Shown one piece after another: positions 1 to 40,753 of a stretch of 40,753 nt of DNA. The first letter of the stretch is position 1. Every line of letters begins with the position of its first letter. The notes beneath the pieces were generated by a model. It was not told the DNA's origin, did not search any database, and worked only from the letters and a program-made list of their open reading frames with translations. The stretch comes from Candidatus Zhuqueibacterota bacterium (GTDB taxonomy: Bacteria > Zhuqueibacterota > Zhuqueibacteria > Residuimicrobiales > Oceaniaggregativiventaceae). Location of the stretch: the NCBI GenBank assembly GCA_014728085.1, contig WJMF01000052.1:1-40753 (forward strand), given 5' to 3'. A program made the position numbers and the translations under genes.

Positions 1-344
1 AGATTACGCCGTTGCAGGATATGATAAAGCGTTTTCTCTATCGACTCTTTATTCTCGGAAGTGATCCACCGGATTCCCATTACCCTGGCGTAAACCCATA
101 TCGCACTGGTCAAAACCATACTCAATCCGACGATGATCAATATTTGGGACACCCTGCTGGTTGCAGCAATAATTCGTCCCGAAAAGCCGGTTACGGTAAT
201 AACGATTCCGGCCAGACTCATCAGAACCTGCGCCCGGCTGTAGAGAACATTCAGCTGATTTTCCAGGATCTGCAGAGCACCCAGTTTCTCCCCTTTTGTG
301 AGTGAATAGATGTATTCGGCTTCCTCTTTAAGCGTTTCATTCAT
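1..344 (-). CDS. Two-helix membrane protein of unknown function, C-terminus beyond window
   Basis: The reading frame is open from ATG at 344 to the window edge, giving 114 codons with no stop. The N-terminus (MNETLKEEAEYIY) is charged and helical. Two hydrophobic segments follow, around residues 45-61 (a stretch including LAGIVITVTGF) and 72-88 (including ILIIVGLSMVL), with a short basic loop between them. The start overlaps the end of the upstream esterase gene by 8 bp, so the two are probably translationally coupled and in one operon. The length and the paired helices after a helical leader loosely resemble small two-helix membrane effector or sensor modules, but I do not recognise the family. 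The function is unknown and the C-terminal part cannot be seen. Confidence 0.7.
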   Translation of the reverse strand, partial: MNETLKEEAEYIYSLTKGEKLGALQILENQLNVLYSRAQVLMSLAGIVITVTGFSGRIIAATSRVSQILIIVGLSMVLTSAIWVYARVMGIRWITSENKESIEKTLYHILQRRN

Positions 345-1167
345 GATCAATTCCCTGTTTTGACTTGGAATTTACTTTACACATCATTTCAGCATAGCGC
401 TCTCCCAACAGACGGGCCGACGCTGAATTGAAATGGATAGAATCCCCCTTTGCGGTCAACCCCTTCGACGAAACAACCGCTGTGTTCCGCAGACGCCGGG
501 GTAGATTGCGGATAGCGTCAGTAACCGTTCGCCTCTGTGAAAAGCGTTCCGGCAAGAAAACACCGAGCTCGGCGGCGATGAAGGGCAATTCAGGATGTTT
601 AAGATCTTTTCTTAATTGCTCTACAAAGGCGATCAGCTTTTCTTCATAATCTTCGGCATATTCTTTATTCAGGCTATTGCCTTCACCCTGGTGCCAGAGA
701 ACCCCTTTGAGAATCCCATCATCGAGCACTGAACGGGTGCGCTCCAACATCTCATCATAGGGATAGCTATAGGTTGAATCGTGATAAACACCGGTTCGCC
801 AATGGTGAATTTTGCTGCCGCCCTTGGCGCAGGGAATCAAGCCGATGACAATACCCGGATTGAGCTCAGCCATACGTTTGCCAAAGGGTAAACCGGGACC
901 CACACCGGCAATCGGTTTGTCGAAATGAACTGGATCTTGGGCAGGCACCCATTGATTGTCGCGGTTCAATGCGTAAACCCTGGGGTGCGGTATTGTATCT
1001 ACAGCTGCGACCTCGCCACGGCCGGCCATGTTGGATTGGCCGATTAAAAGATACAAGTGAAAATTCTCTTTTTCTATAGAGCCTGGAAGATATTCACCAT
1101 TTTTTGAACCACAGCATAATAACAGTGATATAGTAAAAACAAAGATAAAAGTAGATTTTAGCTTCAT
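337..1167 (-). CDS. Sialate O-acetylesterase-like (SASA/CE6) lipoprotein
   Basis: This 276-residue protein has an N-terminal signal with a lipobox-like LLLCC around residues 15-19, so it is probably lipid-anchored in the envelope. The SASA/SGNH catalytic signature is clear: GQSNM at residues 43-47 carries the predicted nucleophile Ser45, WHQGEG lies near residues 158-163, and D242-S-I-H245 forms the C-terminal Asp/His pair. Members of this family remove O-acetyl groups from glycans, such as sialic acids or plant acetylxylans. The start has a strong SD (GAGGAGG) just upstream. It lies 22 bp after the methyltransferase gene and overlaps the next membrane-protein gene. The esterase class is well supported; the actual glycan is not known. 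Confidence 0.9.
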   Translation of the reverse strand: MKLKSTFIFVFTISLLLCCGSKNGEYLPGSIEKENFHLYLLIGQSNMAGRGEVAAVDTIPHPRVYALNRDNQWVPAQDPVHFDKPIAGVGPGLPFGKRMAELNPGIVIGLIPCAKGGSKIHHWRTGVYHDSTYSYPYDEMLERTRSVLDDGILKGVLWHQGEGNSLNKEYAEDYEEKLIAFVEQLRKDLKHPELPFIAAELGVFLPERFSQRRTVTDAIRNLPRRLRNTAVVSSKGLTAKGDSIHFNSASARLLGERYAEMMCKVNSKSKQGIDHE

Positions 1168-1189
1168 TCTCTCTATTCCTCCTCACGGT

Positions 1190-1939
1190 TTATATATGAC
1201 AAATGGCCAGCAAATCCGCGCTGTTGACGATATCATCTGTTACAACCTTGAACTCGGTCATCGATAAAGCCTGACCGGCAATTTTTTTGATCTTGCTGTT
1301 TCTTTTCAGATAACGACCCCATTTATAAAACGGCATTTTGCCAAGCCATTTGCGAAGCTTGTTCTCTGAAGCATAAGTGATACCCAATATTTCTACCGAA
1401 GTAAAAACACCTGATAAGAGATCGCGAAACTGGGCATCATTCATTTCATGATGATGAAACGGATTTTTGTTTTTTTCATGATCAGGTTTTTGCACGTTTG
1501 GAGTACTGATAAAGACCAGGCCATTAGATTTTAAAAGACGTTTAATGCTGACGAGAAATTCTTTTGGCTGTGTCAGATGTTCAATCATTTGAAAAGAAAC
1601 GATAATATCAAATTTTTCATTTAGCTCTATTTGTTTTGCATCCATCTCCAGGTATTTTAAATTCGTATTTTGATAATGTTCTCTGCAATAATCAATAGCA
1701 TCTTTATCATAGTCAACAGCAACAACAGAAACGGCTTTTCCGGATAGAATATAACTACCATATCCGGTTCCGCAGCCAATATCCAGAACTGATTTGTTGG
1801 AAACTGAGGGGAGTAAATAGCGGTAAGCAAAAAGGTGTCTTGAAAAAACAAAACTGACCTCTCCCCCTTGAGTTGGAATCATCCGTTCTCCAAGGTCGGA
1901 TATGGGCTTATTGTTATTGTGATTGGTTTTATTTGCCAT
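1190..1939 (-). CDS. Class I SAM-dependent methyltransferase
   Basis: This 249-residue protein carries the canonical SAM-binding motif I (VLDIGCGTGYG, residues 51-61), the acidic motif II at the end of strand 2 (VVAVDYD), and a post-motif segment IIVSFQMIEHL typical of the UbiE/Methyltransf_11 group. The C-terminal part contains HHHEM and basic segments that probably shape the acceptor site. The acceptor is not identifiable from sequence; relatives methylate small molecules, lipids or glycan components. The ATG has an excellent SD (AAGGAG) with about 6 nt spacing. The gene sits between an EamA transporter (34 bp upstream) and the esterase (22 bp downstream), consistent with one operon. Confidence 0.88.
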   Translation of the reverse strand: MANKTNHNNNKPISDLGERMIPTQGGEVSFVFSRHLFAYRYLLPSVSNKSVLDIGCGTGYGSYILSGKAVSVVAVDYDKDAIDYCREHYQNTNLKYLEMDAKQIELNEKFDIIVSFQMIEHLTQPKEFLVSIKRLLKSNGLVFISTPNVQKPDHEKNKNPFHHHEMNDAQFRDLLSGVFTSVEILGITYASENKLRKWLGKMPFYKWGRYLKRNSKIKKIAGQALSMTEFKVVTDDIVNSADLLAICHI

Positions 1940-1973
1940 ATTTTTCTCCTTTATCCGTAGAAAACTATTTATT

Positions 1974-2882
1974 CTATTTTTTTATCCTATAGTCATTGCG
2001 GTGAATCACTCTTTTTTTCGAATTGGTAAGGTATACACCGCTCACCACTAAAATCGCTCCGATAAACAGATATAAAGTAACCGGTTCGGACAAAACCAGA
2101 TATCCCAGTATGATTGCACTTACCGGAACAAAGTTAATAAAAAGGCCTGCTTTCGTGGGACCAAGTTGCTGTATACCTTCATAGTACCAAAAAAATCCGA
2201 GCACAGTACCAAAGATACTGAGATAAAAAATATTGCCCCAAATCAAGGGATCGATTTCCGTCAATCTTGTGAAAAGACCATGTTTCCAGGCGGGAACAAG
2301 CAATCCCAGAGCGCCAAAAAGAGCGGAATAGCTGACTGCCGCAAAGGGCGTTAAATGATTCATCGCCACTTTGCCGATGAGAGAGTAGGCAACCCAGCAG
2401 GCAACACATCCCACTAAAAAGAGATCGCCGATTCCAATTCGATCGGTTAAAAGACCGGCCACATCACCATTTGAAATTACAATTACCGCACCGATAACCG
2501 AAAGGATGACGCCTGAAACCTTAACCGCCGTCAACCGTTCACCAAAAAAAATCGAGGCAAAAATACTGATAAAAACAGGATTGGTGGCGATGATGAGAGA
2601 GGCTCTGCCGGCATGTATATATTTGAGTCCGCTGAAGAAAAAAACATTATACCCCAAAACTCCGGTAGCGCCCAATAGAAGAACCGGTATAATAACCTCC
2701 TTTTTCAGTTTGGGAAACCGTTTTTTTCGGCTATAAATAATTGAAAAAAGGAAAAAAGAGGCCAGTGCGAAACGCAAAAACGCGGCCGAATAGGGATCGA
2801 GTTGCTGTGAGATGACTCTTCCGGCGATAAACGTCCCGCCCCAAAAGAGTGCCGTGAATAGTAATTTAATCCAGACAATCAT
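1974..2882 (-). CDS. EamA/DMT-family transporter
   Basis: The protein has 302 residues and is almost entirely hydrophobic, with about ten predicted transmembrane helices in two EamA repeats. The first begins at the N-terminus (LLFTALFWGGTFIAGR, a typical EamA opening) and the second near residue 150. The short basic C-terminus (NSKKRVIHRNDYRIKK) would be cytoplasmic. DMT-superfamily members of this kind export metabolites or amino acids across the inner membrane; the substrate cannot be deduced. It is the first gene of a four-gene minus-strand operon with a good promoter about 80 nt upstream. Confidence 0.9.
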   Translation of the reverse strand: MIVWIKLLFTALFWGGTFIAGRVISQQLDPYSAAFLRFALASFFLFSIIYSRKKRFPKLKKEVIIPVLLLGATGVLGYNVFFFSGLKYIHAGRASLIIATNPVFISIFASIFFGERLTAVKVSGVILSVIGAVIVISNGDVAGLLTDRIGIGDLFLVGCVACWVAYSLIGKVAMNHLTPFAAVSYSALFGALGLLVPAWKHGLFTRLTEIDPLIWGNIFYLSIFGTVLGFFWYYEGIQQLGPTKAGLFINFVPVSAIILGYLVLSEPVTLYLFIGAILVVSGVYLTNSKKRVIHRNDYRIKK

Positions 2883-2968
2883 AACTATCCGGAGATTTTG
2901 TTCCGTTTCAGGTTATAAAACAACGATGAGAGCTGCATGATTTGACAAAACACAGTTCTGTTTCCAAA

Positions 2969-2998
2969 AGTATAAATTATTACCATAATAGATATCAA
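2969..2998 (-). promoter_or_regulatory. Sigma-70-like promoter of the EamA-methyltransferase-esterase operon
   Basis: On the minus strand, TTGATA (2993-2998) is separated by 18 bp from TATACT (2969-2974). Transcription would start near 2962, leaving an untranslated leader of about 80 nt before the ATG at 2882. The -35 box is the same TTGATA seen upstream of the C69 peptidase and sulfatase genes. Confidence 0.55.
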
Positions 2999-3140
2999 AC
3001 CCTATAATACAGCTTATTTGACAAAAAGCCAATGACTTTTTCCCCAAAGAGAACTGTTACCTTTCTGCACACCTGGAGACTCTATCCAAAGAATGCTCCC
3101 GAAACAGACTATTCACAATCAACACCTTACGTACATTTCA

Positions 3141-3920
3141 ATGGTATGGATATTGCATATTATTATCGGAAAAGGGTCGATTATCAAGTACACATTTTTA
3201 GGGACCAGGGGTTATATCGAAAAAAAGTCGGACAGACACCGGCGACACAGCGCTTTTTTAATCAGCAATCAAGACCATAAAGTCATGATCGATTGTGGCG
3301 AGGACTGGATAAACAGACTTTCAAAAGTTGATCCGGATGCCCTGTTGATCACCCATGCTCACCCGGATCATGTCGGCGGCCTGAAAAAGGGTGCCCCGTG
3401 GCCGGTGTACAGCCATCCGGATGCTGCGGATGAGCTTAAAGCATTCGAAATAGAAACCTTGCGCATCATGGAATATGAGGAGGCCTTTACCCTTTATGAT
3501 ATCGTCTTTCAGGCGTTTGCGGTCGAACACTCGAAGCGGGCTGCTGCAGCCGGGTATAAAATAAAGCTGGCGGAGACGGTGTTATTTTACATTCCCGATG
3601 TCGTTTATATCCATAATCGTGAAAAAGCGTTAAAAAATGTAGATATCTATATCGGTGACGGATCAACGGTCGAAGAGTCATTCGTGCGAAAAAGCGACGG
3701 CCGACTCGTCGGGCATACACCGTTCCGCACACAACTAACCTGGTGTAAAAAATTTGATATTCCCCGGGCCTACGTCACCCATTGTGGTACGCTATTTATA
3801 GAAAAGGACGAACGGACGCTGGGTGCCAGGCTGCGAAAAATGGGTAAAGACCGCGGCGTAGAGGTGAAAATCGCTCACGACGGCATGGAAATCAATTTGC
3901 CAACGAATAAAAACGGCTAG
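3141..3920 (+). CDS. MBL-fold metallohydrolase
   Basis: This is a metallo-beta-lactamase-fold protein of 259 residues if read from ATG 3141. The metal-binding motif THAHPDH is at residues 71-77, preceded by a fold-typical MIDCGED and followed by IPDV, GDGS and THCG segments that supply later metal ligands. It resembles the RNase Z/PhnP-like hydrolase group; the substrate is unknown. The start is uncertain. Homologous sequence probably begins at the strand IIKYTFLGTRG, about 14 residues after the first usable ATG, and no SD precedes 3141. A purine-rich GGAAAAGGG at 3168-3176 sits just before ATT at 3180. The gene ends convergently with the aldolase gene, both stops sharing the tetranucleotide CTAG. 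Confidence 0.85.
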   Translation: MVWILHIIIGKGSIIKYTFLGTRGYIEKKSDRHRRHSAFLISNQDHKVMIDCGEDWINRLSKVDPDALLITHAHPDHVGGLKKGAPWPVYSHPDAADELKAFEIETLRIMEYEEAFTLYDIVFQAFAVEHSKRAAAAGYKIKLAETVLFYIPDVVYIHNREKALKNVDIYIGDGSTVEESFVRKSDGRLVGHTPFRTQLTWCKKFDIPRAYVTHCGTLFIEKDERTLGARLRKMGKDRGVEVKIAHDGMEINLPTNKNG

Positions 3921-4708
3921 AGATATTTATACAATTTGCCGGCCAATTGCTGATAGTATTGCCCCAAACCGAGAACATCGGCACCGATATTGATAAATTG
4001 ATATCCCATATCAACCAGGCGATCGATGTTTTGTATGTTACCAGTGGTACCGGCAAATCGGTTATAGTGCCGCGCAACGTTGGCAATGCGCCGCATGACG
4101 GGTTCAAGGTCCGGATGTTCTGTTTCACCCGCTCTGCCGATGGCATGGGAATAATCACCCGGGCCGAAAAAGAGCATATCAATGCCATCAACAGCCGCGA
4201 TCGCCTCAAGTTCGTCCAGAGGTTCAGGATCCTCTATCTGAACGATGACAAATCGCTGCGCATTGGCTTCCTTTATGTATTCTTTAAAATCAAGCATACA
4301 ATAGCGGCCGTCGGCATTACCACCATCAACCGGTCTCCGCCCAGTCGGATGAAACCGCGTTTGACGGACGACATCTCTGGCCTCCTCGCTGCTCATAAGA
4401 TGAGGTACCATGATTCCGGCCGCATCAGCTTCCAAAGGGAGAACGTAATCACTGTAAGACCCCCGGGCAATGCGCACCAGGGTGTCGACGTTATAAATCT
4501 TCGCAGCGCGGATTTGATTTTCAATCGTAACCCAATCGGTGGGAACATGCTCCATACACAACCAAATACAATCAAAACCACACATAGCCGCCAATTCAGC
4601 AACCCGGGCATCCATAAGGTTGAGCTTTGTAGAGATCACAACATTGTCCTGACGCAATTTTTCCAATACCCGGCTTTTGCGCATGCGGGGTTGTATTTGT
4701 TTTTTCAA
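3917..4708 (-). CDS. HpcH/HpaI-family 2-oxo acid aldolase
   Basis: This is a TIM-barrel class II aldolase of the HpcH/HpaI (citrate lyase-like) family, with 263 residues from the start chosen here. Visible signatures are MEHVPTD (catalytic His region), VRIARGS (substrate-binding Arg), QIEDPE (first metal ligand Glu) and FFGPGDYS (metal ligand Asp in the family's GPxDLS motif). Family members cleave 2-keto-3-deoxy sugar acids or similar compounds to pyruvate and an aldehyde with a divalent metal. I place the start at TTG 4708 because AGGAAAGAGG lies directly upstream with about 5 nt spacing; upstream ATGs at 4735 and 4771 lack a comparable site. It could serve the deoxy-sugar acid pathways suggested by the FAH hydrolase elsewhere in the window, but the substrate is inferred. 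Confidence 0.88.
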   Translation of the reverse strand: MKKQIQPRMRKSRVLEKLRQDNVVISTKLNLMDARVAELAAMCGFDCIWLCMEHVPTDWVTIENQIRAAKIYNVDTLVRIARGSYSDYVLPLEADAAGIMVPHLMSSEEARDVVRQTRFHPTGRRPVDGGNADGRYCMLDFKEYIKEANAQRFVIVQIEDPEPLDELEAIAAVDGIDMLFFGPGDYSHAIGRAGETEHPDLEPVMRRIANVARHYNRFAGTTGNIQNIDRLVDMGYQFINIGADVLGLGQYYQQLAGKLYKYL

Positions 4709-4832
4709 ATTAACCTCTTTCCTAAAATGTTTCATTCGATGCGGTTGAAAAGCAGACCCGTTTTCATACACTCACGAAACATCTTTTATTCAGAATCAGT
4801 ATTTTTATCATTTGGCTATCTGTATTTTAATA

Positions 4833-4861
4833 TTGCATTATAGAATGCTTTTTCATATAAT
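4833..4861 (+). promoter_or_regulatory. Candidate promoter toward the MFS-HEAT gene
   Basis: TTGCAT (4833-4838), a 17-bp spacer and TATAAT (4856-4861) form a good sigma-70-like match. It implies a leader of roughly 230 nt before the MFS-HEAT start, which contains the 4894-4914 palindrome. Confidence 0.45.
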
Positions 4862-4865
4862 AAAA
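4837..4865 (-). promoter_or_regulatory. Candidate promoter toward the aldolase gene
   Basis: On the minus strand, a perfect TATAAT (4837-4842) is preceded at 17 bp by a weak TTTTAT (4860-4865). Transcription would start near 4830, about 120 nt before the aldolase start. It overlaps the plus-strand promoter almost completely, so the two probably exclude each other. Confidence 0.4.
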
Positions 4866-5096
4866 GCCATTTTAAAATTCGAACATTTCGCATCATCTAA
4901 AAGATCTTTTGATGAGCCACAATCTAATATGCGCGATTGTTTATATGCCAACGTTTTATCAGACCGATGTATGAACAGATTACATCTAATGTACACAAAG
5001 CTGATCAAAAGCAAAACAATATTTTCCTAAACACAAAAAGAATCCATTCATCTTGTCGAATGATAGAAACAAAACAACCAGGTACACACTTGAGGA

Positions 5097-7472
5097 TTGG
5101 ACAGAGCAGTGAATCCGTATAAAAAGCGATTGAAAAAATGGTTTTCCCCTTTTGAAGAGTCTGTCTCTGCATCGCGATTGCATAAGATGATGAGAATCAG
5201 TATCATAGCCGGTGCCACAGGGATGCCCTGGCTGGTTACATTTCTGCCGGGATATATTCTCAATGTTTTTTTTAAAAATTATCTCGGCGGCTCTGCATTT
5301 TTGCTCGGTTTGATGGTCGCGTTGATCCATTTCACCAATTTCGGACATCTGGCTGCCATTTATATTTATGCACGGTTGAAAACCATCAAAACCTTCTGGT
5401 GGATTTGCCACCTCCTGCATCGCATGCTGGGCTTTGTTCCCGCACTGATCTGTATATACGTCATTCACGGCGGTGACGTTTATACCGCACGTATCATTAT
5501 GATCGTAACGATCACTCTGAGCTTTTTCATCTCCAACATCAGTTCTTCAGGTTGGTTTGCCTGGATGGGGGTTCTGGTACCGGCGAACATCCGTGCCTCT
5601 TTTTTTACGAGAAGAATAGCCATCAGCAATATCGTCAGCATATTGTGGTTTTTTCTCGTCACCATGGCGCTGGATGTCCAGAATCAACATGCTCTTTCCG
5701 TCTTTGCGGTCATCTTCTTTTTCGCCGGTATCGGAGGCGTCGTCGATATTGCGCTTCATGTATTCATAAGAGAGCGCCTCAGCGAACCAAAACCCCCGAT
5801 CCAGCTCTCTCTTTTCCTGGAACCCCTGAAAAACAAAAATTTCCGCTACTTTGCCCTTGCCTACGCCCTTTACATGTTTTCCTTTAACATCCTGAATCCC
5901 TTTCTCGGCCCCTATCTCACTGCTGAAGAGGGCATCGGCGCCCCGAATATCTGGCTCGGTATATTGGTCATGATTATTCAACTCACCACGATCGCGACAC
6001 TGTCGCAGTGGGGGCTTGTTATGGATCGCGTCGGTCGCAAACCGGTGGCACTTATCGGAAGCCTCGCGTTTATTGCCAATGTCGGTTGGTTTTTTCTAAC
6101 CCCGCAAAATTATATCTTTATCGTACCGGTTATTGCTTTTGTCACCGGCGCCCTGAATCCGGCTTTTGTCGAAGGTATCAACCAGCTCATGCTCACCATT
6201 ACTCCGGACAAGAACAAAACCACGTTTGTCGGCTGGTTCATGGCAATTGTCGGTATTGCCAACGGAGCCGGCTCATTGCTGGGAGGTATACTCTATGATA
6301 TTTTCTCCAGCGTACATATGACCGTTACGCCCTGGCTAATACTGGACAGCTTTCACATGGTTGCCCTGATTAACATTACCCTCTGCGCGCTGAGTCTGAT
6401 CATTCTGGTACGCATTCATGAAGGAGGAGAAAAACCAATAGGATTCGTGGTTTCGAGATTGGCCACCCCTGGTATTGTTAAGACCTTTTCCAGTATGGCG
6501 ATCATCAGCCGGCCCAAAAGTTCATTAAAAGTTGCCAAAGCCCTGAGCGAACTTGAAGGATATTCCGGCAGTTTTGCCGTATCGGACGTTCTGGCCAGGC
6601 TGGACGATCCGGACCCCGATGTCAGAGAAGAAGCGGCACGGGCGTTGGGACGAACCAAATCGCTCGAAGGTGTGGAAGCCTTGATACTGCGGTTATTAGA
6701 CCCCACATCGACTATTCGCATCGTCAGTGCCAATGCCCTGGGAAATATCGGGGATGAACGTGCCGTTCCGGCATTAATTCAGGCTCTGAACACAGGGTCA
6801 GAGGATTTAAAAGAAGCCTGTATCAAAGCACTGGGCAAAATAGGGGGAACAGAATCGGTATCCCACCTCATCAAACTTTTACAGGAAGAGAACAGCGAGC
6901 GCATTAAAACCCAGAGCGCTGATGCGGTTGCCAGACATGGCGTCTTTGAGGCTGCTTATGAAATATTGCCTCTCATGCATCAAACCAGAAATCCGGTTCT
7001 GAGAAGGCAGCTTGCGATATCGCTGGCCAATTTAATGGGAAGACCCGGAGAGTTTTACAAAGATCTTACCTCGGAAAACGTTGCGTTTGGAAACCGTATC
7101 AACAGATTGTTTACAGAAGCTTTACGCTCGCTGGCAATGATCGAAAAGACCAAAAAGATTCCCAAAAATGAACTGGTAAATCAGCTCAGGAGCATACAAA
7201 ATACATTGGAATCTGAAAAGTATCTTAAAACTCTTGATCAATTTTTATCCCTCATCAAGTCGCTGGTCAGTATCAGCCTGCAAAAGGAGATAAAAGACGA
7301 TGAAGCACTGCTCTATTATGTCATCTACCGCAATGTTAAACTGGGTATGCTGCTCTGGTTTGTTCAGGAAATCAATGCGTTTGGGCAAAAATCGATAAAT
7401 GAGGATATTCTAAAAACAGATCTTTTATTGATTATGTTTTTCATCGCTTCCCTCAAAGCCGAAGAGGTTTGA
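5097..7472 (+). CDS. MFS transporter fused to C-terminal HEAT repeats
   Basis: This 791-residue protein has two parts. Residues 30-440 form a major facilitator fold with about 12 hydrophobic segments and a clear motif A (GLVMDRVGRKP, residues 306-316). After a linker, residues 475-650 contain PBS-lyase-type HEAT repeats with phrases such as DPDPDVREEAARALGR, IRIVSANALGNIGD and LKEACIKALGKIGG. A further helical tail follows to residue 791. The HEAT domain should be cytoplasmic and may bind a partner protein or gate transport; the transported solute is unknown. The start is uncertain: TTG 5097 has GAGG too close and GTG 5109 has it rather far. It is divergent from the aldolase gene and convergent with the flavoprotein gene. 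Confidence 0.88.
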   Translation: MDRAVNPYKKRLKKWFSPFEESVSASRLHKMMRISIIAGATGMPWLVTFLPGYILNVFFKNYLGGSAFLLGLMVALIHFTNFGHLAAIYIYARLKTIKTFWWICHLLHRMLGFVPALICIYVIHGGDVYTARIIMIVTITLSFFISNISSSGWFAWMGVLVPANIRASFFTRRIAISNIVSILWFFLVTMALDVQNQHALSVFAVIFFFAGIGGVVDIALHVFIRERLSEPKPPIQLSLFLEPLKNKNFRYFALAYALYMFSFNILNPFLGPYLTAEEGIGAPNIWLGILVMIIQLTTIATLSQWGLVMDRVGRKPVALIGSLAFIANVGWFFLTPQNYIFIVPVIAFVTGALNPAFVEGINQLMLTITPDKNKTTFVGWFMAIVGIANGAGSLLGGILYDIFSSVHMTVTPWLILDSFHMVALINITLCALSLIILVRIHEGGEKPIGFVVSRLATPGIVKTFSSMAIISRPKSSLKVAKALSELEGYSGSFAVSDVLARLDDPDPDVREEAARALGRTKSLEGVEALILRLLDPTSTIRIVSANALGNIGDERAVPALIQALNTGSEDLKEACIKALGKIGGTESVSHLIKLLQEENSERIKTQSADAVARHGVFEAAYEILPLMHQTRNPVLRRQLAISLANLMGRPGEFYKDLTSENVAFGNRINRLFTEALRSLAMIEKTKKIPKNELVNQLRSIQNTLESEKYLKTLDQFLSLIKSLVSISLQKEIKDDEALLYYVIYRNVKLGMLLWFVQEINAFGQKSINEDILKTDLLLIMFFIASLKAEEV

Positions 7473-7510
7473 GGGGATGATGAGGCGGGATCTGAATAGC
7501 TGAATGCGTA

Positions 7511-8872
7511 TTATTTTTTCTTGGCAACCTGAGCCGCAACCAATATAGGATCCCAAACCGGAGAAATTTCCGGTATATAGCCGAGATCAAGAAAAGCCAG
7601 CTCATCCACGGTATAACGGCCGGCAATCGCGGTAGCCAGGATATTCAATCGCTGACCACTACCCGCCGCGCCCAAAACCTGGGCACCGACAACTCTTTTA
7701 CTGCCTCTTGCGACAATCAGAACGATGGTTACCGTCTGTTTTCCATCTATATACAGCGCCCTGTCATTATGCTGTATCACCGTCGAATCGGTTTCCAGTC
7801 CTGCTCTGTGCGCCGATTCCTCATCAAGGCCGGTAGAGCCGAACTCCAAGTCAAAAACGCGCAAAAGCCGGGTTTGAAGAACACCGGGAAAGCGCTCTCT
7901 GCCACCGGCGGCATTATCTCCGGCGACACGTCCCTGCTTTGAAGCGATGGCGGCAAACGGTGCCCACACCGGCTTGCCGCTGACAAGGTGAATGGATTCA
8001 CAACAATCGCCGGCAGCATAAACGTTCATCCGTCGCGTCTGCTGTGATCGGTTTACCTGAATTGCTCCTGAGGAGCCGACCGGAATATTTGCGACTTTTG
8101 CAAGATCCGCATCGGGTCGTATACCGGTTGCCAGAACCACCAGATCGATCTGTTCGATCCTTTTACCTGTCGTCAGCAAAACACTTTTAATGGCCCCGGC
8201 GGCAAGCTCCAAATCAGCAACGCCGTTACCCGGGCAAGTATGCAGGCCTGTTGCAGAAATCTTTTGCATAATCCGGCTGGAGATATCCGGGTGTAATGCA
8301 GAATAAAAAGAATCTTGCTTTTCCACCAGGGACACGGACAGGCCGCGTTGCTGTAAAGATTCTGCAACTTCCAGGCCGACATAGCCACCACCGACAATCA
8401 GAGCATGTCTGGCAGCCTGTTGTGTGCAGAATTGGCTGATACGGAGAGCATCGCTGAAATTCCGAAGTGTAAAACAATTCTTCGCATCCACCTTAAAGAG
8501 ATCCGGCACAACCGGGGCAGCACCGGTCGCCAGGATTAACTTGTGGTAACGCATCTCAATGTGTTTCTTTTCAGCAACAATCTCAACAGAAAGTGTGCGT
8601 TTAATCAGGTTAATATCAACAACGCGATGTCCGGTGAAAACCTCAAAGCCGCGTTCACGCGAAAGGGTATCGGCATCGGGGCCGGATAAAAGATTCGCTT
8701 CTACCTGTCCGGATACAAGATACCGCAAGCCACAGGAGGCATAGGAAGTATAAAGAGTCTGTTCAACCACGCTAACCTTTGCCCTGGGATGTTTTCTTTT
8801 GGCCCGACCCGCCGCACTGAGACCGGCATCGTTACCGCCAATAACAACAATTTTGAATTCTCGTTCGTACAC
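7511..8872 (-). CDS. FAD-dependent pyridine nucleotide-disulfide oxidoreductase, CoA-disulfide reductase-like
   Basis: This 453-residue flavoprotein has an N-terminal FAD-binding GGNDAG (residues 12-17), a second dinucleotide site GGGYVGLEVAESL for NAD(P)H, the late FAD motif with VYAAGDCCE, and a C-terminal dimerisation domain. YASCGL places a single active-site Cys at residue 47, as in CoA-disulfide reductases and NADH oxidases/peroxidases that use one Cys rather than a CXXC pair. It could reduce CoA disulfide, persulfide or oxygen; sequence alone does not decide. I chose GTG 8872 because the overlapping stop/SD sequence TAGGAG of the preceding gene lies at ideal spacing; a longer reading to 8941 only runs into that gene. 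It is likely cotranscribed with the C69 peptidase gene. Confidence 0.9.
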   Translation of the reverse strand: MYEREFKIVVIGGNDAGLSAAGRAKRKHPRAKVSVVEQTLYTSYASCGLRYLVSGQVEANLLSGPDADTLSRERGFEVFTGHRVVDINLIKRTLSVEIVAEKKHIEMRYHKLILATGAAPVVPDLFKVDAKNCFTLRNFSDALRISQFCTQQAARHALIVGGGYVGLEVAESLQQRGLSVSLVEKQDSFYSALHPDISSRIMQKISATGLHTCPGNGVADLELAAGAIKSVLLTTGKRIEQIDLVVLATGIRPDADLAKVANIPVGSSGAIQVNRSQQTRRMNVYAAGDCCESIHLVSGKPVWAPFAAIASKQGRVAGDNAAGGRERFPGVLQTRLLRVFDLEFGSTGLDEESAHRAGLETDSTVIQHNDRALYIDGKQTVTIVLIVARGSKRVVGAQVLGAAGSGQRLNILATAIAGRYTVDELAFLDLGYIPEISPVWDPILVAAQVAKKK

Positions 8873-8879
8873 CGGTCTC

Positions 8880-10475
8880 CTAAAATTTCTCGTCGTATTT
8901 TGTCCACAAATAATCACCCAACTCCCACGCACGGTCGACAACGCGGTTTCCCTGGTTGGTACTGTAATGCGTTAAATAGTCGACAACAGCATCGCGATCT
9001 TTTGTGAGTATCAGCAATGCCTCGGATTCGATCTGTTCCTGATTTTCAAACAATTCCGTTTGAATGGGTTCCCATACCGCGTTTACATCGTGACGCATAT
9101 CCCCCCAACGCTGAGCCGCCAGGGTTCCCAGACGATTAAACGCCCACCACGCACTGCCTCGATTGAATCCCTGAACCCTGCCCGGTGTTTGATAGGATGC
9201 GGGCAGATCATTAATACAATTGTATAGAGGAACATAAATAGAAGTCGCGACATTATCCCAGGCCAGCCAAACTACCCCGCCCACAGGATGAGGAAGCCAT
9301 TGCCGGGATTGTATGATCGTCGCATACATGGTATACCAGCGGGCAATGGTGCGCTCACCCCGCCAGCCCCAGCCTCCGTTGATATCAAAAACTTTGTTCA
9401 TATCATACGGCATAAACGGATTGGCCAGCGGAGAAATGATCGTTCGGCCACTATCATTCGTGACCGTTATATTCTTCACCATATTATAATCCGTATCTTC
9501 ATAATAATCCTGAAATATGTCAACCATCTTTTCCAGAGTAACCAGGGTATCCGGTTTTACCGAGAAGGGATAATTTTCAGCGTAAGCATCGAGATTCAGA
9601 GACGGTGCGCACAGATCAAAGACCCGCCATTCCCGTCGTCGCGACGCCAGAGAAGTCCTGCTTTGTGGAGCATAAGCGTAACAAAATTCAAAAGGACCCT
9701 CCTTCGGATTCCACCAGCCGCTGTCCTGAGCTACGGAATAAATATTTTCCGAGGCCATAAATTGATCCGGTTTGCTCAAATCGATTCGGCGAATACGGCT
9801 GGCATTGGCATTTACCGATATATGACCATCAGGAACGCGCTGTGCCACCCAAATTGAACCGCGATTGCCCTTGCCCGGACCAACGATTTCGAGATGCCAA
9901 ACCTCTTGCGGATCTGATATGGTCAGACACTCGCCGCCGTCGATATATCCATATTTTCTGGTCAGCTCACCGGCGAGTTGAATGGCCTCGCGGGCGCCGG
10001 CACAGCGTTCGAGCATTAATCGCACCAGAGCCTGACAATCGATCAAACCCTGTTTTGACCGCAAAGAAGAACGCCCGCCGAATGTCGATTCACCTACAGC
10101 GACCTGTTGATCGTTCATACAGGGATATGGCGTGTTGATATAGCCGTATGTATGGGAAACCTGGGGAATTTCGCCGGTAGGCGTAAATTTGTAGCTCGGC
10201 ATGGCTGTTGAATCGTTGCCGCTTCTGCGTTTTAAAAGAACCTTTTCAGCTTCATCATGCGTTTTTGCCGGAACGAGATCAAACCATGCCCGGGTCCGAT
10301 GACTGTCACAGGTGTGTGAATTCATCACCGATCCATCAATGGTTGCCAGCTTTCCGACGGTTACTGTCGTACAGCCATCCGGATATTGGCCTTCCCAGTC
10401 ATCCTTCCCGGTCTGGCTGCTGACCGCCTGCAGGGAGAAAAAAAGAGAGATAAAAATGATGTTTTGAATTTTCAT
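8880..10475 (-). CDS. C69-family dipeptidase, secreted
   Basis: This 531-residue protein starts with a Sec-type signal peptide (MKIQNIIFISLFFSLQAVSS). The mature N-terminal segment contains DGCTTVTVG with Cys35, the expected N-terminal nucleophile of peptidase family C69 (PepD, Ntn-hydrolase fold), followed by a conserved TIDGSVMNSHTCD block. Members are dipeptidases activated by exposing the Cys; the signal peptide implies action in the envelope or outside. The gene has its own promoter about 90 nt upstream, and its stop codon TAG is part of the SD of the flavoprotein gene, so the two are coupled. Length is normal for the family. Confidence 0.9.
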   Translation of the reverse strand: MKIQNIIFISLFFSLQAVSSQTGKDDWEGQYPDGCTTVTVGKLATIDGSVMNSHTCDSHRTRAWFDLVPAKTHDEAEKVLLKRRSGNDSTAMPSYKFTPTGEIPQVSHTYGYINTPYPCMNDQQVAVGESTFGGRSSLRSKQGLIDCQALVRLMLERCAGAREAIQLAGELTRKYGYIDGGECLTISDPQEVWHLEIVGPGKGNRGSIWVAQRVPDGHISVNANASRIRRIDLSKPDQFMASENIYSVAQDSGWWNPKEGPFEFCYAYAPQSRTSLASRRREWRVFDLCAPSLNLDAYAENYPFSVKPDTLVTLEKMVDIFQDYYEDTDYNMVKNITVTNDSGRTIISPLANPFMPYDMNKVFDINGGWGWRGERTIARWYTMYATIIQSRQWLPHPVGGVVWLAWDNVATSIYVPLYNCINDLPASYQTPGRVQGFNRGSAWWAFNRLGTLAAQRWGDMRHDVNAVWEPIQTELFENQEQIESEALLILTKDRDAVVDYLTHYSTNQGNRVVDRAWELGDYLWTKYDEKF

Positions 10476-10806
10476 AACAACGCTGTTTCCTGTTTTTAGT
10501 ATTCATTCCTGTGTTTAAAGAAATTAATCTGCCGATGAGTACATCATTTATCAAATATCTTTTTATAATAGTGAATTCAAAACAAAGTATCAACCCATTT
10601 CAACCCTCTAGACGGTTGTACCGGCTCTTGTGCGTTATGCGGTCGTAAATCGTCGATAAATAAAGCATTCATCCAATAGATAGCGGGATTACCATGTTTA
10701 GGCGATTATTGTATCGACGTGATGTTTTCAAAAGTCATCGATGCGGCTTTGCGGTTCTTCCCGACTAAAATAAATTGTTTCCGACCGGATAACAGAAGAA
10801 AAAATA
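10476..10806. other. Intergenic region before the C69 peptidase gene
   Basis: This gap of about 330 bp is between two co-directional genes. It contains the C69 promoter at 10565-10593. In the rest (10594-10806) I saw no convincing ORF, RNA gene or strong terminator. Confidence 0.5.
10565..10593 (-). promoter_or_regulatory. Sigma-70-like promoter of the C69 peptidase gene
   Basis: On the minus strand, TTGATA (10588-10593) is followed after exactly 17 bp by TATTAT (10565-10570). Transcription would start near 10558, leaving about 80 nt of leader. Confidence 0.6.
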
Positions 10807-11619
10807 TCAGAATTTTTCAAGATCAGAGCCACAATATTTGCAATATGTTGCATCCCGGTCATGGCCTTCAGCGCCACAGGAGGGGCAGGACTGGGTGGTG
10901 ATCTTTTTGCGGGACTGGTTGGCCATTTCAACAGTTACAATCCCGGTCGGTACCGCGATAATACCATACCCCATAATCATAATGAGCGCCGCGAGCAATT
11001 GACCGATTCCGGTTTGCGGAGAAAGATCGCCATAGCCTACTGTTGTCAGTGTGACCACTGCCCAATAAATACTTACGGGTATGCTTGTAAAACCGTGTTC
11101 TTCCCCCTCGATGACGTACATGAGCGAACCGAAAATAATAATCAGCATAAAAACAGTAAAAAGAAAGACGGTAATTTTACGGCGGCTGGCCCGCAGCGCA
11201 TCCATGATAAGATTTGCCTGGCCGAGATATTGTACCAGTTTGAAAACCCGAAAAATGCGCAATAATCTTAAAATACGAATGACCAGAAAAACTCGCGAAC
11301 CCGGCAAGAGAGTATCGAAATAGGTGGGCAGGATGGCCAAAAGATCAACAATCCCGTAAAAGCTGGTTATATATTTCCGCGAACGACCGATTGTGAATAT
11401 CCGCAGCAGATATTCAATCGTAAACAGGATGGTAAAAAGCCATTCTATCGCATAAAGAATGTGACCGTAGGGATCACGTATCGATTTGATGCTTTCCAGC
11501 ATAACAGCGGTAACACTGATGAGGATGCTGATGATAAGAAGGATATCAAACACTTTCCCCGCCCTGGTATCAGCCTCAAAAATAATTTCATGCAAACGCT
11601 TTTTATTCAACAGAGACAA
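10807..11619 (-). CDS. Voltage-gated-type potassium channel with C-terminal zinc ribbon
   Basis: This six-helix ion channel has 270 residues from the chosen start. The S4-like helix carries regularly spaced arginines (VIRILRLLRIFRVFK), and the pore loop has the K+ selectivity filter TVGYGD within TLTTVGYGDLSPQTG. The C-terminus after S6 ends in a CPSCG...CKYCG zinc ribbon, probably cytoplasmic. The channel would pass K+ in response to membrane voltage; the ribbon may mediate assembly or sensing. I prefer TTG 11619, which has AGGGAG about 10 nt upstream, over the first possible start at 11685, whose extra 22 residues (including FCWRCD) look unlike a channel N-terminus. The family call is firm; the start is less so. 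Confidence 0.9.
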   Translation of the reverse strand: MSLLNKKRLHEIIFEADTRAGKVFDILLIISILISVTAVMLESIKSIRDPYGHILYAIEWLFTILFTIEYLLRIFTIGRSRKYITSFYGIVDLLAILPTYFDTLLPGSRVFLVIRILRLLRIFRVFKLVQYLGQANLIMDALRASRRKITVFLFTVFMLIIIFGSLMYVIEGEEHGFTSIPVSIYWAVVTLTTVGYGDLSPQTGIGQLLAALIMIMGYGIIAVPTGIVTVEMANQSRKKITTQSCPSCGAEGHDRDATYCKYCGSDLEKF

Positions 11620-11752
11620 AACGCTTTCACTCCCTGGGATGGTATCGCACCGCCAACAGAACCTGTTTTTTAATACGCTGTTCACTCGGCCGGTTTTGCG
11701 TTTCGGCCAGAAGAGGAAACAGTTGATGTAAAATCATCATCTAAAATAAAAA

Positions 11753-12616
11753 TTATTTGACCGGATTGGGGTATGATACGTTCCGATTCGTCCTGGCATC
11801 CAGCCATTCTTTGATAATCTCTATGACTGTAACATAGTGAACATCGTTATGTAACTCGTGATGACACTGTGGATGAATAAAAAGGGTTTTATCCTCAGAA
11901 CTGATCCGTTCAAAAATATACTCGCTGCCGTGCGGATCATTTATGGTATCCCTGGCACCATGCAGGATCAGTGTGGGTATATTGATGCAGTCGAGATGTT
12001 TTTTAATGTTTTCGATAATTCGCAGAGATTCCATTCCCCAGCGTACGGTCACCCTTCCATGGACCAGCGGATCGTTTTGATAACTTTCCAGAACATTTTG
12101 ATCTCCGGAGAGGGCGGAGATATCAATACCGAGGGGAAGCGAATAGCGCGGCATCAAGCCGGACAAAACTCTCGCAACCAGGATCAAAAAGGGATTGGCC
12201 ACCCCGGTCGGCTCAATGGCAGCTCCACTGACAATCAAACCGGAGAAGACTTTTGGGTTCCTGATGATTCTGTCGAGCACGATCAGCGATCCCATGCTGT
12301 GGCCGAACAGATATAGCGGACAACCGGATTGTTTCTCTCTGACAAACTCGACAAACGTGGCCAGATCGGCGCGATATTGATCCCATGAGCTGATATGCCC
12401 CCGCTGTCCGGACGATCTGCCATGCCCGCGTAAATCAAATGTATAAACCGAATATCCCTGTGGAACGAGTATATCAACAACATTTTGATAACGTTGGCTA
12501 TGCTCCCCGATGCCATGGATAATAACAAGTGCGGCTTTGGCATTCTCGGAATGCCAATATCGATAAAATAACTTTGCATCATCGGCGCCACAAAACCGCC
12601 CGGTTTTTTCATCCAT
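11753..12616 (-). CDS. Alpha/beta hydrolase, monoacylglycerol lipase-like
   Basis: This 287-residue serine hydrolase is of the Hydrolase_4/lysophospholipase type. It shows the oxyanion region HGIGEHSQRY, the DLRGHGRSSG strand, the nucleophile elbow GHSMGS with Ser107, the acid in GARDTIND and the catalytic His in the PQCHHELHND segment. Relatives hydrolyse monoacylglycerols or lysophospholipids; the substrate here is unproven. No signal peptide is visible, so it is likely cytoplasmic. ATG 12616 is chosen because AGGAAAAGAG precedes it at about 5 nt, better than the ATG eight codons upstream. It lies in a minus-strand gene run between the THUMP methyltransferase and the potassium channel. Confidence 0.9.
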   Translation of the reverse strand: MDEKTGRFCGADDAKLFYRYWHSENAKAALVIIHGIGEHSQRYQNVVDILVPQGYSVYTFDLRGHGRSSGQRGHISSWDQYRADLATFVEFVREKQSGCPLYLFGHSMGSLIVLDRIIRNPKVFSGLIVSGAAIEPTGVANPFLILVARVLSGLMPRYSLPLGIDISALSGDQNVLESYQNDPLVHGRVTVRWGMESLRIIENIKKHLDCINIPTLILHGARDTINDPHGSEYIFERISSEDKTLFIHPQCHHELHNDVHYVTVIEIIKEWLDARTNRNVSYPNPVK

Positions 12617-12772
12617 CGTTTCTCTTTTCCTGATTTTCAAGTTCTTTTATTTTTCTTTCCTCCCGCTCGGCACCGAAAAATTTATCCAAGTTACACAAAA
12701 TCATCCTATAAAGCAACACCTTGATGGAAAATCCCCTGGCCTGCAGTCGACGATTTTAAAAATAGCGCCTTA

Positions 12773-13918
12773 TCAATAAATCTCAAACTTTGCCAGACGA
12801 CCATCGAGAGCGCCATTTACCAAAGGCTTTTTCCATGTCGGCTTGAGACCGATCCCGGGAAGCAGAGAACGATCTCCAAAATAGATAAAAGCGCGGCATC
12901 CCTTACAGCGTTGTTTTAGATAATCGCCGAAACGCTTGTACAGGTGAACGGTATTTGATGTATTTCCCATTCTCAAACCATAGGGAGGATTGCATACAAT
13001 GGTGGTATTTTTACCAAGAGTTATCTCTTCAAAGTCGGCGGCTTGAATTCCAATCCGCTCACCACCGGGCAAAATCGAGAGGTTTTGACGGCCGGCCTTT
13101 ACCGCTTCGGTTGAGTGATCACTTCCGGAAATCAATCCCTGCGGGCAGATTTTTTGTTGTCTTTCCGCTTCTTTCCTTATTTTTCCCCAGAGTGACGGAT
13201 CAAAATCGGGCAAATATTCAAAACCAAACTGTTTTCTGAAAAACGCGGCAGGTGTCTGACTACAAATCATCAATGCTTCCGCCAGCAGCGTTCCGGATCC
13301 GCACATGGGATCATATAAGGGCACGTCTCCCTTCCATTCACTCAGTAATAATATCGCTGCGGCCAGGGTCTCCTGCATGGGTGCCTCAACACTTTTGACG
13401 CGATATCCCCTCCGGTGCAGAGAACCACCGGAGGTATCGAGACTGATCGTAGCGCGATTGTTAATGATATACAGATTAATCCAGACATCGGGGGTGTGAC
13501 GCTCCACATTCGGCCGTTTACCGGTTTGCCGGCGAAACGTATCTGCAATTGCATCTTTTAATTTTTGCGCAGCATACTTTGAATGACGAATATGGCTATG
13601 GGAAACGGAAGCAAAAACGGCAAAAGTGTTTTGCAGGGTGAACAGTGCCGGCCAGGGAATCTTGCTCGCCTGTTTGTATAGATATTTTGTACTGTGGCAT
13701 TTAAAAATAAACAAAGGCGCCAAAACACGATTGATCAGGCGAGACTGGTAATTGATCCGATAGAGCGCGGCTTTACCGGCATTGAAGTAAAGGCCGCGAT
13801 AAGCGGGTGAAGGATCCTCAGCGCCCAGGCGGCACAGTTCATCGGCAGCCATTTCTTCCATGCCACCGGCGACCTGGGCAAAATAACGTTCACTATGTTG
13901 GTATATAAACTCGTCCAT
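12773..13918 (-). CDS. THUMP-domain class I RNA methyltransferase (RlmL/YpsC-like)
   Basis: This 381-residue protein has an N-terminal ferredoxin-like/THUMP RNA-binding region (residues about 5-155). A Rossmann methyltransferase follows with DPMCGSGTLLAEAL (SAM binding) and the catalytic NPPYGLRMG motif of N6-adenine/N2-guanine methylases. The architecture matches the RlmL N-terminal half and YpsC-type proteins that modify a guanine in 23S rRNA, so an rRNA m2G methyltransferase is the likeliest role. ATG 13918 is favoured over TTG 13924; neither has a strong SD, and the gene follows the SUI1 gene by about 30 bp, so coupling may help initiation. Confidence 0.88.
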   Translation of the reverse strand: MDEFIYQHSERYFAQVAGGMEEMAADELCRLGAEDPSPAYRGLYFNAGKAALYRINYQSRLINRVLAPLFIFKCHSTKYLYKQASKIPWPALFTLQNTFAVFASVSHSHIRHSKYAAQKLKDAIADTFRRQTGKRPNVERHTPDVWINLYIINNRATISLDTSGGSLHRRGYRVKSVEAPMQETLAAAILLLSEWKGDVPLYDPMCGSGTLLAEALMICSQTPAAFFRKQFGFEYLPDFDPSLWGKIRKEAERQQKICPQGLISGSDHSTEAVKAGRQNLSILPGGERIGIQAADFEEITLGKNTTIVCNPPYGLRMGNTSNTVHLYKRFGDYLKQRCKGCRAFIYFGDRSLLPGIGLKPTWKKPLVNGALDGRLAKFEIY

Positions 13919-13947
13919 CTGCAAAATCTATTCAATCACAACTGCAC

Positions 13948-14313
13948 TCAGCCGCCGGCCAATTTAACCGTATAGCCCTTTTCTTCAAGAACCTTTTTCA
14001 GGGTCTGACGATGATCTCCCTGGATAACAACCACCCCGGCTTTTACCGAACCACCGGTTCCGCAGCGTTTTTTTATTTCACCAGCGAGTTCGAGCAAAAC
14101 CTGTGGATTATGAGGTATTCCATAGACGGTGGTGACGGTTTTTCCACGGCGGCCCTTTACTTCCCGCCGTAAACGAACGATACCATCAGCATTATCCGGC
14201 TTTGAACTGCCCTGGCCGCATTTACATTGTGATGCCGGTTTACCGCAATTCGGGCAAAGTCGTCCTTTTGCCGTCGAATAAACGGGATTCGAATTTTTAC
14301 TTTTTTTACTCAT
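13948..14313 (-). CDS. SUI1/eIF1-like translation factor (YciH family) with N-terminal zinc knuckle
   Basis: This small basic protein of 121 residues has a C-terminal SUI1 domain, recognisable from the block VYGIPHNPQ, the KRCGTGGSVK loop and the terminal VIQGDHRQTLKKVLEEKGY. Before it lie LCPNCG and CKCG, a four-Cys knuckle likely to bind zinc. Bacterial YciH proteins bind the small ribosomal subunit and influence initiation fidelity; they are not universal in bacteria. ATG 14313 is used; an in-frame TTG lies seven codons upstream, and neither has a good SD. Its neighbour 30 bp downstream is an RNA methyltransferase, a translation-related pairing. Confidence 0.9.
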   Translation of the reverse strand: MSKKSKNSNPVYSTAKGRLCPNCGKPASQCKCGQGSSKPDNADGIVRLRREVKGRRGKTVTTVYGIPHNPQVLLELAGEIKKRCGTGGSVKAGVVVIQGDHRQTLKKVLEEKGYTVKLAGG

Positions 14314-14422
14314 CCCGGGGGATATGATTTTCAAATTCTCAAGTCAAAAACAAAAAATAAAGCGATCTTTTTCACTCCGGCAGGTAACCGAAAAGAAGAA
14401 TTCTTTATGAACCGAATAAACC

Positions 14423-16471
14423 CTAGTTCTCATTCTCTCCGATATTGGCCATCATGATCAATTTTTTAATGGAATCGAGCACGACCAATTCCACCTGACC
14501 GCGCGGTTCCCTGGCCGTTTCCAGGGCTTTTGCTGCATGCTGATACCAGGAAGGCGAAAGAGTCACGTTTGCTTCCCAGGCATCGAGTGATTCCAGGGCA
14601 AAGCGGGATACCAGAGAAAGATCGTAAGACAGAGACTCGATTTCCTCGAGCACCGGAGCTTTGCGAATAATTTGAAACAGATAGGAATGATTACCATACC
14701 ACAGCTCAAGCCAGTAGCGCATTTCATCGATTAAATTTAGATCCTGTTCGCGGATAAAGCGATCCACCAGCCGGCTGAACCGCCGGCCTACTCTTGAATC
14801 CGGTTGTGCCGCGTCAACAACGCGAGTCAGGGGTGAATATGAGTAATAACGGACGCCCTGATGATGGCGGGTATATCCCTTGACCGGTTCCACTGCATCG
14901 ACAAAAATCCGCAGCGTAGAGACATCATATTGCTGCGCCAGGCGTCTCAGCAACATATTTATATTCTTGATATGCGTCAACCCCAGCTCTTCGAGATGTA
15001 TGCTGACGGATTCCAGGCGCCGGTACATGTCATCGACACCGTCGATATTACGGGGTGACCACAGGCGTTCAGCAATGGCAGCCGTTCGCGGCCAGATGCG
15101 AGAATCTATGGTTCCTTCTGTAATCATCTCAGCCCACATCGTCGCCTCGCCACCCAGAATATTTTTTTTCTCGTCATCCGAAAGCTCTGTATCTTCAGGC
15201 AGGGGATCGTTGAGATAGTGCTTTTCTGCCGAATGAATCAGATCAATATAGTATCCATTCGATAAAATCGATTGATATCCCTGTTTCGCCGCTTCAACGA
15301 GAGCCTTTTTCCCTCTCCAGGAATGAATGACAATACTTTTGGGCAATTCGGGTTGAAAAATTTCATCCCAACCGACCATTTTCTTTCCGTATTTGCTCAA
15401 AAGAGCCAGAACGCGCTGATTAAAATAGCTTTGCAGGTCGTGTTGATCGGAAAAATTGTTTGCCCGCATAAATTCCTGTATATCCTCACTGGCCGACCAG
15501 TGTTTACCATTGTTTTCATCACCTCCGATATGGAGATATTCATCCGGGAACAATGCTGTCATCTCTTTAAAAAAAGCATCGAGAAACTCGTATGTCTTTT
15601 CCCGAGTCGGATCCATCACCGGATCCTGAATTCCCCAGGTACGCTCGATGGAATAGGGTCCCGGAGCGCTGGCGAGTTCGGGATAGCCGACAAACCAGCT
15701 TGTGGTATGACCCGGCATATCGAATTCAGGCATCACCCGTATGCCGCGCTGGTCCGCATAGGCAATAATATCTTTTATCTGTGCATGAGTAAAGTAAAAA
15801 CCATCAGAACCCAGCTGATGTAATTTGGGAAAGGTTTTACTCTCAATACGAAATCCCTGGTCTTCAGTCAAATGCAGATGCAACACATTGAGTTTGACAG
15901 CGGCCATGGCGTCGATATTTCGCTTGATAACCCCGACCGGCATAAAATGGCGACACACATCTATGAGCAGTCCTCGCCAGGGAAACCGCGGCTGGTCCTT
16001 GATTGCAACCGCCGGGAAAAAATAACCGATTTCATCTGTATGCAAAAGTTGCAAAAGTGTTTCCAGCCCGCGAATAGCCCCGATATCGCATTCGGCATCG
16101 AGCCTGATTTCTGTGGCAGTAATTCGAAGCGAATACGATTCATCTTCATGCAGCCGGACCTCGCCCGGCCTGTTACATTTAATGATTAACGAGGTACCCT
16201 CTTCAGGCCTGTCTGCCGAAATAACATCCTGTTTAAAAAAGAGACCGGTACGTCCATCGAGACGACGCAACATTCGGGTTGCTTCCCGGTAGAGCCTCTT
16301 ATCCGCCTCTCCCATCACAGATATGGTAAAGGTGGTATCTACACGGAATTTTCCTTCACTCACGACTAATTCTGCCGGTACCGGCATTACATTAAGATTT
16401 TTATCCATTTGACCATATAAAAATGATACACTTGAAATTAGAAAAAAAACTGGAAAAAATCGTTTCATCAT
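14423..16471 (-). CDS. GH20 beta-N-acetylhexosaminidase, secreted
   Basis: This 682-residue enzyme begins with a signal peptide (residues 1-20, FLYGQ cleavage region). Residues about 25-160 form the GH20b accessory domain, followed by the catalytic TIM barrel. GGDEN at 316-320 carries the Asp318-Glu319 catalytic pair of substrate-assisted hydrolysis, and MVGWDEIF and DMPGHT are family landmarks. A C-terminal helical extension of about 150 residues follows the barrel. It removes terminal GlcNAc/GalNAc from glycans in the periplasm or outside. The start ATG has GAGG about 8 nt upstream. It sits downstream of the FAH-family gene in the same direction, 52 bp apart. Confidence 0.93.
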   Translation of the reverse strand: MMKRFFPVFFLISSVSFLYGQMDKNLNVMPVPAELVVSEGKFRVDTTFTISVMGEADKRLYREATRMLRRLDGRTGLFFKQDVISADRPEEGTSLIIKCNRPGEVRLHEDESYSLRITATEIRLDAECDIGAIRGLETLLQLLHTDEIGYFFPAVAIKDQPRFPWRGLLIDVCRHFMPVGVIKRNIDAMAAVKLNVLHLHLTEDQGFRIESKTFPKLHQLGSDGFYFTHAQIKDIIAYADQRGIRVMPEFDMPGHTTSWFVGYPELASAPGPYSIERTWGIQDPVMDPTREKTYEFLDAFFKEMTALFPDEYLHIGGDENNGKHWSASEDIQEFMRANNFSDQHDLQSYFNQRVLALLSKYGKKMVGWDEIFQPELPKSIVIHSWRGKKALVEAAKQGYQSILSNGYYIDLIHSAEKHYLNDPLPEDTELSDDEKKNILGGEATMWAEMITEGTIDSRIWPRTAAIAERLWSPRNIDGVDDMYRRLESVSIHLEELGLTHIKNINMLLRRLAQQYDVSTLRIFVDAVEPVKGYTRHHQGVRYYSYSPLTRVVDAAQPDSRVGRRFSRLVDRFIREQDLNLIDEMRYWLELWYGNHSYLFQIIRKAPVLEEIESLSYDLSLVSRFALESLDAWEANVTLSPSWYQHAAKALETAREPRGQVELVVLDSIKKLIMMANIGENEN

Positions 16472-16523
16472 TATAATTACCTCGTAGAAAATATAGATTT
16501 ATTTTTCAAATACGAAACAAAAC

Positions 16524-17423
16524 CTATCGTTCTACTACACTATTCTCGAGCACACCCAGATGATCAATCCTGGCGGTAATCCGGTCTCCTGCAACAATCG
16601 GCAGGGTCCCTTCCGGTGTGCCGGTGCAGATAATATCGCCCGGACTCAGGGTTATGTGGTAAGAGATATAAGCAATGATATCGGGTATTTTAAAGATCAT
16701 GTCCCGGGTATTGGCCTTTTGTTTTGTTGTCCCGTTGACCTTGAGCTCCATGTTCAGCTGATGCGGGTCGTTGATGACGTCTTTTGGGATGAGAAAAGGA
16801 CCGCAAGGACAGAACGTATCGTAACTTTTACTGATCGTCCATGGATAGCTTTTTTTCATATCCTGCAATTGCCGGTCCCGTGCTGTAATGTCATTGGCAA
16901 TGGTATAGCCGGCTATATAGTCCATTGCCTTTTCAGCGCTGATCCGCTTGCCCTTTTTACCGATGACCAGAGCCAATTCAAGCTCATGATCAATCCGTCC
17001 GCTTCCGCGCGGAATTTCTATCTGACCGCGATGCGGCAGAAGAGATGAGGGCAGTTTGCTGAAAACAATCGGCGAATCCGGAACCTGAGAGCCCCACTCT
17101 TCTGCATGGGCGCGGTAATTTCTACCCAGACAGAGAAGTTTAGGCGGACGCGCCACAGGCACATCATAACGTATCGGTTCTCTGAGACGTACATCCTCGA
17201 GAGAGCGAAAGCCGGTTACAATCTGGAGAACCTCCTGAAAAGTCTGGAGGGAATAATAGTCGTTTTCGATCATGACCTGCAAAAAATGCAATGCCGTGGC
17301 CTGTCGTAATCCTTTATAATCCTTGAAAAACTCCCATATTCGCGAAAAATCAAAAATCCCGCTCTCTGTTTCAATTCCGATCCGGGGAATATTTGCATCG
17401 TCATAATAGGCAAATGTTTTCAT
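16524..17423 (-). CDS. Fumarylacetoacetate hydrolase (FAH) family protein
   Basis: This 299-residue protein shows the FAH C-terminal domain hallmarks: CLGRNYRAHAEEW, the metal-binding HELELALVIG stretch, NDITARDRQLQ, a substrate-pocket segment FCPCGPF, and GDIICTGTPEG. Members hydrolyse C-C bonds of acylpyruvates or diketo acids, including 2,4-diketo-3-deoxy sugar acids in non-phosphorylative sugar pathways. Its neighbours are a sugar kinase (divergent) and a hexosaminidase (downstream), so a sugar role is reasonable but inferred. The ATG is preceded by AGGTGAGG and overlaps the stop of a 14-codon leader ORF. Confidence 0.9.
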   Translation of the reverse strand: MKTFAYYDDANIPRIGIETESGIFDFSRIWEFFKDYKGLRQATALHFLQVMIENDYYSLQTFQEVLQIVTGFRSLEDVRLREPIRYDVPVARPPKLLCLGRNYRAHAEEWGSQVPDSPIVFSKLPSSLLPHRGQIEIPRGSGRIDHELELALVIGKKGKRISAEKAMDYIAGYTIANDITARDRQLQDMKKSYPWTISKSYDTFCPCGPFLIPKDVINDPHQLNMELKVNGTTKQKANTRDMIFKIPDIIAYISYHITLSPGDIICTGTPEGTLPIVAGDRITARIDHLGVLENSVVER

Positions 17424-17464
17424 CCATCCTCACCTTTTTCTGTACACACAAAACCAATGCTCAT
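17420..17464 (-). CDS. Possible 14-codon leader ORF coupled to the FAH gene
   Basis: ATG 17464 follows a perfect AGGAGG (17472-17477) at 7 nt spacing and encodes MSIGFVCTEKGEDG. Its TGA overlaps the FAH gene's ATG by two bases (ATGA). This is the arrangement of a translationally coupled leader peptide. The peptide shows no run of one amino acid that would point to attenuation. The nearest promoter would start transcription inside the SD, which argues against it unless transcription begins further upstream. Confidence 0.35.
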   Translation of the reverse strand: MSIGFVCTEKGEDG

Positions 17465-17479
17465 ATAGAAACCTCCTCA

Positions 17480-17508
17480 AGTATATAAAAAGTCCGGTTA
17501 ACAAGCAA
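17480..17508 (-). promoter_or_regulatory. Candidate promoter of the FAH-GH20 gene run
   Basis: On the minus strand, TTGCTT (17503-17508), a 17-bp spacer and TATACT (17480-17485) make a good sigma-70 match. The predicted start near 17473 falls within the AGGAGG of the leader ORF, leaving about 50 nt before the FAH start. Confidence 0.5.
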
Positions 17509-17519
17509 GAGAAATGTAT

Positions 17520-17548
17520 TTGAAAAATTAAGATGAATTGTCTATCTT
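17520..17548 (+). promoter_or_regulatory. Candidate promoter of the FGGY kinase gene
   Basis: TTGAAA (17520-17525), a 17-bp spacer and TATCTT (17543-17548) point to the kinase gene about 135 bp downstream. A second -10-like TATAAT lies at 17564-17569 without a well-spaced -35. Confidence 0.35.
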
Positions 17549-17550
17549 AA
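17528..17550. promoter_or_regulatory. Inverted repeat, possible operator between divergent sugar genes
   Basis: Perfect 7-bp arms TTAAGAT (17528-17534) and ATCTTAA (17544-17550) are separated by 9 bp. The element covers the spacer and -10 of the kinase promoter and lies just upstream of the divergent FAH promoter, a position expected for a dimeric repressor site. AT-richness makes chance occurrence possible. Confidence 0.35.
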
Positions 17551-17682
17551 CACAATAATAATGTATAATCACCAGGAGCATTTTAACCAGAGAGACAAAT
17601 CGATCCGTTTATCCATACCCTTGTCTGTCTATTATGTGGTCGGGAGCAAACGACTTAATTCACAAAGCAGGTGGGTCAGTCA

Positions 17683-19272
17683 ATGAAAGAGAAATACATC
17701 ATCATTCACGATCTCGGTACCAGTTCCAACAAAGCAGTACTGACGTCCGTTCATGGAAAATTCATCCAGGCCTGTCAACACGACTATCCGCTTTATTATC
17801 TGAGCAACGATCAGGTAGAACAGGAGCCAAACGATTGGTATAATGCCGTATGTGCAAGCACACAGGATTTATTGAAAAAAACAGCCATTGCACCGGCTGA
17901 AATCGTTGGCATGACGTTTTCTGCCCAGGCTCAAACTGTTCTGGCTATCGACAGGCAGGGCAACCCCCTCATGCGGGCACTAAGCTGGCTTGACACCCGT
18001 GCCGCAGATATTATGCGGGAAAAGTTGTGGAAACCTCCGCGCATTCTGGGCTATAATCCGTTTCATCTTTTACGATTCATACGCATTACAGGGGGCAGTC
18101 CGGGTCAGACAGGAAAAGATCCGATTGGAAAATGTTTATGGATTAAAAAATACAGACCGGATGTGTTCGCAAAAACCTGGAAATTCATAGAAGCCAAAGA
18201 TTTTATCACTTACAAGCTTACCGGTAATCTGATTAAATCCATAGATCAGGCTGTGGTGTGGTGGCTTTTAGACACGCGCAAGAATCGCAATGTCTGGCAT
18301 CCAAAACTCTGCGAGCTCGCCGGTATTACAGCGGATCACTTGCCCGCCCTGAAGCCAAGCGCCTCTATAGCGGGCTATCTCAATGAACAGGCGGCCAAAG
18401 AGACCGGGCTTGTGGCCGGGATTCCGCTCATCACAGGGGCAGGTGATATCAGCTCCGCTGCCGTCGGGGGTGGTGCTGTAGAAGAAGGCGACTTGTGCAT
18501 ACGGTTGGGTACCAGCGGAGGGGTTACCGGCCATTTCCGCAAACGGAAAATCGATATTCCACACTATACCGGGTGCATCGGCAGTACGTGGCCGCGTGAT
18601 TTTTATTTGGGTATCGCCCATCAGGAAACCGCCGGTGCCTGCCTCGAATGGCTGAAAAACAATGTCCTTTATCACCGGAAACAACTGCAGGAAGAGAGCA
18701 AAGAAAAAGAAATTTACCCCATACTCGATCAACTCGCCGCAACAGCACCCGCGGGTTCCAAAGGCCTCTTTTTTACCCCCTGGATGTTCGGAGAACGCAG
18801 CCCCCTGGATGACGATCATGTCCGCGCAGGCATGCACAATGTCAGCCTGCATCACAAGCGTGAAGACCTCATTCGTGCGATTTTTGAAGGCGTGGCACTG
18901 AACACGAGATGGGCGCTCGAAACCCTGGAAAAACTCTACTGGTCTGTGCCGAGCGCCCGCCTGATCGGCGGCGGCGCCCGAAGTCACACCTGGTGTCAAA
19001 TTATGGCAGACGCCACGAACCATACTATTTACCAAATCGCCAATCCCCAATATGCCAACGCAATAGGCGCCGGACTGCTGGCCAGTCTGACGCTGGGATA
19101 TATCGACTCGTTTGCATCGATTAAAAAATATATCCCCATTGAAAACACCTTCAAACCCAATCCCAAATACAGAGACCTTTATGACAGTCAGTTCAGGGAA
19201 TTTAAAAAGCTATACAAGCAGAATAGAAAATGGTTTGCCAGAATCAACCGGCATGATGTATCTCAACTCTAA
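17683..19272 (+). CDS. FGGY-family carbohydrate kinase
   Basis: This 529-residue sugar kinase of the ASKHA fold starts with the phosphate-1 motif in IIIHDLGTSSNKAVL. Further landmarks are ALSWLDTRA (sugar-binding region), GAGDISSAAVGGGA (phosphate-2, with a likely catalytic Asp) and the C-terminal IGGGARSHTWCQIMAD adenosine motif followed by ANAIGAGLLA. The closest recognised group is xylulokinase-like FGGY kinases, but the sugar is not determinable. ATG 17683 is chosen because AGGTGG lies about 8 nt upstream; an in-frame GTG lies four codons earlier. The alpha/beta hydrolase gene follows by 50 bp, and the FAH gene diverges from it, suggesting a small sugar-utilisation unit. Confidence 0.9.
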   Translation: MKEKYIIIHDLGTSSNKAVLTSVHGKFIQACQHDYPLYYLSNDQVEQEPNDWYNAVCASTQDLLKKTAIAPAEIVGMTFSAQAQTVLAIDRQGNPLMRALSWLDTRAADIMREKLWKPPRILGYNPFHLLRFIRITGGSPGQTGKDPIGKCLWIKKYRPDVFAKTWKFIEAKDFITYKLTGNLIKSIDQAVVWWLLDTRKNRNVWHPKLCELAGITADHLPALKPSASIAGYLNEQAAKETGLVAGIPLITGAGDISSAAVGGGAVEEGDLCIRLGTSGGVTGHFRKRKIDIPHYTGCIGSTWPRDFYLGIAHQETAGACLEWLKNNVLYHRKQLQEESKEKEIYPILDQLAATAPAGSKGLFFTPWMFGERSPLDDDHVRAGMHNVSLHHKREDLIRAIFEGVALNTRWALETLEKLYWSVPSARLIGGGARSHTWCQIMADATNHTIYQIANPQYANAIGAGLLASLTLGYIDSFASIKKYIPIENTFKPNPKYRDLYDSQFREFKKLYKQNRKWFARINRHDVSQL

Positions 19273-19322
19273 AACAGGCGTTTTTGTACTCTTGCAGATT
19301 TAATCGTCAATACAGGTATCAA

Positions 19323-20183
19323 ATGAGACAGGATCAGATGGAGCCATACGCAGCGGAAAATTGCCTTGTCACAGAGCAGTATATAACAGTTGATGAAAAC
19401 GTAGAGTTAAGAGTTCTTCGTTTTTATCAACCAAAGACATCAAATCCGCCGGTTTTGTTTATCGCCGGTTGGATAACAAGATTACCGGTATGGAAGGAGG
19501 TTTTACGGGAGCTGACCCGCAATTTCAGCGTTGATTATGTGGAAACCAGAGAAAAAAAATCAGCGAAAACGCCGGCAAAAGCGGACTATAGTGTGAAGAT
19601 CATTGCCCACGATATTGCCGGACTCGTATCCCATCTCTATTCTGCTAAAGAGAATTATATTCTTTTTGGCAGCTCACTTGGGGCAACCGCTATACTGGAA
19701 GCATTTCATCTATTACCCCGCCCTCCAAAAGCAATGGTACTGGTGGCGCCAAATGCCGAATTTCGTCTGCCCCGCTGGGGACGCCTGTTTGTCCGTGTAT
19801 TCTATCCCGGGTTTTATCTTGTACTTAAACCCCTGATTAAATGGTATCTGAGATTATTCAGGCTCGATCTTAATTACGACTTTGCCCAATATGAAAAATA
19901 TTGTAAAAACCTCGATGCCGCAGACCCCTGGAAGCTGAAAAAAGCCATGCTGGCCTTTTCACAATATAAAGTCTGGAACAGACTGGGAAAAATAAATGCC
20001 CCCACCCTGATCATCGGAGCCTCAAAGGACAAATTGCACGAACCGCAAAATATCGAAAAAATGCAGAGCATGATTCCGCGGGTTGTGTTTGACGACCTGG
20101 AGACCAATCGGAAAACACACAGCGCAGAGATGGTCCGGACAATGCAACGATTTATAAAACTACTCGATTTCCCTGATCTTTAA
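19323..20183 (+). CDS. Alpha/beta hydrolase of unknown substrate
   Basis: This 286-residue protein has an alpha/beta hydrolase core: a central strand PPVLFIAGW, the nucleophile elbow GSSLGA with Ser118, and a late acid region IIGASKDKLHEPQNI. A His near the C-terminus (KTHSAEMV) is the probable base. The lid region between residues 150 and 215 is rich in aromatics and basic residues, suggesting a hydrophobic or acyl substrate. No signal peptide is seen. The start is uncertain between ATG 19323 and ATG 19338. It probably forms an operon with the kinase gene. The last 24 bp overlap the convergent DUF1080 gene. Confidence 0.8.
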   Translation: MRQDQMEPYAAENCLVTEQYITVDENVELRVLRFYQPKTSNPPVLFIAGWITRLPVWKEVLRELTRNFSVDYVETREKKSAKTPAKADYSVKIIAHDIAGLVSHLYSAKENYILFGSSLGATAILEAFHLLPRPPKAMVLVAPNAEFRLPRWGRLFVRVFYPGFYLVLKPLIKWYLRLFRLDLNYDFAQYEKYCKNLDAADPWKLKKAMLAFSQYKVWNRLGKINAPTLIIGASKDKLHEPQNIEKMQSMIPRVVFDDLETNRKTHSAEMVRTMQRFIKLLDFPDL

Positions 20184-20840
20184 ATTTCTAAAGTAGATCG
20201 GAGCATCACCGTGCTTGCCTTGCAGACCAATATAGCCTTTTGTCTCCAGCTCCGCCAGCGGCCGGCTCAACCAGGGGGGGATCTCGCTGCCATCCGGATT
20301 TTTTTCAGCGCTGGTGTATAAGCGCATATCCAATTCAGTAACCATTTCGCCGTTTAACATGATGTAAATAAAATGGTCCTTGCAAGTAATGGTAGAATGA
20401 TTCCATTCTCCCGGTTTTTTCACCATGCGCTTTTGCGGCGGAAGATGGCCAAAAATCGCACCGCATTGCCAGGTCTTGGGGGCTTCCGTCCAGGGTTCGT
20501 TATAGTCATCGGCAATTTGTATTTCCACAGAATTCGGTATCCAGTTGTCACGGTCGGAACAGTAGACAATAACACCGCTGTTTGTTCCCTCAGAGTTTTT
20601 AAATTCCAGATCGAGGATAAAATTATCATACATTTTATCCGTCCAGATGACCTGATCCTCGCTTGCCGTTAAAATCCCCTCTTCAAATCGCCATACGGTG
20701 TCCGGAAAAACGGCATTGTCGAGATCTTCGGCAAAGAGATTCGTCCATTCGGTTGTATCCGGATGATCCTGAGGGGGAACAGACTCGCTCGTACAAAAAA
20801 TAAAAAGCGATAACATGCAGATCACTATGCAGCTTTTCAT
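20160..20840 (-). CDS. DUF1080 (3-keto-disaccharide hydrolase-type) lipoprotein
   Basis: This 226-residue protein has an N-terminal hydrophobic signal with a Cys (LFIFCTSE) that may be lipidated. The rest is a single jelly-roll domain of the DUF1080 family, with segments typical of concanavalin-like folds: WTNLFAEDLDNAVFPDTVW, FILDLEFKNSEGTNSGV and GYIGLQGKHGDAPIYFRNLKI. DUF1080 proteins bind or cleave glycans, and some members hydrolyse 3-keto-glucosides; here the function is only assigned at the family level. A good SD (AGGAG) precedes the ATG. It follows an MFS transporter gene by 12 bp, so both are likely one unit for uptake and use of a carbohydrate. Confidence 0.88.
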   Translation of the reverse strand: MKSCIVICMLSLFIFCTSESVPPQDHPDTTEWTNLFAEDLDNAVFPDTVWRFEEGILTASEDQVIWTDKMYDNFILDLEFKNSEGTNSGVIVYCSDRDNWIPNSVEIQIADDYNEPWTEAPKTWQCGAIFGHLPPQKRMVKKPGEWNHSTITCKDHFIYIMLNGEMVTELDMRLYTSAEKNPDGSEIPPWLSRPLAELETKGYIGLQGKHGDAPIYFRNLKIREIE

Positions 20841-20852
20841 TTTCGACTCCTG

Positions 20853-22226
20853 TTATTGGTTGGATTCCAATTCTTGCCGGTCGATACGTGCTGTCACATG
20901 GCGAAATACAAGTAAACACGAGAAAGCAAAAACACCAATGCCGGCAAACACATACCAAATATAATGCGCATGAGCGTATATCTCGGGCATGGAAGCATCA
21001 CCGCTCAGGGCTGCATGGTAGAGTTCCTGCACCGGTGCAGGGAGTGTGGTTGGATCCGGGCAAAAAGCATCGAGGAGATAACCCGAAATAATAAAACCAA
21101 AAAGCCAGGCAAAAAAGGTGTTCAAGTGGGCGTATCCCATATAAAGACCAACCTGATCAGAGGGCGCCTGCTTGGAGGCAAACTCGAGATAACGCGGTGA
21201 GAGAAAACATTCCGCCAGACCCTGCAGGGCAATTCCGATGATGAGCATAACCGTAATCGGATGGAGGCTGAATATCCCGAAAGAGACGGAGCGCCCGGTC
21301 ACTTCCTGTAAAACCGGACTCAGGCTTACCGACAAGGCCGACAAGGGAATAATAAGCAAAGAAATTGCTATGGAACTCACCGGACTGATTTTACGCACCA
21401 TCTGAGTGATAGGCACCACGAATATCACGACCATAAAAGGATTGATATTGGCCAGCCATTCCGGGGCGGCACTTTCTCCGATCATTCGCAAGGCATATTT
21501 TGGCATGGTGGCATAGAGTTGTCCCTGAATGGACCAAAAGCCGGCTGTGATAAAGATTAAAATCATAAACCGAATATTTGTAAAAACCCTGAGCAAACCT
21601 TTTAAAGTCTCTCCGATCGATTTTCCCGCCCCTTCACGGTCAATATTTTTGAAGAGGAAAATAACAATGATCAGTGCTACAAAAGCCATGGAAGCGGAAT
21701 AAAAGTTGATATATTTCAAACCGAGTTCGGTGCGAAGGGGTTTGGCAACGGTTTTTCCGAGAAAAGCGCCGATGTTGACCACCTGATAAAACAAAGAGTA
21801 GGCGCGGGCTCTGTTGGCCGAATCGGATGCCTTGGCGACCGTTCCGGTTATACACGATTTGACAAAGCCGCCACCGGTTAATATTAAAAACAAGGAAAAA
21901 ATGGCGGTAAGCTTGATTTGCAGGGCACCCAGCAACGCATAACCTGCAAAGAGCAGTGAAAAGGCGATGATGAGAGCGTTGCGAAAGCCGATTTTATCGG
22001 CAATTGCACCGGTAAACATGGGAGCAAAATAGATAAATCCCGCGAAAAACGCAGTGACCCACCCTGTTTCAATATCTGTAAACCCGACTTCGCGTGTCAG
22101 ATAAAGAGTTAAGGTAATGAACATACCATAATAAGCAGCGCGTTCGAACAGCTCGATACTGTTGGCAACCCAAAAAAAGCGCGGAAATCTCCAGGTCATC
22201 TTGCCGGATGTTGAAGAATCGGTCAT
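20853..22226 (-). CDS. MFS transporter, POT/oligopeptide-like subgroup
   Basis: This 457-residue integral membrane protein has about 12-14 hydrophobic segments. The first helix contains ELFERAAYYGMFI, a signature close to the ExxER motif of proton-coupled oligopeptide transporters, followed by GAIADKIGFRNAL (motif A). Similar proteins in environmental genomes are annotated as peptide or nucleoside MFS permeases; the DUF1080 neighbour 12 bp downstream suggests a carbohydrate-derived solute, which is inference. GAGG lies about 8 nt before the ATG, and a promoter is visible at 22278-22306. Confidence 0.88.
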   Translation of the reverse strand: MTDSSTSGKMTWRFPRFFWVANSIELFERAAYYGMFITLTLYLTREVGFTDIETGWVTAFFAGFIYFAPMFTGAIADKIGFRNALIIAFSLLFAGYALLGALQIKLTAIFSLFLILTGGGFVKSCITGTVAKASDSANRARAYSLFYQVVNIGAFLGKTVAKPLRTELGLKYINFYSASMAFVALIIVIFLFKNIDREGAGKSIGETLKGLLRVFTNIRFMILIFITAGFWSIQGQLYATMPKYALRMIGESAAPEWLANINPFMVVIFVVPITQMVRKISPVSSIAISLLIIPLSALSVSLSPVLQEVTGRSVSFGIFSLHPITVMLIIGIALQGLAECFLSPRYLEFASKQAPSDQVGLYMGYAHLNTFFAWLFGFIISGYLLDAFCPDPTTLPAPVQELYHAALSGDASMPEIYAHAHYIWYVFAGIGVFAFSCLLVFRHVTARIDRQELESNQ

Positions 22227-22277
22227 TTTTCGTCCTCAAAAGTTAATTGGAATCATCACAAATGAATGAATGGCATT

Positions 22278-22306
22278 AGAATAAAGAAAATCTGCCAAAC
22301 AATCAA
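22278..22306 (-). promoter_or_regulatory. Promoter of the MFS-DUF1080 operon
   Basis: On the minus strand, TTGATT (22301-22306), a 17-bp spacer and TATTCT (22278-22283) lead to a transcription start near 22271, about 45 nt before the ATG. Confidence 0.5.
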
Positions 22307-22353
22307 GAACAATTCCGAAACGGAAAATTTTAATTGTAATAAACAGAAGCTTC

Positions 22354-22382
22354 TTGATTTTCCAATGAAATTTTTCTAGCTT
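22354..22382 (+). promoter_or_regulatory. Weak candidate promoter of selB
   Basis: TTGATT (22354-22359), 17 bp and TAGCTT (22377-22382) lie 38 bp before the selB ATG. The -10 match is poor, so confidence is limited. The 10-bp palindrome AGAAGCTTCT sits immediately upstream. Confidence 0.3.
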
Positions 22383-22419
22383 ATGAAGTATAGAAACATA
22401 TTCAAGGAAGCGAATTCAG

Positions 22420-24318
22420 ATGCCACATATGATTATCGGCACAGCAGGCCACATCGATCATGGCAAATCCGCTCTTGTTAAAGCGCTGACCGGCACAGAT
22501 CCGGATCGCCTTCAGGAAGAGAAAAAACGGGGGTTGACGATTGATCTTGGTTTTGCTTTTCTCGATAAAGATATCGCTATTATCGACGTCCCGGGTCATG
22601 AAAAATTTGTAAAAAACATGGTTGCCGGTGTCAGTACGATAGATTTCGCCATATTGGTGGTCGCTGCCGATGACAGCGTCATGCCACAAACACGGGAACA
22701 TTTCGACATTCTCAAATTGCTGGATGTAGCAAACGGCATTATCGTCATCAATAAATGCGATCTCGTTGATGATGACTTGATGCAACTGGTAAAAGAGGAT
22801 ATCTCGGACTTGGTCAGAAACACGTTTCTGCAAAATGCCGACACATTCATCGTCTCCAGCACCACCGGCGAAGGAATCGACGCCTTGCGCAGCTATCTTC
22901 TCGGGTTGCCGGGGAAGATAAAACCCCGTACCGGGCAGGGTCTTTTCTGGATGCCTGTAGACCGTTCCTTTTCAATAAAGGGATTCGGTACCGTTGTAAC
23001 CGGGTCGGTACTGAGCGGTTCGGTGCGCGTTGGTGAAACAGTCGAACGGATTCCGGGTCGATTGCTCAAAATTCGCAATATTCAAAGCCATGGCAATAAA
23101 GTCGAGCAGGTAGCTGCAGGTGAACGCGCAGCCCTCAATCTGCACAATATCACCAAGGAAGAAATCAAACGCGGTGATGTATTGGCCACACCGGATTATT
23201 TCAAGCCAACAAATCGCCTCGATGCCAAACTCTATTTGCTGGAAAGCGCCCCGAAAACGCTTAAAAATCGCGTCCGTGTGCGCTTGCATCTGGGAACACA
23301 GGAGTTGTTCGCCCGGCTGACCCTGCTGGACCAGAAACACCTTTTGCCGGGCGAGTCCGCCTATGTGCAGCTGCATCTTGAGAAACAGACCGCAACCCGC
23401 CGACGCGAACACTATGTTATCAGACAATATTCCCCGGCCATTACCATCGGTGGAGGTATTGTTCTGGATGACCAAGCCGCTAAACACCGCCGCTTCGATT
23501 CCAATACCATCAAACAGCTGAAACAACTCGAACAACAGAATCCGGAAGAAATTGTTACGCTGACGCTTTTAAATACCCCCTATCAATGTCTCGGCTTGTC
23601 AGAGCTGGCGCGGCAAAGTGGCTTCCTTTCAGAAGAAATCAAACCCTATATCGATAAACTCGTCAATGACGGTGAGATAACTGTCCCTGGTAAGGGAAAC
23701 AAATCAGTCTATACCCATTCAGTTCACGTCCGGAGATTAAGCGAAACCATCATCAGAGTAATAACCGATTTTCATGAGGGGAATCCGTTAAAAGCGGGTA
23801 TAAGCAGGGCGGAGTTGAAGGAAAATTCAGGTCCAAAAATCTCCTCTATCCTTTTTGACTATGTGTTGCAAAAGCTTGTTGCAGAAAAGCAACTCGTTAC
23901 CGTTGACCGTTGGATTAAACGACGGGAACATGAGATTCGCCTTTCCGCCGGACAAAAAGCGCTGGCAGACCAAATCGAAGCCCTGCTGCTGAAATCGCCT
24001 TTCATGACGCCATCCCTGCAGGAGATAGCCGCTCAAATCGGAACCCCGGTTCAGGACATTGAAAAGGTAACCGGCGCTCTGCAGGGGCAAAATAAAGTCA
24101 TTCGGGCGGAAGGGGACCTCTACTTTCATCAAAATGCGATCGAAAAAGCGGAACAGATGTTGATTGAACTGTCTAAAAAACAGGAAGAAATGAGTGTAAG
24201 TGAGTTTCGCGAAATGCTCAATACCACTCGAAAGTTCGCGATGGGTTTGCTCGATTATTTCGACGCCAAAGGCCGTACAGAACGGGTGGGAGATACAAGA
24301 GTAATTCATCATGAATAA
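22420..24318 (+). CDS. selB: Selenocysteine-specific elongation factor SelB
   Basis: This 632-residue translational GTPase is close in length to known bacterial SelB. G1 is GHIDHGKS (residues 10-17), G3 DVPGH (56-60) and G4 NKCD (near 109). EF-Tu-like domains II and III follow, then a C-terminal part of winged-helix modules (segments such as QEIAAQIGTPVQDIEKVTGAL) that binds the SECIS hairpin of selenoprotein mRNAs. SelB delivers Sec-tRNA to in-frame UGA codons. The AAGGAAG about 9 nt upstream supports the ATG. selA, selC and selD are not in the window. It is 21 bp upstream of a lipoprotein gene in the same direction. Confidence 0.94.
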   Translation: MPHMIIGTAGHIDHGKSALVKALTGTDPDRLQEEKKRGLTIDLGFAFLDKDIAIIDVPGHEKFVKNMVAGVSTIDFAILVVAADDSVMPQTREHFDILKLLDVANGIIVINKCDLVDDDLMQLVKEDISDLVRNTFLQNADTFIVSSTTGEGIDALRSYLLGLPGKIKPRTGQGLFWMPVDRSFSIKGFGTVVTGSVLSGSVRVGETVERIPGRLLKIRNIQSHGNKVEQVAAGERAALNLHNITKEEIKRGDVLATPDYFKPTNRLDAKLYLLESAPKTLKNRVRVRLHLGTQELFARLTLLDQKHLLPGESAYVQLHLEKQTATRRREHYVIRQYSPAITIGGGIVLDDQAAKHRRFDSNTIKQLKQLEQQNPEEIVTLTLLNTPYQCLGLSELARQSGFLSEEIKPYIDKLVNDGEITVPGKGNKSVYTHSVHVRRLSETIIRVITDFHEGNPLKAGISRAELKENSGPKISSILFDYVLQKLVAEKQLVTVDRWIKRREHEIRLSAGQKALADQIEALLLKSPFMTPSLQEIAAQIGTPVQDIEKVTGALQGQNKVIRAEGDLYFHQNAIEKAEQMLIELSKKQEEMSVSEFREMLNTTRKFAMGLLDYFDAKGRTERVGDTRVIHHE

Positions 24319-24339
24319 ACCAAAAAACAGGAGGAAACA

Positions 24340-24888
24340 ATGAAAAAATATTTACTGTTTTTAGCCATGGCGATGGCCTTTCTCTTTTGCTGTGGACAAC
24401 CCGAGGTCGATGAACCGGTACAAAAACCTCAAAAACAAAAAGATCTCGACCTGCAGGCGCAAAAAGTCAAACTTGAACTATTAAAAGGCGAACTCGACAG
24501 TTTGCAGTCCGAGCTCAAACAACAGGAATTAAAACTAATAGAAAGAGAGAAAAAACTCGATCTGCTTGATGCGGATTTGTATACCAAAGCACAAAAGCTG
24601 CAGGAAAAAAAGCAAGCCCTGAACAACTTTCGAAACATATCCTATACCATCCTGTTCATCGGTGTTGTTTTGTTGATCTTGTCGGTCTGGTTTTTCGTTC
24701 GTGCGAGAAAATTAGCCGCACCTGAAAAAGAGAAGAAAGAAAAAGAAGAGAAAAAGGCCGAGAGTGAACAAGCGCAAGTCGCTACGTCCCGTGCCTCCAC
24801 AACCCCCAAAACCAAAAGCACAGGTCGTAAATCCCCTTCCCGGAAATCAAGCCAATCCGGTGACAAAAACAAAAAAGAAGAAAAATAA
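24340..24888 (+). CDS. Coiled-coil lipoprotein with internal transmembrane helix, unknown function
   Basis: This 182-residue protein starts with a signal peptide ending in LFCCG, a probable lipoprotein site around residues 17-18. Residues about 35-100 form a heptad-like, charge-rich coiled coil. One strong transmembrane helix (YTILFIGVVLLILSVWFFV) follows at roughly 105-123. The C-terminal 55 residues are lysine-, serine- and glutamate-rich and probably disordered. The positive tail suggests the C-terminus is cytoplasmic, which would give the coiled coil two anchors in the inner membrane. I do not recognise the family. The ATG has a near-perfect AGGAGG SD. It lies 21 bp after selB but nothing in its sequence indicates a selenium function. 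Confidence 0.8.
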   Translation: MKKYLLFLAMAMAFLFCCGQPEVDEPVQKPQKQKDLDLQAQKVKLELLKGELDSLQSELKQQELKLIEREKKLDLLDADLYTKAQKLQEKKQALNNFRNISYTILFIGVVLLILSVWFFVRARKLAAPEKEKKEKEEKKAESEQAQVATSRASTTPKTKSTGRKSPSRKSSQSGDKNKKEEK

Positions 24889-24894
24889 ATCAAT

Positions 24895-24928
24895 CATACA
24901 TCAGGGCGAAGTTTCGCCCTGATGTATG
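24895..24928 (-). terminator. Strong hairpin terminator between convergent genes
   Basis: Perfect 16-bp arms (24895-24910 and 24913-24928) flank a 2-nt centre, so the innermost pair would open to form a 4-nt loop. The stem contains a GGGCG/CGCCC core. On the minus strand a U-rich stretch follows, so it suits the tandem-repeat gene best; the plus side lacks a T tract, although the stem could still stop readthrough from the lipoprotein gene. Confidence 0.75.
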
Positions 24929-24937
24929 GTAGTAAAG

Positions 24938-26383
24938 TTAGGGAATGACAAAAATAAGCTGATTTCCTTTGATATAAATGGGATTACTGCCACCACCGCT
25001 TTGAATGGTCGCTTCATCGTTGGTGCTATCATAGGAAAGTTCCAGAGCAGCACCGGTCGTTGACCCGATGATGACATCTCCGGTTCTGTCGATGGTCGAG
25101 CCGGTTCCGGCCGTGCCGTTCCAGTAGGAAGCTCCGGTTTGGTCGCTTTGCGGGGCCCAGGCTGTACCGTTCCACTTTAACACCTGACCACTGCTTGGGG
25201 TCGTTGTGCTGACATTATTGCCCTGCAGTGCATCTGCATTCCACATCGCCGTGGTGGCGTCAGCATTAATGGTGGAGCCGCTGATCGTGATTCCGGTGCC
25301 ACCGGTGTAGGTGGTACCACCGTCATCCGCACCCGGCGTCCAGGCTGTACCGTTCCACTTCAACACCTGACCACTGCTTGGGGTCGTTGCGCTGACATTA
25401 TTGCCCTGCAGTGCATCTGCATTCCACATCGCGGTAGTCGCCCTGGCATTAAATGTGGTTCCGGAAAGCGTCATACCTGTACCGGCGCTGTACGTCGTGT
25501 TTGTATCAGTGCCGGGTTCCCAGTGATTTGAAGTCCCGTTCCATTTGAGTACCTGACCATTTGTTGACGGAGCGGTGGCGCTGATATCGCTGCCTTGCAG
25601 AGCATCTGCATTCCACATCGCCGTGGTGGCGTCAGCATTAATGGTGGAGCCGCTGATCGTGATTCCGGTACCACCGGTGTAGGTGGTACCACCGTCATCA
25701 GGTCCCGGTTCCCATCTTGATGCCGTGGCATTCCACTTCAGCACCTGTCCGTTTGTGGATGGAGCAGTAGCGCTTACATCACTACCCTGAAGAGCATTGG
25801 CATTCCACAATGCTGATGTGGTCTGGGCATTAAATGTCGTTCCGCTCAAATTCATACCCGTACCAGCAGAATATTCGGTGTTTGCATCAGCAGCCGGTTC
25901 CCACAAACTGGAAGTACCGTTATACTGTAACACCTGACCATCTGTGGGCGTGGTAGTGCTAACGCCGTGATCTCGTATACGGTCTGCATTCCACTGATCG
26001 ACATCACTGAGTGCGGAAAATTCGCCACTGTTGAGTTCCAGGGTAACGCCATCGGCAGTATAAGTCGTGCCGCCATCGTCTGCACCGGGTTCCCATTGCT
26101 GAGTCGTGGAATTCCATTTCAATACCTGACCATCTGTCGTCGGAGCCAGGCTCCAGCTGAGTACTCCACTGTCATCCTGAGAAAATGGTACCATACCAAG
26201 CACGGCTGTGCCGTGCTTGATTCGAACAGAATCCGCGGACAGGGTACGAAGAACATCCGTGTCCCCCTCATTGTTAACCGTCAAAACCATGATACCGCCC
26301 GTTGTTCGTACCTGCATCTGGGCAAAACCCATTCCGGCATACACGAAAAAAGCGAAAAGTACCAGCCCAAATAGTTTTCGCAT
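24938..26383 (-). CDS. Secreted tandem-repeat protein, unknown function
   Basis: This 481-residue protein has a signal peptide (MRKLFGLVLFAFFVYAGMGFAQ), a unique N-terminal region to about residue 84, five complete repeats of 61-64 residues (85-398), a partial sixth, and a unique C-terminal part ending in PIYIKGNQLIFVIP. Each unit contains phrases like GQVLKWNGT, DDGGTTYT, GTGITISGS and AMWNADALQG. Such Gly/Thr/Asn-rich beta-repeats occur in phage tail fibres and in large secreted or surface proteins of environmental bacteria. No autotransporter, type IX sorting or cell-wall anchor is evident. A strong AGGAGG SD supports the start. The function may be surface structure or binding; this is inference. 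Confidence 0.85.
   Translation of the reverse strand: MRKLFGLVLFAFFVYAGMGFAQMQVRTTGGIMVLTVNNEGDTDVLRTLSADSVRIKHGTAVLGMVPFSQDDSGVLSWSLAPTTDGQVLKWNSTTQQWEPGADDGGTTYTADGVTLELNSGEFSALSDVDQWNADRIRDHGVSTTTPTDGQVLQYNGTSSLWEPAADANTEYSAGTGMNLSGTTFNAQTTSALWNANALQGSDVSATAPSTNGQVLKWNATASRWEPGPDDGGTTYTGGTGITISGSTINADATTAMWNADALQGSDISATAPSTNGQVLKWNGTSNHWEPGTDTNTTYSAGTGMTLSGTTFNARATTAMWNADALQGNNVSATTPSSGQVLKWNGTAWTPGADDGGTTYTGGTGITISGSTINADATTAMWNADALQGNNVSTTTPSSGQVLKWNGTAWAPQSDQTGASYWNGTAGTGSTIDRTGDVIIGSTTGAALELSYDSTNDEATIQSGGGSNPIYIKGNQLIFVIP
25139..26131. repeat. Tandem coding repeats with alternating A/B unit types
   Basis: Five full units of about 183-192 bp plus a partial one make up the repeat array of the secreted protein gene. 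Units 3 and 5 share the TGGTGITISGSTINA type and units 2 and 4 the SAGTGMxLSGTTFNA type, so the array behaves as a two-unit higher-order repeat. The two 97-bp segments at 25231-25327 and 25603-25699 (offset 372 bp) differ at a single base. Confidence 0.9.
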
Positions 26384-26470
26384 ACATCCTCCTCTTGATT
26401 TGGATTGTGTAAGATGAATTAAAAGTTTAATCGAGTTTTATATAAAGTTTTCAATTCCTCTTTTACAAGA

Positions 26471-26479
26471 ATCATACCA
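26471..26479 (-). promoter_or_regulatory. Candidate extended -10 promoter of the repeat protein gene
   Basis: On the minus strand, TGGTATGAT matches an extended -10 (TGnTATnAT) with no good -35. It would leave a leader of about 80 nt. A less likely alternative is TTGTAA with TATATA further downstream. Confidence 0.3.
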
Positions 26480-26744
26480 TTCGGATAAAATTAAAAGTTT
26501 GACTGTTTTTCAATAACTTGAAACAATTAATAAAACAATAACCCACAATACCAAAATTATAATGTCCTAAGGTTATGACACTTGTCATTTTTACTGTCTC
26601 CTTCCGAATGCAGAAATTTTTGCAAAAATAGAAACATATCTTGTTTTTCCGGATGAAACGCCTGTATGATTCGTTAAAACAAAAGCAACGATAAATCCAT
26701 AAAACGATCTATATCAAGCTGTACACATCAACAAAAAAATAGAC

Positions 26745-26773
26745 TTGCTTCTCTACATGTGTTTATGTATCAT
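26745..26773 (+). promoter_or_regulatory. Promoter of the beta-helix/epimerase operon
   Basis: TTGCTT (26745-26750), a 17-bp spacer and TATCAT (26768-26773) lie 33 bp before the first ATG at 26806. Spacing to the start and the large gene-free region upstream support it as the operon promoter. Confidence 0.45.
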
Positions 26774-26805
26774 TTATCATTACCCGTATTGAAAAGGAAA
26801 ACCAA

Positions 26806-29028
26806 ATGCCAAAATGGATATGCATTCTTTTGATCTTTGTTTTGGCCTGCCATGCTCAAGAGGTCATCTATTATGTTTCTCCGCAGGGAAATAACAGCTG
26901 GTCCGGAAAAATCGCCGTGCCAAACAAAGACCATAGCGATGGGCCCTTTCGCACACCGGAATGGGCACTTGCGGCAATTGAGAAAGAGAAATCTGAAAAA
27001 ATTATCGTCTATTTTCGTCAGGGCATTTACGCTTTGGACAGCACGATCAGCTTCCAGCCTGACCACAGCGGTACGGCTGACCGGCCGGTGATTTGGTCTG
27101 CTTTTGCCAACGAACATCCTGTGTTTACAGGGGCAAAAGCTTTAAACGGACACAAACGATCCACCCGCCCCTTTTTTAATTCAAAAGGTAAAAATCATAT
27201 CATTGAATATGATCTCGAAAAATTGGGCATTGTTGAATATGGCGGCATTGAGCCGCGCGGAGCGCCTCCGCTGCAACTCTTTTTCAACGGCCGCCGAATG
27301 ACCATGGCCAGATATCCGAATGAAGGCTGGCTCAGGGTCGCTGATGTACCTCAGCAGGGGGACTCGCTCTTTCACGAAGGGCTGGAAAGAGAAAAACGCT
27401 ATGACGGCGTTCCGGTGGGCAGACACTACGGCCGAATTGTCTACTCGGGCAACAGACCGAATAAATGGCACTCGCCACAACAGGCATACGTGCACGGCTA
27501 CTGGACATGGGACTGGAGCGATTCCTACCAAAAAATTGAACGCATCGACACTCTGAAAAAAGAAATCACCCTCGCTTCTCCACATCACCACTATGGCTAT
27601 ACCAAAAATCAGCGCTATTATTTTTTAAATATCATTGAAGAGCTCGATACCCCCGGTGAATGGGTTTTGGATCGTAAAGAAAGAAAAATGTATTTCTGGC
27701 CACCGGCAGATCCGGATTCGGCCGTTATATATGTTTCCACGCTTTCTCATCCAATGATGAGGATAAACGCTTCATATATATCGATTCGCGGGTTGAAATT
27801 CAGCTCGAGCCGGGGGGAAGGCGTCGTAATCGAAGGCGGTAACTATAATGAAATTGCCGGCTGTACCTTTCAACATCTTGGCAAACAAGCGGTGGTTATC
27901 AACGGAGGTAATCACAACGGCGTCAGCTCCTGCAATATATCCAATATGAGTCTTGGTGGCATTGTATTAAAAGGCGGAAACCGTCCGACCCTGCAACGCG
28001 GAGAAAACTATGCAGTCAATAATCATATCCATCATTTTAGTCAATGGATAAGAACCTGGCAACTGGCCATCGATTTATATGGCGTGGGCAATCGCATCGC
28101 TCATAATCTCATCCATGATGGGCCTCATGAAGCCATCTATGTGCGGGGAAACGATCACCTCGTCGAGTTTAACGAAATTCACAGTGTCTGTCAGGAAACC
28201 GGAGATGCCGGGGCAATTCATACGGGCAGAGATTACACCTGGCGGGGAAATGTATACCGTTATAACTATATTCACCATCTTCAGGGCCAGGGACTGCACG
28301 GCGTGACTGCACTTTATCTGGACGATTTTAGTTCCGGCTATACACTCTATGGCAACATCTGCTACCGTTCAGGACGAGGGACATTGATCGGCGGCGGTCG
28401 CGATAATGTAATACAAAACAATCTCTTCATCGACTGCCACCCTTCTATTCTTCTCGATGCCCGGGGATTGAGCTGGGCTTTTTATTATTTTGACGGTACC
28501 TATAATGTGCTCTGGGAAAGAATGGCGGCTATGAATGCCACCCAACCTCCTTTTAGCCGACGCTATCCCGAGCTGCTGACGCTTAAAGAGGATAATCCCG
28601 CCGTACCCAAAAACAACCGTATCCTGAACAATGTTTCCACTGGCGGACGCTGGATCGAGCTCTACGATTACTATGCCTTTGAACCAGATGTCTATACGAT
28701 AAAGAATAATCTCATCGCAGATGCGGAAATATTAAAGCGTATTCAATCCCCTCCAAACGGCTGGGAGCCCTATTATCTCGATCTCAACTCGACAGAGGGA
28801 TATATTGTTTTTGACAATAATGATACCCCTGCAAACGACCTGCTTCCGGGCAATATGATAACGGATAATGCCGGTCTGAAAGAAACGGAGAATAAACGCT
28901 TTACGCTCAAGCCGACCAGTCCCGCTTTTGAGCTGGGCTTTAAAGCGATCCCTGTCGACAGCATTGGATTGATATCAGACCGTTACCGAAAGCTGCCGGC
29001 CGATAACAACAACGCTACAATGCAATAG
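26806..29028 (+). CDS. Secreted right-handed beta-helix protein, probable glycan-active enzyme (paralogue 1)
   Basis: This 740-residue protein has a short signal with a possible lipobox (VLAC, Cys15). It opens with YYVSPQGNNSWSG and a DGPF segment typical of beta-helix carbohydrate-active proteins. A large central region (about 300-560) is rich in short repeats with N, H and G (HNLIHDGPHEAIYVRGNDH, NYIHHLQGQGLHG, GGGRDNVIQNN), as in parallel beta-helix folds. Long members of this kind include GH141-type glycosidases and some lyases; I cannot assign the activity. The SD AAAGGA supports the start. It is the first gene of a six-gene operon and is paralogous to the gene at 29907-32171. Confidence 0.85.
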   Translation: MPKWICILLIFVLACHAQEVIYYVSPQGNNSWSGKIAVPNKDHSDGPFRTPEWALAAIEKEKSEKIIVYFRQGIYALDSTISFQPDHSGTADRPVIWSAFANEHPVFTGAKALNGHKRSTRPFFNSKGKNHIIEYDLEKLGIVEYGGIEPRGAPPLQLFFNGRRMTMARYPNEGWLRVADVPQQGDSLFHEGLEREKRYDGVPVGRHYGRIVYSGNRPNKWHSPQQAYVHGYWTWDWSDSYQKIERIDTLKKEITLASPHHHYGYTKNQRYYFLNIIEELDTPGEWVLDRKERKMYFWPPADPDSAVIYVSTLSHPMMRINASYISIRGLKFSSSRGEGVVIEGGNYNEIAGCTFQHLGKQAVVINGGNHNGVSSCNISNMSLGGIVLKGGNRPTLQRGENYAVNNHIHHFSQWIRTWQLAIDLYGVGNRIAHNLIHDGPHEAIYVRGNDHLVEFNEIHSVCQETGDAGAIHTGRDYTWRGNVYRYNYIHHLQGQGLHGVTALYLDDFSSGYTLYGNICYRSGRGTLIGGGRDNVIQNNLFIDCHPSILLDARGLSWAFYYFDGTYNVLWERMAAMNATQPPFSRRYPELLTLKEDNPAVPKNNRILNNVSTGGRWIELYDYYAFEPDVYTIKNNLIADAEILKRIQSPPNGWEPYYLDLNSTEGYIVFDNNDTPANDLLPGNMITDNAGLKETENKRFTLKPTSPAFELGFKAIPVDSIGLISDRYRKLPADNNNATMQ

Positions 29029-29055
29029 CCGGATTCAAGGAGCAAGGAGAAAAAA

Positions 29056-29910
29056 ATGAAACTTGGAATTCATGCTTATGCCTGGTGCTCTCAATGGAGC
29101 AACGATACGCTGGATATCATAGACCGGGTTAAAAAACTAGGTCTCGATTTTATCGAAATTCCCTTAATGGTACTCGAAACCTTTGATGCAATGGCCGTAC
29201 GGCAGAGGCTGGAAAAGGTGGGGATCGATGTCTGCACCTCTACTGTTCTGCTCAATGACACCGACATCACCAGCGAGGATGAAACGATCCGCAAAAAAGG
29301 GGTAGACTATCTCAAAGCGTGTGTGCGTGCGACCAGCGAAATCGGAGCGCACAATCTATCCGGTGTAATCTATTCCCAACACGTCAAGCCGACAATCAAG
29401 GCGCCTACGGAAAAAGAATGGCAATATTCGGCAGACTGCCTGCGCAACGTTGCAAAATATGCCCAGCACTATAATGTCCGGATCGGCCTTGAACCGGTCA
29501 ACCGCTATGAGACGTTTCTCATCAATACCTGTTCGCAGGCGTTGCGCCTGAAGGACATGATCGGCGAAGAAAACGTTAAAATTCATCTGGACACCTATCA
29601 CATGAATATCGAAGAAAAGAATTTTTATGACGCCACCATGCAAGCGGGCAAGGACCTGATTCATTATCATCTTTGTGAAAATGACCGCGGCATACCCGGC
29701 ACCGGCCTGGTCAACTGGGATGATATTTTTCGCGCCCTCGGTGAACTGAATTACCAGGGATATGCCGCACTCGAATCCTTTGTAGATATGACCGATAACA
29801 TGAACACCTGGGTTTGGCGCCGGCTGGCCAGAAACGGGGACACGCTGGTTCACGAGGGTATAGCTTTTATTAAAGAACTGATGAAAAAATACAATCTGGG
29901 TACGTCATGA
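29056..29910 (+). CDS. Sugar isomerase/epimerase of the D-tagatose 3-epimerase type
   Basis: This 284-residue TIM-barrel enzyme belongs to the AP endonuclease 2/xylose isomerase-like superfamily. Metal ligands expected in D-tagatose/D-psicose 3-epimerases are at matching spacing: Glu146 (LEPVNRYE), Asp179 (HLDTYHMNIEE), His205 (HYHLCENDRG) and Glu240 (ALESF). Such enzymes epimerise ketohexoses at C3 through a cis-enediolate with Mn2+ or Co2+. No signal peptide is present, so it acts in the cytoplasm. AGGAG precedes the ATG by about 7 nt. Its stop overlaps the start of the second beta-helix gene by 4 bp, so translation is coupled. The family call is firm; the natural sugar is unknown. Confidence 0.92.
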   Translation: MKLGIHAYAWCSQWSNDTLDIIDRVKKLGLDFIEIPLMVLETFDAMAVRQRLEKVGIDVCTSTVLLNDTDITSEDETIRKKGVDYLKACVRATSEIGAHNLSGVIYSQHVKPTIKAPTEKEWQYSADCLRNVAKYAQHYNVRIGLEPVNRYETFLINTCSQALRLKDMIGEENVKIHLDTYHMNIEEKNFYDATMQAGKDLIHYHLCENDRGIPGTGLVNWDDIFRALGELNYQGYAALESFVDMTDNMNTWVWRRLARNGDTLVHEGIAFIKELMKKYNLGTS

Positions 29911-32171
29911 AAAAGACACAAAAAATGATCAGCGCAGCGACAGTCCTCGTCTTTTTGATCTCTTTTAGCTGTGACCGACAGGAATTGGGCGACAATGCAT
30001 TTTTTATTTCTTTGGAGGGTAACGATAACTGGTCCGGCCGCCTGGCTACGCCGAACAAGAACAAAACAGATGGTCCGTTTGCCACGTTTCAAAAGGCTAA
30101 ATCAGCGGTGCGCGGCCTGAAAAAATCAGATTCACTGACCGCTCCCGTTCATGTTTATGTGCGGGGCGGAGATTATGAATTCAGAACCTTTCTTCAACTG
30201 AATGAAAAGGATAGCGGAACACCCGTTTCTCCGGTCAAATGGCAGGCCTATCCGAATGAAAAGGTTACGCTGAGGGGGAGCAAAATCATTACCGGATTCA
30301 AAACGGTTTCGGACAGCAGCATTCTCAAACGATTTACCCCCCAGGCCCGCGATCATGTTTTGATGGCAAACCTAAAAGCTCAGGGGATTCAGGATTACGG
30401 ACGGCTCAAAGCAAAAGGCTTTGGACGCAAACCAATCCAACCCCTCGCTATGGAGCTCTTTTTCAATCAGCAGCCGATGGTCCTGGCGCGTTATCCGAAT
30501 GACGGCTGGCTGACCATCAAAAAGGTGCCACAAAACGGTGGCAAACCGGAACATGCCGGCAGCGCTGGTAATTTGTTTAACGGTATCCCTGCCGGCCGTC
30601 ACTATGGACGCTTTGAATATAATGGCAATCGTCCGAGTCGATGGCATTCCTTTGACGACATATGGATGCACGGTTTCTGGACATGGGACTGGGCCGACAC
30701 CTATGACAAGGTGGCAGAAATCGACACGACAAACAACCTGATCTATCCGGCAAAGCCCTATTGCAACTACGGTTATCGCCAGGGACAGCGATATTATTTT
30801 CTCAACGTTTTGGAAGAACTGGACTCCCCCAAAGAATACTATCTTGATCGCAATAACGGCGTTCTCTATTTCTGGCCGCCCTCCTCTGTTAAAGGAGGAA
30901 AAGCCGAGGTCTCGATGCTGACCGATCCTTTTTTTCGGCTCGATAATTGCCGTCATATTGAGATCAACGGATTCATTTTCCAGGCCTGTCGGGGCAAGGC
31001 CTGTGTGGTGACCGGCGGCGAACGGAATGTGATCGCGGGCTCTGTTTTCCGCAATATCGGTAATGAAGCGGCAGTCTTTGAACAGGGCTATCAAAACGGC
31101 ATAAAAAGCTGTAACCTCTACAACCTTGCCGGTACGGCAATAAAACTGCACGGTGGGGACCGGCTTTCGCTGAAACCGGGAAAACTCTATGCGATCAATA
31201 ACCATATTCACCATTACGACAGGATATTTTATACCTACCAGGCCGCTATAGATATCGATGGTGTGGAAAACCGTGCTGCTCACAATCTTATCCATGATGC
31301 TCCGCATATGGCCATCCTTTTCCGTGGCAATGAACATCTTTTGGAATATAACGAGGTCCATACCATCGCCGAAGAAACCGGGGATGTCGGGGCTTTTTAT
31401 CTCGGCCGCGACTGGACCTGTCGCGGCAACGAGATTCGCTATAACTATTTTCATCACATGCACGGACCGGGATTACACGGCGTCAATGCTGTCTATCTGG
31501 ACGATTTTGCCAGCGGCACACTGGTATATGGTAATCTTTTTTACAAGGTTGACCGCGGTGCCTTTATCGGCGGCGGCCGGGATAATATCATCAAAAATAA
31601 TATTTTTGTCGACTGCTTTCCATCCATTCATGTAGACGCCAGGGGACTGGGATGGGCGGATAAATACTTTACCGGTGAGGTGACAACCCTTTATGACCGA
31701 ATGGATGCAATGAACTATAAGCAGCCCCCCTACAGCGAAAGATATCCTGAATTGCTGATGCTCTATGACGATGAACCCGCCGTGGCAAAGGGTAATGTGA
31801 TTACACAAAACATTTCCTACCAGGGTCGCTGGATGGATATATATGATGGTCTGGATTTTAATGATCTCCGCGTAAAAGATAACCTGATCGCAGCTTCCGA
31901 GCCAAGCCAATGGTCTCCATTTGACGATCATGTCACCGAGGAAAAAAACTGGATTTATCTAACCTTTGAAAACGATGACGTTCCGGATGAACTCAGAAAC
32001 AACCAAAATCTCGTCATCGACCATGACCCCGGTTTCAAAAATGCTGAAAACAAAAACTGGAATCTGGAAAAAAACGCTCCCGCTTTCGAGCTGGGGTTTC
32101 AGCCGATTCCTATAAAAAAAACAGGATTGGAAAGCGATAAATATCGAAAGGCGCTGCAAAATCTGAAATAG
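29907..32171 (+). CDS. Secreted right-handed beta-helix protein, probable glycan-active enzyme (paralogue 2)
   Basis: This 754-residue protein resembles the product of 26806-29028 along its whole length. Shared landmarks are NWSGRLATPNK near the N-terminus, the GRHYGR...YNGNRPSRWH block, the WTWDW segment, the beta-helix core with NLIHDAPHMAILFRGNEHL and GGGRDNIIKNN, and a similar C-terminus (FELGFQPIPI). The N-terminal signal MKKTQKMISAATVLVFLISFSC may be lipidated at Cys22; an Asp at +2 would keep it at the inner membrane under E. coli rules. The activity is unknown. The gene starts inside the last codons of the epimerase gene (ATGA), so the three genes form a tight unit, and duplication of an ancestor is likely. 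Confidence 0.85.
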   Translation: MKKTQKMISAATVLVFLISFSCDRQELGDNAFFISLEGNDNWSGRLATPNKNKTDGPFATFQKAKSAVRGLKKSDSLTAPVHVYVRGGDYEFRTFLQLNEKDSGTPVSPVKWQAYPNEKVTLRGSKIITGFKTVSDSSILKRFTPQARDHVLMANLKAQGIQDYGRLKAKGFGRKPIQPLAMELFFNQQPMVLARYPNDGWLTIKKVPQNGGKPEHAGSAGNLFNGIPAGRHYGRFEYNGNRPSRWHSFDDIWMHGFWTWDWADTYDKVAEIDTTNNLIYPAKPYCNYGYRQGQRYYFLNVLEELDSPKEYYLDRNNGVLYFWPPSSVKGGKAEVSMLTDPFFRLDNCRHIEINGFIFQACRGKACVVTGGERNVIAGSVFRNIGNEAAVFEQGYQNGIKSCNLYNLAGTAIKLHGGDRLSLKPGKLYAINNHIHHYDRIFYTYQAAIDIDGVENRAAHNLIHDAPHMAILFRGNEHLLEYNEVHTIAEETGDVGAFYLGRDWTCRGNEIRYNYFHHMHGPGLHGVNAVYLDDFASGTLVYGNLFYKVDRGAFIGGGRDNIIKNNIFVDCFPSIHVDARGLGWADKYFTGEVTTLYDRMDAMNYKQPPYSERYPELLMLYDDEPAVAKGNVITQNISYQGRWMDIYDGLDFNDLRVKDNLIAASEPSQWSPFDDHVTEEKNWIYLTFENDDVPDELRNNQNLVIDHDPGFKNAENKNWNLEKNAPAFELGFQPIPIKKTGLESDKYRKALQNLK

Positions 32172-32200
32172 ATCATCTTAAAAACAGACAGGTAATTAAA

Positions 32201-33361
32201 ATGACCTCAAAAGAGAGAATGGTAACAGCCATTGAAAACAAGATACCGGATCGCCTGCCGGTAACAACACACCACGTTATGGAATCGTTCCTGAAGGATA
32301 AACTGGATGGAATGTCGACACAGAAATTCTTTGACGAGTTTGATCTTGATCCGATCCACTGGACGGTTCCCCACAAGGCGGATAAAGAGAAAGGGTTTTT
32401 TATCGATCCCGACCGCACCGAGCCGGGATTCCTGCAAAGCAGATGGATATTCAGCGACTCGTGGAGCATTGATTCACAACCGGTCACAGACTCACAATAT
32501 GATTCCGAACGCTTTACCATCCATACCCCAAAGGGGGATTTGACCATGGTACTGCAATCAAATCCACATACTGCATGGGTATGGGAGCACCCGGTCAAAG
32601 AAAAAAAAGATATCGATCTTTTGGCTGCCTATATGACATATCCGTTATGTGATGTTGACCAGGTAAATAAAGAAGCAGAAAAATTCGGACAACGGGGATT
32701 AATCCGAGGACATATCGTCGGCTTTGACATTTACGGCCAACCCGGATGCTGGCAGGATGCCTGTTGTCTCGTCGGTACGGAGCAAATGATCATGTATGCC
32801 TATGATGATCCCGAATGGGTTCACGAATTTTTAACGATTTTGCTGCACCGGAAGAAAAAATTTGTTCAATCCCTTAAAGGGGCCAAATATGATATTCTTG
32901 AGCTTGGCGGTGGCGATGCTTCTACGACCGTTATCTCTCCGAAAATATTCAATGAATTCGTTGCCCCCTATGATAGTCAGTTGATTGCCCTGGCACATGA
33001 TGCTGGTCAGAGGATCGTCTACCATACCTGCGGCGGCATGATGCCGATACTTGAAGATATCGCATCAATGCAGCCAGACGCCATGGAAACGTTTACACCT
33101 CCTGAAATGGGAGCGGACGTGAATCTGGCGGAGGCCAAAAAACGCATCGGCACCAAAGTCGCCATGATCGGCGGATTCGATCAGGTCCATTATTTTACCG
33201 GTTGCTCTCCTCAGGAAACCAGAGCAGCGGTCCGGCGCTGCTTTGAAGAGGCCGGCGATAATGGCGGTTATATACTGGCTCCGTCCGATCACTTCTTCGA
33301 AGCGGAAATCGATTTGCTACACGCTTTTGTTGATGAAGCAAAATCATGCACATATCACTAA
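32201..33361 (+). CDS. Uroporphyrinogen decarboxylase-like protein (COG0407 type)
   Basis: This 386-residue protein belongs to the UroD/MtaA/CmuA superfamily, with the opening MTSKERMVTAIENKIPDRLPV and a HTCGG motif (His275, Cys277). Related cobamide methyltransferases bind zinc through His-x-Cys and a later Cys. Here the corresponding C-terminal segment reads ILAPSDHFF with Asp363 and His364 instead of Cys, so it may not be a standard methyltransferase. True haem-pathway UroD would be unusual in a sugar operon. COG0407-type proteins often sit in carbohydrate clusters of environmental bacteria, but their reaction is unclear. It has an SD (CAGGTAA) and follows the beta-helix gene by 29 bp. Confidence 0.85.
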   Translation: MTSKERMVTAIENKIPDRLPVTTHHVMESFLKDKLDGMSTQKFFDEFDLDPIHWTVPHKADKEKGFFIDPDRTEPGFLQSRWIFSDSWSIDSQPVTDSQYDSERFTIHTPKGDLTMVLQSNPHTAWVWEHPVKEKKDIDLLAAYMTYPLCDVDQVNKEAEKFGQRGLIRGHIVGFDIYGQPGCWQDACCLVGTEQMIMYAYDDPEWVHEFLTILLHRKKKFVQSLKGAKYDILELGGGDASTTVISPKIFNEFVAPYDSQLIALAHDAGQRIVYHTCGGMMPILEDIASMQPDAMETFTPPEMGADVNLAEAKKRIGTKVAMIGGFDQVHYFTGCSPQETRAAVRRCFEEAGDNGGYILAPSDHFFEAEIDLLHAFVDEAKSCTYH

Positions 33362-33376
33362 ACAGAGGATCTATCT

Positions 33377-34555
33377 ATGGATAAAAACCAGCGCGATCAC
33401 TATTTACAACTCTACAGAGATGGCTTGCTAAACAACACTCTGCCGTTCTGGATAAAAAGTGCTGTTGATTCGAAAGACGGTGGTTATCTGTTTTGTCTGG
33501 ACCGGGACGGCACAATCGTAAGCACGGATAAACCCATGTGGATCCACGGTCGATTCGTCTGGTTGCTCGCAACGCTTTACGATACAGTCGAAAAAAGAGA
33601 AGAATGGCTTGATCTGGCGCGCCATGGTATGGAATTTATCGATAAATACGGTTTTGATCAGGATGGCCGTATGTTTTTTATGGTGACCAAAAAGGGAAAA
33701 CCCCTGCGCAAGCGCCGTTACCTTTTTACGGAATCCTTTGCCGTGATTGCCATGGCTGCGTTGGCCAAAGCTACCGGCGACGCCAAATGGGCAAAGCGAG
33801 CCCTGGATCTTTTCAAACTGATTATCCATTATCATACAACGCCCGGCCTGTTACCACCCAAAATCATACCCGAAACACGTCAAGGCAAAGCCCTGGCCAT
33901 GCCCATGATTCTGATCGCAACTGCTCAGGTTCTGAGAACGGCCGTTTCCGATCCGGTTTGTGAAGAATGGATCGACAGATCGATTAAAGAGATCAAAACC
34001 GATTTTATGAGAGAAGAATTTTCAGCCGTAATCGAATCCACCGGTCCAAAAGGTGAATTCATGGATACCTTTGAAGGCAGAATGATCTGTCCCGGGCACG
34101 CCATCGAGGCCGGCTGGTTTATTCTGCATGAGGCCAAATGGCGCAACAACGATACTGCTCTCAGAGATATCGGATTAAAAATCCTCGAGTGGTCCTGGAA
34201 ATGGGGCTGGGACGAAAAACACGGTGGCATTCTATACTATCGCGATGCCAAAGGACATCCGCCGGCCGAATACTGGCACGATATGAAATTCTGGTGGCCG
34301 CAAAATGAAGCCGTTATCGCCACCCTGCTCGCCTATGAACTGACAAAAGATGAAAAGTATCTGCAATGGCATCAAATGGCGCATGACTGGGCCTATAAAC
34401 ACCTTCCCGATCCTGAATACGGAGAATGGTTCGGCTATTTACATCGCGATGGCACGATTTCTTCAACTCTGAAAGGCAATTATTGGAAAGGTCCTTTTCA
34501 TCTACCGCGAATGCAGCTCTATTGCTGGAAATTGCTTGAGGAACTGAAATTGTAA
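33377..34555 (+). CDS. AGE-family (N-acylglucosamine 2-epimerase-like) sugar epimerase/isomerase
   Basis: This 392-residue (alpha/alpha)6-barrel protein has the expected catalytic histidines: His241 in CPGHAIEAGW and His375 in GPFHLPRM. MWIHGRFVW (residues 54-62) and WWPQNEA (306-312) line the pocket. AGE-superfamily members interconvert N-acylhexosamines, or aldoses and ketoses such as mannose/fructose and cellobiose/glucosyl-mannose. No signal peptide is seen, so the reaction is cytoplasmic. An AGAGGATC SD precedes the ATG. It follows the UroD-like gene by 15 bp. A partner of the tagatose-epimerase-like enzyme in converting a released sugar is inferred from position. Confidence 0.9.
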   Translation: MDKNQRDHYLQLYRDGLLNNTLPFWIKSAVDSKDGGYLFCLDRDGTIVSTDKPMWIHGRFVWLLATLYDTVEKREEWLDLARHGMEFIDKYGFDQDGRMFFMVTKKGKPLRKRRYLFTESFAVIAMAALAKATGDAKWAKRALDLFKLIIHYHTTPGLLPPKIIPETRQGKALAMPMILIATAQVLRTAVSDPVCEEWIDRSIKEIKTDFMREEFSAVIESTGPKGEFMDTFEGRMICPGHAIEAGWFILHEAKWRNNDTALRDIGLKILEWSWKWGWDEKHGGILYYRDAKGHPPAEYWHDMKFWWPQNEAVIATLLAYELTKDEKYLQWHQMAHDWAYKHLPDPEYGEWFGYLHRDGTISSTLKGNYWKGPFHLPRMQLYCWKLLEELKL

Positions 34556-34609
34556 AAATCCGGTGTCTCACCGGAACAACAAGGTCGCAAAACGGAAAGG
34601 ATCCGTTAC

Positions 34610-36337
34610 ATGCAGTGGATCTGTGTTTTCCTGCTTTTACTTAATGGTATTGTAAACGCTCAATATGGAGATGTCTTATATTGCTTTGACTTTGGTGGAG
34701 CGTTTCAGGATGTTGAGCCGGGGTATACGGCCGTTTCGCGAGTTTATCACAGTCCCAGGTATTTATGGATCGACAATGTCAGGGAGATAGAGTATTATGA
34801 TTCAAAAAACCCCCTTTTAAAGGATTTTGTCAGCAGTGACAAGGGAGAATTTCGGGTCGGGCTGGATAATGGAACTTATTATATCACCTTCATCATGCAT
34901 GATGCCCGCTCGGAACACGGACCCTTTAGCATTTATATTCAGGATAGCCTGGTCTCCTCCGATATAAAAGTCGAGGCTTCTGACACGCTTTTTCTCTCCT
35001 TCCCTGCACGGATCGATAATCAGGTATTGAAAATCCGTTTGCTGTCGCCATCACATCAGGGATCGTTTATCCTGAACGGTTTGACCATCAGAGGCCAGGC
35101 CGGGAAATCCTTGAGGAAAATGTTCGAAAAAGCGCCGCCGGATCAGTTACCGACAGTCGATGAAGTTTTTAAAAAAGGGCTGGTTGACACCCGGCAAACC
35201 CTTAAAGCCTGTTGCGACTGGCTGCTGGCGCACAGATTGCCGAATGGCTTTCTTGGCGATTACGAACACGGAGAAAAGGGAACCCGATACTGGTGGTATA
35301 CTTCAGCCTACCCCATCCGTACCCTGTTGGCCGCGTATGATATATTTGGAGAAAAACACTATCTGAATGCAGTCACCCGGATTCTGGATAAGCTTGTTGA
35401 GGAACAACTACCGAATGGCGCCTGGCACCAGACTTATCGCAATAAACCTACTTCCAGTCTCGGTAAATCCGAGTTGGACAGCATCATGACCACCCAGTGG
35501 ATGAATCTGGCTGATATCGGCAGCATCGCAACAGCATTGGGCGTTTCAATTCAATATGTCGATGCTCAAAGAAAAGAAAAATATGAGCAATCCCTGAAGC
35601 GATTTTGTCGGGAATGGGCAATGCAGTGGCAACGGCCCTCCGGCGGCTTTACCAATGGCATGGAGAGCGGTGTGGCGAGAAAACGCGAATACAGCGTCGC
35701 CACAGCCACACAAACAGCAGCGTTCACAACCCTTTATTGCGCCGGCGGTGAAAAACAGTTCCTCAGTGTGGCTGAACGCGCTGCCTGGTTCCTGTTGCAG
35801 AATTGGAAGCAAGATGGCAGACCTGTTTCGCATGCCCACATCTCGGTTAAAGAGGGTGCCGTTTATGACCAACCCGTTACTCATTTTGGAGATAATTTTT
35901 ATTACAGCGACGGTATCTTGATGCTCTATCACCATACCGAGGATTCTCTTTTAAAGAATAAAATTGAACAGGTCTACGGATGGTATCTGAAAGGAGAAAA
36001 AGGTCTGCTTAATACTCTGGATAACCGTTCCTGGTTTCCCCTGCAGGACGCATGGAATAATTCAAAGACCGCCGGCATTCCTCTTGCTTTTCTCGTCTAC
36101 CAGCAAGCCTGCAATGATGCCGCTATAGATCGCGCTATTGCCATGTTCAAGCGCTTTTTATGTACACCCGCCTTTGCCCGGCGAATCGGCATCATGGTCG
36201 AAGACGCCGACCTGCCCCGGGGAAAACACAGCCTTCAAACATGGGCCGGTTGCAGTGTCTCTGCAACCGGATTTGCCGGCCTCAGCATCGCAGAAATGAT
36301 TAAACCGGGCGTGGTTTTTTTGTCACTGATAAAATAA
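34610..36337 (+). CDS. Secreted two-domain protein: malectin/CBM-like N-domain plus (alpha/alpha)-barrel, unknown activity
   Basis: This 575-residue protein has a signal peptide (MQWICVFLLLLNGIVNAQ). Residues about 22-165 look like a beta-sandwich with CFDFGG, EPGYTAVSRVY and FILNGLTIRG. This resembles the N-domain of rhamnogalacturonan-processing esterases/lyases (FDFG...PGYT pattern). The C-terminal part from about 190 is helical, with WWYTSAYPIRTLLAAYD, GAWHQTYR, SGGFTNGMESG and GDNFYYSDGILMLYHH, typical of six-hairpin glycosidases. I do not recognise a catalytic signature with certainty. AAAGGA precedes the ATG. It closes the plus-strand operon and is convergent with the GH51 gene; no terminator is visible in the 57-bp gap. 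Confidence 0.75.
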   Translation: MQWICVFLLLLNGIVNAQYGDVLYCFDFGGAFQDVEPGYTAVSRVYHSPRYLWIDNVREIEYYDSKNPLLKDFVSSDKGEFRVGLDNGTYYITFIMHDARSEHGPFSIYIQDSLVSSDIKVEASDTLFLSFPARIDNQVLKIRLLSPSHQGSFILNGLTIRGQAGKSLRKMFEKAPPDQLPTVDEVFKKGLVDTRQTLKACCDWLLAHRLPNGFLGDYEHGEKGTRYWWYTSAYPIRTLLAAYDIFGEKHYLNAVTRILDKLVEEQLPNGAWHQTYRNKPTSSLGKSELDSIMTTQWMNLADIGSIATALGVSIQYVDAQRKEKYEQSLKRFCREWAMQWQRPSGGFTNGMESGVARKREYSVATATQTAAFTTLYCAGGEKQFLSVAERAAWFLLQNWKQDGRPVSHAHISVKEGAVYDQPVTHFGDNFYYSDGILMLYHHTEDSLLKNKIEQVYGWYLKGEKGLLNTLDNRSWFPLQDAWNNSKTAGIPLAFLVYQQACNDAAIDRAIAMFKRFLCTPAFARRIGIMVEDADLPRGKHSLQTWAGCSVSATGFAGLSIAEMIKPGVVFLSLIK

Positions 36338-36394
36338 ATCCTTTGCCCTTCAAATCCCCTGCATAACGTTTTCAACAAAGCAAAATTGAATCAT

Positions 36395-37939
36395 CTAATA
36401 GAGGTCGAGGACAGCGATCGATTTTGAGGGTAAATCGATTATCACCTCTCCCGCTTCCAATTGAGCTCCACCAAAAGCTGTGGGTTTTACCACGTCGGGT
36501 TTTTCAAAAGTATTATGACTGCTGATCTCGCCCGCTGTCAATATTCTGCCGTTGACGGACTTTGCCGTTTGGCCGGAAATTTTGCAGCGAACTCTTCGAG
36601 GCTTGTGCGGATCGACATTGCAGAATGACACGGTAATGCTGCCGTTTTGTTGTTTGCTGGCTGATGCACTGACGGCTTGAATCGCTTCTCCGTTCATCTT
36701 GTACGAGCCGGAATCAAAGGAAACCGGCAACATCCTGGCATTTTGATGATTTTTAAACAGCTCGAACACCCAATAGGTCGGCGTCAGGATCATCCCGTCC
36801 TTTTGCGTCAGAATCATGGATTGCAGTACATTTACCGTCTGGGCAATATTGGCCATCCGCACCCGGTCGCAGTGTTTGTGAAAAATGTGTAATGTCAATG
36901 CCGCCACCATGGCATCGCGCATGGTGTTTTGCTGATAAAGAAAACCGGGATTTGTACCGGGCTCCACTTCGTGCCAGGTCCCCCATTCGTCGACCATTAA
37001 TCCAATGCGTTTTTCCGGATCATATTTGTCCATAATCGTGGAATGCCGTTGAATGAGGTCATCGATATGCAGGGCTTTTTTCAACGTTGTGAAATATTCT
37101 GCTTCTGTGAATTGTGTTGCCGATCCCTTGTCTTGCCATGTCCCGGTTACAGTGTAATAATGAAAGGAGAGACCGTGCATTCGGCCGGCAGCCTCCCGCA
37201 TGAGGACCTCCGTCCAGTCGTAATCGTCGTTATAAGATCCGCAAGCGATTTTGAAGAGTTTGTTTCCGGAGAAATTTCTCAGGTAGGTCTGATAGCGCTT
37301 GTATAAATCCGCATAATATTGCGGACGCATATTGCCGCCGCAGCCCCAGTTCTCATTTCCCACGCCCCAGAATCTGACATTCCAGGGTTTATCGCGTCCA
37401 TTTCGGCGCCGCCAATCGGCCATAGGACTCTTGCCGTCAAAAGTGATATACTCCACCCACTCTTGCATCTCTTTAACCTCTCCACTGCCGACATTACCGC
37501 AAATGTAGGGTTCACAGCCGAGCTGCCCGCATAAATCGAGGAATTCATGCGTTCCGAAATGGTTATTCTCGGAGACGCCACCCCAGTGTGTATTGATCAT
37601 GGATGGGCGCTGTTCATAAGGGCCGATGCCGTCCTTCCAGTGATATTCATCGGCAAAGCAACCACCGGGCCAGCGCAGTACCGGAACAGAGAGCTGTTTT
37701 AACGATTCTACAACATCATTTCGAATTCCACGCGTATTGGGTATCTCCGAATCCAATCCAACCCAAAATCCTTCATAAATACATCTGCCCAAATGTTCGG
37801 AAAAATGGCCATAAATATCGGCATTGATTTCCTGCGTTCCCAAATTAGCATAAATCTCCATAGACAATTCCTCATCATTCGTTCCAGCCGTAACGGACCA
37901 GGTACACAGAGATATTACTAAAAGAATAATGGTTCTCAT
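36395..37939 (-). CDS. GH51 alpha-L-arabinofuranosidase, secreted
   Basis: This 514-residue glycosidase has a signal peptide (about 19 residues, SVTAGT region). GNENWG contains the acid/base Glu196, and VDEWGTWHE carries the nucleophile Glu318. [13 protein letters not shown] is another GH51 hallmark, and a C-terminal beta-sandwich follows. GH51 enzymes release terminal alpha-L-arabinofuranose from arabinans and arabinoxylans by retention. Many GH51 enzymes are cytoplasmic, so the signal peptide is notable. AGGAGG precedes the ATG by about 6 nt. It is the last gene of the sulfatase-dehydrogenase-GH51 operon, 64 bp after the dehydrogenase gene. Confidence 0.93.
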
Positions 37940-38003
37940 AGCTATCCTCCTGTGAACAGACCCTTGAAAATACTTTGGTAGAAAAAACGCTTAAAAAGTG
38001 TAA

Positions 38004-39065
38004 TCACTTTGTCAAATCCAAAACGATCTTGAGTATCTGTTGCGGATAGTTGTCGAGCAATTCAAAAGCGGACATGGCCCTGGAAACGGGCAGAATTTTG
38101 GTGATCAGAGCATCGGGATCAAGAGTACCCGCTGCCAGCGCCTTGCCGGCCTCACCGAATTCACCATGACTGACCCGGGAGGCAATAATTTGCCCTTCTT
38201 TCCAGATGAGTTCTTTAAACACCACAGGAGCAGGATCATCTGCGAGTCCCAGAACACAAACGGTTCCCCGGCCGCGAATCGCCTGTATGCATCCGCGTAT
38301 CGGATTGGGGCGATCCGGTACGATTTGAGCATGCCCAACCGCCTCAAAGGCAATGTCCACTCCCTCGCCGCCGGTTTCCTTGCGGATAATCTGCATGGGA
38401 TCCTCTCGCTGAAGCAGTACAGGAATGATTGTCTTGTCGTAACGGCGCGCGATTTGTAAACGCTCTTCTATTATATCGACCATAAAAATCGGCTTTTGAT
38501 TGCGGGTCCTGACGGCCTGGGCAATGGAATGGCCTATTCTGCCTCCTCCCCATATCAATACCGTATCTTCCGGTTGTAACCCGGCCCGGTTACAGGCATG
38601 AAAACCGATGGAATACATTTCAATCAGAGCGGCGTGATGTAAGGGTATGCGTTTGTCCAGTTTATAAACCATGGATGCATCTGCAGCAACATATTGGGCA
38701 AAGCCGCCATTCATATCGACGCCCAAAAGTTTCAGAGAGGTACAGGCGGAATAAAATCCTCTGCCGCAGGCAACACATTGACCGCAGGGTATAATCGGAT
38801 CCACGGTAACGTGATCGCCGTACCCGAGATTCTTAACCTCTCCTCCGACGCGTTCGATAACGCCGGCAAATTCATGTCCCTGGGCAAAGGGAATGGGAGT
38901 ACGCGGATCAAAGTCCCCCTTGAATATATGCTGATCGCTACCACAAATGCCGGTATAATGTACCCGAACCAGGACCTGTTTGTTTGAGATGTCGGGTTTG
39001 GGCAGTTGCTTCCACTGAATATTGCCGTAAGGTCCCAGAACGGCCGCCATCATATTCTCATTCAT
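38004..39065 (-). CDS. Zinc-dependent alcohol/polyol dehydrogenase (MDR family)
   Basis: This 353-residue medium-chain dehydrogenase has catalytic zinc ligands Cys41 (GICGSDQH) and His64-Glu65 (QGHE). A structural zinc lobe CGQCVACGRGFYSAC follows, then a Rossmann NAD(P)-binding motif in VLIWGGGRIGHSIAQ. Sorbitol, L-threonine and sugar/galactitol dehydrogenases share this layout; the substrate is likely a polyol or sugar in this locus. ATG 39065 begins one base after the sulfatase stop (TAGC ATG), with TGGAG about 8 nt upstream in the end of that gene, so it is tightly coupled. A longer reading to 39110 lies inside the sulfatase gene and is not believed. Confidence 0.92.
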   Translation of the reverse strand: MNENMMAAVLGPYGNIQWKQLPKPDISNKQVLVRVHYTGICGSDQHIFKGDFDPRTPIPFAQGHEFAGVIERVGGEVKNLGYGDHVTVDPIIPCGQCVACGRGFYSACTSLKLLGVDMNGGFAQYVAADASMVYKLDKRIPLHHAALIEMYSIGFHACNRAGLQPEDTVLIWGGGRIGHSIAQAVRTRNQKPIFMVDIIEERLQIARRYDKTIIPVLLQREDPMQIIRKETGGEGVDIAFEAVGHAQIVPDRPNPIRGCIQAIRGRGTVCVLGLADDPAPVVFKELIWKEGQIIASRVSHGEFGEAGKALAAGTLDPDALITKILPVSRAMSAFELLDNYPQQILKIVLDLTK

Positions 39066-39066
39066 G

Positions 39067-40581
39067 CTATTCACTCCACAATTCAGGATCAAGAGGATCT
39101 CTGGTATCATTAAATTGTTGTCGTAATGTTTCCAGATCGCGTTTCAACTTTGCAACAAGATGCCGGTAATCCGGATTGTCATATTGATTCTCCAGTTCAT
39201 TCGGATCGGTTCTCAGATCATACAATTCCCAGCAGCGTTCAGGTGAATGGCCCATTTGCACCAGGCCATAATAGTAGATCAATTTATACCGTTGTGTGCG
39301 GATACCGTAATGAGCCGGGCGCTCGGGTTGATGCATCCAGTAATGGTAATACATGGCTTGACGCCAGTTTTTTGGTGAACGGCCCTGCAAATTTTGACGA
39401 AAACTCGATCCCTGCATGGAATCGGGAATGTGAATACCGGCATAATCGAGAAACAGGCCGGCAAAATCGATATTCAGAATAATATCCCCGATTGTCGAAC
39501 CGGCTGCAATTTCTCCGGGATAACGAATGACAAAAGGCATGCGCATGGATTGCTCGAGCATAAAGCGCTTATCGAACAGGTTATGTTCGCCGAGAAAATA
39601 TCCCTGATCGGACGTATAAATGACTACCGTATTCTCGCGCAGATTATTCTCGTCGAGATAATCGAGCAAGCGACCGATGTTGTCATCAATACCGGCAACC
39701 GCACGCAGATAATCCTTTATAAATTTTTGATACGTTGCCTTTAAAAGAGTCTTTTCATCCGCTTTATCCGTTATCGAAAGCCGTGGCGGTGGATAGCGTT
39801 CGGGATTATTCAGATACCTTTGCGCCAAAATCTGCAGCGGCCAGCCTTCAAACCGCTTGCCCACCGGACTCGAAGGCCGGTAAAGGTCCTGTGGTTCAGG
39901 GATATGGACGTTGGCGAGCAAATCGCGATAACGGTCATGACTGTAGAACGGTTCATGGACAGCTTTGAAATGACACATCAGACAAAACGGAGAGCTTGAG
40001 TTTTTTCTCTGCTGCAGCCATTGCAAAGACTGATCCGTGATAACATCAGTCGAATGTCCCTTTACCTCTATCCCCTCGCCCTGCCAGTCTTTTCCGGCCT
40101 GATAAAATACCGGATCGTGATACCTGCCCTGCCGACGTAAAACACTGTAATAATCAAATCCCTCTGGTCGTTCTTTCAGATGCCACTTGCCGATAACGGC
40201 GGTCTCATAACCGTTTTCTCTCAAAAGTTTGGCGACATGCTTCCGCTCCGGTACAAGCCTCCCGTCCAGACGCTTTGCGCCATGAATATGGCTGTATTGG
40301 CCGGTTAAAATGGTTGCCCGGCTGGGGACACAGATGGAATTGGTACAAAAACAGTTCTGCAGCAAAGCGCCCTCGGAGCGTAACCGATCTATATTTTCCG
40401 TTGGTGTATAAGGCTGCAGACGGGAGCCATAACATCCCCATGCCTGACTGGTGTGGTCATCAGCCATGATGAACAATATATTGGGGGGCCTGGATTCAGC
40501 TTTGCGGCAGTTCAGGGTGTGCAAGAACACAGCAGACGGGGCTGCCGATAGCGACAACTCTAAAAATTTTCTTCGATTCAT
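39067..40581 (-). CDS. Type I sulfatase with Tat-type signal
   Basis: This 504-residue sulfatase opens with MNRRKFLEL, a twin-arginine signal, followed by a hydrophobic stretch. The sulfatase signature ICVPSRATILTG contains Cys84, the residue converted to formylglycine in C-x-P-S-R. Asp41 and Asp42 are metal ligands, and TSDQGYFLGEHN supplies others. It removes sulfate esters from a carbohydrate and would be exported folded. The formylglycine-generating enzyme or anSME needed for activation is not in the window. The start at 40581 fits the signal; the upstream frame to 40698 lacks a plausible N-terminus and overlaps the promoter. It is the first gene of the operon with the dehydrogenase and GH51 genes. 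Confidence 0.93.
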   Translation of the reverse strand: MNRRKFLELSLSAAPSAVFLHTLNCRKAESRPPNILFIMADDHTSQAWGCYGSRLQPYTPTENIDRLRSEGALLQNCFCTNSICVPSRATILTGQYSHIHGAKRLDGRLVPERKHVAKLLRENGYETAVIGKWHLKERPEGFDYYSVLRRQGRYHDPVFYQAGKDWQGEGIEVKGHSTDVITDQSLQWLQQRKNSSSPFCLMCHFKAVHEPFYSHDRYRDLLANVHIPEPQDLYRPSSPVGKRFEGWPLQILAQRYLNNPERYPPPRLSITDKADEKTLLKATYQKFIKDYLRAVAGIDDNIGRLLDYLDENNLRENTVVIYTSDQGYFLGEHNLFDKRFMLEQSMRMPFVIRYPGEIAAGSTIGDIILNIDFAGLFLDYAGIHIPDSMQGSSFRQNLQGRSPKNWRQAMYYHYWMHQPERPAHYGIRTQRYKLIYYYGLVQMGHSPERCWELYDLRTDPNELENQYDNPDYRHLVAKLKRDLETLRQQFNDTRDPLDPELWSE

Positions 40582-40707
40582 ATTCACCAACCATTGTTTG
40601 TAATACATATGTATAGGGAATCGAAAAATGTTTACATGACTGCTTTCCCTCTTTTGCAAAGATGATTCGGCGGATGAAAAAAAATCAAACCGAACCAAAT
40701 AGAATTC

Positions 40708-40741
40708 ATTATAATATAACAGGAAAAACGTTATATATCAA
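40708..40741 (-). promoter_or_regulatory. Sigma-70-like promoter of the sulfatase operon
   Basis: On the minus strand, TTGATA (40736-40741), a 17-bp spacer and TATATT (40713-40718) form a strong promoter. An overlapping TATAAT at 40708-40713 is an alternative -10. The leader would be about 125 nt to the ATG at 40581. Confidence 0.55.
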
Positions 40742-40753
40742 CCCGTTAATATA

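Follow-up and report, generated by a model that had tools for sequence, protein, structure and literature searches.

A lineage-specific six-gene run in Candidatus Zhuqueibacterota joins GH141-like beta-helix proteins with a predicted corrinoid-dependent methyltransferase

O-methyl sugars are found in pectin and in algal and bacterial polysaccharides. Demethylation of a methyl sugar during glycan use has been described for 6-O-methyl-D-galactose, whose methyl ether bacteria remove aerobically with a cytochrome P450 and oxygen (PMC10033563); this route is oxidative, gives formaldehyde and involves no corrinoid. Corrinoid-dependent methyltransferases of the UroD superfamily, including MtaA and CmuA, the O-demethylases OdmB and VdmB and the Mlp proteins, carry an HxC motif, and a His-Cys-carboxylate set of zinc ligands is the O-methyltransferase pattern among them (PMC10418091). 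In the literature searched, these enzymes act on aromatic or S-/halogen-methyl donors only, and no case of O-methyl-sugar demethylation by a UroD/corrinoid enzyme was found. Family GH141 has a parallel beta-helix fold and includes the alpha-L-fucosidase BT_1002, with the catalytic Asp pair D523/D564 (PMC12786026), the xylanase Xyn141E and the Wf141 endo-fucanases. For the sugar isomerases, the closest systems are the D-tagatose 3-epimerase/D-allulose 3-epimerase family and RsAGE (PDB 8bry). We compared these systems with a run of six genes in a window, that is, the whole stretch of DNA analysed, of 40,753 nucleotides from a Candidatus Zhuqueibacterota genome.

The run (26806-36337, +) consists of six same-strand ORFs, all with an ATG start, separated in gene order by 27, -4, 29, 15 and 54 bp (Table 1). 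A 422-bp gap and a divergent gene lie upstream; downstream, the end of a convergent gene is 57 bp away. The spacing suggests that the six genes are co-transcribed, and a promoter/terminator scan gave sites barely above shuffled sequence, without a clear internal boundary. For each gene, relatives with open reading frames and 45-71% identity occur in related genomes, so that the six ORFs are real genes; a 363-aa antisense ORF over the BH2 gene is a coding by-product. Pfam assigned Beta_helix, AP_endonuc_2, URO-D and GlcNAc_2-epim, leaving TOR without a family above cut-off. The first-pass annotation had described a compact same-strand set, had called its families as beta-helix, D-tagatose-3-epimerase-like, UroD-like and AGE-type, and had seen no SusC/D or transporter gene in it, all of which was borne out. 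No SusC or SusD was found among the window ORFs, which sets the run apart from a Bacteroidota-type PUL, and no transporter lies within the six genes; an MFS gene (20853-22226, -) is nearby, outside the run. Outside the run, the window also has genes of the sialate O-acetylesterase type and of GH20.

Table 1. Coordinates of the six genes and of the codons for candidate functional residues in the window.
Feature	Coordinates	Strand	Description	Basis
BH1	26806..29028	+	740 aa, secreted/lipoprotein-like right-handed beta-helix, GH141-like	Pfam, AlphaFold2, fold match
D467 codon of BH1	28204..28206	+	candidate catalytic Asp 1 (GDAGA)	Asp in 27/27 BH members and both GH141 outgroups aligned
D506 codon of BH1	28321..28323	+	candidate catalytic Asp 2 (YLDD)	Asp in every BH member covering the position and both GH141 outgroups
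TIM	29056..29910	+	284 aa, D-tagatose/D-psicose 3-epimerase-type ketose 3-epimerase	AP_endonuc_2 E=1.2e-40
BH2	29907..32171	+	754 aa, second GH141-like beta-helix protein, old clade other than that of BH1	identity, tree
URO	32201..33361	+	386 aa, UroD superfamily, predicted corrinoid-dependent methyltransferase	URO-D E=1.6e-23
H275-x-C277 codons of URO	33023..33031	+	predicted zinc ligands 1 and 2	invariant in 12 aligned orthologues; aligned with HxC of MtaA 4ay7
D363 codon of URO	33287..33289	+	predicted third zinc ligand	invariant in 12 orthologues; motif register with Cys-type homologues
AGE	33377..34555	+	392 aa, N-acylglucosamine-2-epimerase-type isomerase	GlcNAc_2-epim E=3e-45
TOR	34610..36337	+	575 aa, secreted; CBM35/malectin-like N-domain and (alpha/alpha)6-barrel	no Pfam above cut-off; AlphaFold2

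The beta-helix proteins resemble GH141 in their parallel beta-helix fold, in an N-terminal block and in two Asp residues at the same motif positions. The AlphaFold2 model of BH1 (pLDDT 87, pTM 0.89) finds its best PDB fold match by Foldseek in 5mqp, the GH141 alpha-L-fucosidase BT_1002 (E=1.2e-23, TMt 0.62), with GH120 as the next-best family (E=2.6e-13); the comparison with GH141 that had been suggested at first pass returned a GH141-like fold for BH1. The differences are also clear: BH1 is about 17% identical to BT_1002 in the fold alignment, and BH1 matches the GH141_M insertion domain over no more than 34 residues, just under the cut-off (26.7 bits against 27), with no GH141_M match in BH2. 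BH1 matches Pfam Beta_helix with E=2.8e-16 and, by sequence against the PDB, 9rx2 (E=6.1e-37), an entry of which no mention was found in the literature searched. The Asp pair of the BH family corresponds by motif position to that of BT_1002, making these the candidate catalytic residues; the BH2 pair, D493/D532, aligns with that of BH1, and a GH141_M-positive outgroup (L170) has Asp at both motif positions, as in the BH family.

BH1 and BH2, earlier described as duplicated, are indeed paralogues (45% identical over 749 columns), but the tree places them in two old clades, and in two relatives (G002 and G003) the orthologues of BH1 and those of BH2 occupy different loci, which rules out a recent tandem duplication. 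One BH1 relative (L067) has genes for a GH29 alpha-L-fucosidase and a UroD protein after it, another (L063) adjoins an apiosidase-type gene, and a Paenibacillus relative adjoins sugar ABC transport, GH2 and GH88 genes. A search of a plasmid collection gave beta-helix homologues at about 25-30% identity and UroD matches that were weak only, CmuA included.

TIM matches its family over the full length, with the blocks that hold the family's active-site residues aligned (PDB 7ern, E=5.2e-49), yet it scores below the D-psicose 3-epimerase equivalog cut-off (NF051856, 220 against 300 bits). AGE gives a full-length, 500-bit match to RsAGE (E=3.4e-149) with both His motifs, PGHAIE and FHLPR, aligned; it differs in reaching 382 bits where the NCBIfam equivalog cut-off for N-acylglucosamine 2-epimerase is 600, and in lying in an operon without sialate genes beside it. 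The low-confidence AlphaFold2 model of TOR (pLDDT 64, pTM 0.59) has fold matches to GH76, glucuronyl C5-epimerase, the AGE family and CBM35, which are only a hint at its enzyme class. In four relatives, the TOR orthologue has an SSF symporter gene beside it, together with a GH141 gene wherever the contig extends far enough.

URO, which the first-pass annotation had left unexplained, is the most interesting member of the set: both its metal-ligand pattern and the genes next to its orthologues in related genomes suggest a corrinoid methyltransferase. It scores 83.8 bits against PF01208 (cut-off 23.9), and its best NCBIfam matches are the MtaA/CmuA methyltransferases, the match to MtaA being weak (E=6e-6 with profile). 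An identity as the uroporphyrinogen decarboxylase HemE is ruled out, as the hemE profile gives 18.9 bits (E=6e-4) against an equivalog cut-off of 303. The position of D363 was set by motif register against Cys-type UroD homologues (e.g. L075, L090), and the residue is Asp where CoM methyltransferases carry the third zinc-binding Cys. Judged from sequence, the predicted ligands H275, C277 and D363 fit the O-type pattern, in which a carboxylate replaces Cys, and not the His-Cys-Cys S-type; URO thus departs from MtaA/CmuA as O-type enzymes do. In contrast to the known methyltransferases of the superfamily, its gene is surrounded by genes for glycoside hydrolases and sugar isomerases, in an operon without a corrinoid or RACE gene.

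Neighbourhoods were compared across 60 related genomes by tblastn and blastp of the window proteins on the relatives' neighbourhoods. The six-gene order was absent around the orthologues, and no neighbourhood brought together more than two of the six. As the genes are mostly apart in these genomes, the set is a lineage-specific assembly and a conserved locus is ruled out; nor does it match any characterised locus in the literature and relatives searched, in keeping with the earlier judgement that this was not a described gene set. The accompanying proposal, that one operon encodes secreted glycan cleavage and cytoplasmic isomerisation, is supported in part: the folds, the families and the conservation of the candidate catalytic residues speak for it, but the separation of the genes in relatives partly fulfils what had been named at first pass as its refutation, and the locus is not conserved.

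Subsets of the six genes nevertheless recur in relatives. A UroD gene lies within 5 kb of 8 of 28 BH loci against 1.1 expected, and collapsing related cases leaves 4 against 0.7 (P about 0.005). Across the 60 genomes, URO, BH and a BNR gene tend to be present together (P 6e-6 to 2e-4, by a statistic that ignores relatedness), and URO orthologues lie near BH, BNR, GH1, SSF or sugar-ABC genes. The orthologues of AGE, TIM and TOR are elsewhere, with other partners.

URO orthologues are also linked to corrinoid genes (2 cases seen against 0.06 expected, P about 0.002). In one genome, which belongs to another family (G049, at L075), the genes run UroD-CobW-UroD-M14-corrinoid-BH2 orthologue-BNR-URO, which places the URO orthologue <5 kb from the only stand-alone corrinoid gene of that genome; in another (G037, at L085), it adjoins the only PF02607 corrinoid gene found there. 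For the corrinoid proteins at both loci, MtgC/MtbC give the highest scores, ahead of MetH. The operon under study and its vicinity have no gene for a corrinoid protein, RACE or H4folate methyltransferase. Its own genome encodes CODH/ACS, two RACE genes and one methyltransferase-type corrinoid protein, the gene of which adjoins a GHMP kinase amid housekeeping genes. This corrinoid protein could serve methionine synthesis, as a separate homocysteine methyltransferase gene is present.

The reading that we prefer, and to which we give a little less than an even chance, is a glycan-degradation operon with a corrinoid-dependent URO methyltransferase that most likely demethylates a released O-methyl sugar. 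The operon would serve lineage-specific glycan degradation in an organism that has a Wood-Ljungdahl branch. Three exported proteins, BH1, BH2 and TOR, would cleave the polysaccharide; BH1 and BH2 would be glycosidases of the GH141-like type, equipped with an Asp/Asp pair and probably acting on fucose-containing or similar chains that are possibly methylated. The sugars set free would then be substrates of the cytoplasmic epimerases TIM and AGE. URO, as a zinc- and corrinoid-dependent methyltransferase, would most likely take the O-methyl group from the released methyl sugar and hand it on to a corrinoid protein whose gene is at another place in the genome. Here we infer the methyl transfer by URO, the sugar as methyl donor and the identity of the glycan. 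Against this reading stand the operon's want of a corrinoid or RACE gene, the possible role of the genome's corrinoid protein in methionine synthesis, the weak MtaA match, the uniqueness of the six-gene order among the genomes searched, the other partners of AGE, TIM and TOR orthologues, and the lack of a described O-methyl-sugar demethylation by such an enzyme in the literature searched. UroD-like genes are moreover numerous, with 20 matches in the own genome, so that some neighbourhoods arise by chance.

A real contender, though one we hold only tentatively, is a plain glycan-degradation operon: a glycan is cut by BH1, BH2 and TOR, its sugars are substrates of the isomerases TIM and AGE, and URO is a passenger or has nothing to do with methyl groups. 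This account is suited by the good support for the glycan enzymes, by the frequency of UroD-like genes in the phylum and by the finding that orthologues of BH2 and URO were neighbours outside the own genome in G049 only; the corrinoid proteins beside URO orthologues in two genomes, the pairing of BH and UroD genes above expectation and the invariance of the predicted zinc-ligand residues speak against it. It is unlikely that URO is a corrinoid methyltransferase for a thiol, amine or aromatic methyl donor that is merely co-regulated with the sugar genes: the characterised relatives named in the literature found do use S-, halogen- or aromatic O-methyl donors (PMC10418091), but the predicted third ligand is Asp and not Cys, which argues against a thiol, and the gene keeps company with sugar enzymes both here and in relatives. 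The least probable account is breakdown of amino sugars or sialic acid, in which AGE would be a ManNAc 2-epimerase and the beta-helix proteins would attack the corresponding glycans as exo-glycosidases. In its favour, AGE is nearest to RsAGE, a 55% orthologue (L182) is flanked by a DHDPS/NanA-like gene and by a NanM-SSF fusion, and the window has sialate O-acetylesterase-type and GH20 genes; against it, the operon has no NanA, NanM or sialidase gene, closer AGE orthologues (68-70%) adjoin GH4 and not sialate genes, and GH141 sialidase activity is not reported in the literature searched.

Returning to the preferred reading, its widest form is that URO represents an anaerobic, corrinoid-dependent O-demethylase of the UroD superfamily for methylated sugars, coupled to GH141-like glycan degradation and delivering the methyl group to the Wood-Ljungdahl or methionine pathway; we regard this as possible, if on balance rather unlikely. 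If true, such an enzyme would be the counterpart of the aerobic P450 route, and demethylation of sugars without oxygen would explain how anaerobes finish methylated glycans. Sugar-derived methyl groups would then be supplied to one-carbon metabolism, and, of the many uncharacterised UroD-like families in which these genomes abound, one would gain a function.

The operon is real and glycan-directed, and the combination of all six genes is a local assembly. All six ORFs lie where the first-pass annotation had placed them, with spacings of 27, −4, 29, 15 and 54 bp. The divergent gene of a repeat protein flanks it upstream, and a convergent GH51-like arabinofuranosidase gene stands 57 bp from its downstream end; on the upstream side of the latter, on its own strand, come an alcohol dehydrogenase and then a sulfatase with a CVPSR motif. 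This second carbohydrate gene group and the operon are thus arranged tail to tail. The genome, of which the window forms contig 165, is 5.19 Mb in size and comes from a phylum represented by 82 species. The window also carries a SelB gene; the organism therefore probably makes selenoproteins.

Features in the window and at related loci
Feature	Location	Strand	Remarks
SelB elongation factor gene	window 22420-24318	+	
Secreted repeat protein, 481 aa	window 24938-26383	−	tail-fibre-like repeats (WNADALQG...); no family above cut-off
Six-gene operon	window 26806-36337	+	
GH51-like arabinofuranosidase, zinc alcohol dehydrogenase, CVPSR sulfatase	window 36395-40698	−	second carbohydrate gene group
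Beta-helix gene with different UroD-like gene	L190:1583-6038		own contig 213
Secreted aldolase-like protein at UroD/beta-helix pair	L190:5070-6038		own contig 213
Secreted aldolase-like protein at BNR gene	L237:2265-3251		genome G020
Corrinoid protein, GHMP kinase, DegT aminotransferase	L189:9769-12773		own contig 9, also L220, L222, L226, L228; a run shared by several relatives

BH1 and BH2, the secreted beta-helix proteins, are 45% identical and fall in separate clades of the tree. Two related genomes (G002, G003) carry orthologues of both, at distinct loci, and the pair is therefore old. Their PDB sequence matches are GH141 BT_1002 and 9rx2 (‘parallel beta-helix repeat protein’), for which our literature search found no paper. 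BT_1002 is also the top fold match of the BH1 AlphaFold2 model (pLDDT 87; E=1.2e-23), with GH120 second, and in the alignment D467 and D506 of BH1 are Asp in all family members covering them and in two GH141 outgroups. Carbohydrate genes are frequent near relatives, including a GH29 fucosidase (L067), an apiosidase-type GH (L063) and, on a Paenibacillus plasmid, ABC sugar transport, GH2 and GH88 genes; other relatives stand alone. In three genomes (L190, L065, L066), beta-helix genes from a remoter clade form pairs with a different UroD-like gene, and similar secreted aldolase-like proteins adjoin the first of these pairs and a BNR_2 (BNR) gene in G020.

Solved D-tagatose 3-epimerases align with the epimerase TIM end to end, active-site blocks included, as does RsAGE (8bry, 500 bits) with the 2-epimerase-type AGE. 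One AGE orthologue (55%) lies within a NanA-like/AGE/NanM-SSF run (L182) and closer ones (68-70%) adjoin GH4 genes. The secreted protein TOR received no family assignment; its model (pLDDT 64) suggests a beta-sandwich resembling CBM35/malectin and an (alpha/alpha)6 barrel resembling GH76, glucuronyl C5-epimerase and AGE proteins. At L170 and L172, the two relatives whose context is intact, an SSF symporter and a GH141-type beta-helix gene come after TOR, so TOR is linked with proteins of the GH141 type again, in other forms. The symporter follows TOR orthologues at L170, L171, L172 and L173, with the GH141 gene too where the contig allows, and a large protein without Pfam family lies upstream at L170 and L171.

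URO, the UroD-superfamily protein, is not HemE (18.9 bits against a cut-off of 303); its best named relatives are the MtaA/CmuA methyltransferases. H275-x-C277 aligns with the HxC of MtaA 4ay7, whose His and Cys are zinc ligands in MtaA. At the position held by Cys (‘APGC’) in CoM methyltransferases and in the L075 and L090 UroD genes, URO orthologues carry an invariant Asp (‘PSDHFF’). Within the superfamily, His-Cys-Cys marks S-methyltransferases, whereas O-methyltransferases have carboxylates or non-coordinating residues in place of Cys (PMC10418091).

BH2-URO is the most informative part of the operon, since this linkage is repeated across a family border, and in G049 a corrinoid protein is part of the run (UroD-CobW-UroD-M14-corrinoid-BH2 orthologue-BNR-URO). 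In G037 the URO orthologue adjoins the only PF02607 corrinoid gene found there. For both corrinoid proteins the highest scores are to methyltransferase partners of the MtgC/MtbC type, yet they lie below curated cut-offs. URO adjoins a TIM-barrel isomerase in G009 and G020, homologues of which flank corrinoid genes in G022, G027, G029, G032 and G056, and BNR ties BH and URO together (BH-BNR-URO in G049; BNR-SSF-URO in G002 and G003; BH1-BNR in G029). Because the tests ignore shared ancestry and the sets were picked after the data had been seen, we treat as supportive only the occurrence of a UroD gene ≤5 kb from BH (8/28 loci, 1.1 expected; with related cases merged, 4 observed where 0.7 was expected, P about 0.005), of corrinoid genes ≤5 kb from URO (two against 0.06), and the co-occurrence of URO (11), BNR (9) and BH (19) across 60 genomes.

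In its own genome the organism has genes for a corrinoid protein of the methyltransferase type (C9), for CODH/ACS including CdhD (C242) and for two RACE corrinoid activators (C178, C182); at least one of the activators belongs with CODH/ACS. A separate homocysteine methyltransferase gene is present too, so methionine synthesis may be an additional role of the corrinoid protein, or its only one. The CODH/ACS gene cluster (L235, own contig 242) has a homocysteine methyltransferase gene close by.

The literature found describes aromatic ethers as substrates of corrinoid O-demethylases; the known sugar O-demethylation route is oxidative (PMC10033563). URO is best read as a corrinoid-dependent methyltransferase, probably an O-demethylase acting on methyl sugars: the secreted enzymes would release these sugars, from which URO would then strip the O-methyl group.

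Follow-up and report, generated by a model that had tools for sequence, protein, structure and literature searches.

What does a UroD-like enzyme do among carbohydrate genes when it lacks one of the cysteines that bind zinc in its better known relatives? The case considered here comes from a stretch of DNA (the window) that makes up a whole contig of 40753 bases (C165) in a 5.19-Mb assembly. The first-pass annotation suggested that the enzyme may not be a methyltransferase and may have a new role on a sugar acid or an O-methylated sugar. The protein, P0001, is read here instead as methyltransferase I (MTI) in a corrinoid O-demethylase whose substrate is an O-methylated sugar, with a probability of roughly 0.55. 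Of the two parts of this reading, corrinoid-dependent methyl transfer is well supported by gene linkage in relatives, and the sugar is suggested by the neighbouring genes. The gene and its neighbours are as follows.

26806 to 29028, + strand: right-handed beta-helix protein, likely polysaccharide-active (PF13229, 60 bits; weak GH141_M match, 26.7 against a cut-off of 27)
29056 to 29910, + strand: sugar epimerase or isomerase with a xylose-isomerase-like TIM barrel, D-psicose 3-epimerase-like (PF01261, 140 bits; NF051856, 220.5 against a cut-off of 300)
29907 to 32171, + strand: right-handed beta-helix protein (PF13229, 45.8 bits)
32201 to 33361, + strand: UroD-superfamily protein P0001, proposed corrinoid methyltransferase I (ATG start, 386 aa; PF01208 match)
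33377 to 34555, + strand: N-acylglucosamine 2-epimerase family protein, a sugar 2-epimerase or isomerase (PF07221, 155 bits; NF052547, 381.9 against a cut-off of 600)
34610 to 36337, + strand: weakly pectate-lyase-like protein, which closes the run (PF09492, 19.2 bits, below the cut-off of 22)

These genes form a tight run on the + strand (26806-36337) with gaps of at most 54 bases, and the earlier placement of the gene in a carbohydrate operon thus holds. Scanning the run for promoters and terminators brought no decisive result, and a plasmid search returned distant matches only (<60% identity). Elsewhere in the window, positions 22420-24318 (+) encode the selenocysteine elongation factor SelB, with GTP_EFTU and SelB winged-helix domains; a tRNA gene scan of the whole window found none. 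A 791-aa protein encoded at 5097-7472 (+) joins a Major Facilitator region to HEAT repeats, an uncommon combination.

By profile and predicted fold, P0001 is a member of the UroD superfamily. A profile search matches residues 183-381 to URO-D (PF01208) with 83.8 bits (Pfam cut-off 23.9), and the AlphaFold2 model (pLDDT 84.7, pTM 0.88) aligns in VIA-align with Z scores of ~26 to UROD/HemE and ~24.7 to MtaA (range 24.6-26.6). The nearest solved structure by sequence is MtaA (E 5e-7, PDB profile search), and the chloromethane enzyme CdmB (PDB 9rui) gives a weak C-terminal profile match to the P0001 family (16.6 bits, E 0.076). The named subfamilies remain distant: MtaA/CmuA-type NCBIfam models score 58-63 bits against cut-offs of 235-400, and the MtbA model 30 bits against 600.

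Orthologs of P0001, mostly 60-69% identical with a few at 38-47%, come from relatives' genomes and from 80 loci. The genome collection has 385 confirmed relatives, of which these loci are the closest, so that the family statistics cover the close subfamily and some more distant rows. Rows with a phylum label span 11 phyla, the labels being those of metagenome bins, which can contain foreign contigs. The family tree needs 16 changes of phylum label, where the least possible is 10; this is compatible with some horizontal transfer, mis-binned contigs or paralogs being the alternative. P0001 itself pairs with a protein of a Phycisphaerae bin (SH-aLRT 91, not starred). The simple ORF rule used to call neighbouring genes missed the ortholog's own frame at ~10 loci (L082 and L102 among them); these lie outside the 79 loci counted below, and none contains a member of the corrinoid cluster.

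Evidence for a corrinoid partner comes from the loci of these relatives. By neighbour clustering, 7 of 79 loci (L065, L069, L095, L107, L125, L128 and L131) encode a ~215-aa corrinoid protein close to the ortholog, six of them within one same-strand run, and both cluster members scanned (n=2) have B12-binding_2 and B12-binding domains. Between 0.23 and 0.68 such loci would be expected (Poisson P 5e-9 to 7e-6), assuming 1-3 carriers per 4.5 Mb, 1.02 Mb of DNA and independent loci. The linkage requires at least five state changes on the tree and is therefore not one inherited cluster. The available DNA of the other 72 loci, many of them short contigs, contains no corrinoid gene. The full partner set of corrinoid protein, methyltransferase II (MTII) and activator lies near the ortholog in one locus only, L131 (labelled as an Acidimicrobiia bin), which encodes, in order, the ortholog, the corrinoid protein, a THF:corrinoid methyltransferase (351 bits, cut-off 259), an AcsV/RACo-type activator (344 bits, below the AcsV-like cut-off of 800) and an MTHFR-like gene. 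L125 (Melioribacteraceae) has a corrinoid protein, a methionine-synthase-activation-domain (B12-activation-domain) protein, a homocysteine methyltransferase and a D-lyxose-isomerase-like protein listed before the ortholog, which is followed by two more UroD proteins and a GH31-cluster protein, the GH31 assignment resting on a scanned member of the same cluster. The only B12-binding_2 match of genome G037 adjoins the ortholog, and in G049 the match beside the ortholog is the only one in a short frame.

Across 60 genomes the numbers of the two protein types vary together. The eight genomes without a stand-alone corrinoid protein (B12-binding_2 of at least 50 bits, frame no longer than 330 aa) have 0-4 UroD matches with a median of 1, and the others have a median of 5 (Mann-Whitney P = 1e-4). 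The difference persists without eight incomplete genomes (P = 3e-4), although completeness confounds part of it.

In the window's own genome the putative partners are scattered. The first-pass annotation saw no corrinoid protein nearby, and indeed the three B12-binding_2 matches of the genome are all on other contigs (C9, C38 and C205), with none on C165; none occurs in a methionine-synthase-sized frame. Only the C9 protein is counted as a stand-alone carrier, since the other two matches appear to belong to proteins of another kind; by eye, the frame on C205 begins with a MerR-like helix-turn-helix. The C9 protein is 64-66% identical to the corrinoid proteins near the orthologs in L065 and L069, and the corrinoid protein is nearest to the MtgC/MtbC-type carriers, which serve N-methyl substrates. 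There are two AcsV-like activators (C178 and C182, one of them cut by a contig end) and a weak pterin-binding MTII candidate on C164 (68.7 bits, cut-off 259). A corrinoid partner encoded elsewhere had been named in advance as something that would tell against the loss of methyl transfer, and both a candidate carrier and candidate activators are thus found on other contigs.

The genome has 30 URO-D matches, 29 of them above the cut-off, and one stand-alone corrinoid protein, and this single carrier may serve many UroD enzymes. Another of these enzymes, on C35 (L161:4198-5817), is an MtaA-like UroD protein with C-terminal thioredoxin-like domains. It adjoins a GTPase that is CobW-like by eye, and the same contig has, not far away, a match to the homocysteine methyltransferase family that is interrupted by an in-frame stop; this locus is possibly a methyl-sulfur or methyl-selenium system.

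The substrate has to be sought in the surroundings of the orthologs. Among 98 of the 99 immediate neighbours (the fragment locus L056 was dropped), Pfam families include URO-D (13), the GH38 C-terminal domain (7), sugar transporter (6), the extracellular solute-binding SBP_bac_1 (4), beta-helix (4), B12-binding (4) and AP_endonuc_2 (3), followed by sulfatase, ROK, heparinase-like and D-lyxose isomerase families (2 each). As a control, the 82 neighbours of other UroD genes in the own genome gave SSF symporters (5), GFO/IDH/MocA (3) and AP_endonuc_2 (2), and none of the 25 families listed was a glycosidase family that recurred; this control is only a rough one because it involves different taxa and a different definition of neighbour. 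A recurring cassette in Anaerolineae comprises GH31, a beta-helix protein and the ortholog, together with one or two additional UroD proteins. Cassettes of GH31, beta-helix, ortholog and UroD genes (clusters c12 and c23) are seen in L080, L082, L101 and L125, often with GH38 and transporter genes nearby. A different arrangement, similar by eye in two places (L049:2797-6015 and L150:2124-5294), is a gene pair encoding proteins of ~770 aa and ~270 aa, the former without a Pfam match in L049. The pair adjoins the ortholog in L049 and another UroD paralog in the own genome (L150), as though the module had exchanged one UroD enzyme for another.

Neighbours vary between ortholog loci and no single sugar enzyme is universal, so context does not fix the substrate. 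An O-methylated sugar is favoured because carbohydrate families recur beside orthologs and less so beside other UroD genes, and these neighbours suggest that it is the substrate of P0001. The sugar role first suggested for the enzyme is accordingly retained in its setting and, as a best guess, in the O-methylated sugar; the part that denied methyl transfer is not. The corrinoid, MTII and activator evidence is equally compatible with a corrinoid-dependent enzyme whose methyl donor is not a sugar (a methyl-sulfur, methyl-selenium, N-methyl or aromatic O-methyl compound, or methanol) and for which the sugar genes are mere neighbours. This is rather unlikely. In its favour, the corrinoid protein resembles the MtgC/MtbC carriers, and the substrates known for the superfamily comprise aromatic ethers and haloalkanes as well as methyl-S/Se compounds (PMC13222342, PMC10418091). 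The recurrence of carbohydrate families beside orthologs, beyond that beside other UroD genes of the genome, argues for the sugar, and an S-methyl donor is further disfavoured by the absence from P0001 of the His-Cys-Cys set that is said to mark S-methyltransferases.

The putative metal site was one of the original reasons to doubt methyl transfer. Two sequence features bear on it.

33023 to 33031, + strand: His275-x-Cys277 (codons 275-277), a candidate pair for the metal or active site, the same in all 78 aligned family members
33287 to 33298, + strand: Asp363-His364-Phe-Phe (codons 363-366), where Cys-type relatives have the third zinc Cys, invariant in 78 of 78

The pair, reported at first reading, lies within YHTCGG, and the C-terminal segment, GGYILAPSDHFF, which contains APSDHFF, has no Cys, in keeping with the earlier description of SDHF in place of a zinc ligand. 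The 78-member family alignment also keeps His24, Glu234, Glu296, Cys383 and Tyr385 invariant. MAFFT places Asp363 opposite the CmuA Cys, whereas hhalign places that Cys opposite a one-residue gap that Asp363 adjoins; the two methods differ by one residue and agree that no Cys occupies the third position. PDB profile search did not place the third ligand, as the MtaA alignment ends before the C-terminus and CdmB has no Cys in the weakly aligned stretch. The invariant Cys383 was considered as a substitute ligand and rejected on topology: in the AlphaFold2 model it follows the last barrel helix (370-382), should therefore be on the face opposite the strand-end residues 275, 277 and 363, and would be unlikely to reach the site.

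To call the third Cys usual was too strong. Besides P0001 the genome has 29 URO-D matches, of which all but three (on C128, C60 and C30) were aligned. Of these 26, His-x-Cys is kept in 16, the third-ligand column holds Cys in three and His in nine, and the full His-Cys-Cys is present in two; with Cys in so few paralogs, its absence is the rule in this genome. PMC10418091 describes UroD-superfamily O-methyltransferases in which one or both Cys ligands are replaced by carboxylates or non-ligands, and the His-x-Cys and Asp-His residues of P0001 would fit that description. PMC13222342 reports CdmB to be active without zinc and cites a zinc-free Moorella O-demethylase. Judged by these accounts, the lost third Cys does not speak against methyl transfer, and its absence from a UroD paralog should not be read as loss of methyltransferase function.

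A UroD-fold enzyme that acts on a sugar acid or keto sugar and transfers no methyl group is accordingly rather improbable. It would account for the incomplete zinc site, the orphan position in the window and the 72 of 79 ortholog loci without a corrinoid gene. However, corrinoid, MTII and activator genes are linked to the ortholog in diverse relatives, up to the partner set and MTHFR-like gene of L131, and every family member keeps His275-x-Cys277; the earlier suggestion of a non-methyltransferase is thus not supported. More doubtful still is an acceptor-side, MTII-like role, in which P0001 would pass the methyl group from methyl-corrinoid to an acceptor, as MtaA and MtbA do. The nearest named models and the nearest solved relative by sequence are MtaA-type, but L131 already has a pterin-type MTII and L125 a homocysteine methyltransferase, and the thiol-type His-Cys-Cys site is missing. 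A haem-pathway uroporphyrinogen decarboxylase can practically be dismissed even though UROD/HemE are among the closest solved folds, as P0001 is not HemE by its score on the equivalog model TIGR01464 (18.9 bits against a cut-off of 302.95) and the N-terminal stretch of solved HemE 4wsh, MMRQAGRYLPEY, which we take to be an active-site stretch with Arg residues, is aligned by the family profile with a different stretch that lacks those Arg residues.

With the methyltransferase I reading preferred, a catalytic cycle can be drawn from what the sequences give (family and fold, invariant residues, corrinoid-gene linkage in relatives and partner genes in the own genome); what we infer is the catalysis, any bound metal, the C9 protein as partner and, most of all, the substrate. 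An AcsV/RACo-type activator would reduce a stand-alone B12 protein, for which the C9 protein is the candidate, to the Co(I) state. The UroD barrel would bind an O-methylated sugar or sugar acid freed by the neighbouring polysaccharide enzymes, and a polar site formed by His24, Glu234, His275, Cys277, Glu296 and Asp363/His364, possibly with one metal ion, would polarise the ether oxygen. Transfer of the methyl group to Co(I) would make the free sugar available to the adjoining epimerases, and the methyl group would then be passed to tetrahydrofolate or homocysteine.

Methylated sugars are frequent in plant and algal polysaccharides. If the reading is right, sugar-borne methyl groups have a route into one-carbon metabolism. 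The wider proposal, held tentatively, is that a widespread, horizontally mobile UroD family forms the substrate end of corrinoid O-demethylases for methylated plant and algal sugars, as an oxygen-free alternative to P450 sugar O-demethylation, and that some genomes share one corrinoid hub among scattered UroD enzymes. The enzyme class, a UroD-superfamily corrinoid methyltransferase, is already known. In the open-licence PMC literature, no paper turned up that combines methylated or O-methyl sugars with demethylation dependent on corrinoid or cobalamin; searches of the same literature did not find the P0001 subfamily, its residue signature or its sugar setting, and those for KSB1 or for GH38 with UroD returned nothing on topic. 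Since identity stays at ~60-69% across 11 phyla, a single assay could reveal what a large gene family does.

Known systems share parts of this picture. HemE/UROD have the fold of P0001 but differ in equivalog score and in the N-terminal stretch. MtaA, MtbA and CmuA share the superfamily and the His-x-Cys pair; they carry His-Cys-Cys, whereas P0001 is without the third Cys and falls far below their curated cut-offs. CdmB, the chloromethane MTI of Acetobacterium, has, like P0001, a UroD fold with no Cys at the third position. However, CdmB is reported to be metal-free, to have an aromatic cavity and to act on haloalkanes (PMC13222342), whereas P0001 keeps His-x-Cys and Asp-His. By description, P0001 also resembles the MTIs of the aromatic O-demethylases, MtvB, OdmB, VdmB and MtoB, which have a UroD fold too. 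The same four-part layout is described for MtoB/MtoC/MtoA/MtoD in PMC8630106, and the stand-alone B12 protein, THF-type MTII and activator of these systems are found beside relatives of P0001 as well. Those systems differ in their aromatic setting, where that of P0001 is one of sugars, and from the window's genome in that the partners of P0001 are there unlinked.
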